From the IMG/VR virus record IMGVR_UViG_3300043399_000788, positions 1 through 64,000 of that record: a stretch of 64,000 nt of DNA; one strand, 5' to 3'. The first letter of the stretch is position 1; each line of letters opens with the position of its first letter. This document shows positions 1 to 64,000 of this stretch, one piece after another. Source of the DNA: a virus. The notes beneath the pieces were generated by a model. The model ran no database searches. It was given only the letters and a program-made list of their open reading frames with translations, and was not told the DNA's origin. The position numbers and the translations under genes are program-made.

Positions 1-70
1 TACCAGCAAGACCTTCAAGTAGGGCTTCCTTGGTTTCGTTCCAACGGCTCTCAATTAGGTTCTGAGTCAT
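1..70 (-). CDS. 23: Major capsid protein gp23, N-terminal fragment (partial)
   Basis: Only the first 23 codons lie in the window; the gene runs off the left edge. The peptide begins MTQNLIESRWNETKEALLEG, which resembles the short helical N-terminus of T4-like capsid proteins, the part removed by the prohead protease during maturation. An AAGGAAAG ribosome binding site lies a few bases upstream of the ATG. The position directly after scaffold gp22, in the order gp20-gp21-gp22-gp23, is the main reason for the call. The fragment is too short to prove identity alone. Confidence 0.72.
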   Translation of the reverse strand, partial: MTQNLIESRWNETKEALLEGLAG

Positions 71-87
71 TGTTTACTTTCCTTAAA

Positions 88-1179
88 TTACTTAAGTCCT
101 GCCAAACGTCTAATTTCAACGATATTAGTTTCTTCGTTGACTTGTGCTTTGGCATTACGATCACCTGTTACTTCTTTAACAGATTCATTGACGATCTTAC
201 GATCACTTCTTACACCAGTTCCGTTCATAACAGCTGGTAAGTACTTTTGAAAAGTAGCTTCTAGCTTGTTAGTTCCTACGGATTCAAGTAAGCTAGCCAT
301 TACAGCGGCTTTGTCAGCAGCTAGTGGCTTTAGCATTTCATCGAGTTTTTCTTTTCTTGTAATTGAATCTTTGATAATTGCAATTTCGCGGTCCTTAGAC
401 TCTGCTAAAGCAGTTGTAGTTTCAACTACTTTAGTTGCTTCCTCGAGCTTTGTTGCCATTGCAGCAACGTCATTCTTGAGTTTACGAATTTCAGCATGTT
501 CATTGAGATGTGTAGCTGAGAATTCGCTAGCAAATGCCTCGAACAGACGACGACCAAAATTGTTCTCGCGAGCAATCTTAATGTCTTCCTTGAGTTGAGT
601 CATTTCGGCTCTTACTGTTGTGGTAACAGCTTCCTGAACCATCTTTGAAGCGCGGCTTACGAATTGCTTCTGCAATCCTTCTAGCTTTGCCTTTGATTCA
701 GCAACCAGCTTAACTTTAGTGTTAATGAGGTCTTTCTTGTCCTCCGCAAATTCATGAAGTTCTTCGGCAAGTGCCTTAATAAGGAACTTTTCTAGCTTAG
801 CTAGACCTTCAGTCATCTTCTTGCGGTCTGCAACAAATTCACTGATTTCCTTCTTTAGGTTTTCACCTAGGAAGGCATCAAACTTGTTGGCCTTGTTCTT
901 CATTTCCATGACGAACTGGGCTCTATCTGCGACCAACTGGGCTCTTTCCTCTGAAAGCTTCTTAACTTCCTCAGAAAGAGTTTCTGTTACCATTTTATCA
1001 AGAGCTTCGACCATCACAGCCTTATCGTGCTCATAACGGTTAGCGAACTCACTACGTAGTTCACCTGCAATTTCTTGACGAGCCTCATTTAGTTTTGCGT
1101 CCCAGGCCTCTTGGATCTGGTTCTTAGACTCTTCATTCAATATGCCGCTATCGAGCAAGCCTTTGATAGCATCGAGCAT
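88..1179 (-). CDS. 22: Prohead core scaffolding protein gp22
   Basis: 363 residues, almost entirely charged and helical, rich in K, E and A, with long coiled-coil-like stretches and no membrane segment. This is the pattern of the T4 gp22 scaffold, which forms the prohead core and is degraded by gp21 after shell assembly. A segment near residues 207-228 (GRRLFEAFASEFSATHLNE) matches what I recall of gp22 relatives in marine T4-like phages. It is longer than T4 gp22 (269 residues). It sits between gp21 and gp23, the canonical place, and has an AGGAG site just upstream of the ATG. The C-terminal part is basic and poorly structured. Function is inferred from composition, position and this motif. 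Confidence 0.88.
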   Translation of the reverse strand: MLDAIKGLLDSGILNEESKNQIQEAWDAKLNEARQEIAGELRSEFANRYEHDKAVMVEALDKMVTETLSEEVKKLSEERAQLVADRAQFVMEMKNKANKFDAFLGENLKKEISEFVADRKKMTEGLAKLEKFLIKALAEELHEFAEDKKDLINTKVKLVAESKAKLEGLQKQFVSRASKMVQEAVTTTVRAEMTQLKEDIKIARENNFGRRLFEAFASEFSATHLNEHAEIRKLKNDVAAMATKLEEATKVVETTTALAESKDREIAIIKDSITRKEKLDEMLKPLAADKAAVMASLLESVGTNKLEATFQKYLPAVMNGTGVRSDRKIVNESVKEVTGDRNAKAQVNEETNIVEIRRLAGLK

Positions 1180-1192
1180 CTTATTCTCCTGA

Positions 1193-1819
1193 TTAGATTT
1201 TCAGTTCATTGATGAGACGTTTTACTGCCTCTGTTACGTGCTTACGCACGCTTGGATCTGTTTCCATTTCGCCAGCCATTTGTAAAATCTTATGGCCACC
1301 GTACATATTCATTAGTGATTCATAGACCGCTGTTGGATATGCATTTGGAGCAGAAGGTTGTGCAACAATATCAACAGTGACTATTTCAAAATCACTTACT
1401 GTACCGCTGCTTTCATTTACGTTGCCGCTACCGCGACTACTAACCCCAAGCTTAACACCAGCTTGCAACATTGCAGATACTAGATTACCCATTGGAGTTG
1501 GCAAAATCTTAAGTTTACCGCAACCCTTAGATCCATCCATCCACATATCTTCAATCATATGTGAAACACGGTCTAAGTTAATACGCAAGTTTGTTGGGTG
1601 ATCTACCTCACCCAACACACTATAACCTGACTTAAGTTGTTCTTTAATAGAGTTAACAGCGCGGCTAATCTCACTTACTGGATAGACACGCTGATTTTGA
1701 TTTTTGAGACCACCTTCAATGAAGATGCCCTTCATATAAAGGTTCTTACCATCTTCACTGGACTCAGTTACCATCTTTGCTTGATCGTAACTGAGATTTT
1801 CTATTAATAGTGGTTTCAT
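1193..1819 (-). CDS. 21: Prohead core protease gp21
   Basis: 208 residues, near the T4 gp21 length. The N-terminus (MKPLLIENLSYDQAKMVTES) closely follows the T4 gp21 pattern. His74 in the GEVDHP motif and the serines at about 127-128 in GVSSRG are the expected catalytic residues of this herpesvirus-assemblin-like serine protease family. The enzyme acts inside the prohead, cleaving the scaffold, core proteins and the capsid N-terminus. It lies between the acidic core protein and gp22 in the minus-strand head operon, with short intergenic gaps that suggest co-transcription. Confidence 0.93.
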   Translation of the reverse strand: MKPLLIENLSYDQAKMVTESSEDGKNLYMKGIFIEGGLKNQNQRVYPVSEISRAVNSIKEQLKSGYSVLGEVDHPTNLRINLDRVSHMIEDMWMDGSKGCGKLKILPTPMGNLVSAMLQAGVKLGVSSRGSGNVNESSGTVSDFEIVTVDIVAQPSAPNAYPTAVYESLMNMYGGHKILQMAGEMETDPSVRKHVTEAVKRLINELKI

Positions 1820-1831
1820 TTGTTTTACCTA

Positions 1832-2674
1832 TTAGCCCTTAGCGAGTGGGCTCTTGTCGTTTACGCCAGCTTCTTCTTTTGAAGGAGCCTTTGCTTTTGT
1901 CTTGTAAAAGTCGCTTGCGCCCTTGTTTCCACCAACTTGGTTTACGTTACGGCTTGCATACTCTACGTCCTTTGGTTTTGAAACAGACTTTGAAGAAGTT
2001 TCACCACCCTGCACTAGATTCTTTACAGTGCCGCCCATATCGTTCTTCATGTTGTCAACAATGCTCTTGCTGTTTACGCTTGGCTTGTCGCTTGAACCAG
2101 TTCCAACTGTCTGACCTTCAGTGTTTGATGGGGCCTTAACCTTCTCAACGTACTCACGTACCATACCTTCTTTTGGCATATCCATGTCGTCACTGCCCAT
2201 ATCCATTTCCATGTCGTCACCGCCCATGTCCATGTCACTGTGCTCTTCTTCGCCAGCTTCTTGGCTCATTAGAGAATCAAACTCAGCTTTTAGCTCGTCA
2301 AGTGCTGCTTCAAGATCAACTACACGATCTTCTAGCTCATCTTCGCCTTCTTCACCAGCTTCCATATCGCCTTCGTCATCCATGCCCATTTCATCACCTA
2401 GCTCGTCGCCAGCGTCATCCATGCTCATGCCTTCTTCATCAGCTTCAACGTCGTCGATCATATCATCTGACATGTCGCCACCAGCTTCATCAAATGAAGC
2501 TTCGTCTACTTTTTCTTCATCTTCGTTTTCTTCTTCGTGCTCATCTTCAGCGGCCATTTCGTTATAAATCTGGCGGCTTGTTTGAACTACGATATCATGG
2601 AGCAACTCACGAGCTGCTTCTTCTTCGTCATTAATAATGTGCTCGATAAGAGCTTCAAATTGAGTCTTAGCCAT
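1832..2674 (-). CDS. Acidic prohead core protein (gp67/gp68 position)
   Basis: 280 residues. Residues about 42-165 are extremely acidic and methionine-rich, with tandem stretches of D, E, M and G. They are followed by a polar S/K/N/G-rich C-terminal third. The first 40 residues form a helical head (MAKTQFEALIEHIINDEEEA). T4 encodes small acidic core proteins (gp67, gp68) between portal and protease; this protein occupies that place and would be an internal, protease-processed core component. Homology to either T4 protein is not visible by eye, so the call rests on position and composition. It is preceded by a 134-bp leader (2675-2807), the longest gap in the head operon, in which I see an AT-rich stretch but no clear consensus promoter. 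An AAGGAG site lies upstream of the ATG. Confidence 0.7.
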   Translation of the reverse strand: MAKTQFEALIEHIINDEEEAARELLHDIVVQTSRQIYNEMAAEDEHEEENEDEEKVDEASFDEAGGDMSDDMIDDVEADEEGMSMDDAGDELGDEMGMDDEGDMEAGEEGEDELEDRVVDLEAALDELKAEFDSLMSQEAGEEEHSDMDMGGDDMEMDMGSDDMDMPKEGMVREYVEKVKAPSNTEGQTVGTGSSDKPSVNSKSIVDNMKNDMGGTVKNLVQGGETSSKSVSKPKDVEYASRNVNQVGGNKGASDFYKTKAKAPSKEEAGVNDKSPLAKG

Positions 2675-2807
2675 GGCAAATATACTCCTTACCCATTGGA
2701 TCTGTAAGTATTTAATGGATAGAAAGAAATCTGCTATGAAATAGGTAATTTTTGACTATTTTTGAAATTCAAGCTACTTATTTGTGTTAAAAGTTAGAAA
2801 ACAGCTA

Positions 2808-3038
2808 CTACAATCCGCCCATTTCACCTGTTGGTACTGGAGGAGCATACATTTTACGAACAAATGCCATTTCCTGTTCGTGCTCTAAAGCACGCATGTC
2901 ATTCATCTTTCGTAAACGATTAATTTGATTCAATGTTAAACGAGTTTTACGATTATCTTCATACTTTAATGTAGAATTGTCTTTAGACAAGTCCTGCATT
3001 TCTTCTGGTTGTTTATTGAAAAGCTCGTTTAAAATCAT
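2808..3038 (-). CDS. Small conserved prohead-region protein
   Basis: 76 residues, charged, with a basic central block (RKTRLTLNQINRLRKM) and a Pro/Gly-rich tail. I chose the ATG at 3038 because a GGAG site sits six bases upstream; an in-frame TTG at 3050 would place that site inside the gene. Small proteins with the RKT-LTL-QINRLRK pattern follow the portal gene in marine T4-like phages as far as I recall. A prohead core or portal-assembly role is inferred from position; no enzymatic motif is present. Confidence 0.72.
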   Translation of the reverse strand: MILNELFNKQPEEMQDLSKDNSTLKYEDNRKTRLTLNQINRLRKMNDMRALEHEQEMAFVRKMYAPPVPTGEMGGL

Positions 3039-3064
3039 TGTAATCTCCAAGTGTATTTAACTTT

Positions 3065-4816
3065 TTATGTACCAGGAAGTCCAGCCCCAGTTGGAACAGT
3101 AGCAGCAGGTGTTCCCATACCAGCTTCTGCACCTGGTGTTGCACCAGCTGCTGCGCCCAATTCTCCTTCACCTGGAAGTCCAGGTTCTTCACTTGCTTCT
3201 AACCCTTCAATACCTTCAATATCTCCTGAAATATCCCCTGGAGTTATACCAACATTACGTAAGTCTGTTCCTTCAACATTTGGTGCGTTATCTGATCCAG
3301 ATTCTTCTTTCCAAAGTTTTTCGTTTTCTTTCATTTCAATCTCAGTAAGTCCTAGGTACTTCTTAAGAACGAAACGTTTGCTTAAGTATGGAACTTCTGC
3401 TAGCTGACCAAAGTTACTAATACGACTTGCATCAAGATCAATACTACGATAAGCAGCAAAGTTAAGTGGTTCGCTTAACTTTAATTCAAATAAGCTGTTA
3501 TCAACGTTAAATCCACGCCACTGTAAGAATAACTTAAATTCACGATCTAAGTTACCTGATATTAATGTTTGCAATCCTTTGCAGTAATTGTTGAATCTAT
3601 TTTCTTGAATAAGTGCTGTAGTAACTTTGCCGTCTGTGTAGGCCATAGTACCATCATCGGCACCAGTAGGCAAGTAACTACTAGGGATCCTAAGACCTCT
3701 AAGAAGCTTATTATTAAAATAACGTAAATCATCAATTTGTCCTAAGTTTTCACCACCTGGTAGTGTTTCAACTTTAGAACCACGACCTTCCGCAGTTTGA
3801 GGGAAGAAGTAATCTTCATTAATGCTTAGTGGGTTATAAGTAGCGTCCATAATATTTTGACCGCCACCAGTCATTGTTGGAATACGACGTTGATGTATCT
3901 CGTTTTTAACACGTTCAACGAACTGCATAGCTAAGTGACTTGGCATATTACCTGTATCAATGTAGAATACTCTACGTTCTGGTGCACGTTGAACACGATA
4001 AATTAAAATAGCATCTTCAAGTAATTCTTTTTGCTTGTATACTTTAAAAACGTTTTCAAGCACTGAAATACCAAATGGCCAATTAGAATCTAAGCCACTT
4101 GTTAAACTTAAATGTAAAACATGTTTGGCATCAATTGCACGCTCATTTTGTGCGTTACTAAAACGATTACCGCCAGTATATGGTTGTGTTGGTAATGTGT
4201 AACTACCAGTTGCTCCGCCTGATTGCGGGGCTCTAATATATACATCATTTGGTGTGTTAGTTGTAGCTGTTAAGTTCATAAAGTTAGGGCTTAAATCCTT
4301 AATGAAGTACATTTCAGGATTTTTTCCGTCACTTTCGTTTACTACAATTTTAGTAAGTTTAGACATATCAATCCAGTATAATTGAAATGTTTCTGGATCT
4401 CTAATGAATACTTGATCACCGTATTTTAATGTATTGCGTATCATTTTTGTGATACGTTTTTCCATTTCATTTAAGTTATACCAAGCTTTTAATTGCTCAG
4501 TTAAAATATCATTTTCAGTCTTTGTTGGTTTATCTTTATAATCAATAGTAAATGCAGTTTTTGTATCCTCAGATACTTGAGTACAAAAATCAGCAATAAT
4601 ATCTAATGCAGCATTAATTTCTGGATCTGCGTCCATATTTTCATATTGTGTATAACGTTCGATACGATTTGGATGTCCGGTATAAACATCGGGTAAAACG
4701 CTACCGTAATTCTTATATCCAAATTCTGGCATTACACCAGGGTTATTACTTCCGCCACCTAGCGGACTAAATCTTCCATCTAAATTAGGTGTTTTAAAGT
4801 GCTTCTTATAAGCCAT
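3065..4816 (-). CDS. 20: Portal vertex protein gp20
   Basis: 583 residues, similar to T4 gp20 (524) with an extra low-complexity C-terminus rich in G, A, P and E from about residue 515. The body has hallmark portal segments, including NMDADPEINAALDIIADFC near residues 59-77, an RVQRAPERRVFYID segment near 275-288, and TGADDGTMAYTDGKV near 380. Twelve copies would form the DNA entry ring at one capsid vertex and nucleate head assembly. The gene leads the head cassette and has its own late promoter motif in the 26-bp gap behind the tape-measure gene. Confidence 0.95.
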   Translation of the reverse strand: MAYKKHFKTPNLDGRFSPLGGGSNNPGVMPEFGYKNYGSVLPDVYTGHPNRIERYTQYENMDADPEINAALDIIADFCTQVSEDTKTAFTIDYKDKPTKTENDILTEQLKAWYNLNEMEKRITKMIRNTLKYGDQVFIRDPETFQLYWIDMSKLTKIVVNESDGKNPEMYFIKDLSPNFMNLTATTNTPNDVYIRAPQSGGATGSYTLPTQPYTGGNRFSNAQNERAIDAKHVLHLSLTSGLDSNWPFGISVLENVFKVYKQKELLEDAILIYRVQRAPERRVFYIDTGNMPSHLAMQFVERVKNEIHQRRIPTMTGGGQNIMDATYNPLSINEDYFFPQTAEGRGSKVETLPGGENLGQIDDLRYFNNKLLRGLRIPSSYLPTGADDGTMAYTDGKVTTALIQENRFNNYCKGLQTLISGNLDREFKLFLQWRGFNVDNSLFELKLSEPLNFAAYRSIDLDASRISNFGQLAEVPYLSKRFVLKKYLGLTEIEMKENEKLWKEESGSDNAPNVEGTDLRNVGITPGDISGDIEGIEGLEASEEPGLPGEGELGAAAGATPGAEAGMGTPAATVPTGAGLPGT

Positions 4817-4834
4817 TGCTGTTCCTCGATGTAG

Positions 4835-4842
4835 TATTTATT
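4835..4842 (-). promoter_or_regulatory. T4-type late promoter motif upstream of portal gene
   Basis: AATAAATA on the minus strand lies 18 bases before the portal ATG, wholly inside the 26-bp gap after the tape-measure stop codon. T4 late promoters consist of this single -10-like element, recognised by gp55. The spacing and location fit a separate late start for the head operon. Confidence 0.6.
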
Positions 4843-7281
4843 TTAAACAGCAAGCCTATTTGCTTGGCGTTGTTCATATACAAGTTTCTCAAAGTTTGAA
4901 CTTAAAGTTCCCATTTGTGTGTTAAGTGACAACAATAGTTGATTTGTTCCACTGCTTGATTCAATAAGTTTTTGTAAGTACTGCGAACTATTATCCTTAG
5001 ATATAGCACGTTCAATTCCTTTTGTATCTACTGGATCTGATAAACCATCAACAGCAGCTATTAATTGAGAATAGTCTACATTTAAGTTTACAGGAATATT
5101 TCTGCCGTCTGGTAAAGGAACTATTGCTTCAGTACCGTGCAGTAATTCCATATAACCCGATCTAGGTCCTGACACAATACCACCTTTAGCCCAACCCGAA
5201 CCCATTGGGTCAATATTACCTGAAGATGATCCAACTTCACCTTCAATTGCACCTTCGACACCGCCAATAATTGTTTCAAAAAGCCATTTGCCAATAGATG
5301 CACCGACTTTTGTTCCAGTTTGATCCCCCCAAGGGCTTTCTTCATAAAGGCCGTAAGCACCGCCGGCTAACCCGCCGGCGCCAGAACCAATGCTCCAACC
5401 AGCAGCAGCACCTGGTATAGCACCTACGCCACCTGCAAATAATCCTGCTATTCCACCTATTAATGCACCGATTGCCCCACCTGCTAATGAACCTGTACCA
5501 GCACTTGCTGCAACACCACCAACGCCACCTGCAACAGCACCAATATTTTCACCAACGGTCCCACCTACTTCTTGAGTAGTTGATTTTGTTGCATTTTCAC
5601 CAGTAATTTTTTCAACTGCACCAATAATTGAACTAGTCAATGCTTCAATTGATTCTCTAAAAGCACCAAGTATTGCTGTGCCACCTGGTCCACCTACTAA
5701 TTGAGTAAGTTCTAGATCCATGTTTTGCAAGGATTTTTTAAGTGATTGAGATAATTGATTTACGTTCGCCATTGCTTGTAACGCTGGATCAAGTAATTTG
5801 CCTGTCTCATCAGTTGCTCTAGCATCTTTTTGTGCTTTTAATGTTTTAGTAAATTCTTCATCACTCATAGCAATGCTGCCTTGAGTTTTCTTAATAACAC
5901 CGCCTAGATTTTCAAGTGCAACACCTAATGGACCTTCTTGAGCTTGTACATATTTACCATACTCTGCTAGTACTTTTTGATTTGATAAAATTTCTTGATC
6001 AAATTTACGCATAGTTGTAGCAGTTGCATCAACTGCATTTCCACTACGAACTGTACCTTGTTGCATGGCACTGATCATTTCAAGGAATGCTTTGTTTGCA
6101 CCAGAGTTTTGAGATAACCATACAGCAGTTTGTTGTGTAGTTGCTCTTCCATTTGCCAATAAATCATTAAAAGCATTTACACCTGCTTCACCAAATCTAT
6201 CTGATACAACACTAGTTGTTTCTTCAAACGTTTTATAAGCATCAGGAAACTTTTCACTTAAAGTCAACAATGCACTTTGTACTTGAGTATTAAGCGCTCG
6301 TTGTTCACCTTCTTTTTTCAATTCTTCAACTGACTTACCAGTTAAGTTAGCAAGTGTTTTTTGCTGTCCTGCTAGTTCAAGTGCAGCTTGTGCAGTTTCT
6401 TTCATGTTTAAATCAACTTTGGCACCCCTTAGTCCTGCTTGGAAATCTAAAAGATAATCAGGTAGTTCCTCAGCAGTAATACCAAGTGCAACAAATTGAT
6501 TTTCTAAATTTGATGTTTTAATAGTTTTACCTAATGCAGCAACTCTGTTAGTTCCATTAGTAACAGATCCACCAAAAGTTGCTAATGCTTCTCTATTACG
6601 TTGTACAAAATCTGCCATCTGACCCAATGTTAAATTCATTGAGTTAGCAGTGTCCATCAAATTCTCAAATCCTTCACTAGCAACCATACCAGTGTCAGTA
6701 ATTTTTTGATATGTGTTTAGAAAACCTTCTGCGGAACCTAGAGCAGTTCCTAGCATACCAGTAAGTGCAGGAGTAAGTTTGCCAAGTGTTTCTAGACCAA
6801 TGCCAGCAATCTCCAATGCTTTACCAAAGATACGCATCTTTCTTCCGCCAAAAGCGGTCAATGCATCCCCTGCTAAATCTGCACCAGACCCAACAGCTTC
6901 TAAACTTCCACCTGCAACAGCACCTGCTGCTTCAACTGCATCCCTGGCAGACATATTTGAATCAGTTAATCGTTTTAGTGAATTTCCAAATGATTCTGCT
7001 GCGCTTGCTGCTGCATTGCCAAGTCCTCGCATAGAAAACCCAGCTTTCTTTGTAGTTGATGCTAACTCATCAAAGTTTTTAACATTGTCACCAATACTGG
7101 TGTTCAAAATTTTAATTAACTGAGCTTGGCGATTTTGTTGTCCTGCTAAGTTTGCAGCAGCATTTTTGCCGACAGTTGCGCTTCCGCCAAGCGCATGTAA
7201 GATTTCTCTTAGTGTGCTTTCAGTTGCAGCGTTTACCGCGGTATACGTTGTACCGTTTATATCGAGAGTTACATCTGCCAT
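4843..7281 (-). CDS. Tail tape measure protein
   Basis: 812 residues. The N-terminal two thirds are helical and rich in A, L, Q and K. A hydrophobic Gly/Ala-rich region follows at about residues 570-655, with membrane-like small-residue repeats. The C-terminal segment GIVSGPRSGYMELLHGTEAI with PLPDGRNIPVNL is typical of tape-measure proteins. Such proteins set tail length and are released during DNA injection. T4 gp29 (590 residues) is the functional counterpart, but direct homology cannot be shown here. It lies immediately upstream of the portal gene, away from the plus-strand tail genes. A face-to-face pair of late promoter motifs lies in the divergent gap before its start. Confidence 0.85.
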   Translation of the reverse strand: MADVTLDINGTTYTAVNAATESTLREILHALGGSATVGKNAAANLAGQQNRQAQLIKILNTSIGDNVKNFDELASTTKKAGFSMRGLGNAAASAAESFGNSLKRLTDSNMSARDAVEAAGAVAGGSLEAVGSGADLAGDALTAFGGRKMRIFGKALEIAGIGLETLGKLTPALTGMLGTALGSAEGFLNTYQKITDTGMVASEGFENLMDTANSMNLTLGQMADFVQRNREALATFGGSVTNGTNRVAALGKTIKTSNLENQFVALGITAEELPDYLLDFQAGLRGAKVDLNMKETAQAALELAGQQKTLANLTGKSVEELKKEGEQRALNTQVQSALLTLSEKFPDAYKTFEETTSVVSDRFGEAGVNAFNDLLANGRATTQQTAVWLSQNSGANKAFLEMISAMQQGTVRSGNAVDATATTMRKFDQEILSNQKVLAEYGKYVQAQEGPLGVALENLGGVIKKTQGSIAMSDEEFTKTLKAQKDARATDETGKLLDPALQAMANVNQLSQSLKKSLQNMDLELTQLVGGPGGTAILGAFRESIEALTSSIIGAVEKITGENATKSTTQEVGGTVGENIGAVAGGVGGVAASAGTGSLAGGAIGALIGGIAGLFAGGVGAIPGAAAGWSIGSGAGGLAGGAYGLYEESPWGDQTGTKVGASIGKWLFETIIGGVEGAIEGEVGSSSGNIDPMGSGWAKGGIVSGPRSGYMELLHGTEAIVPLPDGRNIPVNLNVDYSQLIAAVDGLSDPVDTKGIERAISKDNSSQYLQKLIESSSGTNQLLLSLNTQMGTLSSNFEKLVYEQRQANRLAV

Positions 7282-7291
7282 TTTATGCTAT

Positions 7292-7299
7292 TATAAATA
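7292..7299 (+). promoter_or_regulatory. T4 late promoter (TATAAATA) for the zinc-ribbon baseplate operon
   Basis: An exact T4 consensus late element, TATAAATA, sits 33 bases before the ATG at 7333. It should drive the two baseplate genes and the amidinotransferase up to the terminator at 10266. Confidence 0.75.
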
Positions 7300-7314
7300 C
7301 CTTATGCCTTATTT

Positions 7315-7322
7315 TATTTATT
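7315..7322 (-). promoter_or_regulatory. Late promoter motif for the tape measure gene
   Basis: AATAAATA on the minus strand, 33 bases before the tape-measure ATG. It faces the plus-strand motif at 7292-7299 across 15 bases, so the two promoters overlap head-on. Confidence 0.6.
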
Positions 7323-7332
7323 GGAATTCAAA

Positions 7333-8175
7333 ATGACAGATGAAAACCCTCTGAGCAAATTCAAGAGAAAGTCGTTTGATATACTTAATTTACCATCAAA
7401 AGGTCTTTTTTGGAAAGAAGGATCACTAAATTATAGGCCAAATATGACCGTTTTGCCAATGACTGGCAGAGACGAAAGCTTATTACTAAGTGCAACTGGC
7501 GTGCTTTTAGGGAGCATAGTTGCTGAGATTGTGCAACGCTGTGTACCTGAAATTGTTGATCCTTGGGAAATGCCAAGAGTAGATTTAGACGCAGTTATGA
7601 TTTCTATTAGATGTGCAAGCTATGGTACTCATATGAAAGTAGCACATAAATGTCCTCATTGTGAAAAAGTACACAACTACACCGTTGATCTAACAACTGT
7701 AGCTAATAGTATTGAATTACCAAATTATGATAATCCTCTTATCTTAAATAACGGGCTTACTATTTGGTTTAAACCACTAACTCTAAAAGAGAGTAACGAT
7801 GTAATTTTAGATCAAAATAGAAAAACTGCTGTAATTCAAAAAATCACAAGAGAAAATATTAGCGAAGATGAAAAAGCAAAGCTAATCAAAGATAACTTGT
7901 GGCAACTTACTGCTGATACAGTAAAAGCATTGACACTAAACATTAGCAAAATAGTTGCAGATGTTGATATTGTAGACAATCCTGCTTACATTGAAAATTG
8001 GTTACTTGAAGCAGACCTTGATTCTTACACTGCTGTTCAAAATCAAGTGGAAAAGATTGTTGCAGAATACAAAATCCCTAAGATAAAAGCAGAATGTTTT
8101 GATTGTCATAAAGATTTTGAGATTGAAGTTGAATTTAACCCAGCTGATTTCTTAAGCAAAAGCAAAGATGACTAA
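7333..8175 (+). CDS. Baseplate hub protein, gp26-like, with zinc ribbon (paralogue A)
   Basis: 280 residues from the ATG at 7333; an in-frame TTG at 7321 exists but falls close to the promoter. The pattern SFDILNLPSKGLFWKEG, LPMTGRDE, IVQRCVPEIVDPWEMPRVDLDAV is typical of the T4 base-plate protein family that includes hub subunit gp26. Two CxxC pairs (Cys107/110 and Cys255/258) suggest a structural zinc site. The stop overlaps the next gene by 8 bases, and that gene encodes a diverged paralogue. A role in the central baseplate hub or its assembly is inferred from the family; the exact T4 counterpart is uncertain. Confidence 0.8.
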   Translation: MTDENPLSKFKRKSFDILNLPSKGLFWKEGSLNYRPNMTVLPMTGRDESLLLSATGVLLGSIVAEIVQRCVPEIVDPWEMPRVDLDAVMISIRCASYGTHMKVAHKCPHCEKVHNYTVDLTTVANSIELPNYDNPLILNNGLTIWFKPLTLKESNDVILDQNRKTAVIQKITRENISEDEKAKLIKDNLWQLTADTVKALTLNISKIVADVDIVDNPAYIENWLLEADLDSYTAVQNQVEKIVAEYKIPKIKAECFDCHKDFEIEVEFNPADFLSKSKDD

Positions 8176-9181
8176 TAGAAATCCAGAGCTTTACCTAAGT
8201 ATAGATACACAAAAATGGAATTTAGATGTTATTGCAGTTCCGCCTAACAGAGAAATTCCAGTGTATCCTATGACTTGGCAAGACGAACTGGAATTAAAAA
8301 ATGCTGATGGTTTAATGAACGGTGCAGCAATGGCAAACATTGTGCAAAAGCGTATCCCTGCAATACGAAACAGTTGGAACGTTCCTGAACATCAGTGGAA
8401 TCGATTAGTTGGGGCATTGCATTTAGCTACACACGGTGAAAATCTTGAGATGAGATACGAGTGTAAAAAATGCCGAAGTATAAATGATTTAATAGTAAAT
8501 GCATCTAAGTTGATAGATGACCACAACATGCCAGATTATTCTAGCGTAAACATTGATGGGCTCACAATAAACTTTTCACCGCTTAATTACTTAGATTTAG
8601 TTAACATGAGGAACAGAGATTTTAGAATGGTAAAGATGTTGCTCAATGTTAACTCATTAACTAAGTTTGATCCAAAACAAATTCAAAAAGAATTAAAGTC
8701 ATACAATGACAATGACAGCTTAATTAAAACCAAACGAATTAAAAGTATCGAATACGAAGACCAGTCCTACACTGACAAATTTTTAATTAAAGATTTTCTT
8801 GATAATGCAAACAGAGAAATACAAGAACTTGTTAGTAATAAAGTCGATGCTATTAACAACTCAACTAACCCAAATATTGAAATTGCAGAATGTCCAGAAT
8901 GTCAACACAAAAATTCAATCACTGTTAACTTAGATCCTAGTGAAGATTTTAGATTTAGAATAACACGCATGAATGATGAACAAATTATTGATACCATCAA
9001 AATGTTTGATAAACAAAGTGCAGCAATTCGTGAAGAAGCAATGCGTATGAGTTGGGCAATGCGTGGCGGTGCAAACTTTATTGATGTCCTTAATATGTCC
9101 CCGAATGAAAGAAAAGCTGTAAGCGAATTAATCAAATCAAATATGGAAACAACTAAAAAGTCAAGGTTGCCATTCTTCTAA
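8168..9181 (+). CDS. Baseplate hub protein, gp26-like, with zinc ribbon (paralogue B)
   Basis: 337 residues with the same layout as its neighbour: VYPMTWQDELELKNADGLMNG, IVQKRIPAIRNSWNVPEHQWNRLVG-type core, then a CxxC pair at Cys99/102 and another at Cys242/245. About 60 extra residues follow the second pair, including the segment DEQIIDTIKMFDKQ. The tandem arrangement and matched motif order point to an old duplication giving two subunits of the same hub. Start overlaps the upstream stop by 8 bases and the stop overlaps the next ATG, so translation is probably coupled. Confidence 0.78.
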   Translation: MTNRNPELYLSIDTQKWNLDVIAVPPNREIPVYPMTWQDELELKNADGLMNGAAMANIVQKRIPAIRNSWNVPEHQWNRLVGALHLATHGENLEMRYECKKCRSINDLIVNASKLIDDHNMPDYSSVNIDGLTINFSPLNYLDLVNMRNRDFRMVKMLLNVNSLTKFDPKQIQKELKSYNDNDSLIKTKRIKSIEYEDQSYTDKFLIKDFLDNANREIQELVSNKVDAINNSTNPNIEIAECPECQHKNSITVNLDPSEDFRFRITRMNDEQIIDTIKMFDKQSAAIREEAMRMSWAMRGGANFIDVLNMSPNERKAVSELIKSNMETTKKSRLPFF

Positions 9182-10188
9182 TGTATAACATACACTGTCA
9201 ATGGCACCCACTTAAAAAGTGTATTATTGGTCGTACATACTATCCTAGTTTTTTTCAAAACATTGCACCAGCAGATAAAATTGCAAAAGTTTGTGAGGAA
9301 ACTGAGCAAGACTTACAAGCACTTGTTAATATTTTAGAACACTTTAATGTTGAAGTGCTACGACCAAAACTTGACGAAAATGATAGATTTGAAAATTACA
9401 ATAGGTCCAATATTCCTAGACCTCCTATTGCTCCGCGAGATGCTCTACTCGTAATTGGAAACAATGTATACGAGTTTGGGGATGACCATATAAGCATAAG
9501 AGCTTGTATTGATGAAACACCAAAACGTTCACCCTTTGCAAAAAGTAGACAACCACTATATCTCCCAGCCCCATCAATAACACAACTGGGTAAAGATTTA
9601 CTTGTCGACACACAGTGTTTTAGTCATTGGGAATTGCAGTGGATTGAAAAACAACTACCCAATTATCGTGTAAACAAAATATCAGTAGGCGGTCACAATG
9701 ATGGTAGCTTTATAATATTAAAACCCGGCGTTGTTATTAGTGTGAAAAATACAATTGATTGGAATGAATATTTCCCAAATTGGAATGTTTTAGAAGTCAA
9801 TAACGATAAGCACACACATTGTAAGCAGTGGTTAATTGATTCCAAAATTAATCAAGGCAAGTGGTGGATACCTGGGCAAGAAGATGATAACGAACTTGCA
9901 GACTTTGTTGATAACTGGTTATCAAATTGGGTTGGATATGCTGCCGAAACCGTGTTTAGTATTAATGCATTGATAATTGACGAGAAACACGTAATCATCA
10001 ATACTCCTAGAGCAGATGTTATACAGTTCCTAAAAAGCAATGGAATCGAAACAATAGTATGTCCACAAAGACATCAATACTTTTGGGATAATGGGATACA
10101 TTGTATGACACTTGATTTAGTACGTGAAGGGGATATGTTTGATCTTTTTCCTAGTCGTAACTATCCTTTTATGTGTAAAGGATATTAA
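9181..10188 (+). CDS. Amidinotransferase-family enzyme (glycine amidinotransferase-like)
   Basis: 335 residues. It shows the family signatures in order: an N-terminal strand (WHPLKKCIIGRTY), APRDALLVIGNNVYE near 84-98, VGGHNDGSFIILKPG with candidate catalytic His172, and DNGIHCMTLDLVREG with candidate nucleophile Cys308. In characterised relatives the Cys takes the amidino group from arginine and passes it to an amine acceptor such as glycine; hydrolytic relatives (deiminases, DDAH) share the fold. The acceptor cannot be predicted. It overlaps the upstream baseplate gene by one base and ends just before a strong terminator, so it is expressed as a late gene with baseplate subunits. That is unusual for a metabolic enzyme. 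Family call is good; reaction is inferred. Confidence 0.85.
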   Translation: MYNIHCQWHPLKKCIIGRTYYPSFFQNIAPADKIAKVCEETEQDLQALVNILEHFNVEVLRPKLDENDRFENYNRSNIPRPPIAPRDALLVIGNNVYEFGDDHISIRACIDETPKRSPFAKSRQPLYLPAPSITQLGKDLLVDTQCFSHWELQWIEKQLPNYRVNKISVGGHNDGSFIILKPGVVISVKNTIDWNEYFPNWNVLEVNNDKHTHCKQWLIDSKINQGKWWIPGQEDDNELADFVDNWLSNWVGYAAETVFSINALIIDEKHVIINTPRADVIQFLKSNGIETIVCPQRHQYFWDNGIHCMTLDLVREGDMFDLFPSRNYPFMCKGY

Positions 10189-10225
10189 TTTTCTTCTTAT
10201 GTTGTTGAGATGTACTACGTACATC

Positions 10226-10266
10226 TGTTCTGCGTGTTTACTTCGTAAACACTTGAACATTTTTTT
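10226..10266 (+). terminator. Rho-independent terminator after the amidinotransferase gene
   Basis: An outer stem (10226-10230 with 10255-10259) and an inner 8-bp stem GTGTTTAC/GTAAACAC (10234-10241 with 10245-10252, loop TTC) are followed directly by seven T (10260-10266). A second perfect 8-bp hairpin, AGATGTAC/GTACATCT, lies just upstream at 10208-10226. This ends the late operon starting at 7292. Confidence 0.85.
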
Positions 10267-10353
10267 CTATTAATTTAAATGCACAGTAATTAATTGTTCT
10301 TCTATACAGCTAACCGCTTAAGCGACTTAAAGTATTCATCTAGATATGATGTC

Positions 10354-10381
10354 ATACTTTTCCTGTTTCCAGGAAAAGTAT
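10354..10381. other. Perfect 12-bp hairpin in convergent region
   Basis: ATACTTTTCCTG pairs with CAGGAAAAGTAT across a TTTC loop. No T-run follows on either strand, so it is not a standard terminator. Confidence 0.6.
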
Positions 10382-10563
10382 AGGAGGTCTTCATCTGAGT
10401 ACTCCATCATACTATGTTATAAGAGATTACATTGTTACATGCACGGAGGCGGTCGTCCGGTACCCCCTACTCTAGCTTTCTACGAACGGAACTTCACCAC
10501 GCCCTAACAAGCGAACGTGTGTTTTAGTTGCGGTTGTATCTTTTTCACAGAGCCGCGATCATT

Positions 10564-10675
10564 TAGCCTAAAGTTAGCCTTACTGTGCCCAATGCGACAA
10601 TGTTGGGGTGTCGCCAACCATCAAGTTGAACGTATATGGGGCTATATAGCCTAAGTTTAGCCTAAATGTGCCTAA
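10564..10675. repeat. Imperfect 29-nt direct repeat pair
   Basis: Copies at 10564-10592 and 10647-10675 match at 24 of 29 positions (TAGCCTAA, TTAGCCT, TGTGCC shared). Their starts are 83 bases apart. The spacer holds the competing GCGACA/TGTCGC and GTTGG/CCAAC stems. Confidence 0.6.
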
Positions 10676-10685
10676 AAAGAGGGTT

Positions 10686-12383
10686 TCAGTATAACTGTTT
10701 TATGATTTGACGAATAGTGTCTTTTGAGCCAAAGTGTTGAGCAAATGTTATAGGTGTGCCATAATTATCGTGTAAGAGTAACATCTTGTTATAGTTAAGT
10801 AAATCTTTTTCTAAAGGTTGACTAATTTTTTCTCCAAATTCTTTCCAGTAATTAAAATTTAAGTAAATTTTAGTAATTACCTTCATGTCAATCTTTTTCA
10901 TATGGAAGATTAAGTTATTGTATAGCATTACCATGCTGTGCATTGCAAGAATATCGCCTAATGTAGCAGTATTCGTTCCTACAACTGTATTGGCAGAGTA
11001 ATATTCGCAATCATCGAGATATGTTAAAACATCATCTCTAGTTTTAACATCATACGGTAATCCAGTAATGTGTAGTGCAGGCACAACACGCAAGTCGTAT
11101 TTTTTTTGATATTCTTTGTTATATCCAGGGCTGTTAATTAACATGCACCAAATATGAGATAATATTGCACGCGGGCTTAGTTCCGCAAATTCTATTAGAT
11201 TTTGAGCATAATTTTCAAGTTTTTGACCAGGCATACCTAGCATAGTTTCAATATCAAATTGAAACTTTGGGTGCTTTTGCTTAGTTTTTACGATGTAATC
11301 TTTGTATTCTGACCAGGGAATATCTGGTCTATTAATGTTGCTCAACACATCCTGATCGATATCTTGCACAGTCATTGTAAACAATCTATTACCTGGATCA
11401 ACAGATTCAACGTAATCGATAATTTCAAAAACACGTTGTTTGTTTAGCTTAGCTAAGTTGTTAAAGGTTAGCTTAAAATTAGGATTGTTCTTTTCAAGCT
11501 CGCATGAATATTTGACAACTTCAATATCTTCTTTGAATAGACCAATATTTGCATCTACCCAACGAACATGTAGATTTAACTCATTAAACAAGTTAAGATC
11601 AAGTTTCCAATCGTATTCTTTGCGTGTTACTTTATGATGTAACCCACTGCTCCAATCACAAAATGCACATGAGTAAGGACAACCTTTTGTGAATTCCCAG
11701 TTCATTATGATAGTAAGCTTATCATTCTTGTTTTTAATTTGATTTACTGCAAAATGAACTTCATCTAGATTATCTAAGTATGGGCTAAGTGTATTAAACT
11801 CTGCATCCTTAAAACGCTTGTATGGTTCAATAACTGGTTTATTATCTGTCATGTAAGAAATATTTGTAGCTGCACTATCAACTGTGTTTGAGTTAATCAT
11901 TGTGTCGATCATTACAGTGAAAGCTTCTTCGCCATCACCATATGCAACGGCATCTAACCATTCATGTTCTTTCCAAAACAGTTCTAATTCTTTATGTGCG
12001 TATATTTCAGGTCCGCCCCCCAACAAAATAATGTGTGGGTACTTGTTTTTAATAAAACGACCAAGACGAGAGTATAAATTGTAATTCCAAATGTATAAAC
12101 CAAAACACATTATGTCTGGTTTTTCGTTTTCAATTATTCTAGTAATTTCGTTTTCACATAAATCAACGTTTATATGTATTGCATCTAACCAATTTACTTT
12201 ATTGTTGTTTTTACCGTGGTGCTTATACCAACTTTTTAGTACCCAATAAGCAGGGTTGATGTGTATGCCGTTATTAAAAGGAATTGTTCCAGAAATGAAC
12301 TTAATGTTCACCGTTGGTTTATTTTCAAAGTAGTTTGAGTGTGGAAAATTCTGAGAAAATTCCCTTTGCAAGATGCTATCCAA
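10686..12383 (-). CDS. B12-type radical SAM protein (tandem copy 1)
   Basis: 565 residues. An N-terminal Rossmann-like domain (KPDIMCFGLYIWN near 88-100, IILLGGGPEI near 118-127, YGDGEEAF near 148-155) matches the cobalamin-binding domain layout of B12-dependent radical SAM enzymes, but I see no DxHxxG cobalamin-ligating motif. The radical SAM core has CPYSCAFC with Cys235, Cys239 and Cys242 for the 4Fe-4S cluster, followed by DWSSGLHHK and, farther on, IETMLGMPGQ. Start is TTG at 12383, supported by alignment with the upstream paralogue. A late motif lies 15 bases upstream. Substrate unknown. Confidence 0.82.
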   Translation of the reverse strand: MDSILQREFSQNFPHSNYFENKPTVNIKFISGTIPFNNGIHINPAYWVLKSWYKHHGKNNNKVNWLDAIHINVDLCENEITRIIENEKPDIMCFGLYIWNYNLYSRLGRFIKNKYPHIILLGGGPEIYAHKELELFWKEHEWLDAVAYGDGEEAFTVMIDTMINSNTVDSAATNISYMTDNKPVIEPYKRFKDAEFNTLSPYLDNLDEVHFAVNQIKNKNDKLTIIMNWEFTKGCPYSCAFCDWSSGLHHKVTRKEYDWKLDLNLFNELNLHVRWVDANIGLFKEDIEVVKYSCELEKNNPNFKLTFNNLAKLNKQRVFEIIDYVESVDPGNRLFTMTVQDIDQDVLSNINRPDIPWSEYKDYIVKTKQKHPKFQFDIETMLGMPGQKLENYAQNLIEFAELSPRAILSHIWCMLINSPGYNKEYQKKYDLRVVPALHITGLPYDVKTRDDVLTYLDDCEYYSANTVVGTNTATLGDILAMHSMVMLYNNLIFHMKKIDMKVITKIYLNFNYWKEFGEKISQPLEKDLLNYNKMLLLHDNYGTPITFAQHFGSKDTIRQIIKQLY

Positions 12384-12398
12384 TCTCTAATATAGCGT

Positions 12399-12406
12399 TA
12401 TTTATT
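12399..12406 (-). promoter_or_regulatory. Late promoter motif for the second radical-SAM gene
   Basis: AATAAATA on the minus strand, 15 bases before the TTG start at 12383 and overlapping the stop codon of the upstream radical-SAM gene. It would allow separate late expression of the distal copy. Confidence 0.45.
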
Positions 12407-14096
12407 TTAAGAATTGAATCCAATTTTTTTGTTGATTAAAATAGGTATAAAACGATTGCGGGCCATCTAAAGTTTCAACAAGTATCATTGGAAATCCAAA
12501 AATATCTTTATTTTTGAGTATATCGTTAGCACACTTTTCTCCAAAAGTTATCCAATTTTTGCTTCTTAATGCATTAGAAAAGTGTTTAGTATTAATATTC
12601 CATTTTTTGTTTTTACAAAAATCAGCGTAACTATTATAGAAGTAACTCATGCCTATCATAGCTACATGATTAGCAAAAGTTGCACTCATAGTATCAGTAA
12701 CAAATTTACTTTTTGTCCAAGATGAGGAATTTAAATTTTCATTTAACTCTTGTAGTGTTTTAAAGTTCTCAGGAGTTGAATGCAAATATCCTAATTCGTT
12801 AATTTTTAATTTGAATTTATCAATGTATTCAGGTGATGCAGCAGGACTATTTGGTAAAAAGTTAAACAAAGATCCTGCAACTTTGTAAACATCTAATGTT
12901 GCAAATTCTAATAACATGTTAGCATATGAATCGAGAGTTTGTCCTGGTAAACCAATGATTAACTCTATCATAAACTTTATTTGTGGATTACGTTGTTTTA
13001 CATCAATCAATAATTGCTTATGCTCGTCCCAGGGAACATCTGGTCTTGAAATATTTTTAAGTATTTCTGAACTGATGTCTTGTATTGCAATAGTATGGGT
13101 AACACTTCCTGGAGATTGCTGTTCTAATTTCTCAATAAGAGAATAGACTACATGTTTCTTTACTTTACTATAATTAGATAAACGTAGTTCAAATTTTGGA
13201 TTAACTTTTTTAAGAGTTAAAGCAGTATCAACTATTTCAACATCTTCTTTGTGAATACCAATATTAGCATCAATCCAGTTTGCAACAAGATCAATTTCAT
13301 TAAAGAAATCTAAATCTGCTTTATAGTCATAAGTTTTGCGATATGTTTTATGATGTAATCCACTACTCCAATCACAGAAAGTACAAGAAAACGGACACCC
13401 ACGAGTAAATTCCCAATTTATGATTGGGAAAACATTTGATGTTTCACGTAAATTTTTTATAGTATTAGCAATATCTTCTTTGTTATGCAAGTAAGGGCTA
13501 ATTGTTTTGTATTCAGGATCATTAAATCTTCTATATCCAACGTTGATACTACTTTCATTTTGTTTATAAACAAAATTACATGGTGTCAGTTTAACACTGT
13601 TTATATCAAACATAGAATCAATTAAGGTAGTGAATGCTTCTTCACCATCACCATACACAACTACATCAACAAAATCATGCGTTTCCCAAAAAGTACTTGA
13701 AGTTTTATGAACATCTACTTCAGGTCCTCCTGCAAGTATTATAGTTGATGGTCTGCGTTTTTTAATTTCTTTTCCTAAGTTAGAATAGCGACTATGATTC
13801 CACAAGTACAGGCCTAGACAAACAATGTCTATATCTTCTTCTTCAATTATTTTTAAAAAGTCATCAACACTTAAGTTACTGTCATTTAGTTGTGGCGTTT
13901 TCCAAGATAATCGATTAGGAAAATTACCATTTAAATCGTAGTAACATTTAATAAACCAACTACTGGGATTAATCCATAACTGATTATCCCAATAAATATT
14001 TGGGATCATTCCCGCAAAAAATTTAATATTAACTTTTTCTTTATTTGCAAACTTATTCGCATAAGGAAAAGTAAGTTTAAATGTTTCTTCAATCAT
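12402..14096 (-). CDS. B12-type radical SAM protein (tandem copy 2)
   Basis: 564 residues, a clear full-length paralogue of the next gene: matching N-terminus (KVNIKFFAGMIP), LGLYLWN, IILAGGPEV, YGDGEEAF, then CPFSCTFC with Cys234, Cys238 and Cys241, DWSSGLHHK, and MIELIIGLPGQ. The two proteins keep the same domain spacing to within a residue or two up to the cluster motif, so they arose by duplication and then diverged widely. The cobalamin-ligating DxHxxG motif is again not evident. The ATG overlaps the end of the nuclease gene by 8 bases. Possible roles include methylation or rearrangement of a peptide or sugar; the sequence does not decide. Confidence 0.82.
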   Translation of the reverse strand: MIEETFKLTFPYANKFANKEKVNIKFFAGMIPNIYWDNQLWINPSSWFIKCYYDLNGNFPNRLSWKTPQLNDSNLSVDDFLKIIEEEDIDIVCLGLYLWNHSRYSNLGKEIKKRRPSTIILAGGPEVDVHKTSSTFWETHDFVDVVVYGDGEEAFTTLIDSMFDINSVKLTPCNFVYKQNESSINVGYRRFNDPEYKTISPYLHNKEDIANTIKNLRETSNVFPIINWEFTRGCPFSCTFCDWSSGLHHKTYRKTYDYKADLDFFNEIDLVANWIDANIGIHKEDVEIVDTALTLKKVNPKFELRLSNYSKVKKHVVYSLIEKLEQQSPGSVTHTIAIQDISSEILKNISRPDVPWDEHKQLLIDVKQRNPQIKFMIELIIGLPGQTLDSYANMLLEFATLDVYKVAGSLFNFLPNSPAASPEYIDKFKLKINELGYLHSTPENFKTLQELNENLNSSSWTKSKFVTDTMSATFANHVAMIGMSYFYNSYADFCKNKKWNINTKHFSNALRSKNWITFGEKCANDILKNKDIFGFPMILVETLDGPQSFYTYFNQQKNWIQFLK

Positions 14097-14613
14097 CTTT
14101 GTTGCAAAGCTGCTTTATAATGTCAGCGTTTATATTCCAAAAACTATTAAATTCAGTTATTACCCATGGATCATACTTTTCACCATGGTACCACATAAAA
14201 CTAAGACCAGGATTAACTTGTGGCCTCCACTTTGCTTCAAATGCAACATATGCACCTTTGCGATTAAACTTCATTGCAAGTATATTGAAGTCTGTCTCAT
14301 CACAAGTATCTCGTATTTGTTCTATCCAACCATCTAGTTGTTTGTTAGAACCAGCGTACAATTGATGAAAGGCAAAGTCCTTATAGAACTTTGCCTCTAA
14401 GTTAAGTTTGGGAAAACTGGGTCCTGGAATTATGTCCCCTTTAAAGCCACGAATTTGTTCTTCACTTAAGGTATTTTTACGATGACTATTTTTACCACCA
14501 ATAAACGCACCTGAGTTTGGAACTCTTACAAAACTTTCTCCGTATAAGTTGGAAAGAAAATCTGCGACTTCTCTTTCCCATCCGTTACCTTTAGCTTTCC
14601 CTTTACTTGGCAA
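14089..14613 (-). CDS. PD-(D/E)XK nuclease, Holliday-junction-resolvase-like
   Basis: 174 residues. Motifs fit the PD-(D/E)XK fold: GWEREVADFL with a first-helix Glu near residue 13, then NSGAF, KGDIIPGPSFPKLNLEAKF giving the D...ExK active site, and a C-terminal mixed region. Archaeal Hjc-type resolvases and phage recombination nucleases share this arrangement. The gene sits downstream of gp46/gp47, consistent with recombination or DNA-end processing. Start is TTG at 14613 with a GGGAAA stretch upstream; no earlier ATG is in frame. Specific substrate not assigned. Confidence 0.7.
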   Translation of the reverse strand: MPSKGKAKGNGWEREVADFLSNLYGESFVRVPNSGAFIGGKNSHRKNTLSEEQIRGFKGDIIPGPSFPKLNLEAKFYKDFAFHQLYAGSNKQLDGWIEQIRDTCDETDFNILAMKFNRKGAYVAFEAKWRPQVNPGLSFMWYHGEKYDPWVITEFNSFWNINADIIKQLCNKDD

Positions 14614-14767
14614 TTTGTTTCCCTAAATTAGGCGGTACCCATTTGTCTTGTCCTACAATCCGCTGCATTGGATGCACAGCATTGTCGTATGCCCGGCAAT
14701 TATACTCAGCAATTTCTTCGCTTGTGTACTTCATTCGAGGATCAACAAACTCGTTCCGCTTTAACAT
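14603..14767 (-). CDS. Small hypothetical protein, 54 residues
   Basis: An open frame starting ATG at 14767 immediately after the stop of the upstream gene, encoding MLKRNEFVDPRMKYTSEEIA and ending VPPNLGKQIAK. It overlaps the nuclease start by 11 bases, so all four small genes form a gap-free chain. The peptide is charged and contains a W and several conserved-looking turns but no motif I know. The tight packing is the main support. Confidence 0.65.
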   Translation of the reverse strand: MLKRNEFVDPRMKYTSEEIAEYNCRAYDNAVHPMQRIVGQDKWVPPNLGKQIAK

Positions 14768-14959
14768 TTAGTCCTTCTTTGCAGCTAGTGCATTCTTAGC
14801 TTCTGTAATTTCCTTACGACGTGTTGCAGCAAGCTTGCGGATTTCATTTAGTGCCTTACGAGCACGACCAGCAGCAGCCTTTACACCTTTCTCAGAAAAC
14901 TTGGTGTTCTCTTCTATATATGCATCAATTTGACGTAGTAGTTCATCATGAGTATTCAT
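14768..14959 (-). CDS. Histone H1-like (Hc1-type) small basic protein
   Basis: 63 residues, a basic helical protein with the block KGVKAAAGRARKALNEIRKL and a Lys/Ala-rich end. This resembles the Hc1/histone-H1-like proteins seen in bacteria and in marine T4-like phages, thought to bind DNA. It is in the recombination operon between gp46 and the nuclease. The family call is by pattern; whether it compacts DNA or regulates is unknown. Confidence 0.65.
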   Translation of the reverse strand: MNTHDELLRQIDAYIEENTKFSEKGVKAAAGRARKALNEIRKLAATRRKEITEAKNALAAKKD

Positions 14960-15141
14960 TTTTTGTTTCCTTTATAAACTAATCTCTTAAATTCAGAAAA
15001 CGTCATTTTAAAATCTGCTCCGCTTTCTTTATAGTACTTGTGCAATTCAGTTGCCTGTATTGCCTTATCAACTCTATTACTCCATACAGCCTTTTGTTTA
15101 CTTGTTTCAGATCTTATTTCCATCCGAACTTTACGCTTCAT
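14956..15141 (-). CDS. Small hypothetical protein, 61 residues
   Basis: A basic, helical peptide (MKRKVRMEIRSETSKQKAVW at the start, ending FSEFKRLVYKGNKK). It overlaps the end of gp46 by 11 bases and the Hc1-like gene by 4 bases (ATGA junction), so translational coupling is likely. No family recognised. Confidence 0.65.
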   Translation of the reverse strand: MKRKVRMEIRSETSKQKAVWSNRVDKAIQATELHKYYKESGADFKMTFSEFKRLVYKGNKK

Positions 15142-16918
15142 TCGCTATCTCCACATCATTGCTATACGTTGTAAATCCATTCTCTTTAACAACAGTTAAA
15201 ATGTTGTTAACTCTACTGGATAGTTCATCCTTGTGACTTACAAGGAATATGCTCTTGTTGCGTTCACGGCTCATCTTTTTTAGAATAGCCATTGCGCTTT
15301 CTACACCGCTTGTATCCATGCCGCTATCAACCATTTCGTCAATAAACAGCAAGTTTATTGGCTGATAAAGCCCTTCCCAAACGTCTCTAAATGCCCAACT
15401 TAAACTCAAAATAAGTCGGTTTCTTTCACCTCTAGATAGGTTATCAAAGTCCAATTCCCTGCCCAGTTCCTCGATTAAAACAGTTAAATCTGACTGGAAT
15501 TTAACGGAATGTGGTAGACCAATCTGCTGCAAATAGTAATGCAAACGTGCATTTAAGTATGCAAGATTTTGATCAATGATAGTCTTACGTATGAAAGAAT
15601 CCTTGTTTGTAAGCAGTTTAAGCAAGAATTCTTGGTGTTCCTTAAACTTAGTTAGCTCATTAATATGATCCCAACTAATTTCTTCAACAGCAGAGATCCG
15701 CATATCTGCAATTTGCTCGATATACGGATCCTGCTCTGCCAGCCTATGCTCCAGCTGTGAACTTAACTTATCAATACTATTTCTATGCTCCATAGCTTGC
15801 TCAATGCTATCGTAAAACACTTTAGGTGCTTTGCCAATATCACCAATTTCAGCAAGCGTTGCTTCAAACTCATCTGTTTGAGATTGTAGCTTAAGCATGT
15901 GCTTTTCGCTATCTTCTTTTTGCTTTAACTTACCAGCAAGGATTGTTTCTTGCTTGTTGTCATGCAATTTGCTGCCACAAGCAAAGCACTTGTGATCTTG
16001 TAGATCAGCAATTTCCTTGTTTAGCTTATCATAACTCTTTTCTTCTTTAACGTAATCAGCACGAATGCTCTTAAGCCACTTCTCTGCTTCTTGCTTACGT
16101 TTTACTTTAGTGTGGTACTCTGAAAGCTTTTTGTGATTTTCAATCTCAGCTTCAACATCAATATCTTTTAGATCTTCGAGTGCTTGTACTAAACGAGAAA
16201 TATCTTCTTCACGTTTTGTTTCCCAAAGCTTTTGACGGCGCTCTAAGCTTTCAATTTGTTCCTGAATTTTTTTGTTAGCATCCTGCATCGCTTTAATGCG
16301 ATACTCTTCCTCAGTAACAGCGTCTTTAGTAGACTTTACTAGTTCTTTTAGACGCTCTGCTTTTGCACTTAACTGTGTAATACCAAGCAACTGCTCAATG
16401 ATTTCACGTTGATCGTTGGCGCGCATTGATAGGAAAGGTTCAGTGTATGTGTTAAGTGCGAGTACATGCTTAAACATGTCATGACTTAGACTTAGTAGAG
16501 ATTCGATTTCTTTTTGTGTTTCTCTACTATCACCTTGAGCATCATCCTCAATGTCTTTTTCTGTTTTGTCTAAACCGTTAACATAAAACTTTAGTACGTT
16601 AGGTTTACGACCACGTTCGATTCGATATTGGTTACCATTAATTTCAAAATCAATTGTAACTAACATGTTCTTCCCGTTAGTTTTATTGATTAAGTTTTCT
16701 TTTTTAATGTTTGTGAGTGCAACACCAAATAGCGCATAACTTAGTGCATTAATCATTGTGGTTTTGCCTGTACCGTTTCGTGCACCAGCATCGTCACCAC
16801 CAAGATCCATGTTTTGTCCAAGTACAAGTGTTAGATCATTACGATCAAAGCTTACGCTTTGTGTAACGTTACCAACACTCATAAAGTTTTTAACAGTTAA
16901 AGCTTTTAATTTAAGCAT
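15131..16918 (-). CDS. 46: Recombination endonuclease subunit gp46 (Rad50/SbcC-like ATPase)
   Basis: 595 residues from the ATG at 16918 (a TTG lies one codon upstream). The N-terminal ATPase half contains a Walker A-type loop (ARNGTGKTT near 47-55). A long coiled coil carries a CFACG zinc hook near the middle. The C-terminal half has the ABC signature LSRGERNRL and Walker B LLFIDEMVDSG. With gp47 it forms the Mre11-Rad50-like complex that resects DNA ends for recombination-dependent replication. T4 gp46 is 560 residues. The ATG overlaps the gp47 stop codon. Confidence 0.96.
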   Translation of the reverse strand: MLKLKALTVKNFMSVGNVTQSVSFDRNDLTLVLGQNMDLGGDDAGARNGTGKTTMINALSYALFGVALTNIKKENLINKTNGKNMLVTIDFEINGNQYRIERGRKPNVLKFYVNGLDKTEKDIEDDAQGDSRETQKEIESLLSLSHDMFKHVLALNTYTEPFLSMRANDQREIIEQLLGITQLSAKAERLKELVKSTKDAVTEEEYRIKAMQDANKKIQEQIESLERRQKLWETKREEDISRLVQALEDLKDIDVEAEIENHKKLSEYHTKVKRKQEAEKWLKSIRADYVKEEKSYDKLNKEIADLQDHKCFACGSKLHDNKQETILAGKLKQKEDSEKHMLKLQSQTDEFEATLAEIGDIGKAPKVFYDSIEQAMEHRNSIDKLSSQLEHRLAEQDPYIEQIADMRISAVEEISWDHINELTKFKEHQEFLLKLLTNKDSFIRKTIIDQNLAYLNARLHYYLQQIGLPHSVKFQSDLTVLIEELGRELDFDNLSRGERNRLILSLSWAFRDVWEGLYQPINLLFIDEMVDSGMDTSGVESAMAILKKMSRERNKSIFLVSHKDELSSRVNNILTVVKENGFTTYSNDVEIANEA

Positions 16919-17931
16919 CAAAGATTCTCGTAAATTTGTAGTAATAGTTTTGAGTCGTAGAACTCACTCTCAACATTTGCTAACTGAGTATGCACGATTT
17001 GATCAACTGATTCAAATTTCACTTCGGTAGTAGTATCAAATCCAGCTTCGTCCTGCTTTTGTGGAATTAATGCAAGTTCACGCGGCTTATACTGTGCATC
17101 GAACGTTTCTCGAATAAAGTTGGCTTCCTCATAGGAGATAGGAATATCAATGTTAACACGCAAATAGCTTTCAGGTGTTAAGTGATAATCTGGATTATCC
17201 AATAGCTGACTAAGTTTAATAACACGATACTTTGGTGCTTTGTCCCATGCATAATAATCATGGTTACCATCCCAGTTTAGGATCATAACGCCACGTTCAT
17301 CATCCCAAGCATCGCTGTAATCATGTGGGAAAGCATTTCCAATATAATGAATATTTTGTCTGTTTTGTCGTTTATGGAAATGCCCAGTCCACACATACTC
17401 TACACCGCCTAAATCCTCAGCTTGGATTTCGCCGTGATCTGGCATTTCTACCATACTATTCATTTTAAACTTAGGTAGTTCGAAGTGTCCAAATACGTGC
17501 TTAGCATTAAGCTTACGCATTGTTTTATATTCATCTTGAACTAGCCAAGGCACCATAACCATATCGCCTTCACGATAAAGATCATTATGTATATGAATGT
17601 TAGGAATGTGATTTGCCCATTCCATTGAAGCAATCGTTCTCTTATCACGATAGTATAGATCATGATTGCCTACAATAAAGTCGGCACGATCAAATCGTTC
17701 GTTAATTAATTCCAAAGCTTTTAAGCTTGCAGTAAGTGTATATAAGCTAATGCTGGCACGATTATGATGCCAGTCGCCTGTGAACAATACACGATCACAA
17801 CCTTTTTCAACGCCAAGCTTTGTAGCCCAGTCGACAAAGTCTAAGCAGTCTTGGTTAAACTGTTGACTGTTAGACTTTTTGCCAAAATGAATATCTGTAA
17901 AAACGAGAGCACGATTAAAAGGGTTAGTCAT
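16918..17931 (-). CDS. 47: Recombination endonuclease subunit gp47 (Mre11-like)
   Basis: 337 residues, matching T4 gp47 length. Metallophosphoesterase motifs appear in order: DIHFG near 13-17, GDWHHN near 51-56, GNHD near 92-95, and GHF/H motifs in the middle (VFGHFELP, WTGHFHKRQN). These bind two metal ions for nuclease activity. It is the partner of gp46 in the adjacent gene. Confidence 0.96.
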   Translation of the reverse strand: MTNPFNRALVFTDIHFGKKSNSQQFNQDCLDFVDWATKLGVEKGCDRVLFTGDWHHNRASISLYTLTASLKALELINERFDRADFIVGNHDLYYRDKRTIASMEWANHIPNIHIHNDLYREGDMVMVPWLVQDEYKTMRKLNAKHVFGHFELPKFKMNSMVEMPDHGEIQAEDLGGVEYVWTGHFHKRQNRQNIHYIGNAFPHDYSDAWDDERGVMILNWDGNHDYYAWDKAPKYRVIKLSQLLDNPDYHLTPESYLRVNIDIPISYEEANFIRETFDAQYKPRELALIPQKQDEAGFDTTTEVKFESVDQIVHTQLANVESEFYDSKLLLQIYENL

Positions 17932-17942
17932 GCTTTAAAATA

Positions 17943-17972
17943 TAAACTTGTAATCAATCGTTTACAAGTTTA
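17943..17972 (-). terminator. Hairpin between gp55 and gp47, possible weak terminator
   Basis: A perfect 11-bp stem (17943-17953 with 17962-17972, 8-base loop) overlaps the gp55 stop codon. On the minus strand it is followed by an AT-rich TTTATATTTT-like tail. The stem is AT-rich, so it may attenuate rather than stop transcription into gp47/gp46. Confidence 0.45.
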
Positions 17973-18761
17973 ATCTTGATGCCAATCGTTTTGTCTAGAA
18001 TATGATGGATTCATATTGTTCATTTCCAATATGTCATCACGGATATTTTGATTCTTCTTTTCAATGTTTAGGATGCGTGTGAAGCTGTTAGTTATTGTTG
18101 CTGTATAATAAGCAAACGGGTTTGCGGATTTAGATTCATCAAATTGCAAACCAACTTGGCTTAACTGTAGCAGTGCTTGGCTACGCATTTCATCATTGTA
18201 AGTATATCCTCGCCAGTTGCCTCTTGTGCCATAACGTTCGCAAAGTTTCATAAACATCTTAGCAAGTTCATTGGTAATTTTACCTTGTTCCTTGCTAAAG
18301 TATCCGTTTTGCATACCACCAATCCAGTGACTCTTTCCAACACAATATGGTTGATCATTTTCATCTAAACGATAATGTTGGAAAGGTGGAAAGTTAATCT
18401 TAACATGATGGTCGCTTTTTAGCTTTGGGGTCTTTTTACGACCTGGTGCTAGTGGAATATGATCGAACGTCATAATCCTAAATACTAGCTCTGTTTTTTC
18501 AATTTTCTTATAGTCTACTCTAAACTGCTCTTGCTTAACTTTTGAGTCTGTTTTTAGTGCAGTTTCCCATGCTTCTTTAGTTAAACGATCTGCACGGTTT
18601 TTCTTTGCTTGTGCAATAGTAATTCGATTTATCTTAGATAAACTTGGTAATATAATATCATACTGTGAATCCTCAGGCGCCAAGTATGAGCAGTAAGTGT
18701 TTTTGCTTTTATGTATTTCTTTTAGCAAATCACGATTGTTTAAATAATTTACACGAACCAA
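17970..18761 (-). CDS. 55: Late-transcription sigma factor gp55
   Basis: 263 residues. The C-terminal half carries the gp55 core: LCERYGTRGNWRGYTYNDEM, LSQVGLQFDESKSANPFAYY and ITNSFTRILNIEKKNQ, close to T4 gp55 and to sigma-70 region 2. T4 gp55 is 185 residues, so about 75 residues at the N-terminus are extra (including a TFDHIPLAPGRKKTPK segment). It directs host RNA polymerase to the TATAAATA-type late promoters found across this window. Its own promoter region includes such a motif at 18817-18824, suggesting positive feedback. Confidence 0.93.
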   Translation of the reverse strand: MVRVNYLNNRDLLKEIHKSKNTYCSYLAPEDSQYDIILPSLSKINRITIAQAKKNRADRLTKEAWETALKTDSKVKQEQFRVDYKKIEKTELVFRIMTFDHIPLAPGRKKTPKLKSDHHVKINFPPFQHYRLDENDQPYCVGKSHWIGGMQNGYFSKEQGKITNELAKMFMKLCERYGTRGNWRGYTYNDEMRSQALLQLSQVGLQFDESKSANPFAYYTATITNSFTRILNIEKKNQNIRDDILEMNNMNPSYSRQNDWHQD

Positions 18762-18795
18762 TTAAAGTTCTCCTAAATAACAGCACATTATATTG

Positions 18796-18826
18796 CCAAT
18801 AAATATAGTTGGACAATATTTATTGG
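18796..18826. promoter_or_regulatory. Inverted repeat carrying two facing late promoter motifs
   Basis: An 11-bp perfect inverted repeat, CCAATAAATAT and ATATTTATTGG, with a 9-base spacer. Each arm contains AATAAATA: plus strand 18798-18805 (28 bases before the tube-cap ATG) and minus strand 18817-18824 (55 bases before gp55). The promoters point towards each other, so the predicted starts nearly coincide. Confidence 0.6.
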
Positions 18827-18833
18827 AACTCAC

Positions 18834-20018
18834 ATGGCAGATACTGGACTAAAACTTGCTGCAAAAGACGAATTAACAGCTAGACAACAAGAAATTGTGT
18901 CAAACGCTGCAAAGCAGCTTAACGTTTCTTATAACAATGTTGGATCAGTAATGCTTAGAAATGGCATACCTGAAACAATAAGTGTGCTTGGGGAAAAAGG
19001 AAATTATAATACAGGTCTTGTTCCTCTTTATGGAACGCTATTAAATGATCGAGAAAAAGCGCAGCTTATACAAGATCGTTTAGCTCAAAATGATCAAAAT
19101 TTAGAAAGTTTAAATGGTGTTTCTAACTTACTTGGTAAAAATAAACAACCTACTGTTAGCTCTGCCGGCACAGATCGTGTAAGAGCGGAAACACTAGCTA
19201 ATCCAACTTTTGATCCAAGTAGTAATAGAAGATCAAATGCTGGCCTTCCACCAGGCGCACAAAATATTGGTGGATCTAATTCTCAACCTCTTGTTCGTTT
19301 TTCTAGTTCAGTTGGCGATGATACTAGAGTTAGAATTGTAGTCCCTTCAGGAACATTACAAGGCATTTTGCTTAGTGGTCCAGTATTATCTCCGCTAGCA
19401 TCAACTAATGGGGTATTGTTCCCTTATACACCGAGTATACAATTTACGCATGGCGCTCAATATAATGCTGAAAATCTAACACATAGCAACTATGCTTATC
19501 AATTTTATCAATCAAGCAATACTGAATCGATAAACATTACAGCAACATTTGCATGTAAAAATTCAACAGATGCAGCATACGTTATAGCTGCACAGCATTT
19601 CTTTAGAACAGTAACTAAGATGTTTTACGGCACTGATCCAGAAGCTGGTCTTCCACCTCCTGTACTAAGATTAGAAGGACATGGCGATTATCAATTTGGA
19701 GCACATAATAGAGAAGTTGGTGGGGTACCTGTTGTAATAAACAGTTTTAGTGTTACACTACCAGAAGATGTTGATTACATTACAGCTAACACAAGTCCAG
19801 TTAGTGCAGGGGCTTTTAGAACAGCAGAAGCTGATCCATTTAGAGCAGGACAATTAGATGCTTCTTCGAGCTCACAAACAAGAGTTCCAATAGTACAGCA
19901 GTTTAGTATCACTTGCACTCCGCTATACAGTCGTAAAAGTATTACAAGCGATTTTGGATTTAAAAAGTTTGCAGCAGGTCAACTATTAGCAACATCTAGT
20001 CGCGGAGGATTCATTTAA
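18834..20018 (+). CDS. Baseplate tail-tube cap/junction protein (gp48/gp54-like)
   Basis: 394 residues. The N-terminal 160 are polar and variable. The C-terminal part has a repeating strand pattern with LFPYTPSIQFTHGAQYNAEN, NYAYQFYQSSNTESINITATF and VINSFSVTLPEDVDYIT, typical of the tube-like fold of T4 gp48/gp54 and of marine T4-like proteins in this place. These proteins join the baseplate hub to the tail tube and start tube polymerisation. The stop overlaps the next start (TAATG). The choice between gp48 and gp54 is not resolved. Confidence 0.7.
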   Translation: MADTGLKLAAKDELTARQQEIVSNAAKQLNVSYNNVGSVMLRNGIPETISVLGEKGNYNTGLVPLYGTLLNDREKAQLIQDRLAQNDQNLESLNGVSNLLGKNKQPTVSSAGTDRVRAETLANPTFDPSSNRRSNAGLPPGAQNIGGSNSQPLVRFSSSVGDDTRVRIVVPSGTLQGILLSGPVLSPLASTNGVLFPYTPSIQFTHGAQYNAENLTHSNYAYQFYQSSNTESINITATFACKNSTDAAYVIAAQHFFRTVTKMFYGTDPEAGLPPPVLRLEGHGDYQFGAHNREVGGVPVVINSFSVTLPEDVDYITANTSPVSAGAFRTAEADPFRAGQLDASSSSQTRVPIVQQFSITCTPLYSRKSITSDFGFKKFAAGQLLATSSRGGFI

Positions 20019-20317
20019 TGGCACAGTACTTAACCAGCAGTCCTTATTTTAATACAGAAAAATATGGTGAATTTTTAGACACTTTAGTTTATAGACCAAT
20101 TCCAAAAGAAGCCGACGACATTGTTTACACAATTAAACCACAACACGCTTTGCGCCCAGACTTGTTAGCATTCGACTTATATGGAGATGCTAACTTATGG
20201 TGGGTGTTTGCTGTTAGAAATCCAAACACCATTGAAGATCCAATATTTGATTTTCAAACCGGTGTAACAATATTTTTACCAAAATCAACCACACTAAAGA
20301 GAGTATTAGGTTTATAA
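20018..20317 (+). CDS. 53: Baseplate wedge protein gp53
   Basis: 99 residues. The pattern YRPIPKEADD, LRPDLLAFDLYGDANLWWVF and RNPNTIEDPIFDFQTG is the conserved core of gp53 in T4-like phages. T4 gp53 is about twice as long, with an extra C-terminal part that is absent here. It cross-links wedges in the baseplate. One-base coupling with the upstream gene. Confidence 0.85.
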   Translation: MAQYLTSSPYFNTEKYGEFLDTLVYRPIPKEADDIVYTIKPQHALRPDLLAFDLYGDANLWWVFAVRNPNTIEDPIFDFQTGVTIFLPKSTTLKRVLGL

Positions 20318-20318
20318 T

Positions 20319-23090
20319 ATGGCAAAGCGTGAAATAACCGCATCAAGTTCTCCAATTGAAATTAAAACAGCGCAAGATCAGATAGCAAAAGCTCAACAAG
20401 AGTTTAAGACGCTGTATCAACAAAAATATGCGGGCAAAGCATTTAACGCTGCGGAGTTACAGCGAGATGCAGCAGCAATTGCATCTAAATACGATTATGT
20501 TGATTACGGTACCCCTCCTAGTGTTGGTAATGAAATTAATATCGGTGGCGACACGTATTTTGTTAAAGGATTGAATAATCAAACTAATTCAGTTTCTCCA
20601 CCTGAAGCAAAAACAACTGTTAATCAAGACGATGCATTTTCTTCTGTTACTCCAAAAACTACAGTTGCTCCTGCTAACCCAACCCCAAAAACAAATAACC
20701 CAAATCAAGCAAAAACTAATCAAAGTACTAACAATAATGTTAACCCAGAACCTGCAACTAACTCCCCGCAAGTTCAACCAGAAACCGCAAGTCAAAGTCC
20801 AGCAAACAAAATTGGAAACAAGGATGCAACAGAAGCAGGTGCAGCGTTAGAAAGAGATTCATTAAAACAAGCAACACAACCACAAAACGGAGTAGTAAAT
20901 CAACAACAAAATGATTTACCAACTACAAATAATTTGCCAGGTAGGTTATCTGATGAGTTTTCCAGTGATCCTGCAACTGTTACTTCTAAGAAGATAAATT
21001 CAGACGATGTTGCATCTGGGCGCCCAATGGGAACATCAATGAATGGATACGGAAATGTAAATGAAAACTTTCCTGATCCAGGTGCAACTAAACCAAACGG
21101 AACAGTTTCAATTGATACAGCTAACTCAGTAAACATTCCAACATCTGCCCCAGGTACAAATAATAAACCAGGAATTACTGAGCGTCCTAATATTTTACAT
21201 GAATACGTTAATTGGACTTATAAACTTGCATGGTATATGCTTGATAGAGACACTTATAATAGTATTGCTAAAACAGGCAACGTAACTGATGGCGTTGGAA
21301 AATTGATTGCAAAAAGCGGCGGGGTAGGCGGAAATAAATCTAACGAGATGGCCGGTGATGTTTATTTTAGAAGTTTACGTTTTACAAGCGTAATAGGTAA
21401 TAGACAAGCTAGTGCAGCTACAAACAATTTTGAATTAGAAATGACAATAGTTGAGCCATATGGTGCAAGTTTAATTGGAGAACTTGCAGCAATGGCAGTT
21501 AATCTTACAGGACAAGGAAATATAAGTCCAAGCGAAGTGCCTTACTTAATAGAAATTGATTTTGCTGGTTACAAAGACGACGGCACTATGATACCAAGCA
21601 TTCTTCAAAATGGTAAAAAATATATACCAGTTAAAATATTAACGGTAGAAATGTCGTTGACATCATCCGGTACAATTTATGTAATGACAATGGCACCGTA
21701 CTCATTTTTTGCAATGTCATCACGGTATGCAGATATGGAGTTTGGTATTACGTTAAAAGGTAAAACACTTTCTGAAATGCTTGGTGATGGACCAGGCGGA
21801 TTAATGGCACAATTAAATTTATGGGAAGAACTAAAAACAAATTCAAGCAAAGTTGCATCAGTTCCTGACAAATACGCTATTGAGATTTATAGTTTTAATA
21901 CAAAAGGTAGTAGAGATCAAGCAATGGCAAGTAGTCCATTTGCATATCCTGTTGTAGAAGGTGATGCTACTATTATGAAAACACGCCCATTTAGCAGCAA
22001 CAGTGTACAAGAAAGCACGTATACTATTCCACGCGGTAGTATTATTAAAGACGTAATTAAGAATATCGTTTTACATTCTCAATATTATAATTTGAGAGTT
22101 GATCCTAAAAATCCATATGATCCAAAACGTGTAGCCGAGTTAATTAAAATTATTCCTGTAATTGAATTACTGCCAGAGTACGACAAAGCACGAAATGAAT
22201 TTGCTAAAAAGATTACTTACAAAGTATTCAATACATTAAACTTTGGTGAAGTTTTACCAGGTGTTGGTAACGCTCCTGTCGAAGACTGGGGATATAGTAA
22301 AACATATAATTGGTTGTTTACAGGAAAAAATGCAGACATTATTGATGCTAACTTAGTATTCAATATGATTTATTATACTAAAATGCAAACTAACGTTACT
22401 GAACAAAATACGATTAAACTTGGACAAACTGCTGACGGGTTGCGTGAATGGGCAGATCAATCAATGTTTAAAAAAGGTATTGCAACTAAAGGTGGCGGAG
22501 TAAGTAGTTCAGGTGCAAACGTTCCTGAAAGATATATTAATGCTACTGTTGCTGCCGAATGGTTTGACTCAAAACTTAATAGCAGCAATACAGATAACGT
22601 TGCATTAGATTTAAGAATAATTGGCGATCCAGATTGGATACCACAAGATGGTAGTTTAAGAGGAGGCGCAATCGAAGTTGGAACAGATTTAGTTGATAAA
22701 CACGGCAGTATTTCCGTTGACGTTGCAGGGGTTTATGTAAAATTGAACCTAAGAACACCACGTGATTATAATGATAAAACTGGTTTGATGGATCTTAAAG
22801 CAGATCAACTTACTATACAAGGTGTTTATCAAGTTATTACCGTAGAAAGTAATTTTGAAGATGGAAGATTTACCCAAACATTAAACATGATAAAAGTTCC
22901 AAATCAAAAAGAAGAAGAATCAGCTAGCTCAGTTAGACAGCGAGAAAATAATATAATGGGACGAGGTGGCGCATTGCCACAAGGGGCAGACCCTGCACTC
23001 TCTCGAGTACCTAGACCTAATGCTAATAATAATCAAGCAGTTAGATTAGGTAACGACTTATTTGGGCCAATTAGCGGGAATTTAAGATAA
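20319..23090 (+). CDS. Large baseplate structural protein (hub position, gp27-like?)
   Basis: 923 residues. Residues about 95-290 form a low-complexity linker rich in N, Q, P and T. The body from about 290 starts EYVNWTYKLAWYMLDRDTYN and contains ordered beta-rich segments (NNFELEMTIVEPYG, IEIDFAGYKDDG, YAIEIYSF). It is between gp53 and gp5 and ends one base before gp5. In T4 the gp5 partner in the hub is gp27, so a gp27-like role is possible, but I see no diagnostic motif. A structural role is quite sure from context. Confidence 0.65.
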   Translation: MAKREITASSSPIEIKTAQDQIAKAQQEFKTLYQQKYAGKAFNAAELQRDAAAIASKYDYVDYGTPPSVGNEINIGGDTYFVKGLNNQTNSVSPPEAKTTVNQDDAFSSVTPKTTVAPANPTPKTNNPNQAKTNQSTNNNVNPEPATNSPQVQPETASQSPANKIGNKDATEAGAALERDSLKQATQPQNGVVNQQQNDLPTTNNLPGRLSDEFSSDPATVTSKKINSDDVASGRPMGTSMNGYGNVNENFPDPGATKPNGTVSIDTANSVNIPTSAPGTNNKPGITERPNILHEYVNWTYKLAWYMLDRDTYNSIAKTGNVTDGVGKLIAKSGGVGGNKSNEMAGDVYFRSLRFTSVIGNRQASAATNNFELEMTIVEPYGASLIGELAAMAVNLTGQGNISPSEVPYLIEIDFAGYKDDGTMIPSILQNGKKYIPVKILTVEMSLTSSGTIYVMTMAPYSFFAMSSRYADMEFGITLKGKTLSEMLGDGPGGLMAQLNLWEELKTNSSKVASVPDKYAIEIYSFNTKGSRDQAMASSPFAYPVVEGDATIMKTRPFSSNSVQESTYTIPRGSIIKDVIKNIVLHSQYYNLRVDPKNPYDPKRVAELIKIIPVIELLPEYDKARNEFAKKITYKVFNTLNFGEVLPGVGNAPVEDWGYSKTYNWLFTGKNADIIDANLVFNMIYYTKMQTNVTEQNTIKLGQTADGLREWADQSMFKKGIATKGGGVSSSGANVPERYINATVAAEWFDSKLNSSNTDNVALDLRIIGDPDWIPQDGSLRGGAIEVGTDLVDKHGSISVDVAGVYVKLNLRTPRDYNDKTGLMDLKADQLTIQGVYQVITVESNFEDGRFTQTLNMIKVPNQKEEESASSVRQRENNIMGRGGALPQGADPALSRVPRPNANNNQAVRLGNDLFGPISGNLR

Positions 23091-23091
23091 A

Positions 23092-25743
23092 ATGGCATAT
23101 ACAGTAAACAAAGCACAAACAACAAATAATGATAGAAGAACTGGATCGCACATATATCCAGGAACATTCTTAGCTGAAGTTATGCACAATCAAGATCCAC
23201 AAAAAGCTGGAAGATTGTGGGTTTACATTTCAGAATTTGGGTACGATAAAAAAGATCCTGCGTCGTGGGTTGTAGTTTCATACGCTAGTCCTTTTTACGG
23301 TATAAGCCCACACACAGCGCCTGTTCCACCTAGCACAAGTTCTTCAGGGACAGCAATGGGAGGATTTGCAGGCGGACCAAGTGAAGTTGCACAAAGACAA
23401 CAACAGGAACAAGAACAACCAGTAACTACGTATGGTTTTTGGGCTATTCCTCCTGATGTTGGTGTAAAAGTATTATGTACTTTCGTAGAAGGAAACTCTA
23501 CATACGGTTATTGGTATGCAATTGTTCCAACAATTAGTCACAGTATGATTCCTGCAATGGGGGCACCAGACGGCAAAAGTCCAGTTATGGATATCAATCC
23601 GTTATCACCAAAAATTCCTACAACAGAAGATTTAGATTCTCTCGAGCGTCAACCATATCAACCGTTAGTACAACAATTTACTACACAAGGAATTGCAGAA
23701 GATCCACTACGCGGTCCAATTACATCTAGTAGCTTTAGAGAAAGTCCAAGTCGAGTATTTGGTATCAGCAGTCAAGTTACTCCAGAATCTCCTGGTCACA
23801 CATTTGTTATGGATGATGGTGACGCACAGGGCAAAAACAAATTAATACGTTTAAGAACTTCTGGTGGCAATCAAATATCTATGCACGATGATACTGGTAT
23901 GATTTATTTGATAAATGCACAAGGAACAGGTTGGATAGAAATAAGCCCAAGCGGTCAAATAGATGTGTTTGGTGCTGAAGGCATTAACCTAGCAACTCCA
24001 AAGAGTATTAACTTACATGCAACAGAAAATGTAAACATACATGCAGGAAACTGTGTAAAAATTGTTGGCATGAAAGGCACAAAAGTTATGGGCGGCGAAG
24101 AATTGCAGCTACATGGCAAAAAAACAATGATTGAAGGGGTTGATAGTTTACATGTTCACTCCTGTGGTGAAATGATGTATACATCGTATGGTGATATACA
24201 TATGAAGGCATTCAATTACTTCTGTCTAAAAGGTAAGTGTTTTTATTGGAATAGTTGTACAGCTAAAGAAGCAGAACAAGTTCCTCCAGAAAAACCACAA
24301 GACGTAAGTGGTTATCAAACTACTGTTACACGAGCTCCTAGTAAAGAACCTTACAAAGAACACGATAATGGTCAAAGTCAAGGCGGTGGCAGTGCATCAG
24401 CTGGTGGAACAGGTGCTAGTGGCGGCGGCGGAAGCGCAACTGACGCAGGCGGTATGTTTGGTGGAATAACAGGAGGCGGACCAGCAGCACTAAACAATCC
24501 TGTAACAATGTCTAACTTTGCTAATCCAAAAACTACAACTCAGTTAGCTGGCGGAACACTCGCAGGCGCTGGCGGCTTAACAGGATTAGCAGCAATGAGC
24601 GATCCTTCAAGTCCATTTAGGGCAACAGCTAGTGCTGGTATTACGCCAACAAATTCCGTTAGTTCATATGGAATGAACTTTAATGGTGGTAAACCAACTT
24701 CTGTTGCAATTGCACCGTCTGCGACTATTGCTTCTCCTAGTGCAGCTAGAAACACCACGATGCAGGGTGCTGTGAGAACTTCCTCAGGAACTTCCGTATC
24801 ATCAACGTATACAGCAGCTACTACAGTATCCGGTGGACCAGGTGCTCCACTTTATACTAAACCATCAACTATTACTATCAATACTTCGACAACTTCACAA
24901 GTTGGGCCTAATCCAAGTACAACAAGTACTACAACGCAAAACATTGATACATCTACGGCGGCAGCTAACCCTTACTTAGGCAGGGGAGGTCAACAACCAG
25001 TTGGAGCAGATTCTGCATTAGCAAACGTTGAAACACCGGGTCAACAACCAACTGGCGTATTTGGTTCACAGAATCCTGCAGATCAAACATTAACAGGAAA
25101 CACCCCTGCACAAGAAGCAAGCAATGCTCTTGGTCAAATGGGAGGCATGTCGCCAAGTTCAGATCTTCCAGCAGCACCAGGCGGTGGCGGAACAGGATGC
25201 TTCGCACAAGGTGATAATTGTGAAAGACCAGCAGACCAAACCGGTGGAAGTGGCGCACCAGGCGGCAACGCACAGCCAGGTCAAAAGAACTTTACTCCAC
25301 CTGATGAGTTAAAAAATGATCCAGAATTCCAAAAGAAACTTGCGGAGATGAAAGCAAAGTATCCTGGACTAACTGATCAACAAATTTACAACGTAATTGG
25401 TGGTGAATCTGGGTTTAACTTTGCTGCGGTCAACAGCCAATCTGGTGCAACAGGGGCATTCCAATTTATACCTAGTACAGCAGCAGGGTTAGGTTATTCA
25501 ACTGCACAAATACAAGCAATGACCCCAGCACAGCAATTAGGTGTTTACGATCAATATCTAGCATCAAACGGATACAAAGGTGGCGCACTTGGAATTATGC
25601 AAGCTGCGCCAAAATATGCTGGTGCATCCGGTAACACAATTGTTTATCAAAGAGGCAGTGCAGCTTGGAATCAAAATCCAGGATGGCGCGGATCTGACGG
25701 TAACATTACAGTAGATAGTATCAATAGATACTATGGTTACTAA
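23092..25743 (+). CDS. 5: Baseplate hub/spike gp5-like protein with C-terminal lytic transglycosylase
   Basis: 883 residues. An N-terminal OB-fold (YPGTFLAEVMHNQDPQKAGRLW) begins the protein. A beta-helical spike follows at about 270-375 with short repeating strands (NVNIHAG, KIVGMKG, ELQLHGK). Residues about 425-735 are a long G/S/T/A/N-rich linker. The end (about 745-883) is an SLT-type muramidase: GGESGFN with candidate catalytic Glu772 and GATGAFQF following. In T4 gp5 the lysozyme lies between OB-fold and spike and is T4-lysozyme-like; here the enzyme is a different family at the C-terminus. It would puncture the outer membrane and cut peptidoglycan during injection. Confidence 0.85.
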   Translation: MAYTVNKAQTTNNDRRTGSHIYPGTFLAEVMHNQDPQKAGRLWVYISEFGYDKKDPASWVVVSYASPFYGISPHTAPVPPSTSSSGTAMGGFAGGPSEVAQRQQQEQEQPVTTYGFWAIPPDVGVKVLCTFVEGNSTYGYWYAIVPTISHSMIPAMGAPDGKSPVMDINPLSPKIPTTEDLDSLERQPYQPLVQQFTTQGIAEDPLRGPITSSSFRESPSRVFGISSQVTPESPGHTFVMDDGDAQGKNKLIRLRTSGGNQISMHDDTGMIYLINAQGTGWIEISPSGQIDVFGAEGINLATPKSINLHATENVNIHAGNCVKIVGMKGTKVMGGEELQLHGKKTMIEGVDSLHVHSCGEMMYTSYGDIHMKAFNYFCLKGKCFYWNSCTAKEAEQVPPEKPQDVSGYQTTVTRAPSKEPYKEHDNGQSQGGGSASAGGTGASGGGGSATDAGGMFGGITGGGPAALNNPVTMSNFANPKTTTQLAGGTLAGAGGLTGLAAMSDPSSPFRATASAGITPTNSVSSYGMNFNGGKPTSVAIAPSATIASPSAARNTTMQGAVRTSSGTSVSSTYTAATTVSGGPGAPLYTKPSTITINTSTTSQVGPNPSTTSTTTQNIDTSTAAANPYLGRGGQQPVGADSALANVETPGQQPTGVFGSQNPADQTLTGNTPAQEASNALGQMGGMSPSSDLPAAPGGGGTGCFAQGDNCERPADQTGGSGAPGGNAQPGQKNFTPPDELKNDPEFQKKLAEMKAKYPGLTDQQIYNVIGGESGFNFAAVNSQSGATGAFQFIPSTAAGLGYSTAQIQAMTPAQQLGVYDQYLASNGYKGGALGIMQAAPKYAGASGNTIVYQRGSAAWNQNPGWRGSDGNITVDSINRYYGY

Positions 25744-25918
25744 GTTTTTCTTGTTCCACATGCATAATAGCTAAACGCATTTGCCAAACAGTATCATTTG
25801 GAATTGCGTTTAGCTTTTCCAACTCATCTACTAAGTCAGCGAGCGACATTTCAATTGGTTGATTGTGGCTATTTTTAAGCAAGTTAAATGTAATTGAATA
25901 AATTCTATCGTTTTGCAT
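25721..25918 (-). CDS. Small antisense hypothetical protein
   Basis: 65 residues, filling the gp5-gp25 gap on the minus strand and overlapping the gp5 end by 23 bases. The sequence (MQNDRIYSITFNLLKNSHNQ, then MSLADLVDELEKL) is amphipathic and looks protein-like. It is the only candidate minus-strand gene in 38 kb of plus-strand genes. No clear ribosome binding site upstream of its ATG. Plausible but unproven. Confidence 0.45.
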   Translation of the reverse strand: MQNDRIYSITFNLLKNSHNQPIEMSLADLVDELEKLNAIPNDTVWQMRLAIMHVEQEKLSNHSIY

Positions 25919-25968
25919 AGTGAGTATTTTATTACAAATAGTACATCTGTCAACTAATAAATAATTTC

Positions 25969-26337
25969 ATGGCACTATATGTTGGGTACTCTACAATTGA
26001 TCAAAACAAGAGCGTTACGTTAACTGACGCCGATTTAATTAAGCGTGATCTAATCAATCATTTCCATATTCGCCGTGGCGAAAAGCTTATGAATCCAAAT
26101 TTTGGTACTATTATTTGGGATAGTATTTTTGAACCGTTTACAGAACAGCTTAAAGTAGCTATCGTTGATGACGTTACACGTATAGCTAGATACGATCCTA
26201 GAGTACAAGTTGATCAAATATTAGTCGATCAGTTTGAGCATGGTATATTAATTGAATTACGTTTGAACTACGTAGCAAGTAACGAAGTTGAAACTTTAAA
26301 ATTAATCTTTGATCGTAACGTTGTTGAACGTTATTAA
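25969..26337 (+). CDS. 25: Baseplate wedge protein gp25
   Basis: 122 residues, near T4 gp25 (132). The hallmark IRRGEKLMNPNFGTIIWDSIFEP is present at about 36-60, as in gp25 and type VI secretion TssE proteins. It forms the core wedge bundle with gp6 and starts sheath assembly. No ribosome binding site is visible; instead AATAAATA ends five bases before the ATG. Confidence 0.95.
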   Translation: MALYVGYSTIDQNKSVTLTDADLIKRDLINHFHIRRGEKLMNPNFGTIIWDSIFEPFTEQLKVAIVDDVTRIARYDPRVQVDQILVDQFEHGILIELRLNYVASNEVETLKLIFDRNVVERY

Positions 26338-26356
26338 AACTCCTGTTTATATTCAA

Positions 26357-26364
26357 AATAAATA
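26357..26364 (+). promoter_or_regulatory. Late promoter motif upstream of gp6
   Basis: AATAAATA lies 25 bases before the gp6 ATG in the 52-bp gap after gp25. A GAAAGA-like stretch (26378-26383) may serve as the ribosome binding site. Confidence 0.6.
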
Positions 26365-26389
26365 ACAATATACATTAGAAAGATCAAAG

Positions 26390-29300
26390 ATGGCTGTTAC
26401 CATTCGTCAATCAAACTTATTTGCCGCAGAAGATTGGAAGAGACTTTATACAACATTTCGTACTGCTGACTTTCAAAGCTATGATTACGAAACTCTAAGA
26501 AAGAGCATGGTGGATTACCTCAGGACTTATTATCCCGAGGATTTCAATGATTACATTGAATCAAGCGAATTCGTTGCCTTACTTGATCTTATCGCATTTA
26601 TGGGTCAAAGCCTAGCTTTCCGCGGTGACCTAAATGCCCGTGAAAACTTTTTAGCAACTGCTGAGCGCCGAGATAGCGTTTATCGTTTAGCAAGTATGCT
26701 TGGCTATAGTCCAAAACGACACATTAACTCTAGTGGCATGTTAAAAATTATTTCAGTAAACACAACTGAGGTATTACGTGACAGCTCAGGCCGTAACTTA
26801 GCAAATCAAACAATTTTTTGGGATGATCCTACTAACTTAGATTGGCAGGAACAATTTACAGCAGTTTTAAATGCTGCTTTGCAGCCAGGTCAACGTGTTG
26901 GTCGTCCAAGCGGTAGCTTAATTGTTGGTGATGTTTTAAATGAACTTTATCAACTTAGATTGCGTCCAAACCTAGTCCCTGTTTTTCCATTTACTGCAAC
27001 AGTAAACGGTACTGCATATCCATTTGAAGCATATAGTATTGGTTTAAATCCAACTAAGGGAATGTACGAAGTTCCTCCGCAAGCTAGTGATAGTTTTGGA
27101 TTAGTATACAGAAGTGATGGAAGAGGAAACGCAAGTAGTAATACTGGATTCTTTATTGGTTTTAAACAAGGTCAATTAAACAATTTAGATTTTACATTAA
27201 CTGAATCGTTACCAAATAGATTAATTGGTTTAAACTTAGAAAATATCAATAATAATGATGTATGGTTGTATGAGTTAAGCGATGCTGGCGGTATTCTAAG
27301 AGAGTGGCGTCAGATTGAAAATTTAAGAGACAGTAACATCATATACAATGCAGTTGCAGAAGAAGAACGTAATCTGTATTCTATTTCATCTAGAATTAAT
27401 GATCAAATAGATTTAATTTTTGGTGACGGAATTTTCTCAGATATTCCCGTTGGTCGTTTTAGAGCAACGGTGCGTGTTAGCAATGGAATAGCTTATAATA
27501 TTCCTCCTTCTGCAATGCAAGGCGTAAATCTAAGCATTGCATATGTAAGTAAACAAAATAGAATTGAAGCTATTACAGTTAGAGCCGCACTTCAATATAC
27601 CGTTAATAATGCTGAAGCAAGAGAAGAAATTAACGAAATCAAAGCTAATGCTCCTCAATATTATTATACTCAAAATCGTATGATTAATGGTCAGGATTAC
27701 AATGTTTTCCCATATACAAAGTATAACGAGATATCTAAAGTTAAATCTGTCAATCGAACAGCAAGTGGCATTAGTCGCTTTTTGGATGTAAAAGACTCAA
27801 CAGGTAAATATTCAAGCACAAATGTTTTCTGCGATGATGGTTATGTTTTTAAAACTAGTGTAACTGAAGGAACAACATTTACTTGGACTAATTTAAATGA
27901 TATTAGAAAATTTATTAGAAATTATATAAGAGAAATTATTAACAGTAAACCAAGTATTCATTTGTATTATAGTGGTTTTACACCTGCAACACTAACTGAA
28001 ACACTTTGGATTAGAGGAACTGCTGAAAGTGGTATTAGCACTGGTTATTTTAGTAACTTAGATTATGTTCCTTGGAAAGCTGGGGAAGCAGCATCAGGTC
28101 AAAGAAGATTAATTAAACCAGGTGCATTAATTAAATTCAATGCACCTGCTGGAGAATTTTTTGATTTAGAAGGTCAGCTAACAGAAGGCGAACCAGCTCT
28201 TGCTGGTGAAACAACTACAAAGTGGGCGAGTGTTGTAAGCGTAATTGAAGATGGATCAAATGCAGGTAAAGGATTAAATGATTCTGGTATTGGTCCAATT
28301 ATTTTAAGCGAAAATATTCCAAGTAGATCAATAGCGAGTTTAATTTACGCCAGCTATAGTACAGAACTTCCAGCTACTTTTGAACAAGAAGTTGTAAGCA
28401 ACATTACTAATAATTTAGATTTTGCTATACGTTACGATGATAGTTCACAAACATGGGTATTAGTTGATGGTTCATCATTTGATATAGATGAAGAATTTGA
28501 CGAAAGTAATTCAAGAAGAAATTGGCTAATTGCTATGATTAACAATGGTAGCACTTACACTGTTTTATCTCGTGGTATTGAGTATATTTTTGGCAGTGTA
28601 CTAGATACACGTTTCTATTTTGATTCAGCTACACGTATCTATGATTCACGTTCAGGAACAGTAATTAAAGATACAATTAAGTTTTTAAAATTTAATGATG
28701 ATCCAAGCGGGGTTGGCACTTTACCACAAGATTTAGCAATGGAAATTTATGATTCACTTTCATATCCTGATGGCTATAAAGATGATACTGTAATAAAAAT
28801 TACATTTGCAGATAGTGATAATGACGGTGTTCCAGACGACCCAACTATTTTTGATTTAGTCGTTGGTGAAGATGCTGAAATTACTGATGTTGATAAGCTT
28901 GTATTTTTAGAAAAATATTTTGATTTTGATAATATTGAGCGATACAGATGGAGAGATACTGCAACTATATCTACAGCATACGGAACTTTTTCAGAGCTTG
29001 AGCTAGAAGGAAAATACAGTAATCCAGTAGGTACAGTATTCTATGCTTATCAAGATCAAAAGTTTTATGTGCTTACGTTAGTTGAAGATATTAGAACACT
29101 GTATGAATCAAGCGACTTTGTTGTTAGAATTGGAAGATCTGATATAAGATTCCAATATAGACACAATAGTCCAAACGATAGACGCATTGATCCAAGTCCA
29201 ACTAACATAATTGACATGTATGTGTTAACTAGTTCTTATGATGTTGAATATCGCAGATATCTAAAAGACATTACAAATACAGTTATAAAGCCAGAACCAA

Positions 29301-29818
29301 TGACTACTATTGATATGTCATTGTTGTTCCAAGATTTAGAAAACTTTAAAGCAACTAGTGACGCAATTGTATTCAATCCTGTTAGATATAAACCATTGTT
29401 TGGTTCTAAAGCAGATCCAATTTTACAAGCAACATTTAAGGTGGTACGTAGTGATAGTACAAGATTGACTAACACACAAATACGTAACAACCTCATTAAT
29501 GCTGTCGATAAATACTTTGCAATTGAAAATTGGGATTTTGGAGATACTTTTTACTTCTCAGAATTGGCGGGTTATTTGCATAAAGAACTAAGCACAGATG
29601 TAGCAGCAATTGTAATTGTTCCTAAATTAGAATCGTTACAATTTAGCGATTTTATGCAAATTAAAGCAAGAGCAGATGAGTTGCTAATATCAGCAGCAAC
29701 AGTCGATGATGTTGAAATTATAGATTCAATCACAGCAAGCAGATTAAAAGCAACACCAAGTTCTGCAATATTCTCAGGTGCAGCACTAGCAAATAGAACT
29801 ATTATTGGAGGTTATTAA
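26390..29818 (+). CDS. 6: Baseplate wedge protein gp6
   Basis: 1142 residues, much longer than T4 gp6 (660). The N-terminus DFQSYDYETLRKSMVDYLRT, SSEFVALLDLIAFMGQSLAFR and RRDSVYRLASMLGYSPKR is the typical gp6 start in T4-like phages. The end (TFYFSELAGYLHKELSTDVA) also fits. A region at about 800-830 with DSDNDGVPDD resembles a calcium-binding loop. It dimerises to form the ring joining baseplate wedges. Followed after three bases by the giant gene. Confidence 0.92.
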   Translation: MAVTIRQSNLFAAEDWKRLYTTFRTADFQSYDYETLRKSMVDYLRTYYPEDFNDYIESSEFVALLDLIAFMGQSLAFRGDLNARENFLATAERRDSVYRLASMLGYSPKRHINSSGMLKIISVNTTEVLRDSSGRNLANQTIFWDDPTNLDWQEQFTAVLNAALQPGQRVGRPSGSLIVGDVLNELYQLRLRPNLVPVFPFTATVNGTAYPFEAYSIGLNPTKGMYEVPPQASDSFGLVYRSDGRGNASSNTGFFIGFKQGQLNNLDFTLTESLPNRLIGLNLENINNNDVWLYELSDAGGILREWRQIENLRDSNIIYNAVAEEERNLYSISSRINDQIDLIFGDGIFSDIPVGRFRATVRVSNGIAYNIPPSAMQGVNLSIAYVSKQNRIEAITVRAALQYTVNNAEAREEINEIKANAPQYYYTQNRMINGQDYNVFPYTKYNEISKVKSVNRTASGISRFLDVKDSTGKYSSTNVFCDDGYVFKTSVTEGTTFTWTNLNDIRKFIRNYIREIINSKPSIHLYYSGFTPATLTETLWIRGTAESGISTGYFSNLDYVPWKAGEAASGQRRLIKPGALIKFNAPAGEFFDLEGQLTEGEPALAGETTTKWASVVSVIEDGSNAGKGLNDSGIGPIILSENIPSRSIASLIYASYSTELPATFEQEVVSNITNNLDFAIRYDDSSQTWVLVDGSSFDIDEEFDESNSRRNWLIAMINNGSTYTVLSRGIEYIFGSVLDTRFYFDSATRIYDSRSGTVIKDTIKFLKFNDDPSGVGTLPQDLAMEIYDSLSYPDGYKDDTVIKITFADSDNDGVPDDPTIFDLVVGEDAEITDVDKLVFLEKYFDFDNIERYRWRDTATISTAYGTFSELELEGKYSNPVGTVFYAYQDQKFYVLTLVEDIRTLYESSDFVVRIGRSDIRFQYRHNSPNDRRIDPSPTNIIDMYVLTSSYDVEYRRYLKDITNTVIKPEPMTTIDMSLLFQDLENFKATSDAIVFNPVRYKPLFGSKADPILQATFKVVRSDSTRLTNTQIRNNLINAVDKYFAIENWDFGDTFYFSELAGYLHKELSTDVAAIVIVPKLESLQFSDFMQIKARADELLISAATVDDVEIIDSITASRLKATPSSAIFSGAALANRTIIGGY

Positions 29819-29821
29819 TAG

Positions 29822-32800
29822 ATGGCATACAGAAGGTCTTTAGATTTTCTACCAAACGTTTTTAGAACAGAGGTAAATGAAAAATTTTTACACGCCACTA
29901 TTGATCAGTTAATTAGTGAACCAGAATTAAAGAGAGTTGATGGTTATATTGGTCGCAGATTTAGTCCTGTTTCAGGATCAAATGATTCTTTTATTAATGA
30001 GTTAACAACATCAAGACAAAATTATCAACTTGAACCTCACACAACATATCTCGATGATGATAGCAAAGTTAGATTTACTGCAGGTTATGTTGATTTATTA
30101 CGTAGAATTGAATCTTTAGGTGGTTTTACAAATAACCATTCGAGATTGTTTAGCGATACAACTTACAACTATGACGGTTTTATTGACTACGATAAATTCT
30201 TAAACTACAGTTCTTATTACTGGATACCAAACGGACCAAATGCTGTTCCAGTTTACTCAACTGAAATTCCATTACAGCAAGAATTTAATGTAGTTCCACC
30301 AAATTTATATCAAATTGTTAACGGTGAATATGAAAAAGAAAAGTTTGATTTTTTAGCATTTGATGTTAGTGAAAATACTATTTCTCGAGTAAGAGAAGAT
30401 GGTATTAGATTTGATGTAACTGGTGATAGAATTAATCCAACTATTAGATTAGCACGCGGTGGCGTTTATACATTTAATGTAGATCAAGTTGGTCATGGTC
30501 TCTTTATACAAACTCAACCAGGTACCACTGAAGAATTAGGCTGGCAAGGTAATTTAAGTAGTAGAGATGTTTTTGGTGTTGAAAACAATGGAGAAGACGT
30601 TGGTACTATTACTTTTAAAGTACCAGAAATAAATGCTCAAGATTTCTTCTTAAGAATGCCAGTTTTTGCTTCAGCCAATTTGTTAGCGCACAGCAGACGA
30701 CGCAATAGAGATTTGCGTTATAATGAAATTCATTATCAAAAGTATAACGATATAGTTTCAAAATTTGGTGGTATTGATGGGCAATATATGTTGGAAGGAA
30801 AAACTATTGTTTTCCCACGTGATCCAGCAACCGGAAAAAATCCTCAACCTTGGGCACCAAATACAGAATTTTTTGAAGGTGATTTGATACAATACGCTAA
30901 TACAGTTTATCGAGTATTAGAAACATATACAACTGGCAGGATGTTTACAGATACAAAGCTAGAAGTTTATGATTTACAAGAATCTTGGTTTGATCCAGAC
31001 CCATTTGATTCTGTTGATCATTCATTTGATTCACGCGGGTTTGATATTGGAAACGATGTAAGTTTTGAACATCGTAGAGGTATTTTTAATATCACAATTA
31101 ATCAAGATGGGTATGTTGTTTTACAACCAGGTAGTGTAATACCAAGAAATAATCAAGTAAAAATACTTGAAGGTGTTGCATATGGTAACAAGAGTGTTTA
31201 TCGTAATAGTAACGATGACATCGTCCTAATGCCTTTAACAACTGCAAACTTAGATAGATTCTATTATGCAGATAGTTTAGATCCAAACATTGGTGGCGTA
31301 ATTGAAATTGTAGATCAAAATAATAACAGTTACATTGATGTTCTTGGAAGTATTATCGGTAAACCTAATTACGAAAGTCCAAACAACGTTAAACTCACAA
31401 ACGGATTAAAAATAAAGTTTTTAACAGATGTTATCCCAACAGAATACGCAAATAAAACTTATTATGTTGAAGGTGTTGGTAAAGCAATAAAGCTAGTCGA
31501 TGAAGATACTCTGCTAGCTAATGAAACATGGTTAAATACTATTGAAAGTCCTTTTGATTTAAATGATTTTGATGCTGAAGGTTTTTCAGCGTCAACAAAT
31601 AGCCCATTAAACCCAGACTATTTTGTAATCAATAGAAGCAGTATTGAACAAAGCGGATGGACACGACACAATCGTTGGTTCCATAAAGATGTAATTGAAC
31701 TAACATCTAAATATAATAATTTTAATATTTCTATTGATTCTTCTGCTAGAGCAAAAAGACCAATTTTAGAATTTGATCCAAACTTGCAATTGTTTAATTT
31801 TGGACAAATCGCTAAAAAAGCAGTTGATGTTATAGATACAAAAACTGTAGATGCATTAAGTTTGGTAGAAGGCAAAGCTGTAAAGTCTATTGATTCAAAT
31901 ATAGTTTATTTTACAGGATCAGCATCAGCAGTAGCTGAGTTCCGGTTAGAAAAAGAAAGAGAAGGTTACACAGTAGTTCGTGAAACTAGTCAAGGTGGCG
32001 TAGTTACTATACAAATGAAGCTGCAAGGAATATCAGGTTACTATATTGATGATGTTCCGCTATCTCCAGGTATGCGAGTAATATTTACTGCCGACACTGA
32101 CCCTGATGTTCGCAACAAAATTTATCAAGTAGAATGGATTAGACCACAAAACGAAACAGATGACCGAGTATGGGATTTTGTTTCTGATGGTAGCACTAAC
32201 AGTTTTGATTTAAATTTCAATGTAGCTGATGCTAGTAGACTACAAGTATTTGTGAACGGAATTGATGCTAGTTCACAAGGATATTATTGGTCTTATTTGC
32301 TAGCAACACAAAACATTGTATTTTCTTTAAACACTCCTCCAGCAGATGCAAATATTACAGTATCTCTTGAATTTGACGAACAGATCCATCTTGTATTAGC
32401 AGAAGACAGTGAAGTACAGGAAGGTGATTGTGTTTATGTTAAGCAAGGTTTAAACTATCAAGGTAAAATGTTCCACTTCCTCAACGATATGTGGAAAGAA
32501 GCTCAACAGAAAACTAAAATTAATCAACCTCCTTTATTTGATTTATATGATGAAAATAGAGTAAGCTTTGGTGATACTACTGCTTATAGCAGCACAGATT
32601 TTAATGGATGTAAACTATTTGGGTATGAAATAGGAACTGGTATTGTTGATCCTATACTAGGAATTAAACTAAAGTATAAAAATATCAATAATATTGGTGA
32701 TATTGTTTTAGGAGATTTTATTTCTAAAGATACTTTTCTTTATAGAGAAGGTCAGCAAAGTATAACTAAATCAACTATTGGGGCTAAAGTAAAAGAAAAT

Positions 32801-35800
32801 CTACCTGACAGAACATTTACTTTTAGAAATCAATGGAGAAAAGTTAGACAAAAAGGCAGACAACCACAGTTGCAAACATATTACGCAACTGATTATAAAA
32901 AGAATCTATTTAAATTAAATGTAATGCCTGATGGTATTACAAATCAAATGCTTACAAACGTTATTGTTTATATAAACAATAAATTACTTTTCAATAATAG
33001 ATATGACCTACAGATTGAAGATAACAATGCTTATCTATTGTTAGATAATGATCTAAAAGTAGGGGATAAGATTGATATTAAAGTTTACTCATCAGAGATT
33101 AATGAGAATAGTATATTTGGCGTTCCACTAAATTATACAAATAATCCATTCAATAAAGAAGTTACTGATGTTACGCTTGGTCAATTCCGTACTCATATTG
33201 ATAGTTGTATTGAAGATATCCCTAATATAAGTGATGAACCATTATCTCCTAATAATATTAGAGATACATTAGATATTAAATCATTCCGTGGAACTATATT
33301 ACAACATAGCGGTGCAACACATATTGCCAACTTCCTATTAAACGATACACAAGCAAATTTTGTTAGCGCAGTTATAAACGCACAAAGAGAATATGTAAGA
33401 TTTAAAAATAGATTTATTCAATTAACAGAAGAATTAATGTTAATTAATGAATCTCCATCTGAAACTCTTGAAAAAGTAATGAATGAAATTGTTGCTAACA
33501 AGAATAAAAATTTTGCTTATTTTACTAGCGACATGTTGCCATTTGGAAATGATTACAATAAGAGAATTTATAAAGTATATGATACAAGATTAACCACTTA
33601 TGATTTAAGTGAGATATTTAATATATCTAATCCAAGTTCAAAATCAGTTTTAGTTTATCTAAACAACAGACAATTAATACTTGGTAAAGATTATGAAATT
33701 TTAACCGAACGACCAATTATCGAATTAAATTTAACTAATGTTACGTTGAATGAAAACGATATAATTGAAATAAGAGAATATACAACTACAGATGGTAGCT
33801 ATATTCCACCAACTCCTACTAAGCTTGGACTTTATCCTGTATTTGTTCCAACTTTTGTTGTAGATGGATACGGTGAAAATGCACGTAAAATGATTCGTGG
33901 CCACGATGGTAGTTTGAATACTACATTTGATGACAACAGAGATAATGTTATACTCGAATTAGAAACTAGGATTTTTAACAATATTAAATCTGCTTATAAC
34001 ATAGATAGATTTGACATTTGGAATTATATTCCAGGCGCATTTAGAAAAACAGATTATAATCTTGACGAATTTAATTCAATATTAAGCAGTCATTTCTCTG
34101 CATGGAGTGGATCAAATTCCATTGCTGTTAGCGATTATAGACAATACGATGCAAATGATTCTTTTACATACAACTACGGAAGATTTACTAACAGAGTTGA
34201 TGGAAAAATGATGCCAGCATCTAGCTGGAGAGGAATGTATCGTTATTATTACGATACAGATGCCCCGCACTTGCGCCCATGGGAAATGCTAGGCTTTGTT
34301 GAAAAACCATCTTGGTGGGATATAACTTATGGTCCTGCTCCTTACACAAGCGGAAACACAGTGCTTTGGGGAGATATCGAAGCAGGTAAAATTCTATTTG
34401 GAGAAAGAGCCGGCGTAGATTCTAGATTTGCAAGACCAGGTTTAAGCAACATTCTTCCAGTCGACGAAAACGGCGAACTATTGAGCCCAATGAATTGCTT
34501 AACTAAAGATACTAGCGAATTAGATGTAAGCGGTTTCTTTAAATTTGGTGATGGTGGACCAGTTGAAACTGCATGGAAGCAAAGCAGTGAATATCCATTT
34601 GTATTGCAAATTGCAATAGCATTGATGAAACCAAGCGAATATTTTGGTGTTAACATTGATGCTAACAAACAAATTATTGATTTATTTGATGAACAAGAAA
34701 TTTTTATAGAAACAGGTATTAGAGAAAGTTCTAATAGATATGTTCAAAACGAAGTAGATGAAAACAGTAATGTTTATAGAGTTAATAGCTATAGCACTTG
34801 GGTAAGCGAATATTGTAAGAGCAAAGGACTCGACGTAACTAATGCTCTAGGCAAAAAGCTACGTAAACTAGAATCAAGACTTGGTTATAAAGTCGGCGGT
34901 TATACAGATAAGAAATACTTGCGTATTATAACTGATCAGTTTACTCCAGCAAGTGACAATCCAGGCGTTATTATTCCTGATGATGATTTTGATATTGTAT
35001 TGAACAAGAGCGCACCTCTTTATAATTTAACTTATAGCGGTGTAATTGTAACTAAAACTGTTGATGGTTACAGCGTAACCGGGTATGACGATAATAAACC
35101 ATACTTTAATATTGAATCAAGTTCAGAAAACAACAATAAGAGTTATATTAAAGTTGGTAAACTTGCTGTAACAAAGTACCATGATGGTACTGGTGAAATT
35201 TATCGCGTTCCTTACGGTACTGAATTCTTTAGTATTGATCAAGTTGCGGATTTCTTAATTAGTTACGGTCGTTATCTAACACGTCAAGGTTTCCAATTTA
35301 CAGATAAACTTGATGCTGATGCAAGTTGGTACCAAGATTGGGATTTAGCTGTACGCGAATTCTTATTCTATGTACAACAAGGGTGGGAAACTGATGTAGC
35401 AATTAGCTTAAGTCCAGTTGGTAACAAGATCAATTATCGTAGTCCATTTGGTGCAGTCGATTCATTAAACAACAAACCACTGAGTACAAGAATATTAGAT
35501 GAAGATTTTAAAATTGTTCGTGCTAATGAGTACACTGTTTATAGAAACGGCAGAGACTTTAATGCTAAAGTAGATGCAAATAGAGGAATTTATCTAGTTG
35601 ACATCGACGTAGTAGAATATGAACATGTTATTATCTTTAATAATAAAACACGCTTCAACGACGTAATTTATGATTCTATCATTGGTGATAGACAGCATCG
35701 TTTAAGGTTGCAAGGATTTAAAACAAGTGACTGGGACGGATCTTATAGTGCTGCTGGTTTCATAATTAATGAAGATAATGTTGAAGAATGGCGTCCAGGC

Positions 35801-38800
35801 GTAAATTACAATAAAGGTGACATTGTAATATTCAAAGAAGAATATTTTACTGCTGCCGATAAAATTTCAGCAAGCATCGACTTTAACTTTGAATTATGGA
35901 TAAAAACAGAATATAATTCAATTAAGAAAGGGTTGCTGCCAAACCTTGCAAACAAAGCTGGTCTATTTAAGAATTTCTATAACAGCAATGACGTTAACCT
36001 TGAGCAAGATGCACAAACACTTGGTAAAAATCTAATTGGATTTGAGTCACGTAGTTATATGGAAGATCTTGGCATAAGTGATACAAGTCAATTTAAATTC
36101 TATCAAGGTATGCTTAGTCAAAAAGGCACTAACTCAAGTCTTGATAAGTTGTTAAAAGCTAAAGTAGATAACTTTGGTGGCTACGCTAATGTATATGAAG
36201 AATGGGCAATCAAGGTAGGTTCATACGGTGCAACAGACAGCACTAGAAATCTACAAATTGAACTTGATGAAGCATGGGCAGTTAAGGATCCTCTTGTAAT
36301 TGAATTGCTAAATGATAATGATGCTATGCCAACGGGCTATAAAGGGCTACGTAGTAAGGACATTTTTGTTAAGCATATCCCATACGATAAAAACTTCTTA
36401 AATTATCGTTCAACAAAAACAACTCCAAGTGATTTATATACTGCTGGGTACGCACAGTTAAGTGATGTTGACTACGCAAGTCCAACTAGAGCTGCTTTAA
36501 ATTCTTATGTACAAGGAGCAGACGTAGGTCCAGGTGATTTAATTTGGATTGCGGCAGATAGGAATAATCAGTGGAGTGTTTATAGAATTGATGAAACTGA
36601 TGTTCGTTTAGAAAGTCTAAACATTATTGCTAATGGTAATGCTACTATTCGTTGCGTTAATAATCACGGATTAGAAAAGAACGATCTAATTTATATCACT
36701 AGCGATAATATTAATCCAAATGTTTTTGGATTCTTCACTGTAACTACTATATTAGATGCAAGAACATTTGTAGTTTCTACTGGTTATGGTGCAGCACAAG
36801 TTAACCCATTTGGGGGATTTGTTTACAAATTAAAGAATATGCGATTTGAAAATGTGCAGCAAGTCGCAAGTCAAGAACCACTCAAAGGTTGGCAAAAAGA
36901 CGACACTATATTTGTAGATAAAGCAGATAATCAAGGTTGGAAAATTTATCAAAACGATAAATCATGGAACGTTGGGCCATCATTTAGATCCAAGTTAAGT
37001 TTTCTTGGAGACAGGTTAGGTCACAGCTTAGCAACTGATGTTGAAAATCTATATATGATTGCAGGTCGCCCTGGTTATAATAATGATCAAGGCGGCATCG
37101 TTCTTTATAGTATTAACATAAGTGGAGATTTAGCAGAAATAGCTAATCTAACTACAAATAGCAATGAAACAAGTGGAGTTGGATTATCAGTTTCAGCAAG
37201 CAACGATTCATTCTTTGCTGCTGGTGCACCAACTTCTGCAAACAATTTAGGGTACGTTGTAATATTTGCTTCAAATCCTGAAACAGGTAATTTTAGAACA
37301 CAGCAAGTTATTACAGCAGATACATTAGATTTAGACGGTGAGTTTGGATACAGTGTAAAATTAAGCAATGACGGTAATTGGTTAGTTGTTGGTCAACCTG
37401 GTATTGATGAAGGTTATGTTTACGTCTATCAAAGAAATATTGTGAGAGTTGCTCCATCAGCAACAGCAAACTTCCAAGCTGATGGTAGTTCAGTTGCATA
37501 TGAGCTAACTGGGGATTTAGCAAATCCAAATGATGTTGAAAGCGTATACGTAACAATTAATGGTATAGCATTAAATCCAGGTGTAGATTATGATATTGTT
37601 GAAAGCACTTTGATATTCTCTGAAATTCCAATTATTAGTAGCAACATAGTTGTTACTGTCAATAGAAGTGAACCAAAACAAACATTCCTTGCTGACGGCA
37701 TTACTAACGAGTTTGAATTATCAGGCGATAACGCAACACCGTCTAGCATTTATGCTTTATTTGTTGAAGTTGACGGAGTCATTCAAGTACCATTTAAAGA
37801 TTATACACTTGGTATTGTTGGAGGGAAGTATATAGTTACAATAACTGATACTCCTGTAGGCGGAGTCGAAGTAGTTATTAGTCAAAGAACACACTATTCA
37901 CTAGTAACATCCTTTACTAATGCCGCTGCTACTATTGGTGATAGATTTGGCCAAACAGTTGAACTCACAGATAATGCAAGGCAAATTTTAGTTGGTGCTC
38001 CTGCAAGCATAATTGATGGAATAGATAACACAGGCAAAATTTACATCTATGATAGAACAGCAGAAATATATTACGCAGATGGGGTTTCTAACGATTATGT
38101 AACCTTGTCAAACATTGAAGGTAAACCTTATGTTTATGTTGACAATCAAAAATTAGTAGAGTTTGAAGATTATTATCAAACAGCCTTAGATACGATACAA
38201 TTTGTTAATAAACCATCTACTGGTAGTTTAATAAAAATTGAAACAAACAACTTAATACTAACTGATGCTTTAACAGCAGAAGATGCAAACGATGACTTAG
38301 AAGAATCTGCAAGGTTTGGTGAAAGCATTGTTGTTTGCCCAACTAATTGTTCAGTCTATGTTGGTTCTCCTGGTAGAAATTCGTCAAGTAAAATTAATGC
38401 AGGCAAAGTTTATCGTTTTATAAATCAAGGAAGAGCATTTGGCAAGATCAGAGGCACAGTTGAAAACCCAACTATAGCTAATGATTCTGCATTAATCATA
38501 AATGATTTTATTATTGGATTGTATTCTGGTTATGGACTTAACGATATAATTGATGCAATAAACAATGCAGTGATCCCAGGAGTGACAGCAAGTAACTTCA
38601 ATGATTATCTTCAAATTGAAACTAACAGTTTAATTACAGGTGAGAAACTTCTTATCTCTGAGGCTATTGGTAACCCAGCAGAAGATATTGGGGTAGTCAT
38701 CTATCCTCACCAACAAACAATTGATAGTCCGCAAGATGATCATTATGTTGAGTTTGGTAGATCATTGGCTATTGGGTCCGAAGCAGATTTATTAGCAATT

Positions 38801-41800
38801 GGTAGTTCTAGAGCAAGTTCACGTTTGGAAACTACAATTGATAATAAGACAACTTACTTTGATGCTAGAGCAACTTCTTTTAATGATATTAGAAAGCAAA
38901 GTGGAGCTGTTTGGTTATATCAAATGCTATCAACATCAAACTCAAGCGCACAAAATCCAGGTCAGTTTATTTCTGGTCAACGTTTGATTAACTCATTTAT
39001 CGATAACCTAGATGAGTATGGCGCCAGTATTGCTATTAACAAAACAACAATTTATGTTGGCGCACCTGGTGACGACACACGTATTGCTAACGATAGTTCA
39101 TTATCAAATGCCGGTGCAGTATTCTCTTTTGAAAATAGTAGCAAACAAAAAATTTGGAAAACAATTAGAAGAGAAGAAGGCAAAGTTGATATTAACTTAA
39201 TCAACAGAGTATTCTTGTACAACAAAGAAACAAGTGCAATTGTTGCAGATCTTGAATTTATTGATCCTGTAAAAGGAAAAATAAGTGGTCTAGCCGCACA
39301 AGAAATTACATATCAAACACCGTATGATCCGGCAGTATATAATAATACTTCTGCTGGCAGAGTATGGGGTAAAGAACACATTGGTCAAGTTTGGTGGGAT
39401 ATTAGTCAAACAAGATGGTTAGATTATGAGCAAGGAAATGTTGACACAAGAGGTGTTAACTGGAATACCGCTTTCCCTGGATCAACTGTTATTTGCTACG
39501 AGTGGATCGAAAACGATTTACCTCCAACTCAATTTGTAGATGAGAAAGATCCTACAGCATTTGCAAGATCAAATACTTTTAATATTATTGCTAATATTGA
39601 TAGCAATACAGGTGTAGTAACCAACAAATATTATTACTGGGTTGCAGGAAAAAGAACAATTCCTCAAATTAATAATCGCAGATATAGTACTGTTGATTTA
39701 GAAAATCTAATTGCAAACCCACGTTCAACTGGTATACCATTTATTACATTCATTGCAAGAAATGCAGTTGCATTGTACAACTGTTCAAATCTATTGCAAG
39801 ACAAAAATGTAATTTTAAATATTGATTACGATTATAAACTAAACGAGAATTCAATCCACACTGAGTTCCAACTACTTTCAGAAAATGATCCAGCAAGTCA
39901 TCCAAATGAAAAGCTTGTACAAAAGATGATTGACAGTTTGGCTGGTACAGATGTACTAGGAAATCTAGTACCTGATGTTAAGTTAACAATTGGTGAGAAA
40001 TACGGTATTGAATATCGCCCTCGTCAAACAATGTTTAGAAATCGTAAGGAAGCATTAAAATCTGCTGTAAGTTATATTAACAGAATATTGTCTGAAATAC
40101 CAGCAAGAGACAAAAAAGACGTTTCTAACTTATTAGCTTACGAATTAATTCCTAATGTAAATCAAAATGCATACGATGATGTTGTAAATGATCGTGTTGA
40201 ACTTGGTTATATTAACATTAATCTACTACCTGCTAACTATCGAATTCTAGTTAGAAGTGATGCAGAAGTTAGCAACAGATGGGCAATATATCGCAAGCAA
40301 AATAATATTTGGATTCTTGATAGAGTTCAAACTTTTGATAACAGGCGTTACATTGATACAATTGATTGGATTAAACCAGGCGAAGTAGATCCAATTGTAA
40401 CAAATTATACTATTAATTTTAACTATGAGTTACTAAGCTTAACTCCAATCGAAGGTGATACTGTTAAAGTTAAGGATTCAGGTGATGGAAGATATGCTGT
40501 ATTAAAGTTCACTAATCAAAATGGTTATGAAATTATTAAAAAAGAAGCAGCAACTTACAAGATTCTAGATGCAATATGGAATGAATCTACATACGTTCAA
40601 GGATTTGACAGAGAAACATTTGATGTACAAATATTTGACGATTGGCCAACACTTGAAATACAGAAAATATTAAGAGCTATCTATGATGATATTTTTGTAT
40701 CCGAAGATCAAGTGCAAAAGAACAAATGGTTCCTCTTAGTTATAAAGCATTTGTTAGCAGAACAAAAATATGTTGATTGGGTATTTAAAACTAGCTTCAT
40801 CAAAGTTGAACACAGAGATCAACAAGCTATTAGTCAAATCCCAAGCTTGCAAAAAGATAGACAGGATAACTTACGCAAATACATTGAAGAAGTTAAACCA
40901 TATCATACAAAGATCAGAGAATTTATAAACAGCCATGAAGGCACAGATGTTTATGAATCTGCAACTACTGACTTTGACGTTCCTGCTTACTTTAATGAAA
41001 CTAACGGAACATACCGTAGTCCAACTGGATTAGATGAAATAGATGACATTATTTTTGATCGTCCAGAGTACGCAGCATGGCTTAACAATCATACACTAGA
41101 AATAGAATCTGTGTTAGTGTATAATACAGGATCAGGATATAGCAGTCCTCCAGCACTAACAGTAGTTGGGGGTTCTGGAACTGGTGCAAAACTTGAAGCA
41201 GTTATCGTAAACGGACAAATTACTAGTGTATCAGTAATTAATTCAGGAACAGGTTTCATTACTACACCAACTATTGAAATTGGTAATTCAAGTGGTGACG
41301 GTGCTATTTTAATTCCTGTTATGACTAACCAAAAAGTTCGTAGCATTAAAGATACAGTTAAATTTGATCGCATTCCAAACAATGGAGGATTTTTAGTACA
41401 GTTCTTAGATAGCTTTGGTAATCCAGTTGATATCCGCAATCAACGTAAATCACGTATCATTGGAGAACAAGGCGTAATTGACGAGTTACTAGATGCGCTA
41501 ACAGGGTTTAATTGGATAAAGGAAAATAGTGGATCAGTTAACTGGCCAGTTGAAAATGCTAGTAACTATAGAATTTTCTCAGATGATTCAGGAAGAATTC
41601 AAGTACAATATAAAAAGACACAAGGGGGATGGACAGCATCATTCCTCCAAGCATATCTAAGATCTCTTGGATATGCTGTAGGCATAGATGAATTAGACAT
41701 CAGTGGAACAACTGTTGTAGTTGACGGCAACATGAGTTTGTATGCCCCAACTGTTATGGAATGGCAACCAAATACACGTTATGATACAGGGGATATTGTG

Positions 41801-44173
41801 ACATATAATAATCGTGCATACGTATTGCGTGATTCAGTTCCATCAACTATAACTGGGGAATACTTTACAATAGAAGATTTTAGATTATATGATGCAAGCG
41901 AGTTTGAAAGTCATTTAAACAGAACTTGGGCATATTATCAACCTATTGCAGGATTACCAGGAAAAGATCTTGGTCAATTGTTTGCTGGTGTTGAATATCC
42001 TGGTGTTAAAGTGCAAGGACCAGGATTTAGAGCAGAACCAGGTTACGATGTTGGCAACTATGATATGGATAGCTTCGATCAATATATTATTGGTGCAGAA
42101 GGTGTTGCATTGCTCGATGAAAGTGTATTAGATCAAACATTGCGTAGTGATTTCCTAGACACTACACTAGGAACAAAACCAGAAGATTTAATTACATTTG
42201 GGGGAAGTTTTGTTGATACTTATTCAAGTCATGCCCCAGAAGAAGCAGTTCCAGGTCGTGTATACGATACTCTCAATATAACTGTTCATACATTAAGTAC
42301 TAACTTTGCTGATGATACTACTGGATTCAGCCCAAGATTTAATGTAAACAAGCATACCACAGATGGAGTTACAAAACGATTTAAATTTAATGATGGTACC
42401 CAAACACATAGCGGAGATTATTTTATAGTCTATTCTGATATTTTTGGTCCATTGTATAGGAAAATTGAAGAAACTAACTTTGCTCCGCCAACAAGTATTG
42501 TTGAGGGTGGATATTATGCTCAAGCTATGCAGAGAACATATTCAGTTGATTGGCAAAATCAAGAAATTGTTTTTGAGACTCCGTTAATTGAAAATGATAT
42601 CATAACAATTATGAATATTGGTCAAATAGGTGAAAATATTCTCGCTGATGACTATTATGAGGGTGATGGAAAAACAGCAGCATTTAGATTCAATGTTAGC
42701 TTTAATCAAATAGGAGGCGTATTAGTTCTTGTTAATGGAATTCCAAGAACAGATTACTCTACTCAAAACATTAACGGTGAACCTCACGTTGTATTCTATG
42801 CTGCTCCAGCTGAAGGTAGTCACGTACACTTAATAGCAACATTGTCAACTAGTGGTGCCATAAGTTATGTTAATACACAGTACACACAAGTTCATAATTT
42901 GAATAGATCTATTATTTTAAATCGATCTATTCAAAATGATAGAGCAAAAGATACTGTAATGATTGTTGAATTGAATAGTAAACGTTTAAGACCAGGAAAC
43001 AGTAATTATTATGTTGGTGATGGTGTTACAACTGCATTTAATCTTCCAAATTCTGCTGATGATGATTATTCTGCAATTAACTTAGGTAAAATTGAAGTTT
43101 GGATTAACGGTATTAAAATACCTGATTCAAACTACAATATAACTCCGTATGACGGAAGTACAGCACCTCAGGTAGAATTTAACACTGCCCCACGAGAAGG
43201 ATCAGATATTAGCTTAACTTACTCAGGTGAAGCAGAATATTCTTATGATCCACAAACACGCACTGTTAGAGTTTCAGAAGCAATCGATGTTCCAAACGGT
43301 AGCTTACTATCTGTTACAGCATTTAGCTATCACGATTCTTATAAGTTTAAAACTAAAATCTTTAAAGGCGTAGATTTTGCTACAGCAGTAGTAGAAGTTG
43401 ATGTTGGTTATGGAATGGTTTCTTTTGATTCTATTGAATTCGATAGCACTCAAACAGTTACAAAGGCACTTGGTCAAAGCTATCAAATTGATAGCGATCA
43501 AAATAATGCTGAAAAAGTATTCATCAGTATAAACGGTAAAACATTGATTGCAGGGTATGAATATAACATAGTAAATGGAAAAATTTCCTTACCTGATTCG
43601 ATTATAATCAATGACGATACAATCATCATAGTTACTTGGATGAGTCCTATTGAATACACTAATGCAACAACATTCCGTGTTTTTAAAGATTTAAATGATA
43701 ACTTCTACTATAATAGACTTTCGTTAAATGAAGCAACAACATTAACTAAAAACTTGTTAATAACTGATAAGGAAATTTATGTAAAAGATGCAAGCAAACT
43801 TAGCGAACCAAACTTAGATCAAAATATTCCTGGAGTAATATTCATTGGGGGAGAACGCATAACATATTGGAAGAAAGATGGAAATGTTCTAAGTCAAATT
43901 AGAAGAGGAACAGCTGGAACACCTGCTACACTTGAATATGCTTCAGGTAGTATTGTTGTTGATGCAAGCGGTAAATCTGCAATACCAAACGGAGAATTAG
44001 GAACATGGTACGATTTAGGTGAAGAAGGACCATCTAATGGTAAAGGACTATTGCTTTCTAACACTATACAAGCTAGATTCTTGAAAGAAAGCAAGGGTAT
44101 TGTTCCATTCTTAAGTGCTATTCAAATTGAAGGATATATTTTACCTGGCTATGTTGTAGAACAGTATTTCTAA
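29822..44173 (+). CDS. Giant virion structural protein, 4783 residues (gp7/gp10 region of the baseplate)
   Basis: A single open frame of 14.4 kb. The start MAYRRSLDFLPNVFRTEVNE with the later YWIPNGPN segment is the conserved N-terminus of large baseplate proteins after gp6 in marine T4-like phages. T4 gp7 (1032) is less than a quarter of this length. I see: seven FG-GAP-like blades between about residues 2396 and 3080; six DGxTxxFxL/VNGxxxxxxDY beta-sandwich repeats near residues 788, 2556, 2623, 2753, 4279 and 4397; a paired GSGY..PP/GTGF..TP glycine-rich module near 3766-3830; and EVKPYHTKIREF near 3690. A GGAGG site precedes the ATG. It probably forms the baseplate periphery that carries the fibres. 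Confidence 0.85.
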   Translation: MAYRRSLDFLPNVFRTEVNEKFLHATIDQLISEPELKRVDGYIGRRFSPVSGSNDSFINELTTSRQNYQLEPHTTYLDDDSKVRFTAGYVDLLRRIESLGGFTNNHSRLFSDTTYNYDGFIDYDKFLNYSSYYWIPNGPNAVPVYSTEIPLQQEFNVVPPNLYQIVNGEYEKEKFDFLAFDVSENTISRVREDGIRFDVTGDRINPTIRLARGGVYTFNVDQVGHGLFIQTQPGTTEELGWQGNLSSRDVFGVENNGEDVGTITFKVPEINAQDFFLRMPVFASANLLAHSRRRNRDLRYNEIHYQKYNDIVSKFGGIDGQYMLEGKTIVFPRDPATGKNPQPWAPNTEFFEGDLIQYANTVYRVLETYTTGRMFTDTKLEVYDLQESWFDPDPFDSVDHSFDSRGFDIGNDVSFEHRRGIFNITINQDGYVVLQPGSVIPRNNQVKILEGVAYGNKSVYRNSNDDIVLMPLTTANLDRFYYADSLDPNIGGVIEIVDQNNNSYIDVLGSIIGKPNYESPNNVKLTNGLKIKFLTDVIPTEYANKTYYVEGVGKAIKLVDEDTLLANETWLNTIESPFDLNDFDAEGFSASTNSPLNPDYFVINRSSIEQSGWTRHNRWFHKDVIELTSKYNNFNISIDSSARAKRPILEFDPNLQLFNFGQIAKKAVDVIDTKTVDALSLVEGKAVKSIDSNIVYFTGSASAVAEFRLEKEREGYTVVRETSQGGVVTIQMKLQGISGYYIDDVPLSPGMRVIFTADTDPDVRNKIYQVEWIRPQNETDDRVWDFVSDGSTNSFDLNFNVADASRLQVFVNGIDASSQGYYWSYLLATQNIVFSLNTPPADANITVSLEFDEQIHLVLAEDSEVQEGDCVYVKQGLNYQGKMFHFLNDMWKEAQQKTKINQPPLFDLYDENRVSFGDTTAYSSTDFNGCKLFGYEIGTGIVDPILGIKLKYKNINNIGDIVLGDFISKDTFLYREGQQSITKSTIGAKVKENLPDRTFTFRNQWRKVRQKGRQPQLQTYYATDYKKNLFKLNVMPDGITNQMLTNVIVYINNKLLFNNRYDLQIEDNNAYLLLDNDLKVGDKIDIKVYSSEINENSIFGVPLNYTNNPFNKEVTDVTLGQFRTHIDSCIEDIPNISDEPLSPNNIRDTLDIKSFRGTILQHSGATHIANFLLNDTQANFVSAVINAQREYVRFKNRFIQLTEELMLINESPSETLEKVMNEIVANKNKNFAYFTSDMLPFGNDYNKRIYKVYDTRLTTYDLSEIFNISNPSSKSVLVYLNNRQLILGKDYEILTERPIIELNLTNVTLNENDIIEIREYTTTDGSYIPPTPTKLGLYPVFVPTFVVDGYGENARKMIRGHDGSLNTTFDDNRDNVILELETRIFNNIKSAYNIDRFDIWNYIPGAFRKTDYNLDEFNSILSSHFSAWSGSNSIAVSDYRQYDANDSFTYNYGRFTNRVDGKMMPASSWRGMYRYYYDTDAPHLRPWEMLGFVEKPSWWDITYGPAPYTSGNTVLWGDIEAGKILFGERAGVDSRFARPGLSNILPVDENGELLSPMNCLTKDTSELDVSGFFKFGDGGPVETAWKQSSEYPFVLQIAIALMKPSEYFGVNIDANKQIIDLFDEQEIFIETGIRESSNRYVQNEVDENSNVYRVNSYSTWVSEYCKSKGLDVTNALGKKLRKLESRLGYKVGGYTDKKYLRIITDQFTPASDNPGVIIPDDDFDIVLNKSAPLYNLTYSGVIVTKTVDGYSVTGYDDNKPYFNIESSSENNNKSYIKVGKLAVTKYHDGTGEIYRVPYGTEFFSIDQVADFLISYGRYLTRQGFQFTDKLDADASWYQDWDLAVREFLFYVQQGWETDVAISLSPVGNKINYRSPFGAVDSLNNKPLSTRILDEDFKIVRANEYTVYRNGRDFNAKVDANRGIYLVDIDVVEYEHVIIFNNKTRFNDVIYDSIIGDRQHRLRLQGFKTSDWDGSYSAAGFIINEDNVEEWRPGVNYNKGDIVIFKEEYFTAADKISASIDFNFELWIKTEYNSIKKGLLPNLANKAGLFKNFYNSNDVNLEQDAQTLGKNLIGFESRSYMEDLGISDTSQFKFYQGMLSQKGTNSSLDKLLKAKVDNFGGYANVYEEWAIKVGSYGATDSTRNLQIELDEAWAVKDPLVIELLNDNDAMPTGYKGLRSKDIFVKHIPYDKNFLNYRSTKTTPSDLYTAGYAQLSDVDYASPTRAALNSYVQGADVGPGDLIWIAADRNNQWSVYRIDETDVRLESLNIIANGNATIRCVNNHGLEKNDLIYITSDNINPNVFGFFTVTTILDARTFVVSTGYGAAQVNPFGGFVYKLKNMRFENVQQVASQEPLKGWQKDDTIFVDKADNQGWKIYQNDKSWNVGPSFRSKLSFLGDRLGHSLATDVENLYMIAGRPGYNNDQGGIVLYSINISGDLAEIANLTTNSNETSGVGLSVSASNDSFFAAGAPTSANNLGYVVIFASNPETGNFRTQQVITADTLDLDGEFGYSVKLSNDGNWLVVGQPGIDEGYVYVYQRNIVRVAPSATANFQADGSSVAYELTGDLANPNDVESVYVTINGIALNPGVDYDIVESTLIFSEIPIISSNIVVTVNRSEPKQTFLADGITNEFELSGDNATPSSIYALFVEVDGVIQVPFKDYTLGIVGGKYIVTITDTPVGGVEVVISQRTHYSLVTSFTNAAATIGDRFGQTVELTDNARQILVGAPASIIDGIDNTGKIYIYDRTAEIYYADGVSNDYVTLSNIEGKPYVYVDNQKLVEFEDYYQTALDTIQFVNKPSTGSLIKIETNNLILTDALTAEDANDDLEESARFGESIVVCPTNCSVYVGSPGRNSSSKINAGKVYRFINQGRAFGKIRGTVENPTIANDSALIINDFIIGLYSGYGLNDIIDAINNAVIPGVTASNFNDYLQIETNSLITGEKLLISEAIGNPAEDIGVVIYPHQQTIDSPQDDHYVEFGRSLAIGSEADLLAIGSSRASSRLETTIDNKTTYFDARATSFNDIRKQSGAVWLYQMLSTSNSSAQNPGQFISGQRLINSFIDNLDEYGASIAINKTTIYVGAPGDDTRIANDSSLSNAGAVFSFENSSKQKIWKTIRREEGKVDINLINRVFLYNKETSAIVADLEFIDPVKGKISGLAAQEITYQTPYDPAVYNNTSAGRVWGKEHIGQVWWDISQTRWLDYEQGNVDTRGVNWNTAFPGSTVICYEWIENDLPPTQFVDEKDPTAFARSNTFNIIANIDSNTGVVTNKYYYWVAGKRTIPQINNRRYSTVDLENLIANPRSTGIPFITFIARNAVALYNCSNLLQDKNVILNIDYDYKLNENSIHTEFQLLSENDPASHPNEKLVQKMIDSLAGTDVLGNLVPDVKLTIGEKYGIEYRPRQTMFRNRKEALKSAVSYINRILSEIPARDKKDVSNLLAYELIPNVNQNAYDDVVNDRVELGYININLLPANYRILVRSDAEVSNRWAIYRKQNNIWILDRVQTFDNRRYIDTIDWIKPGEVDPIVTNYTINFNYELLSLTPIEGDTVKVKDSGDGRYAVLKFTNQNGYEIIKKEAATYKILDAIWNESTYVQGFDRETFDVQIFDDWPTLEIQKILRAIYDDIFVSEDQVQKNKWFLLVIKHLLAEQKYVDWVFKTSFIKVEHRDQQAISQIPSLQKDRQDNLRKYIEEVKPYHTKIREFINSHEGTDVYESATTDFDVPAYFNETNGTYRSPTGLDEIDDIIFDRPEYAAWLNNHTLEIESVLVYNTGSGYSSPPALTVVGGSGTGAKLEAVIVNGQITSVSVINSGTGFITTPTIEIGNSSGDGAILIPVMTNQKVRSIKDTVKFDRIPNNGGFLVQFLDSFGNPVDIRNQRKSRIIGEQGVIDELLDALTGFNWIKENSGSVNWPVENASNYRIFSDDSGRIQVQYKKTQGGWTASFLQAYLRSLGYAVGIDELDISGTTVVVDGNMSLYAPTVMEWQPNTRYDTGDIVTYNNRAYVLRDSVPSTITGEYFTIEDFRLYDASEFESHLNRTWAYYQPIAGLPGKDLGQLFAGVEYPGVKVQGPGFRAEPGYDVGNYDMDSFDQYIIGAEGVALLDESVLDQTLRSDFLDTTLGTKPEDLITFGGSFVDTYSSHAPEEAVPGRVYDTLNITVHTLSTNFADDTTGFSPRFNVNKHTTDGVTKRFKFNDGTQTHSGDYFIVYSDIFGPLYRKIEETNFAPPTSIVEGGYYAQAMQRTYSVDWQNQEIVFETPLIENDIITIMNIGQIGENILADDYYEGDGKTAAFRFNVSFNQIGGVLVLVNGIPRTDYSTQNINGEPHVVFYAAPAEGSHVHLIATLSTSGAISYVNTQYTQVHNLNRSIILNRSIQNDRAKDTVMIVELNSKRLRPGNSNYYVGDGVTTAFNLPNSADDDYSAINLGKIEVWINGIKIPDSNYNITPYDGSTAPQVEFNTAPREGSDISLTYSGEAEYSYDPQTRTVRVSEAIDVPNGSLLSVTAFSYHDSYKFKTKIFKGVDFATAVVEVDVGYGMVSFDSIEFDSTQTVTKALGQSYQIDSDQNNAEKVFISINGKTLIAGYEYNIVNGKISLPDSIIINDDTIIIVTWMSPIEYTNATTFRVFKDLNDNFYYNRLSLNEATTLTKNLLITDKEIYVKDASKLSEPNLDQNIPGVIFIGGERITYWKKDGNVLSQIRRGTAGTPATLEYASGSIVVDASGKSAIPNGELGTWYDLGEEGPSNGKGLLLSNTIQARFLKESKGIVPFLSAIQIEGYILPGYVVEQYF

Positions 44174-44179
44174 TAAATA
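44172..44179 (+). promoter_or_regulatory. Late promoter motif for the fibre genes
   Basis: AATAAATA, 21 bases before the ATG at 44201 and overlapping the stop of the giant gene. An AAGGA ribosome binding site follows. Confidence 0.6.
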
Positions 44180-44200
44180 AATTTGAATAAGGATTTTCAA

Positions 44201-47200
44201 ATGGCACTAATTTTAAGGCGAGATTCTATTAATCCGTTGTCTTATGAAGAAATGGATGGAAACTTTCAGTTTCTACAAGATGAAATTATTAGTCTTCAAT
44301 CTGGTTTAAGTATCTCGCCTGATTATATACGTAGTTTATTTACTGGTGGACCAGGAATTACGTATGATAATGCAACTGGTGAAATTAAATTTTCTGGCGG
44401 ATCTAATGTAGTAACTTCTATCAACGGACAATCTGGTAATGTAACAATAACAGAAGCAGATTTTCAATTTACAACAAGCGACGTAGTTGAAGGTAATAAA
44501 CAATACTTTACTACTGACCGTGCATGGGCCGCGGTCAGAGAAAAAATTAAAGTTGGCAACGGGCTAAGAAAAGCGGAAACTGCTAACGATTTAACTATTT
44601 CTGCAAAAGTTTTTAACATATCGTTGATTGGTGCTGTAAACGGTTCTGCAACAGTAACAGATTTAAATGACATTGTTATTAATACTACGTTCTTAGGCGG
44701 CGCCTCGGCGTCCGGTGAAGGCGGCGGCGACATTATCGTTACAGAAGGTATCGTTGTTCGTAACCCTCCAGCATTAACTGGAACACGTAGATTTATTGGG
44801 TTAGATTTTGATCCAAATGATTTTATTGTAACAGAATCTGGCGACTTTGCTATGATAAAAAACAAAGTCCAAGATGATTACATTATTGAAGTTGTTGGTA
44901 ATGCTATCAGTGGTACTATTTTTGGTGACGTTACTGAAACAGAAAGTGGTATCGCTGTAACATTTGATAGAGAAAACGGCGCAATTCGTCTTTCTCCACG
45001 TACTTTTAAAATTACTTTAACTGGCGCAATAACAGGTGAAGGTTCTGTTGAAAGATTAAGAGACGTAACAATTAAAACTTTTAACAGTGAAGGTTTTATT
45101 ACCGGGTTTGATGCTTATATTGACGTTAATAAAGTTAACACTGAGAAGTTAACTGAGTTTCAATTTGATTTAAACGCATTTAACATTAATGCTGTAAACA
45201 AAAGACTTTTTATTACAACAAAAAATGCTTTAACACCGCAAGACGTAAGAGACATTATTGGCAATACTGTACAAGGTACCGAACAAGATGTTGATTTATC
45301 TACTCTTACTGAAACTGGTATCATTGTTACATATGACAGAGCAAACAATACATTAAGTGTTGCCCCAAGAGATTTTACTATTACTCTCGAAGGTGCAGTT
45401 ACTGGTAGCGTAAAAATTTCTCGCCTACGTGATTCAGTATTAACAGCAATCAACAGTAACAACTACATTTCAGGTTTAGATGTCTTTAGTGATGTAAACC
45501 AAGTTAACGCACAAAAGATAACTGAACTACAATTTAATATGAATGCTTTCAACGTCACAACTGCTGGCAGTAGAGCAATATTAGATTTAAAAGGTGCCTT
45601 AACCCCACAAGACGTAAGAGATATTATTGGTAATACTGTACAGGGTACAGAACAGGACGTTGACCTTTCAACTATAACTGAAACAGGTATTATCGTAACT
45701 TATGATAGAAACAATAATACATTAAGTGTAGCCCCTAGAGACTTTACTATATCTCTTGCAGGTGCAGTTACTGGTAGTGTTAAGATTACACGTCTAAGAG
45801 ACGCTGTATTAACAACAATTAATAGTAACAATTATATTTCAGGACTTGATGTTTACAGTGATGTAAATCAAGTAAACTCTTCAAAGATCACTGAATTTCA
45901 ATTTGATGTAAATGATTTTGGTGTAAGCACTGTTGATAATCGAGCATATTTAAGAATTAAAAACGCTTTATCCCCACAAGATGTTAGAGACATTATTGGT
46001 AATACAGTTTCAGGTACCGAGCAAGATGTGGATCTTTCAACTATAACTGAAACTGGTATTATCGTAACTTACGACAGAAGTAATAATACTTTAAGTGTTG
46101 CACCGCGTAATTTCACTATTACATTAGAAGGCGCAGTCACTGGTAGCGCAACAATTACTCGTTTAAGAGACGTTACATTAACTGCAATTAACAGCAACAA
46201 TTATATTTCAGGTTTAGATGTTTATAGTGATGTAAACAAAGTTAACAATAACAAGATTACTGAATTTAGTTTTAATTTAGACGATTTTAACATAACCGCA
46301 TCAAATAACAGAGCATTGTTATCGTTAAAAAATATTCTATCTGCAAGTGACGTAAGAGATATTATTGGTAATACTGTTACCGGTACTGAAAGAGATGTGG
46401 ATCTTTCAACTATAACTGAAACTGGTATCATTGTAACATATGATAAAGTTAATAATACTTTAAGCATTGCTCCTAGAAACTTTACAATCACATTAACTGG
46501 TGCAGTTGCAGGTACTGCAACTATTTCTCGTTTAAGAGACGTTACACTAAACACACTAAACATTAATGAATATATTTCAGGTTTAGATGTTTATAGTGAT
46601 GTTAACTTAGTAAGCACTGCTCCAATTAAGGAGTTATCTTTCAATCAAGATCAATTCGAAATACTCCCAGCACATCACAGAACTACAATATCTTTAAAAG
46701 GAATATTGAGTCAACAAGACGTAAGAGATATTATTGGTAACACTATTTCAGGTACTGAGCAAGATGTTGACCTTTCAACTATAACTGAAACTGGTATCAT
46801 TGTAACATATGATCGAAACAATAATACTTTAAGTGTTGCTCCTAGAAACTTTACTATTACACTTGCTGGCGCAGTTACTGGTAGCGCAACAATTACTCGT
46901 TTACAAGATGTTACACTAAACGTTCTAAACAGCAACAATTATATTTCAGGTTTAGATGTTTATAGTGATGTAAACAAAGTTAACGTAGAAAAAATTACAC
47001 AAGTTAAGTTTAACTTAAATGATTTCAATGTTAGTGCAAGCGGAAATCAAGCAACATTAGCATTAAAAAATATTTTAACTACACAAGATGTTAAGGATAT
47101 TATTGGTTCTACAATTACTGGAACTGAATTAAATGCTGATTTAAGTTCGTTAACAGAAACAGGCATCGTAGTAAGTTATGATCCAAGTAATCAAAATTTA

Positions 47201-48943
47201 AGTATAGCTCCGCGTAACTTTACAATTACATTAGATGGCGCTGTTACTGGTAGTGCTACAATACGTAAACTTCGTGATGTTACATTAACAACATTTAATA
47301 CCAACAATTATATTTCAGGACTTGATTTATACGAAGGTGTTAATAAAACTAACATTGCTAAAATTACTGATTTAGAATTTGATGAAGCTAACTTTGATGT
47401 TAACTCTACCGATAACAGAACAGTAGTTACATTAAAGAATCAGTTGTCAACAACTGATATACGTAATATTATTGGCAATACTATTACTGGAACTGAATTA
47501 AGTGCAGATCTTTCTTCAATAACTGAAACTGGTATCATTGTAAATTATAATTCTTCAAACGGCACACTAAGCGTTGCTCCTAGAAACTTTACAATTACAT
47601 TAACTGGTGCAGTCACTGGTACTGCAACTATTAGTAGATTGCGTGATGCAACAATTAATGTTCTCAATACTAATGAATATATTTCAGGTCTTGATATTTT
47701 TGACGGTGTTGATAAAAAGAACATCACCCCAATTAAATCATTAGTATTTGATCCAGCACAGTTTAATATTACTACAGACGGTATTACAGCAAGTGTACAG
47801 TTTAACAATCCAATTGATACACAAGCAGTTAAGGACATTATTGGTACTACTGTTTTAGGTGAATCTAGAGACCCAGTTACTGGTCGTGTAAGTGAAACAG
47901 GTATCTTAGTCAGCTATGATGCTGAAAATAACTTCTTAAGTGTTGCTCCACAAGATTTCACTATCACGTTAATAGGTGACGTTACTGGATCAACTACTAT
48001 TAGTAAGTTACGTAGTGGAACAATCACTACAACTACATCTGCTATTAAAGGACTTGGCATTTCATCCAATAGTGTTCCATTTGATAGCTTAGTTAAAAAT
48101 CTAAACTTTAGTTCAAACTTTATTTTAACTAGAAATTCTGAAACTAACACACTTGGCATTGATATTTCTAACCTACTTAATACAAATCAAGTTTTAAGCA
48201 TTGTTGGTGATGCACTAACCGGCACACAAAATGGTATAGCTGTAAGCTATAACGGTATCGAACGTCAATTTAAATATAATTTGGCTAACTTAGCTGTTAA
48301 TTTACAGGGTGCAGTACAAGGCACCGGTACACTGACTTATTCAGGAACTGGAACACAAACACTTAACATCACTACTGAAATTGGTGAAGTTGGTTCTGGA
48401 CTTGCAGTTAAAGACGAAGGTGAAGTTAAAGGAACTAGTGTTAGCGCAATTAATTTCGTAGGTGGCGGCGTAACTTCAAGTGTAAGCATGGACGGCACAG
48501 TTGCTACTGTAAGCATTCCAAACAGCCCTGCTAACGAAAAGTTCCTGCTTGTAGATCAAGGTAGCGCAAACGTTCCAAATGCACGCAGATTGGTAGCAGG
48601 TACAGGTATCGTACTTTCAGATGGCGGCCCTGGTGATGATTTCGTTATTAGTGCTAGCGGTGGCGAAGTTTTAGGTAAAGTTCAAGTCACATATGAAGGT
48701 CAAATTGTTGACGAAGTTCCAACAGTAAACTTTGTTGATAGTCAACAAGTATTCTTTGAAATAACAAGTGACGGATCAACAAACAAAGTTAATGTAACAG
48801 CTTATAGCTTATTAAACGGTTGGTATAGAAAAACTGAGATAGACAATGGTACATTAACGGATAAATATGGTAATAGCTTAGATATGGGGCCAATTGTTGG
48901 CGGCATTATCGAAAATCAAATTAACCTTGGGGATATAGTATGA
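44201..48943 (+). CDS. Repetitive tail fibre protein 1
   Basis: 1580 residues from the ATG at 44201 (AAGGA upstream; an in-frame TTG at 44183 is unlikely). The N-terminus MALILRRDSINPLSYEEMDG is typical of marine phage fibre proteins that attach to the baseplate. Residues about 298-1282 are eight tandem units of exactly 123 residues, each with DVRDIIGNTV, DLSTITETGIIVTYD, NNTLSVAPRNFTITL and GAVTGSATI. The C-terminus is a short beta-rich region. The stop overlaps the next start (ATGA). Expected to be a trimeric beta-structured shaft. Confidence 0.82.
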   Translation: MALILRRDSINPLSYEEMDGNFQFLQDEIISLQSGLSISPDYIRSLFTGGPGITYDNATGEIKFSGGSNVVTSINGQSGNVTITEADFQFTTSDVVEGNKQYFTTDRAWAAVREKIKVGNGLRKAETANDLTISAKVFNISLIGAVNGSATVTDLNDIVINTTFLGGASASGEGGGDIIVTEGIVVRNPPALTGTRRFIGLDFDPNDFIVTESGDFAMIKNKVQDDYIIEVVGNAISGTIFGDVTETESGIAVTFDRENGAIRLSPRTFKITLTGAITGEGSVERLRDVTIKTFNSEGFITGFDAYIDVNKVNTEKLTEFQFDLNAFNINAVNKRLFITTKNALTPQDVRDIIGNTVQGTEQDVDLSTLTETGIIVTYDRANNTLSVAPRDFTITLEGAVTGSVKISRLRDSVLTAINSNNYISGLDVFSDVNQVNAQKITELQFNMNAFNVTTAGSRAILDLKGALTPQDVRDIIGNTVQGTEQDVDLSTITETGIIVTYDRNNNTLSVAPRDFTISLAGAVTGSVKITRLRDAVLTTINSNNYISGLDVYSDVNQVNSSKITEFQFDVNDFGVSTVDNRAYLRIKNALSPQDVRDIIGNTVSGTEQDVDLSTITETGIIVTYDRSNNTLSVAPRNFTITLEGAVTGSATITRLRDVTLTAINSNNYISGLDVYSDVNKVNNNKITEFSFNLDDFNITASNNRALLSLKNILSASDVRDIIGNTVTGTERDVDLSTITETGIIVTYDKVNNTLSIAPRNFTITLTGAVAGTATISRLRDVTLNTLNINEYISGLDVYSDVNLVSTAPIKELSFNQDQFEILPAHHRTTISLKGILSQQDVRDIIGNTISGTEQDVDLSTITETGIIVTYDRNNNTLSVAPRNFTITLAGAVTGSATITRLQDVTLNVLNSNNYISGLDVYSDVNKVNVEKITQVKFNLNDFNVSASGNQATLALKNILTTQDVKDIIGSTITGTELNADLSSLTETGIVVSYDPSNQNLSIAPRNFTITLDGAVTGSATIRKLRDVTLTTFNTNNYISGLDLYEGVNKTNIAKITDLEFDEANFDVNSTDNRTVVTLKNQLSTTDIRNIIGNTITGTELSADLSSITETGIIVNYNSSNGTLSVAPRNFTITLTGAVTGTATISRLRDATINVLNTNEYISGLDIFDGVDKKNITPIKSLVFDPAQFNITTDGITASVQFNNPIDTQAVKDIIGTTVLGESRDPVTGRVSETGILVSYDAENNFLSVAPQDFTITLIGDVTGSTTISKLRSGTITTTTSAIKGLGISSNSVPFDSLVKNLNFSSNFILTRNSETNTLGIDISNLLNTNQVLSIVGDALTGTQNGIAVSYNGIERQFKYNLANLAVNLQGAVQGTGTLTYSGTGTQTLNITTEIGEVGSGLAVKDEGEVKGTSVSAINFVGGGVTSSVSMDGTVATVSIPNSPANEKFLLVDQGSANVPNARRLVAGTGIVLSDGGPGDDFVISASGGEVLGKVQVTYEGQIVDEVPTVNFVDSQQVFFEITSDGSTNKVNVTAYSLLNGWYRKTEIDNGTLTDKYGNSLDMGPIVGGIIENQINLGDIV
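45095..48046 (+). repeat. Eight tandem 369-bp coding repeats
   Basis: The conserved (Y/F)I(S/T)GLDVY codons recur at 45095, 45464, 45833, 46202, 46571, 46940, 47309 and 47678, always exactly 369 bases apart. The DNA has diverged but no indel has altered the period. Confidence 0.92.
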
Positions 48944-51900
48944 GCAGCGAATTAAGACTACGTAGAGGTACAGGAACTCAGCACAACAGCTTTACAGGTG
49001 CTGAAGCAGAAGTAACCGTAAACACTACAAACAAGAGCGTCCATGTGCATGATGGAACAACGTCAGGAGGTTTTGAGTTAGCCCGTGTTGACTTGAACAA
49101 CGTTGATAATAGCGTTTTTGCAGCAAAAGCAGCAGCAGCTGGTATAAGCGGCGGTGCAGGTGGATCTGCTGCAATTAGTGCTGCTACTAAAGCAAGTCCA
49201 GTTGTAGTTACAACTAATATAGCACATGGTTTTATTGATGGACAACAAGTTTCTATCACAGACGTTGGTGGCATGACACAACTAAATGGTAAAACTTATT
49301 ATGTTGACGTTTTAACTTCAACAACATTTGCGCTTTATACAGATGTTTCTCTTACTACCCCAGTTAACGGAACTGCTTATACAACATATACAAGTGGTGG
49401 TACCGCCGTAGGTGCAGACTTTGCTGGTGCCCCAATCAGCGGAAGCTATATTACAGTTAGTGCAGAGGCAGGTTTACCAAATGAGCGCAGATTACAAGCA
49501 GGTACAGGTTTGTCTATTACCGATGGCGGCGCCGGCGGTGCAGTCAGTGTTGCTGCTAACTTAGCTGCAACTGCCCCAAGCAACTTAGGTAGTGCAAACG
49601 CTGGTGTAAGCAACTTAATTGCAAGAGCAGATCACGTTCACGCTATGCCCACTGCAACTGACGTAGGTGCTGTTCCAACTTCACGACAAGTTCTTGCTGG
49701 CACAGGGTTGAGCGGCGGTGGCGCTCTAACTTCAAACGTAACATTAAGCTTAAATGCAAATCTTCATATGCTTACTGATGTAACTATTAACGGTACACCA
49801 TTAAACGGCGACGTTTTGATGTATAATAGTGCAACTAGCCAGTTTGAAAATTCTAGCACTTTTGCTAAAAATACAATACTTTTAAACAATTCAAATGTTG
49901 CTGTTAACACAATTAACAAGCTTAACTTTATTGGCACAGGTATAACTGCTTCTGTTAACGGGGTTGATAGTAGTAGAATTGATATTGCTATTGCAACTTC
50001 AAACACTACAGAAGTTCAAAATATTGTTGGAAACATGGTTTCAAGCAATACTGAAAACGGTATTGCTGTAACTTATGATGCAGTAGGTGGAAAGATTAAC
50101 TTCGACGTTAATGACCCAGTAATCACATTAAGTGGTGACGTTACTGGTACAGCAACAATGACTGATTTAGGAAACGTAACTATTAGCACAACAATTGCTG
50201 CAAATAGTGTTGCATTAGGAAACGATACAACAGGTAACTATGTTGCTACAATTACAGCAGGTAATGGTATTGCTATAACTGGAGCAGGGGTTGAAAGTGC
50301 ATCTGTAAAAGTTGAAGTTAATACAGCAGAACCAAATTTCCTAGAAGAATTACAAGACATTGTTGGTACTATGGTTTCAGGTAACAGCGAAAATGGTATC
50401 GCAGTTGTATATGATGATACACTTGGTAAGCTAAACTTCCAAGTTGGTAATCCTACTATTACATTGAGTGGTGCTGTTACTGGTGCTGCAACAATTACTA
50501 ACTTAGCCAACGCAACAATTAATACATCTATCGCAGTTGACGCAGTGGCTTTGGGAACTAACACAACAGGTAACTACATTGCTACTATTTCAGGTTCAAA
50601 CGGTATTAGTGTAACTGGTAGCGGTGTTGAAAGTGCTGCCGTTACTATTGGATTAAACACTACTAATCCAGACTTTGTTGAATCTATTCAAGATATTATA
50701 GGTAGTATGGTTGAAAGCAATACTGAAAACGGCATTGCTGTTGTATATGATGACAACCTTGGTAAACTAAACTTCGACGTTAATGATCCAGTAATTACTG
50801 TTTCTGGAGCAGTTAACGGCAGTGCTACAATGACTAATCTTGGTAACACCACAATTACTGTAACACAATCTGCAGACAGCGTAACACTTGGCACACATAC
50901 TGTAGGTAACTATGTTGCAAACATCGTTGCCGGGGCTGGTATTACAGTAACAAACGGTTCTGGTGAAGGACTAACTGCTAATATTTCTGTTAATACTACC
51001 AACGTAGACTTTATTGAAGCAATTCAAGACATTGTTGGTAGTATGGTTGAAACTAATACTGAAAACGGTATTGCTGTGACATATGATGATGCAACAGGTA
51101 AGCTAAACTTTGATGTTGCTGATCCAGTAGTAACATTAAGCGGCGACGTTACTGGTAGTGCTACAATGACTAACTTAGGCAATATTACTATCAGCACTAC
51201 TATTGCAGCAAATAGTGTAGCATTGGGAACAGATACAACAGGCAACTATGTTGCTACAATTACTGGTGCAAATGGTATTACTGTAACAGGTTCAGGTGTT
51301 GAAAGTGCTGCAATTTCACTAGGATTAGATAGAACTAACACTGATTTTAGAAATATTATACAAGATATTACTGCAAATATATTCACATCAGCAAACGGTT
51401 TAACAATTGTTTATAACGATACAAATAACACACTAAGCATTGATCCAAATGATCCAGTAATCACTTTAGCCGGCGCAGTCACTGGCAGTGCTACAATGAC
51501 TAACTTGGGTAATACAACTATTACAGTTGCCCAAGCAGCAGACAGTGTAACCCTTGGTACACACACTACAGGTAATTACATTGCTACAATTACTGGTACA
51601 AATGGTATTACTGTAACAGGTAGTGGTGTTGAAAGTGCAGCGGCCAGTATTTCTATCAATACTGCAAATGCAGATTTTATTGAAGCAATTCAAGACATTG
51701 TAGGCGGTATGGTTGATACTAACACAGAAGCAGGTGTTGCTGTTGTATATGATGATGTAACAGGCAAGCTTAACTTCGACGTTAATGACCCAGTAATCAC
51801 ATTAAGTGGTGACGTTACTGGTAGTGCTACAATGGCTAATTTGGGTAACGTAACGATTACTACTACAATCGCTGCAAATAGCGTTGCACTTGGAGCAGAT

Positions 51901-53808
51901 ACTACTGGTAACTATGTAGCAACTATTACTGGTGCAAATGGTATTACTGTAACTGGTAGTGGTGTTGAAAGTGCTGCTATTGCATTGTCGCTTGATAAAA
52001 CCAATACTGAGTTTAGAAATACCATTCTAGACGTAGCTGCAACTATGTTTGCTTCTGGTAACGGATTAAACATTGTTTACACTGATGCTACTAATACATT
52101 AAGTATCGATCCAAACGATCCAACAATTACATTAAGTGGTGATGTTACTGGTAGTGCTACAATTACTAACCTTGGTAACGTTACAATTGCTGCTACTATT
52201 GCCCCAAATAGTGTTGAATTGGGCATAGACACAGTAGGCAACTACGTTTCTTCTATAACAGGTGCAAACGGTATCGTAGTAACTGGATCAGGTGTTGAAA
52301 GTGCTGCTATTGCATTGTCCCTCGACAAAACTAACGCTGAATTTAGAAATACAATTCAAGACGTTGCTGCACTAATGTTTAGTACAGGCAGTGGTTTAAC
52401 TGTTACTTACAATGATACTACAAACGCAATTACAATTGATCCAAATGATCCAGTAATTACATTGTCAGGTGATGTTGTAGGCAGTGCTACAATGACTAAC
52501 TTAGGTAACGTAACAATTAATACAACTATTGCTGCAAATAGCGTGGCATTGGGAACAGATACTACAGGTAACTACGTTGCTACAATTACAGGTGCTAATG
52601 GTATCGTAGTAACAGGTTCAGGTGTTGAGAATGCTGCTATTGCATTGACATTAGATAAAGCTAATACTGAATTTAGAAATACGATTCAAGACGTTGCTGC
52701 CTTGATGTTTAGTACTGGTAGCGGTTTAAATGTAACATATAACGATACTACAAACGCAATTACAATTGATCCAAATGATCCACTAATCACTGTTACTGGT
52801 TCTGTAATTGGTAGTGCTACGATGACTAATTTAGGCAACGTAACAATTACTGTTGCTCAAGCAAATGACAGCGTTACACTTGGAACACATACAGTTGGTA
52901 ACTACGTTGCAAACGTAACAGCAGGTAAGGCAATTACTGTAACAGGAGCAAACGTAGAAACTGCTGATATTACAGTTGCAGTTGATACTGGAAACGCAGA
53001 CTTTGTTGAAGATATTCAAGACATTGTTGGTGCAATGGTCGGTGCTGGTAGTATTAAAAACGGTATCTCAGTAGTATACGATGATGCTACGGCTAAATTG
53101 AACTTTAACGTTGAAGATCCAATCATCACATTAACTGGTGGCGTAACTGGATCTGCACAAATGATCGATTTAGGATCAGTAACAATTACAACTACTGTAG
53201 CTGATAATAGTCACAATCATACAATTGCTAACATAACTGGATTGCAAGCTGAACTTGATTCTAAGCTAGGTGGTGCAGGCGGCACTGTTACTGGAACAAT
53301 TAATACTCAATCAATCGTTCCAGTAACAAACGGTGCATATTCTATAGGTACATCTGCATTGAAATATACTACTGTTTGGGCAGCTACATTTAACGGTACT
53401 GCTGTACAAGCGCAATACGCCGACTTGGCAGAACGTTATCATGCTGATGCTAAGTATCCTATAGGAACAGTTGTTAAGCTAGGTGGAAGTAAGGAAATTA
53501 CAGCAACTAACACAGCAAATGACACACAAGTAATTGGTGTAATTTCTGAAAATCCAGCTTACTTAATGAATGATGGTGCCGGTGATCCAAACGAATGGTT
53601 GCCAGTTGCTATGACAGGTCGTGTAAGAGTTAAGATTGTTGGTCCAGTAACTAAAGGTCAACGTATTGTAAGCTCTAGCGAACCAGGTGTAGCAATGGCA
53701 GTTAATGACAGTGAAATTACTTCATTTACTACTGTAATTGGAAGAGCATTGCGTTCAGATACTGATCCAAATATTAAGTTAGTTGAATGCATCATAGGTA
53801 AACTTTAA
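48940..53808 (+). CDS. Repetitive tail fibre protein 2 with C-terminal chaperone/peptidase-G2-like domain
   Basis: 1622 residues. An N-terminal SELRLRRGTGTQHNSFTGAE segment is typical of marine phage fibre and tail proteins. The centre carries nine units of 110-112 residues (NYVATITGANGITVTGSGVE, IQDIVGSMVETNTENGIAV, ITLSGDVTGSATMTNLGNVT), related to those of fibre 1. The last ~130 residues (YADLAERYHADAKYPIGTVV, MTGRVRVKIVGPVTKGQRIV) look like a peptidase-G2-type intramolecular chaperone region. The neighbouring fibre at 54514 shares this end. Coupled to both neighbours by overlapping start/stop codons. Confidence 0.82.
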   Translation: MSSELRLRRGTGTQHNSFTGAEAEVTVNTTNKSVHVHDGTTSGGFELARVDLNNVDNSVFAAKAAAAGISGGAGGSAAISAATKASPVVVTTNIAHGFIDGQQVSITDVGGMTQLNGKTYYVDVLTSTTFALYTDVSLTTPVNGTAYTTYTSGGTAVGADFAGAPISGSYITVSAEAGLPNERRLQAGTGLSITDGGAGGAVSVAANLAATAPSNLGSANAGVSNLIARADHVHAMPTATDVGAVPTSRQVLAGTGLSGGGALTSNVTLSLNANLHMLTDVTINGTPLNGDVLMYNSATSQFENSSTFAKNTILLNNSNVAVNTINKLNFIGTGITASVNGVDSSRIDIAIATSNTTEVQNIVGNMVSSNTENGIAVTYDAVGGKINFDVNDPVITLSGDVTGTATMTDLGNVTISTTIAANSVALGNDTTGNYVATITAGNGIAITGAGVESASVKVEVNTAEPNFLEELQDIVGTMVSGNSENGIAVVYDDTLGKLNFQVGNPTITLSGAVTGAATITNLANATINTSIAVDAVALGTNTTGNYIATISGSNGISVTGSGVESAAVTIGLNTTNPDFVESIQDIIGSMVESNTENGIAVVYDDNLGKLNFDVNDPVITVSGAVNGSATMTNLGNTTITVTQSADSVTLGTHTVGNYVANIVAGAGITVTNGSGEGLTANISVNTTNVDFIEAIQDIVGSMVETNTENGIAVTYDDATGKLNFDVADPVVTLSGDVTGSATMTNLGNITISTTIAANSVALGTDTTGNYVATITGANGITVTGSGVESAAISLGLDRTNTDFRNIIQDITANIFTSANGLTIVYNDTNNTLSIDPNDPVITLAGAVTGSATMTNLGNTTITVAQAADSVTLGTHTTGNYIATITGTNGITVTGSGVESAAASISINTANADFIEAIQDIVGGMVDTNTEAGVAVVYDDVTGKLNFDVNDPVITLSGDVTGSATMANLGNVTITTTIAANSVALGADTTGNYVATITGANGITVTGSGVESAAIALSLDKTNTEFRNTILDVAATMFASGNGLNIVYTDATNTLSIDPNDPTITLSGDVTGSATITNLGNVTIAATIAPNSVELGIDTVGNYVSSITGANGIVVTGSGVESAAIALSLDKTNAEFRNTIQDVAALMFSTGSGLTVTYNDTTNAITIDPNDPVITLSGDVVGSATMTNLGNVTINTTIAANSVALGTDTTGNYVATITGANGIVVTGSGVENAAIALTLDKANTEFRNTIQDVAALMFSTGSGLNVTYNDTTNAITIDPNDPLITVTGSVIGSATMTNLGNVTITVAQANDSVTLGTHTVGNYVANVTAGKAITVTGANVETADITVAVDTGNADFVEDIQDIVGAMVGAGSIKNGISVVYDDATAKLNFNVEDPIITLTGGVTGSAQMIDLGSVTITTTVADNSHNHTIANITGLQAELDSKLGGAGGTVTGTINTQSIVPVTNGAYSIGTSALKYTTVWAATFNGTAVQAQYADLAERYHADAKYPIGTVVKLGGSKEITATNTANDTQVIGVISENPAYLMNDGAGDPNEWLPVAMTGRVRVKIVGPVTKGQRIVSSSEPGVAMAVNDSEITSFTTVIGRALRSDTDPNIKLVECIIGKL
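50233..53226 (+). repeat. Nine tandem 336/330-bp coding repeats
   Basis: The G-N-Y codons recur at 50233, 50569, 50905, 51241, 51571, 51907, 52237, 52567 and 52897. Intervals are 336, 336, 336, 330, 336, 330, 330 and 330 bases, so two unit lengths of 112 and 110 codons exist. Confidence 0.9.
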
Positions 53809-54452
53809 TGGAAGTAAAAAAGAAAGACAGTAATTTGACAAAGCCAGATGAAAGCGGAAATGTTAGAGTCGAAGGTCACATAAAGATCTTCGACCCTGCT
53901 ACAAAAGAAGTGTTTGTAGATAAGAGAAACGCTATTCACTATGAAAATATGAGCGAAGCTCTTGCTTACAGTATTGCAAATAAAGGTGTTGGATTTATTC
54001 ATGAAATGCACTTTGGGAATGGCGGAACAAGTGTTGATACAACTGGTATCATTACTTACCTTCCACCAAATACTACTGGAGCAAACGCAGACTTGTATAA
54101 CCCAACCTACTATAAAGTGGTAGATGATAACAGTTCTTTAAATGCTGACCCAGCAAGAAATAAAATTGAAATTAAACACACTCCTGGATTGATATATACT
54201 GATGTTTTTGTTACTTGCTTACTTGACTACGGTGAGCCAGCTGGACAACAAGCATTTGATAACAGTATTAGTTTAGATGATGCGTTCGTATTCGATGAAC
54301 TTGGATTACGAGCTTGGGGCGGCGAAGAAGGAACAGGAAAGCTACTAACACACGTAATTTTCCATCCAATTCAAAAAAGTTTGAATAGACTTATTCAAAT
54401 AGATTACACAGTTAGAATACAAACTTTAACTAACCTTGGATCTATCGCATAA
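53808..54452 (+). CDS. Conserved virion-associated protein, fibre region
   Basis: 214 residues, beta-rich and acidic. MSEALAYSIANKGVGFIHEM, FGNGGTSVDTTGIITYLPPN and DELGLRAWGGEEGTGKLLTH are ordered segments that I associate with a conserved structural protein near fibres of marine T4-like phages. The start overlaps the fibre-2 stop by one base (TAATG). It may be a fibre connector or chaperone; no catalytic motif. Confidence 0.65.
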   Translation: MEVKKKDSNLTKPDESGNVRVEGHIKIFDPATKEVFVDKRNAIHYENMSEALAYSIANKGVGFIHEMHFGNGGTSVDTTGIITYLPPNTTGANADLYNPTYYKVVDDNSSLNADPARNKIEIKHTPGLIYTDVFVTCLLDYGEPAGQQAFDNSISLDDAFVFDELGLRAWGGEEGTGKLLTHVIFHPIQKSLNRLIQIDYTVRIQTLTNLGSIA

Positions 54453-54473
54453 ATATGAGTATATAATTTTCGT

Positions 54474-54481
54474 AATAAATA
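54474..54481 (+). promoter_or_regulatory. Late promoter motif upstream of fibre protein 3
   Basis: AATAAATA, 32 bases before the ATG at 54514, overlapping a 12-base perfect palindrome (AATAAGCTTATT, 54478-54489). An AGGAG ribosome binding site is present. Confidence 0.55.
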
Positions 54482-54513
54482 AGCTTATTAAGTAATTCAG
54501 GAGATTCAATTAC

Positions 54514-55998
54514 ATGGCCTACACTATTAACAAGACCAACGGTGCAGTTCTAGCAACTGTGGCTGACGGCACAATTGACAATTCAACAGACGTAACACTT
54601 ATTGGTAAAAACTATAGTGGTTATGGTGAAATTCTAAACGAGAATTTCGTAAAGTTGATGGAAAATTTTGCTTCCACTAGTTCCCCAGCAAGTCCACTAG
54701 CTGGTCAGCTTTGGTGGGATCTTTCAAACAACTCCTTAAAAGTTTACACTGGTTCTGGATTTAAAGTTATTTCTGGATCAACTGCAAGTGCTACACAGCC
54801 AAGCAACGCTACATTAGGTGATCTATGGTTTGATACTGTTAATAGTCAGTTGCGTGTATATAACGGCACAAGCTGGACACTTATTGGTCCAAGCTTTACT
54901 GCTGGAACAGGTGTATCTGGTGCAGTTATTACTACTGTGTTAGATAATACTGGTGCAAGCCACGTTGTTGTGCAATTCTTCGTAAACGAAGCTATTGTTG
55001 CAATTATGTCAAAAGATTCAACATTTACTCCTCAAACGTCAATTCCTGGGTTCTCTACTATTAGTCCTGGTATTCAAGTTTCTAGCGCCGTTGTTGGTGC
55101 CGGATTCACTGGAACAGCGTCAAATGCAGACTTGTTAGATAACCTAAACAGCACACAGTTTATGCGCTCAGACGCAAACACTACTACAACTGGTACACTA
55201 AGAGTACAAAACGACGCAGGTTTGTATGTTGGATCTGATAGCGATCTAAACATCAACGTAGCTGGTTCAGACGTAGTTGTTTATAACACACAGTCAAACG
55301 GTGACATTTTCTTCCGCGTTAACAGAAGTACAGGTGGCCAAACAACTGCACTAACAATTGATGGTGCAACAGGTTATGTTTACGCAACTACACCAAATGC
55401 CGGTGATAACTCTACTCGTTTAGCAACTACTGCTTATGTTGATGGTATTTCGACTGAACCTGGTTCAGGATTCTTAAAAGCAGACGGGTCAACTCCTCTT
55501 GCTGGTAATTTAATTCCAGATGTGCATAATACTCGTACTTTAGGTAGCCCAGCATTGCGTTATGCAGAAGTATATGCTACTAACCTTATTGGTAAAGCTG
55601 TCGAAGCACAATACGCCGACTTGGCAGAACGTTTTGAAGCAGACAGTGCTTATGAACCAGGCACAGTTGTTGAATTAGGTGGCGATAAAGAAATTACAGC
55701 CGTTGCTGATGAACTAAGCGATAAAGTATTTGGTGTTATTTCTACAAACCCAGGTTTCTTAATGAATAACAAAGTTGGTGATGATTCAACTCATCCAGCA
55801 ATTGCTATGACAGGACGTGTTCCGGTTAAGGTAACTGGTAAAGTTTCTCGCGGTGACAGATTAGTTTCTGCCGGTAATGGGCTTGCTCGCGCAGCAAAAC
55901 CAGGTGAAGCAACTAGCTTTAACGTAATTGGAAGAGCACTAGAAAATAAAACTACTACTGGCATAAGTACTGTTAATGCTGTTGTTAAGATACAATAA
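54514..55998 (+). CDS. Tail fibre protein 3 with the shared C-terminal module
   Basis: 494 residues. The N-terminus MAYTINKTNGAVLATVADGT, NFVKLMENFASTSSPASPLAGQLWWD-like core and a later DLWFDTVNSQLRVYNGTSWT segment are typical of marine T4-like fibre proteins that bind a shaft. The last ~130 residues (YADLAERFEADSAYEPGTVV, MTGRVPVKVTGKVSRGDRLV) match the end of fibre 2, including 25 identical bases (53413-53437 and 55609-55633). This end probably acts as a folding or autocleaving chaperone. Confidence 0.8.
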   Translation: MAYTINKTNGAVLATVADGTIDNSTDVTLIGKNYSGYGEILNENFVKLMENFASTSSPASPLAGQLWWDLSNNSLKVYTGSGFKVISGSTASATQPSNATLGDLWFDTVNSQLRVYNGTSWTLIGPSFTAGTGVSGAVITTVLDNTGASHVVVQFFVNEAIVAIMSKDSTFTPQTSIPGFSTISPGIQVSSAVVGAGFTGTASNADLLDNLNSTQFMRSDANTTTTGTLRVQNDAGLYVGSDSDLNINVAGSDVVVYNTQSNGDIFFRVNRSTGGQTTALTIDGATGYVYATTPNAGDNSTRLATTAYVDGISTEPGSGFLKADGSTPLAGNLIPDVHNTRTLGSPALRYAEVYATNLIGKAVEAQYADLAERFEADSAYEPGTVVELGGDKEITAVADELSDKVFGVISTNPGFLMNNKVGDDSTHPAIAMTGRVPVKVTGKVSRGDRLVSAGNGLARAAKPGEATSFNVIGRALENKTTTGISTVNAVVKIQ

Positions 55999-56010
55999 AG
56001 GATTTAATAA

Positions 56011-56913
56011 ATGACTTATGCTAGTGGCGGTTTAATTCAAGCAAGTGACTATAATACCTGGGCAAACTCAGTTAATGGTGTATGGGGAGCAGGCTCCGGC
56101 GATTACGGATACGGACAAACATCTACACTAGCAACTGTTGCAGCGTCAAATACTGTCACTGCTGCTCAATGGGCAACACTAATTGCAAGATATGATTCTA
56201 TACGCAGACATCAAGTAAACGCTCCATCAGGAATAACACAGCCTCAAACAGGAAATACCATTACGTACTTAAGTGCTATCAACACTGTAAACACTAACAT
56301 ATGGAATGGCAGATACACTTGGGCTGCAAATGGAAGTGCGACGTATGCAAGATCAAATGCTAATGCTGCAACTTGGATAACTAGTGCAACAAGAGAAGCT
56401 ACTATTAGTTTTGCTAGTGCAAACGCAATGAGGTATTTCTTCAATGCAGGTGGTTATATACAATTTTCTGGAGTATCTTCGGCTGTTTCTGGCAACACAA
56501 AATCGGATGATTGGGAAACACTACTAAACAACTGCGGTTATGTTAGAATTTTGCCTTGGACCAGTGATAGGCAAACTGCATCCGGTACTCCAACAATATA
56601 TAACCAAGGACTTGGTTTTTGGAGTTTAAATACCGGTAACCAAATTATTTTGCGTCAATATAGTCCAAACACACTCGGTGGTTATAACTTAAACTATGCA
56701 ACTTTCCAAGCTAGATTAAACGCTACTGCAGGTTCTTCAACTGTAATGACAGTAAGTATGGTTCTTACAGATGCTTCTGGTGACGTACTAAACGATACTG
56801 TTGGTTCAGGTGTTTATTTAGAAGTTTGGGTAGTTCCTCCAGCTACAACATGGATTAGTAACACTTGGGGAACCCCAACGCTTAACGTTAACGCAGTTAA
56901 CACTCAATCTTAA
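56011..56913 (+). CDS. Fibre-tip or adhesin-like structural protein
   Basis: 300 residues, rich in N, T, A, S, W and Y. It starts MTYASGGLIQASDYNTWANS and has aromatic-rich beta segments (WATLIARYDSIRRHQVNAPSG) and TFQARLNATAGSSTVMTVSM. There is no catalytic motif. The composition resembles distal fibre or receptor-binding proteins. It ends the long structural run, with AAGGA before its ATG. An adhesin role is inferred. Confidence 0.65.
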   Translation: MTYASGGLIQASDYNTWANSVNGVWGAGSGDYGYGQTSTLATVAASNTVTAAQWATLIARYDSIRRHQVNAPSGITQPQTGNTITYLSAINTVNTNIWNGRYTWAANGSATYARSNANAATWITSATREATISFASANAMRYFFNAGGYIQFSGVSSAVSGNTKSDDWETLLNNCGYVRILPWTSDRQTASGTPTIYNQGLGFWSLNTGNQIILRQYSPNTLGGYNLNYATFQARLNATAGSSTVMTVSMVLTDASGDVLNDTVGSGVYLEVWVVPPATTWISNTWGTPTLNVNAVNTQS

Positions 56914-56926
56914 TTTATTATTGATT

Positions 56927-56962
56927 TATCCATGCTCTGAAATTATAATTAGAGCATGGATA
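56927..56962 (+). promoter_or_regulatory. 12-bp hairpin that hides the next start codon
   Basis: TATCCATGCTCT (56927-56938) pairs perfectly with AGAGCATGGATA (56951-56962) over an AT-rich 12-base loop. The ATG of the following gene (56956-56958) lies in the 3' arm, and no T-run follows. It could block initiation or partly terminate late transcripts. Confidence 0.65.
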
Positions 56963-57276
56963 TTCATGAGTTAGCTAAAAAATCATACGATCGAGCATTA
57001 GCTCAAAAAAATCTTGAAGAAAAACAACTTAGTCGAATGACAATAGCACATGCTAACGGCATTTGGATATGTAATGCTGAGTTAATTTGCTTATTACATT
57101 CGTATAAAAATTTAAAGGAAATAATATTGCTCGATAGCAACAAGATTCCACGCAAAGTTGACCCTGAGAAACTTCTTGAATTAGTACAAAAGAGGCACCA
57201 AGAAATTTTAAATGATTGGTTAAATGAGTATACTGCATTAACTAAAATAAGAACTGTCAATCATGTATTTGAATGA
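56956..57276 (+). CDS. Hypothetical protein at the head of the enzyme island
   Basis: 106 residues, helical and charged (ELAKKSYDRALAQKNLEEKQ, IPRKVDPEKLLELVQKRHQE). No domain recognised. The ATG sits in a hairpin and has only a weak AGAG in front of it, so translation may be regulated. It overlaps the next gene by 14 bases. Confidence 0.7.
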   Translation: MDIHELAKKSYDRALAQKNLEEKQLSRMTIAHANGIWICNAELICLLHSYKNLKEIILLDSNKIPRKVDPEKLLELVQKRHQEILNDWLNEYTALTKIRTVNHVFE

Positions 57277-58099
57277 TAAAATTTGCATAATATCGGCAAC
57301 TAATTCTATCACTGATGACAACAAAACTATTGATTATATTCAATTAGCTAGTGTAGCCGCAGATCGTGCTAGATATTATTTAGATGTTCCAACAGTATTA
57401 ATAACATCCGATACTACAATTGATAAGAAAAAAACTAATTTTGCCGAAGTAATTTTTACAGAACCTACAAAAGTAACAAAGCGTAATGTTATTGCAGGGG
57501 AAAGTATAATACAATACCAATGGTTAAATGATTTTAGAATTGATGCATACGAATTAACCAAAGGTATGGCTAAACGATTTATTATGATTGATGCAGACTA
57601 TATGATTGCATCTGACCAATTACTTTCTTGGTTAAGAAATGATTATCATTTTTTAATATTAGATGATGTTTACGATATTACAGGATCAGGAATGTACAGA
57701 GAAAAAATACTTCCTAGTAACGATATTCCTCAACGATGGGCAACTGTAATTTCTTGGAATCAAAGTGAAGAATCAAAAATAATATTTGATACTTCTCGTA
57801 TGGTACGTGATAATTATGACTTTTATTCCCTTATTTTTGGTTTTCCTAAAACTCCATTTAGAAATGATTTAGCGTTTAGCGTTGCATGTCATTTGCACAA
57901 TATTCCTAAAACACAAACCAAACTTTTCAATTTAGCCCCAAGCGGGTTTTTATATCAAACTAAAGATAAAAGCGGATGGATTGTTGATTTTAATGATAAG
58001 TTAATACGTTGGAACACAGACGTACACATTTTGAATAAGCAATACGCTATTGATCCTTCAATGCTTGATTTATTGAGATTAGACAATGTCAAAGCGTAA
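57263..58099 (+). CDS. Glycosyltransferase-like protein (GT-A fold, DAD motif)
   Basis: 278 residues. The N-terminal half alternates strands and helices (KICIISATNSITDD, VPTVLITSDTT), and FIMIDADYMIASDQL places Asp110-Ala-Asp112 at the usual DxD metal/nucleotide-sugar site of GT-A enzymes. The rest is less typical. A nucleotide-sugar transferase is likely; donor and acceptor are unknown. It overlaps the next gene by 14 bases. Confidence 0.65.
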   Translation: MYLNDKICIISATNSITDDNKTIDYIQLASVAADRARYYLDVPTVLITSDTTIDKKKTNFAEVIFTEPTKVTKRNVIAGESIIQYQWLNDFRIDAYELTKGMAKRFIMIDADYMIASDQLLSWLRNDYHFLILDDVYDITGSGMYREKILPSNDIPQRWATVISWNQSEESKIIFDTSRMVRDNYDFYSLIFGFPKTPFRNDLAFSVACHLHNIPKTQTKLFNLAPSGFLYQTKDKSGWIVDFNDKLIRWNTDVHILNKQYAIDPSMLDLLRLDNVKA

Positions 58100-58943
58100 T
58101 TTTAAAGATGAGCGTGGGTTTTTAACTTTTGCGGTAGGAAAAGAATACGTTAAACTTGCATATGCACAAGCATTAAGTATCAAGCTTACACAAAAAAATA
58201 ATAATGTTGCTATTATTGTAGACACTGATGCTGTACAAGAACTTGATAAGTTTGATAAAATATTTGACGAAGTAATAGTAATAAATCATACTCAAAACGG
58301 TTGGGATATGAGTCAATATTGGCAAGCGTTTAGGTTAACTCCATGGCGAGAAACTTTCTTAGTAGAAGCTGATATTATTTTCCCAACATCTATTGATCAT
58401 TGGTGGGATATTGTTAGAGAACGTGAAGTTTGCTTACCTAATGCAGTTAAAGACTTTAGAGAAGATACAATAACAACTCGTCGTTATAGAAAGTTGTTTG
58501 ATGAAAATTTACTGCCAGACGTATATGCAGGGTTCGTTTATTTCCGTTATTCGCAATTTGCTATGGAATTTTTTGCATTAATTAGAATGATAATGGAAAA
58601 TTGGGAATGGGTCTCAAAAGAACACATAATTAAAAATGAAGATACTAGAATTAGAATTGATGAAGTATTTTCATTAGCTACAAGAATAATGGGAAAGCAA
58701 TATTTAACGTTACCTTTCTCAGTCCCAACGTTCGTACACGGTAAAGGTGGTGCTTGGGGATTACGTGAACAAACACCATGGTACGAGCAATTATATGTTG
58801 AATGGAATAAGACTGTGCCAATAATTGGTCATTACCATCAACGATTGCCTTTACATTATCATCATAAGGAATGGATATCAGATGACATCATCAAACGATA
58901 CGAACGAATCAGAAATGAACGAAACAACAATGAATCTACTTAA
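58086..58943 (+). CDS. Glycosyltransferase-like protein (GT-A fold, EAD motif)
   Basis: 285 residues. FLTFAVGKEYVKLAYAQALS and the NVAIIVDTDAV strand resemble GT8-type and related transferases. WRETFLVEADIIFP places Glu94-Ala-Asp96 at the DxD position, an acidic variant. Conserved aromatic-rich segments follow (NGWDMSQYWQAFR, LPDVYAGFVYFRYSQF). It is adjacent to a second transferase and overlaps the next small gene. Sugar and acceptor unknown. Confidence 0.65.
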   Translation: MSKRNFKDERGFLTFAVGKEYVKLAYAQALSIKLTQKNNNVAIIVDTDAVQELDKFDKIFDEVIVINHTQNGWDMSQYWQAFRLTPWRETFLVEADIIFPTSIDHWWDIVREREVCLPNAVKDFREDTITTRRYRKLFDENLLPDVYAGFVYFRYSQFAMEFFALIRMIMENWEWVSKEHIIKNEDTRIRIDEVFSLATRIMGKQYLTLPFSVPTFVHGKGGAWGLREQTPWYEQLYVEWNKTVPIIGHYHQRLPLHYHHKEWISDDIIKRYERIRNERNNNEST

Positions 58944-59169
58944 GGCTATTCAAGAATATAAAGAACCTGAAGTAACACCAATTGTAATTAAATTAATATA
59001 TGATCCTGAAACAACATTAGTAACAGGATTCACTTTTGAAGATACTGATAAACCTTGGGTAGAAATTACAAGGGAACAGTATGATTCAGGTCTTCCATTT
59101 AAGAAGCTAAAAGTTGTTAACGGTAAAATTGAAGAAATAACTCGCGAAACCAAAAAAAAAAACTTTTAG
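58882..59169 (+). CDS. Small protein with apparent -1 frameshift (zero-frame product)
   Basis: 95 residues in frame zero, ending TRETKKKNF after an 11-A run. A -1 shift at the run continues for 30 more codons to 59255 (LLVDGDKWHTSESNMLIMGN, then ERGWDERKNS), giving a product of about 124 residues that looks continuous. The start is uncertain: ATG 58882, 58915 or 58930; 58882 has a GGA six bases upstream. No function recognised. Confidence 0.6.
   Translation: MTSSNDTNESEMNETTMNLLKAIQEYKEPEVTPIVIKLIYDPETTLVTGFTFEDTDKPWVEITREQYDSGLPFKKLKVVNGKIEEITRETKKKNF
59157..59163 (+). other. Slippery heptamer A AAA AAC, candidate -1 frameshift site
   Basis: The run of eleven A (59152-59162) followed by C places A AAA AAC in the zero frame, a known -1 slippery sequence. 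The zero-frame stop TAG is two codons downstream. The -1 frame is open to 59255 and overlaps the next gene by 20 bases. Confidence 0.6.
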
Positions 59170-59235
59170 TTGATGGCGATAAGTGGCATACATCAGAATC
59201 AAATATGTTAATAATGGGTAACGAACGGGGTTGGG

Positions 59236-60147
59236 ATGAACGAAAGAATAGTTGATATCGCAGATTTAGATTGTATCTATCTAAGTTACGACGAGCCACG
59301 AAAAGAAGAATTTTGGGCAAAAATATCAGCTATGGTGCCATGGGCAAAGCGTGTTGATGGTATCAAAGGTAGCGATGCTGCACATAAAGCAGCAGCCGCA
59401 GCTAGTGATACTGAACGCTTTGTACTAATTGATGGCGACAATCTTCCTAATCCAAAATTCTTTGATCAGCAACTTATTTTAAATTTATCAAATGAAAACT
59501 ACGTATTTCGTTGGAAAGCACTTAACAACATTAACGGGCTTACATATGGTAATGGTGGAATAAGTTGCTGGACAAAGCAATTTGTAAACAATATGAAAAC
59601 TCATGAAGCGAGCTTAGGCGAAGATCATACCCAAGTGGAGTTTTGTTGGAATACAGGTTACATTGCCATGCATGATGTTTGGTCAACGACGTACCCAAAT
59701 CAATCTCCATATCATGCCTGGCGTGCTGGTTTTCGTGAAGGGGTTAAGATGTGTCTTGATCGCGGAGTAAAACCATCACTAATGGATTTTCAAACACGAG
59801 TAAGTCTTGGTAACATGCGTAACTTAAGCATATGGCATAACATTGGTGCAGATGCAGAGTACGGCGACTGGGCAATACTTGGGGCTCGTATGGGAACTTA
59901 TATGACTATGCTTGATAATTGGGATTATAGATTAGTACATGATTTTGATGAACTTAGGAAAGTCTATGATGATACCTTAATTCATCATGAATTTGTTGAA
60001 GCTAGAGATATGGATTTCTTTGGCGAACAATTAAAAGTTAAGCTTGGATTAGATATAATATACGAAGATTCTGTACACTATAGCGTATTTTTTAAGAAGT
60101 ATGCTTATGTACGTAAAAACAAAGGTATTATGGAGATTGATAGTTGA
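59236..60147 (+). CDS. Glycosyltransferase-like protein (GT-A fold, DGD motif)
   Basis: 303 residues. RFVLIDGDNLPNPKFFDQQL places Asp66-Gly-Asp68 at the expected DxD site, after a DGIKGSDAAHKAAAA helix. EDHTQVEFCWNTGYIAMHDV and the aromatic-rich core agree with a sugar transferase. It is of a family I have seen near fibre genes in marine phages. Substrate not known. Its ATG lies in the -1 extension of the upstream gene; its stop overlaps the next TTG start. Confidence 0.68.
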   Translation: MNERIVDIADLDCIYLSYDEPRKEEFWAKISAMVPWAKRVDGIKGSDAAHKAAAAASDTERFVLIDGDNLPNPKFFDQQLILNLSNENYVFRWKALNNINGLTYGNGGISCWTKQFVNNMKTHEASLGEDHTQVEFCWNTGYIAMHDVWSTTYPNQSPYHAWRAGFREGVKMCLDRGVKPSLMDFQTRVSLGNMRNLSIWHNIGADAEYGDWAILGARMGTYMTMLDNWDYRLVHDFDELRKVYDDTLIHHEFVEARDMDFFGEQLKVKLGLDIIYEDSVHYSVFFKKYAYVRKNKGIMEIDS

Positions 60148-60695
60148 AATTATATGTTGATGGATGCAGCTTTGTTGCAGCATCAGGTATATCGAGCGAT
60201 TACAAAATGGCAAAGTTGCTTAACGCAGATAAAGACATGAGTCTAGAAGGAAAAAGCAACTTACAAATAGTTCACGATGTTTATAAAAACATTGATAATT
60301 ATAGCCACTTCTTCATATCGTTTACGTTTAGTAATAGATTTGTCATTTTTGAAAATGGTAAGCGTTGCTTTCATATACTGCCAAATTTAGATACAAGGCG
60401 TTTTCCAGATAAAAATGATTTTGAGAAATATAAAGCATTCCACGATTTTTATTATCGACATATGAATTTAGATTTTAATAGTGCTCTAACTGATTTTTAC
60501 GTTGATAGTATTATTTCAATGCTTAAGTTTTATAATAAAACGTATTTGATATATACAGTTGAACCAAGGAAAACAAAATTTCCAGATGAATTAGTTCAAT
60601 TAGATTTTTTAAAATATTCCCAAATATATGATGGTCATTTTGATGAACAGGGAATGCAAGACTGGGCAAAAGATGTTAAACGGAGATTATTTTGA
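60144..60695 (+). CDS. SGNH/GDSL-like hydrolase (putative)
   Basis: 183 residues from a TTG at 60144, with GGAG eight bases upstream and a TTGA overlap with the preceding stop. YVDGCSFVAASGISS carries a GCS nucleophile pattern as in small GDSL/SGNH esterases. DGHFDEQGMQDWA near the end gives the expected Asp-x-His pair. Members of this superfamily remove or transfer acyl groups, often on sugars. The middle Gly and Asn blocks are less clear, so confidence is moderate. Confidence 0.6.
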   Translation: MKLYVDGCSFVAASGISSDYKMAKLLNADKDMSLEGKSNLQIVHDVYKNIDNYSHFFISFTFSNRFVIFENGKRCFHILPNLDTRRFPDKNDFEKYKAFHDFYYRHMNLDFNSALTDFYVDSIISMLKFYNKTYLIYTVEPRKTKFPDELVQLDFLKYSQIYDGHFDEQGMQDWAKDVKRRLF

Positions 60696-62062
60696 GTGAC
60701 TTTTTAAATGCCGCGCAAAACATGAAAGAAGAACTTGGCGAAGCACTGTGTCTTGCTAAGTGGCAACAGGTTAGTCTTCATCTAACTAATGGTTTAACTA
60801 ATAGTTGTTATCATCCTCCGTTGCATGAAATTGACGAAAGCTTATTGAAGGATAATCCTTCAGCATTACATAATACACCTTACAAAAAGGAACGTAGAAA
60901 AGAAATGCTTGAAGGCAAGAAGTGCAATGAATGCAGTTATTGTTGGAATATTGAAGCAACGGGTAATTTAAGTGATAGACATTATCGCAGTGGAGAACCT
61001 TGGGCAGCTATACATTTAAATAGAATACGCCAACAAAGCTGGGATAAAGATGAGGTACCAAGTTATGTTGAAGTCAATTTTAGCAATGTGTGTAATCTTG
61101 CTTGTAGTTACTGTTCTCCTCAGTTTAGCTCTACCTGGGGAGCGCAAGCGGAGAGGTTTGGAGCTTATCCCACTTCCACGCCACACAATGATCCAGAACA
61201 TTTTAAAGGAAGAAGAAAAGTTATTCCTAACAGGGAATACAATCCTTACCTAGAAGCATTTTGGAAATGGTGGCCTGCGCTATATCCACAGTTAAAGCAT
61301 TTCCGTATGACTGGCGGTGAACCAATACTTGATAAGAACACTTATAAAGTATTTGATTATGTTTTAAAGAATTCAAAACCAGACCTACATTTAAATGTAA
61401 CAAGTAATTTTAGTACTGATCAAGGTTTGTTTGATTACTATCTAAGCAAAGTTAAATTACTATGTGAAGGTGAAAAAATTGAACACTTTATGCAGTTTGT
61501 AAGCGTTGATACTTTTGGTAAGCAAGCAGAATACATTAGACCAGGATTAATTTTCAAACGTTTACAAGATAACGTTGAACGTTTCTTAACAGAAATACCA
61601 GGTCGAAATAGCGTAACGTTTATTATCACTATGAACAACTTAGTTGTACCAGGCATACAAGATTTGCTTAACTGGATTTTAGAACTACGTTCTAAACATA
61701 GTCACACATATCAGCGTGTATGGTTTGATACACCACTGCTTAGGAATCCAAGTTGGCAAAGTTTACAAGTATTACCGGAAGCTTATGCTTGGAAACTCAA
61801 ACAAGTAAGAAATTGGATGCAGGAAAAGATTCTTGTAGAGGAACAGAATCGTTATGATGGATTTAAGGACTACGAGATTCAACGAATGAATCGCATTATT
61901 GCCATGATGAAACAACATAGCGATAATAAAAATTTAAAAGCAGATTTTTATCGTTTCTTTAATGAACACGATCGTCGACATAACCTAAAATTTACAGAAG
62001 TATTTCCAGACATGCTAACTTTTTGGGATGAATGTAAGTATTGGGCAGACAATGCATTGTAA
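60692..62062 (+). CDS. Radical SAM protein with extra cysteine cluster (twitch-type)
   Basis: 456 residues from TTG 60692 (GGAG at 60682-60685); ATG 60722 is an alternative. Cys134, Cys138 and Cys141 (CNLACSYC) form the CxxxCxxC radical SAM site. A further CNECSYC at Cys78/81/84, plus Cys39, may bind a second iron-sulphur cluster. MTGGEPILDKN is the usual glycine-rich SAM-binding block. This matches the twitch-domain radical SAM proteins found in marine phages. Reaction unknown. Confidence 0.82.
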   Translation: MSDFLNAAQNMKEELGEALCLAKWQQVSLHLTNGLTNSCYHPPLHEIDESLLKDNPSALHNTPYKKERRKEMLEGKKCNECSYCWNIEATGNLSDRHYRSGEPWAAIHLNRIRQQSWDKDEVPSYVEVNFSNVCNLACSYCSPQFSSTWGAQAERFGAYPTSTPHNDPEHFKGRRKVIPNREYNPYLEAFWKWWPALYPQLKHFRMTGGEPILDKNTYKVFDYVLKNSKPDLHLNVTSNFSTDQGLFDYYLSKVKLLCEGEKIEHFMQFVSVDTFGKQAEYIRPGLIFKRLQDNVERFLTEIPGRNSVTFIITMNNLVVPGIQDLLNWILELRSKHSHTYQRVWFDTPLLRNPSWQSLQVLPEAYAWKLKQVRNWMQEKILVEEQNRYDGFKDYEIQRMNRIIAMMKQHSDNKNLKADFYRFFNEHDRRHNLKFTEVFPDMLTFWDECKYWADNAL

Positions 62063-63176
62063 ATTTTTAACAAATGGGGTAAGAATAAATGAAGATGGAT
62101 CTGTTGTTCCTTGTTGCGAATTTACTGGCAACATAGGTATTAATATTTCTAAAGATTTTAATTTTGAAGGATATTTTTCTTCTCCACAAGTTACTGATTT
62201 AAAAGAAAAGTTATCTAATAATATATGGCCAAGCCAGTGTTCTCAGTGTGAGAACAAAGAAAAGTTAAAGCATTTTAGTGCTCGTCAACGTGCTAATATT
62301 GAATTACCTAAAGGGTTAACAGTTGACATTGTAATAGGAAGAGAATGCAATAGTGACTGCGTAATGTGTTACGCTGGGCAGAGCAGTAAAATATTTTCTA
62401 GAATTAAAAAGACAAAACCAACATTTGATGTGCCAAGTGAAGATCAATATTGGATCACTGAAAACAGTGACATCGACTACAATTGGGTTGAAAACGAAAA
62501 ATTTTGGAATCAACTTAAAGAAAATTTTGAAAACATTAGCAAAGTAAAATTCATTGGCGGAGAACCGTTATTAAGCAAAAAACTTTGGCGTTGGTTACAA
62601 GATGAAAATATTATTTCTAAAAAGCATAATAAACGTTTAGAAATTGTGACTAATGGCAGCATTTTTAATGCAGACAAAAATCAATTATTAACAGGGTGGG
62701 AAAAAACTAGTTTAACAGTTAGTATTGATTCTACAGAAAAAGAATATGAGTGGATTCGACAAGGATTACATTGGGAAGAAGTTAGTAATAATACAATCAA
62801 GTATAGTAACCTCGATAACGTTGTTGTTTCTGTTCACGCTACTATCAACTTATATAATGTTGCTACATTAGGAAATCTTGTTAGTTGGGCAAACGATAAT
62901 AATTTACTTTTTACATTTACCCCTGTAACATCTCCATCTTTATTATCAATTAAATATGCACCTATTAATATATTAAATCAAACATTAATAGAAATTGATA
63001 AGATTAAATCATTCAAAATACAAAATAGCATTCAATTAAAAGGTTTAAAAAATCTACTAAAAAATGCAATTGAGAATAATATTGAAAATGTTGAACTAAG
63101 AAAAAGTATAACTAATTATTTTAATAATCATAGACAACACTGCATGGATTGGGAAACACTAAAATGTATGACATAG
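62052..63176 (+). CDS. Radical SAM protein with N-terminal auxiliary cluster (SPASM/twitch-like)
   Basis: 374 residues from ATG 62052; ATG 62028 is possible. The N-terminus MHCKFLTNGVRINEDGSVVP ends in CCEF, and CSQC follows (Cys3, 21, 22, 63, 66). This is the auxiliary-cluster pattern usually found C-terminal in SPASM proteins, placed here before the radical SAM motif CNSDCVMC (Cys99/103/106). FIGGEPLLSKK is the SAM-binding block. The start overlaps the upstream gene by 11 bases. SPASM proteins often modify peptides, but that is only a lead here. Confidence 0.8.
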   Translation: MHCKFLTNGVRINEDGSVVPCCEFTGNIGINISKDFNFEGYFSSPQVTDLKEKLSNNIWPSQCSQCENKEKLKHFSARQRANIELPKGLTVDIVIGRECNSDCVMCYAGQSSKIFSRIKKTKPTFDVPSEDQYWITENSDIDYNWVENEKFWNQLKENFENISKVKFIGGEPLLSKKLWRWLQDENIISKKHNKRLEIVTNGSIFNADKNQLLTGWEKTSLTVSIDSTEKEYEWIRQGLHWEEVSNNTIKYSNLDNVVVSVHATINLYNVATLGNLVSWANDNNLLFTFTPVTSPSLLSIKYAPINILNQTLIEIDKIKSFKIQNSIQLKGLKNLLKNAIENNIENVELRKSITNYFNNHRQHCMDWETLKCMT

Positions 63177-64000
63177 TTTTAATTCATGTTCCTTATATGT
63201 TTAACACTAATCCGCCTCTTGCTGCACCATTGCTTAAAGCTTGTTTAGCAGAACATGACATTAATGCATATACTATTGACTTTAACATTGAGTTTATCAA
63301 ATCAAACGTTAGCACAAAGTCCATCATAGCTTGGCTGCAAAAACCAGATTTGTTCCCAAATAAAGACGAATATCTAACATACAAAAATTGGGTAGAAGAG
63401 TCAGTTAAGCGTGCTTTAGCTCTTAATCCAAAATGGATTGGAATATCTGTTTTTACAAAAGATAGTCAGTTAGCAGCAGAAGATTTTGCTTGTGCAATTA
63501 GAAAATTGTCACCAACAACTAAGATATTAGTTGGAGGGTTAGGTGCTAATGTTAATTTAGGGCAGTGGAATTTATCATGGTATCAACTTGCATTTGATTC
63601 AAACTTAGTTGATACTGTCATAATAGGTGAAGGTGAAAAAGCTATTGTTGATGTAATTAAAAACGATAAGCATGGCATAATTAAAGCACCGCAGTTAAAC
63701 GTAGCAGAACTTGATTCTGTTCCTATGCCAGATTTTAGTGATTACACACTAAGCAATTATTACTCAGATTTAGATAAAGACACAATTGCTATTCCAATTA
63801 CTGCCAGCAAAGGATGCATTCGTGATTGTACATTTTGCGATGTAGGTAAGCATTGGCCTAATTTTAATTCACGTAGCGGTAACAAAGTAGCATCTGAGAT
63901 AATCAGTTTTTACAAGGATTACGGTTTCAAATATTTCCGTTTTACTGACAGTTTGATTAATGGTAATGTTAAAGAGTTTAGAATAATGAATGCTAAACTA
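63164..64000 (+). CDS. B12-binding-type radical SAM protein (3' end beyond window)
   Basis: 279 codons are in the window, open to the right edge. An N-terminal Rossmann-like half (DIVLIHVPYMFNTNPPLAAP, ILVGGLGAN, VIIGEGEKAI) leads to a radical SAM core starting CIRDCTFC (Cys222, 226, 229). This is the B12-binding radical SAM layout, as in the tandem pair at 10.7-14.1 kb but more canonical. The start overlaps the upstream gene by 13 bases. No DxHxxG cobalamin motif is visible. Substrate unknown. Confidence 0.8.
   Translation, partial: MYDIVLIHVPYMFNTNPPLAAPLLKACLAEHDINAYTIDFNIEFIKSNVSTKSIIAWLQKPDLFPNKDEYLTYKNWVEESVKRALALNPKWIGISVFTKDSQLAAEDFACAIRKLSPTTKILVGGLGANVNLGQWNLSWYQLAFDSNLVDTVIIGEGEKAIVDVIKNDKHGIIKAPQLNVAELDSVPMPDFSDYTLSNYYSDLDKDTIAIPITASKGCIRDCTFCDVGKHWPNFNSRSGNKVASEIISFYKDYGFKYFRFTDSLINGNVKEFRIMNAKL

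Follow-up and report, generated by a model that had tools for sequence, protein, structure and literature searches.

The stretch of viral DNA considered here carries genes for sugar transferases and radical SAM proteins directly behind its fibre genes. This raises the question of whether these genes form one pathway and, if so, whether its product is a glycan or a peptide and whether it acts on the fibres or on the host surface. The source is an uncultivated viral record of 79,301 bases, and the window (the whole 64,000-nucleotide stretch that was analysed) corresponds to its bases 1-64000. The structural genes of the phage are T4-like, and its best matches among deposited phages are large myoviruses, for example Phosso, PA5oct and Atu_ph07, with identities of about 51-53%.

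The open reading frames on which the original prediction was built all exist and form one plus-strand chain, in which neighbours mostly overlap, by 4-47 nt. The predicted start at 56956 stands; the predicted end at 64000 does not, as the window edge cuts the chain, which continues to approximately 73.6 kb of the record. The gene order is g106, GTa, GTb, a small ORF, GTc, an SGNH-like gene, rS1, rS2 and rSB12, followed by h136, rS3, rS4, rS5, GTd, rS6, h387 and GTe, where GTd is a name of convenience for a protein without a family match. Beyond about 73.6 kb both strands are coded, up to a thymidylate synthase gene at the end of the record. Across related phages a family of ORFs of about 115 residues occupies 42 accessory positions, which does not imply kinship with the small ORF between GTb and GTc.

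Table 1. Features of the fibre block and of the island within the window, with the basis of each assignment.
Feature	Position	Strand	Basis or remark
Fibre block upstream of the island	48940..56913	+	genes at 48940 (Mtd_N domain), 53808, 54514 (tail-fibre match) and 56011
T4-type late promoter motifs (ATAAATA) ahead of the 54514 fibre gene	54449..54481	+	
Sigma70-like promoter, TTGATT-N17-TATAAT	56921..56955	+	-10 box ends 6 nt before ATG
g106, small first island gene, no function assigned	56956..57276	+	relatives in 54/80 loci
GTa, putative GT-A-type glycosyltransferase, fast-evolving	57263..58099	+	DAD motif and context
GTb, GT8-like glycosyltransferase, fast-evolving	58086..58943	+	glycogenin profile match, EAD motif
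Small ORF between GTb and GTc	58882..59169 (longest form from 58825)	+	ORF list
GTc, GT-A-like glycosyltransferase, highly conserved core enzyme	59236..60147	+	predicted fold, DGD motif
SGNH-like hydrolase, accessory insertion	60144..60695	+	class by motif only
rS1, N-twitch radical SAM enzyme, core	60692..62062	+	NF033640, 312 bits
rS2, divergent N-twitch radical SAM enzyme, accessory	62028..63176	+	NF033640, 199 bits
rSB12, B12-binding radical SAM enzyme, accessory	63149..64000 (to 64624 in the record)	+	Pfam/NCBIfam

A search of IMG/VR with rS1 gave at least 599 matching stretches, of which 80 loci were retained. GTc is present in all 80 loci, GTb in 79, GTa in 77, rS3 in 67, rS4 in 61, rS5 in 57 and rS6 in 51, counts that include many loci cut short where a contig stops. 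Of the 46 full-length loci, 33 have exactly the order GTa>GTb>GTc>rS1>rS3>rS4>rS5>rS6. The same block was recovered from uncultivated phages with an rS6 query and with a GTc profile; these searches share some contigs with the first, and the counts are not fully independent. All 48 long GTc loci have GTa and GTb, and 47 of them have rS1; in 48/48 the island follows fibre genes like those of the window. The core is GTa-GTb-GTc-rS1-rS3-rS4-rS5-rS6(-h387), located directly downstream of the fibre genes. A near relative is 83-84% identical in much of this core, and comparison with it gave dN/dS values of 0.05-0.09 for GTc, rS3, rS5, rS6 and h387, while for rS1 and rS4 the synonymous sites were saturated. 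Evolution is faster in GTa and GTb (49% and 61% identity to the near relative, against 79-85% for the other core proteins). The ordered operon is almost certainly a real unit. The idea of a coordinated enzyme set beside the fibre genes, conserved together in other phages, is thus strongly supported by the conserved order; the opposite outcome, named beforehand as grounds for rejecting the prediction, was not seen. As to its membership, GTa, GTb, GTc and rS1 belong to the core as predicted, while the SGNH-like, rS2 and B12 genes are rare in relatives.

Among 50,697 deposited phage records the only relatives are two Vibrio phages, K566 and K567, both weak. Like the island, they interleave N-twitch-family genes with GT8 genes, which K566 does independently with two GT8 genes. 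However, their identity to the island proteins is only about 23-26%, and no GTc homologue was found in these two or in any other of the deposited records.

The GT-A-type DxD/ExD motifs reported for three genes are all present: DAD at residue 110 of GTa, EAD at residue 94 of GTb and DGD at residue 66 of GTc. Their aspartates are invariant at D110 and D112 of GTa (57 sequences), at D96 of GTb, and at D66 and D68 of GTc. The AlphaFold model of GTc (pLDDT 84) finds GT-A enzymes as its top fold matches, with TM-scores of only about 0.3-0.46, and a GT-A-like fold is predicted; the matches include the PBCV-1 capsid glycosyltransferase. GTb resembles the GT8 enzyme glycogenin over residues 5-110 (profile E 4e-8), and a Pfam search found no match for it. 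GTa found no match in Pfam or PDB searches, and is a putative GT-A-type enzyme on the strength of its DxD motif and context.

The matches of the radical SAM proteins to Pfam and NCBIfam are solid, and the three in the window all contain the expected CX3CX2C motif. They had been taken for three kinds, with twitch, N-terminal SPASM-like and B12-type layouts; we find two. Every one of the six rS proteins scores above 170 bits, the curated cut-off for NF033640 (N_Twi_rSAM), with rS3, rS4, rS5 and rS6 scoring 310, 404, 333 and 282 bits in addition to the two listed in Table 1, so the "twitch" and "N-terminal SPASM-like" proteins are of the same kind. This family, of which the record holds six copies, has an N-terminal twitch followed by the radical SAM core. 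Seven cluster cysteines (four of the N-terminal auxiliary site and three of CX3CX2C) are invariant in every aligned orthologue: 63/63 for rS1, 54/54 for rS3, 49/49 for rS4, 44/44 for rS5 and 40/40 for rS6. No radical SAM cysteine is lost in these orthologues, a loss that had been named beforehand as grounds for rejecting the prediction. Each of rS1 and rS3-rS6 is predicted to have an AdoMet-cleaving cluster site and an auxiliary-cluster site.

To our knowledge the N_Twi_rSAM family includes no enzyme with a known reaction, and we found no characterised member of it and no paper on NF033640 in a search of the literature outside subscription journals. Several peptide maturases in NCBIfam are matched weakly by the radical SAM proteins. 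The twitch region of rS4 matches BtrN, also weakly (E 0.004). BtrN, a 2-deoxy-scyllo-inosamine dehydrogenase, is itself a twitch radical SAM enzyme, which makes chemistry on a sugar-like alcohol plausible. However, its twitch is C-terminal whereas that of the rS proteins is N-terminal.

The remaining genes of the island vary. The SGNH-like protein has the predicted GCS and DxH motifs, as VDGCSF and DGH, while the class itself found no backing in Pfam and PDB searches, which returned no SGNH match. Its gene occurs in 6 of the 80 loci and is missing from the near relative, as is the accessory rS2; rSB12 occurs in 4 of the 80, and the near relative keeps it at 65% identity. Judged by this distribution, the SGNH, rS2 and B12 genes are lineage-specific insertions. 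In a census of 135 representative accessory proteins of the phage loci, nucleotide-sugar enzymes rank next to radical SAM among the assigned families (GDP-mannose dehydratase, epimerase and RmlD, 7 each with overlapping matches). Cytidylyltransferase, DegT, acyltransferase and carbamoyltransferase families also occur, the last at 25 accessory positions. The most frequent families include no peptidase, exporter or recognised precursor, short precursors being only partly covered, and the core showed no flippase, no polymerase and no lipid-linked initiating transferase. The conserved h387 (L006:11080-12243), often the last core gene, has invariant LHxxFExxQG and LNxLCHExE motifs; it found no sequence match, and its predicted structure (pLDDT 77) no fold match. 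Of 40 related records, 8 (most of them long) encode A-type iron-sulfur carriers, a count with no control set from which we claim nothing.

Downstream of GTe, at 73515-77976 of the record, two DesII-like radical SAM genes flank a sulfotransferase gene and a DegT aminotransferase gene, possibly a deoxy- or aminosugar module. Their DesII (TIGR04426) scores of 343 and 269 bits are under the 450-bit cut-off, and we therefore call them DesII-like only. No relative of the DesII-like protein was found in viral contigs with the patterns used.

To learn when the island is expressed, we considered the promoter-like motifs around it. The sigma70-like layout ahead of g106 also occurs in the near relative. 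Sigma70-like sites are as common in the window as expected (44 found, 44 expected), so this match alone is not beyond chance and the promoter claim rests on position across relatives. Among 119 distinct regions upstream of g106, strong sigma70 matches (score >=10) number 52, of which 41 have a -10 box ending 5-7 nt before the start. In 45/119 regions a TATAAT box has its end 4-8 nt ahead of the start codon, compared with 0-6 cases at each internal gene. A GC-rich hairpin is found in 67/119 of these regions, compared with 2% of shuffles and 1-5% at internal genes. In about 40-60% of the distinct relatives no hairpin or strong promoter is recognisable. With the -10 box so placed, transcription would begin at the ATG, and a leaderless early transcript is thus possible.

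The fibre and structural genes, on the other hand, carry T4-type late promoters, AATAAATA. ATAAATA has 14 copies in the 79-kb record, of which 9 precede gene starts (0.26 expected) and none lies within the island. In none of the 80 loci do the 100 nt ahead of the first island gene contain a T4-type late promoter, and in related loci the density of ATAAATA is 0.018/kb inside the core as against 0.42/kb in the fibre region. In a 200-kb relative (G010), ATAAATA precedes structural genes, and gp46/Rad50 and a ClpA-like gene have the same promoter layout as the island. This shared layout, together with the lack of late promoters, leads us to read the island as an early-type unit, and we infer early expression. 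The link to the fibres, as far as these motifs tell, is one of position and not of co-expression. Separately, the consensus TATAAATA is depleted in the window (1 found, 9 expected), its lone copy lying just upstream of the 7321 gene; the late motif of this phage is mostly AATAAATA.

These results allow us to propose, tentatively, that the island is an early operon whose enzymes build a glycan with radical modifications, the host surface being a more likely site for it than the fibres. GTa, GTb and GTc would add sugars to an acceptor, and rS1, rS3, rS4, rS5 and rS6 would carry out separate steps (such as oxidation, epimerisation or deoxygenation) on those sugars, for which BtrN acting on its aminocyclitol would be the model. 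Lineage-specific genes would add further decorations. A host-surface glycan altered during infection could block competing phages or change receptor display.

The product is probably a glycan, which the nucleotide-sugar accessory genes, the interleaving with GT8 genes in two Vibrio phages and the cysteine-poor fibres favour. Peptide modification, the other half of the original alternative, gained no positive support, and a RiPP-like system, with amino-acid side chains of a phage or host protein as the radical SAM substrates, is in our view improbable. SPASM and twitch radical SAM enzymes are often peptide maturases and the weak NCBIfam matches to several maturases agree with this, but the five main fibre-block proteins have 0-1 cysteines, which argues against thioether crosslinks and disfavours sactipeptide-like chemistry, and the peptidase, exporter and precursor expected beside a maturase are those missing from the top accessory families. 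Early enzymes could also build a glycosylated base that protects the phage DNA. Some pathways of thymidine hypermodification include radical SAM enzymes, and the early-type expression (inferred), the glycosyltransferases and the thymidylate synthase gene at the record end would suit such a role. It is very unlikely, given that the ThyA-like protein matches true thymidylate synthases best, that no base hydroxymethylase was recognised in the record and that the accessory genes are typical of surface polysaccharide. That the island is a coincidental collection of unrelated host-derived genes in a variable region is scarcely credible. Host-recognition islands are hypervariable in related phages (PMC7029224) and the island is partly accessory, but its fixed order over many diverse contigs, the strong purifying selection and the shared promoter already contradict this.

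The target of the proposed glycan is less clear than its nature. Early-type rather than late fibre promoters make the host surface the most likely one, although we hold this with somewhat less than even confidence; early enzymes can persist and could act on late virion proteins, so the timing argument has moderate weight. Virion glycosylation, in which the enzymes would decorate the fibre or another virion protein in the manner of glycosyltransferases that act on viral capsids and on mycobacteriophage virions, we consider unlikely, though less so than the preceding alternatives. The invariable position of the island directly downstream of the fibre genes, the PBCV-1 enzyme among the GTc fold matches and the richness of the fibres in Ser/Thr all speak for it. 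What is more, GTa and the fibre protein next to it show weak co-divergence (partial r 0.26, p 0.015, n=21, four tests uncorrected). Against it, the island has no late promoters and starts with an early-type promoter of its own, and a terminator often insulates it. Of the two targets first suggested, the host surface therefore fits better, and the promoter evidence argues against the fibres.

Phage surface-glycan clusters and phages with many radical SAM genes have been reported (PMC7029224, PMC5332604, PMC7824862). The pelagimyophage host-recognition cluster and the glycosyltransferase clusters of T4-like and jumbo phages are fibre-adjacent, alteration of the host surface has been proposed for them, and radical SAM cassettes are mentioned in pelagimyophages (PMC7029224, PMC7824862). 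These clusters are described as hypervariable, whereas the present block of glycosyltransferase and radical SAM genes is conserved, ordered and has its own promoter. TARA_ERS488813_N000010, like the present phage T4-like, uncultivated and rich in radical SAM genes, has 12 of them, framed as iron-sulfur auxiliary genes; the part of that source consulted does not mention the present operon (PMC5332604). What distinguishes the island from NF033640 members elsewhere is the presence of five ordered paralogues in one operon with glycosyltransferases; no description of this operon or of any N_Twi_rSAM activity was found in literature outside subscription journals. As the N-twitch family is uncharacterised, an ordered, selected unit with glycosyltransferases offers a defined enzyme set with a testable substrate class. 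Should surface sugars be the substrates of the rS enzymes, phages would offer a wealth of new radical carbohydrate chemistry and of means to change receptors in the course of infection. The promoter results further indicate that position beside fibre genes is not the same as action on fibres, which affects the reading of many host-recognition islands.

In a tree of the radical SAM proteins, which has several long branches and in which the placement of rS2 and other details are unsure, rS1, rS3, rS4, rS5 and rS6 fall in separate old groups. A Bacteriovoracaceae chromosome (L092:6055-18051) carries members of all five phage groups beside rplU and obgE, and other Bdellovibrionota carry several. 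The separate groups and the one chromosome with all five argue for five distinct functions rather than copy-number amplification. No recognised glycosyltransferases adjoin the Bdellovibrionota set, so the radical SAM enzymes may not need them, and the bacterial neighbours of the family show no consistent partner. The idea that fibre-like proteins lie beside the set in predatory bacteria (from PMC10769870) was unsupported at the few loci checked. We regard as doubtful, on balance, the broadest reading, that many uncultivated T4-like phages re-coat the host surface early in infection with a novel type of glycan whose sugars pass through five consecutive AdoMet-radical reactions, with enzymes shared with predatory Bdellovibrionota.

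Several observations lie outside the island. N-twitch radical SAM genes are numerous in one Elusimicrobia metagenome bin, with as many as six consecutive copies, and are spread over about a dozen contigs (L097-L102, L104, L108, L113, L114, L116 and L159). On the minus strand of the window, at 10686-14096 and far from the island, two more paralogous B12-binding radical SAM genes lie near gp46/gp47-like genes. The protein encoded at 9181-10188, which by eye we take to be amidinotransferase-like, has no Pfam match and matches only a PHROG of unknown function; its relatives are found near some related islands. In the tail/baseplate region, at 29822-44173, a single reading frame spans 4783 residues.
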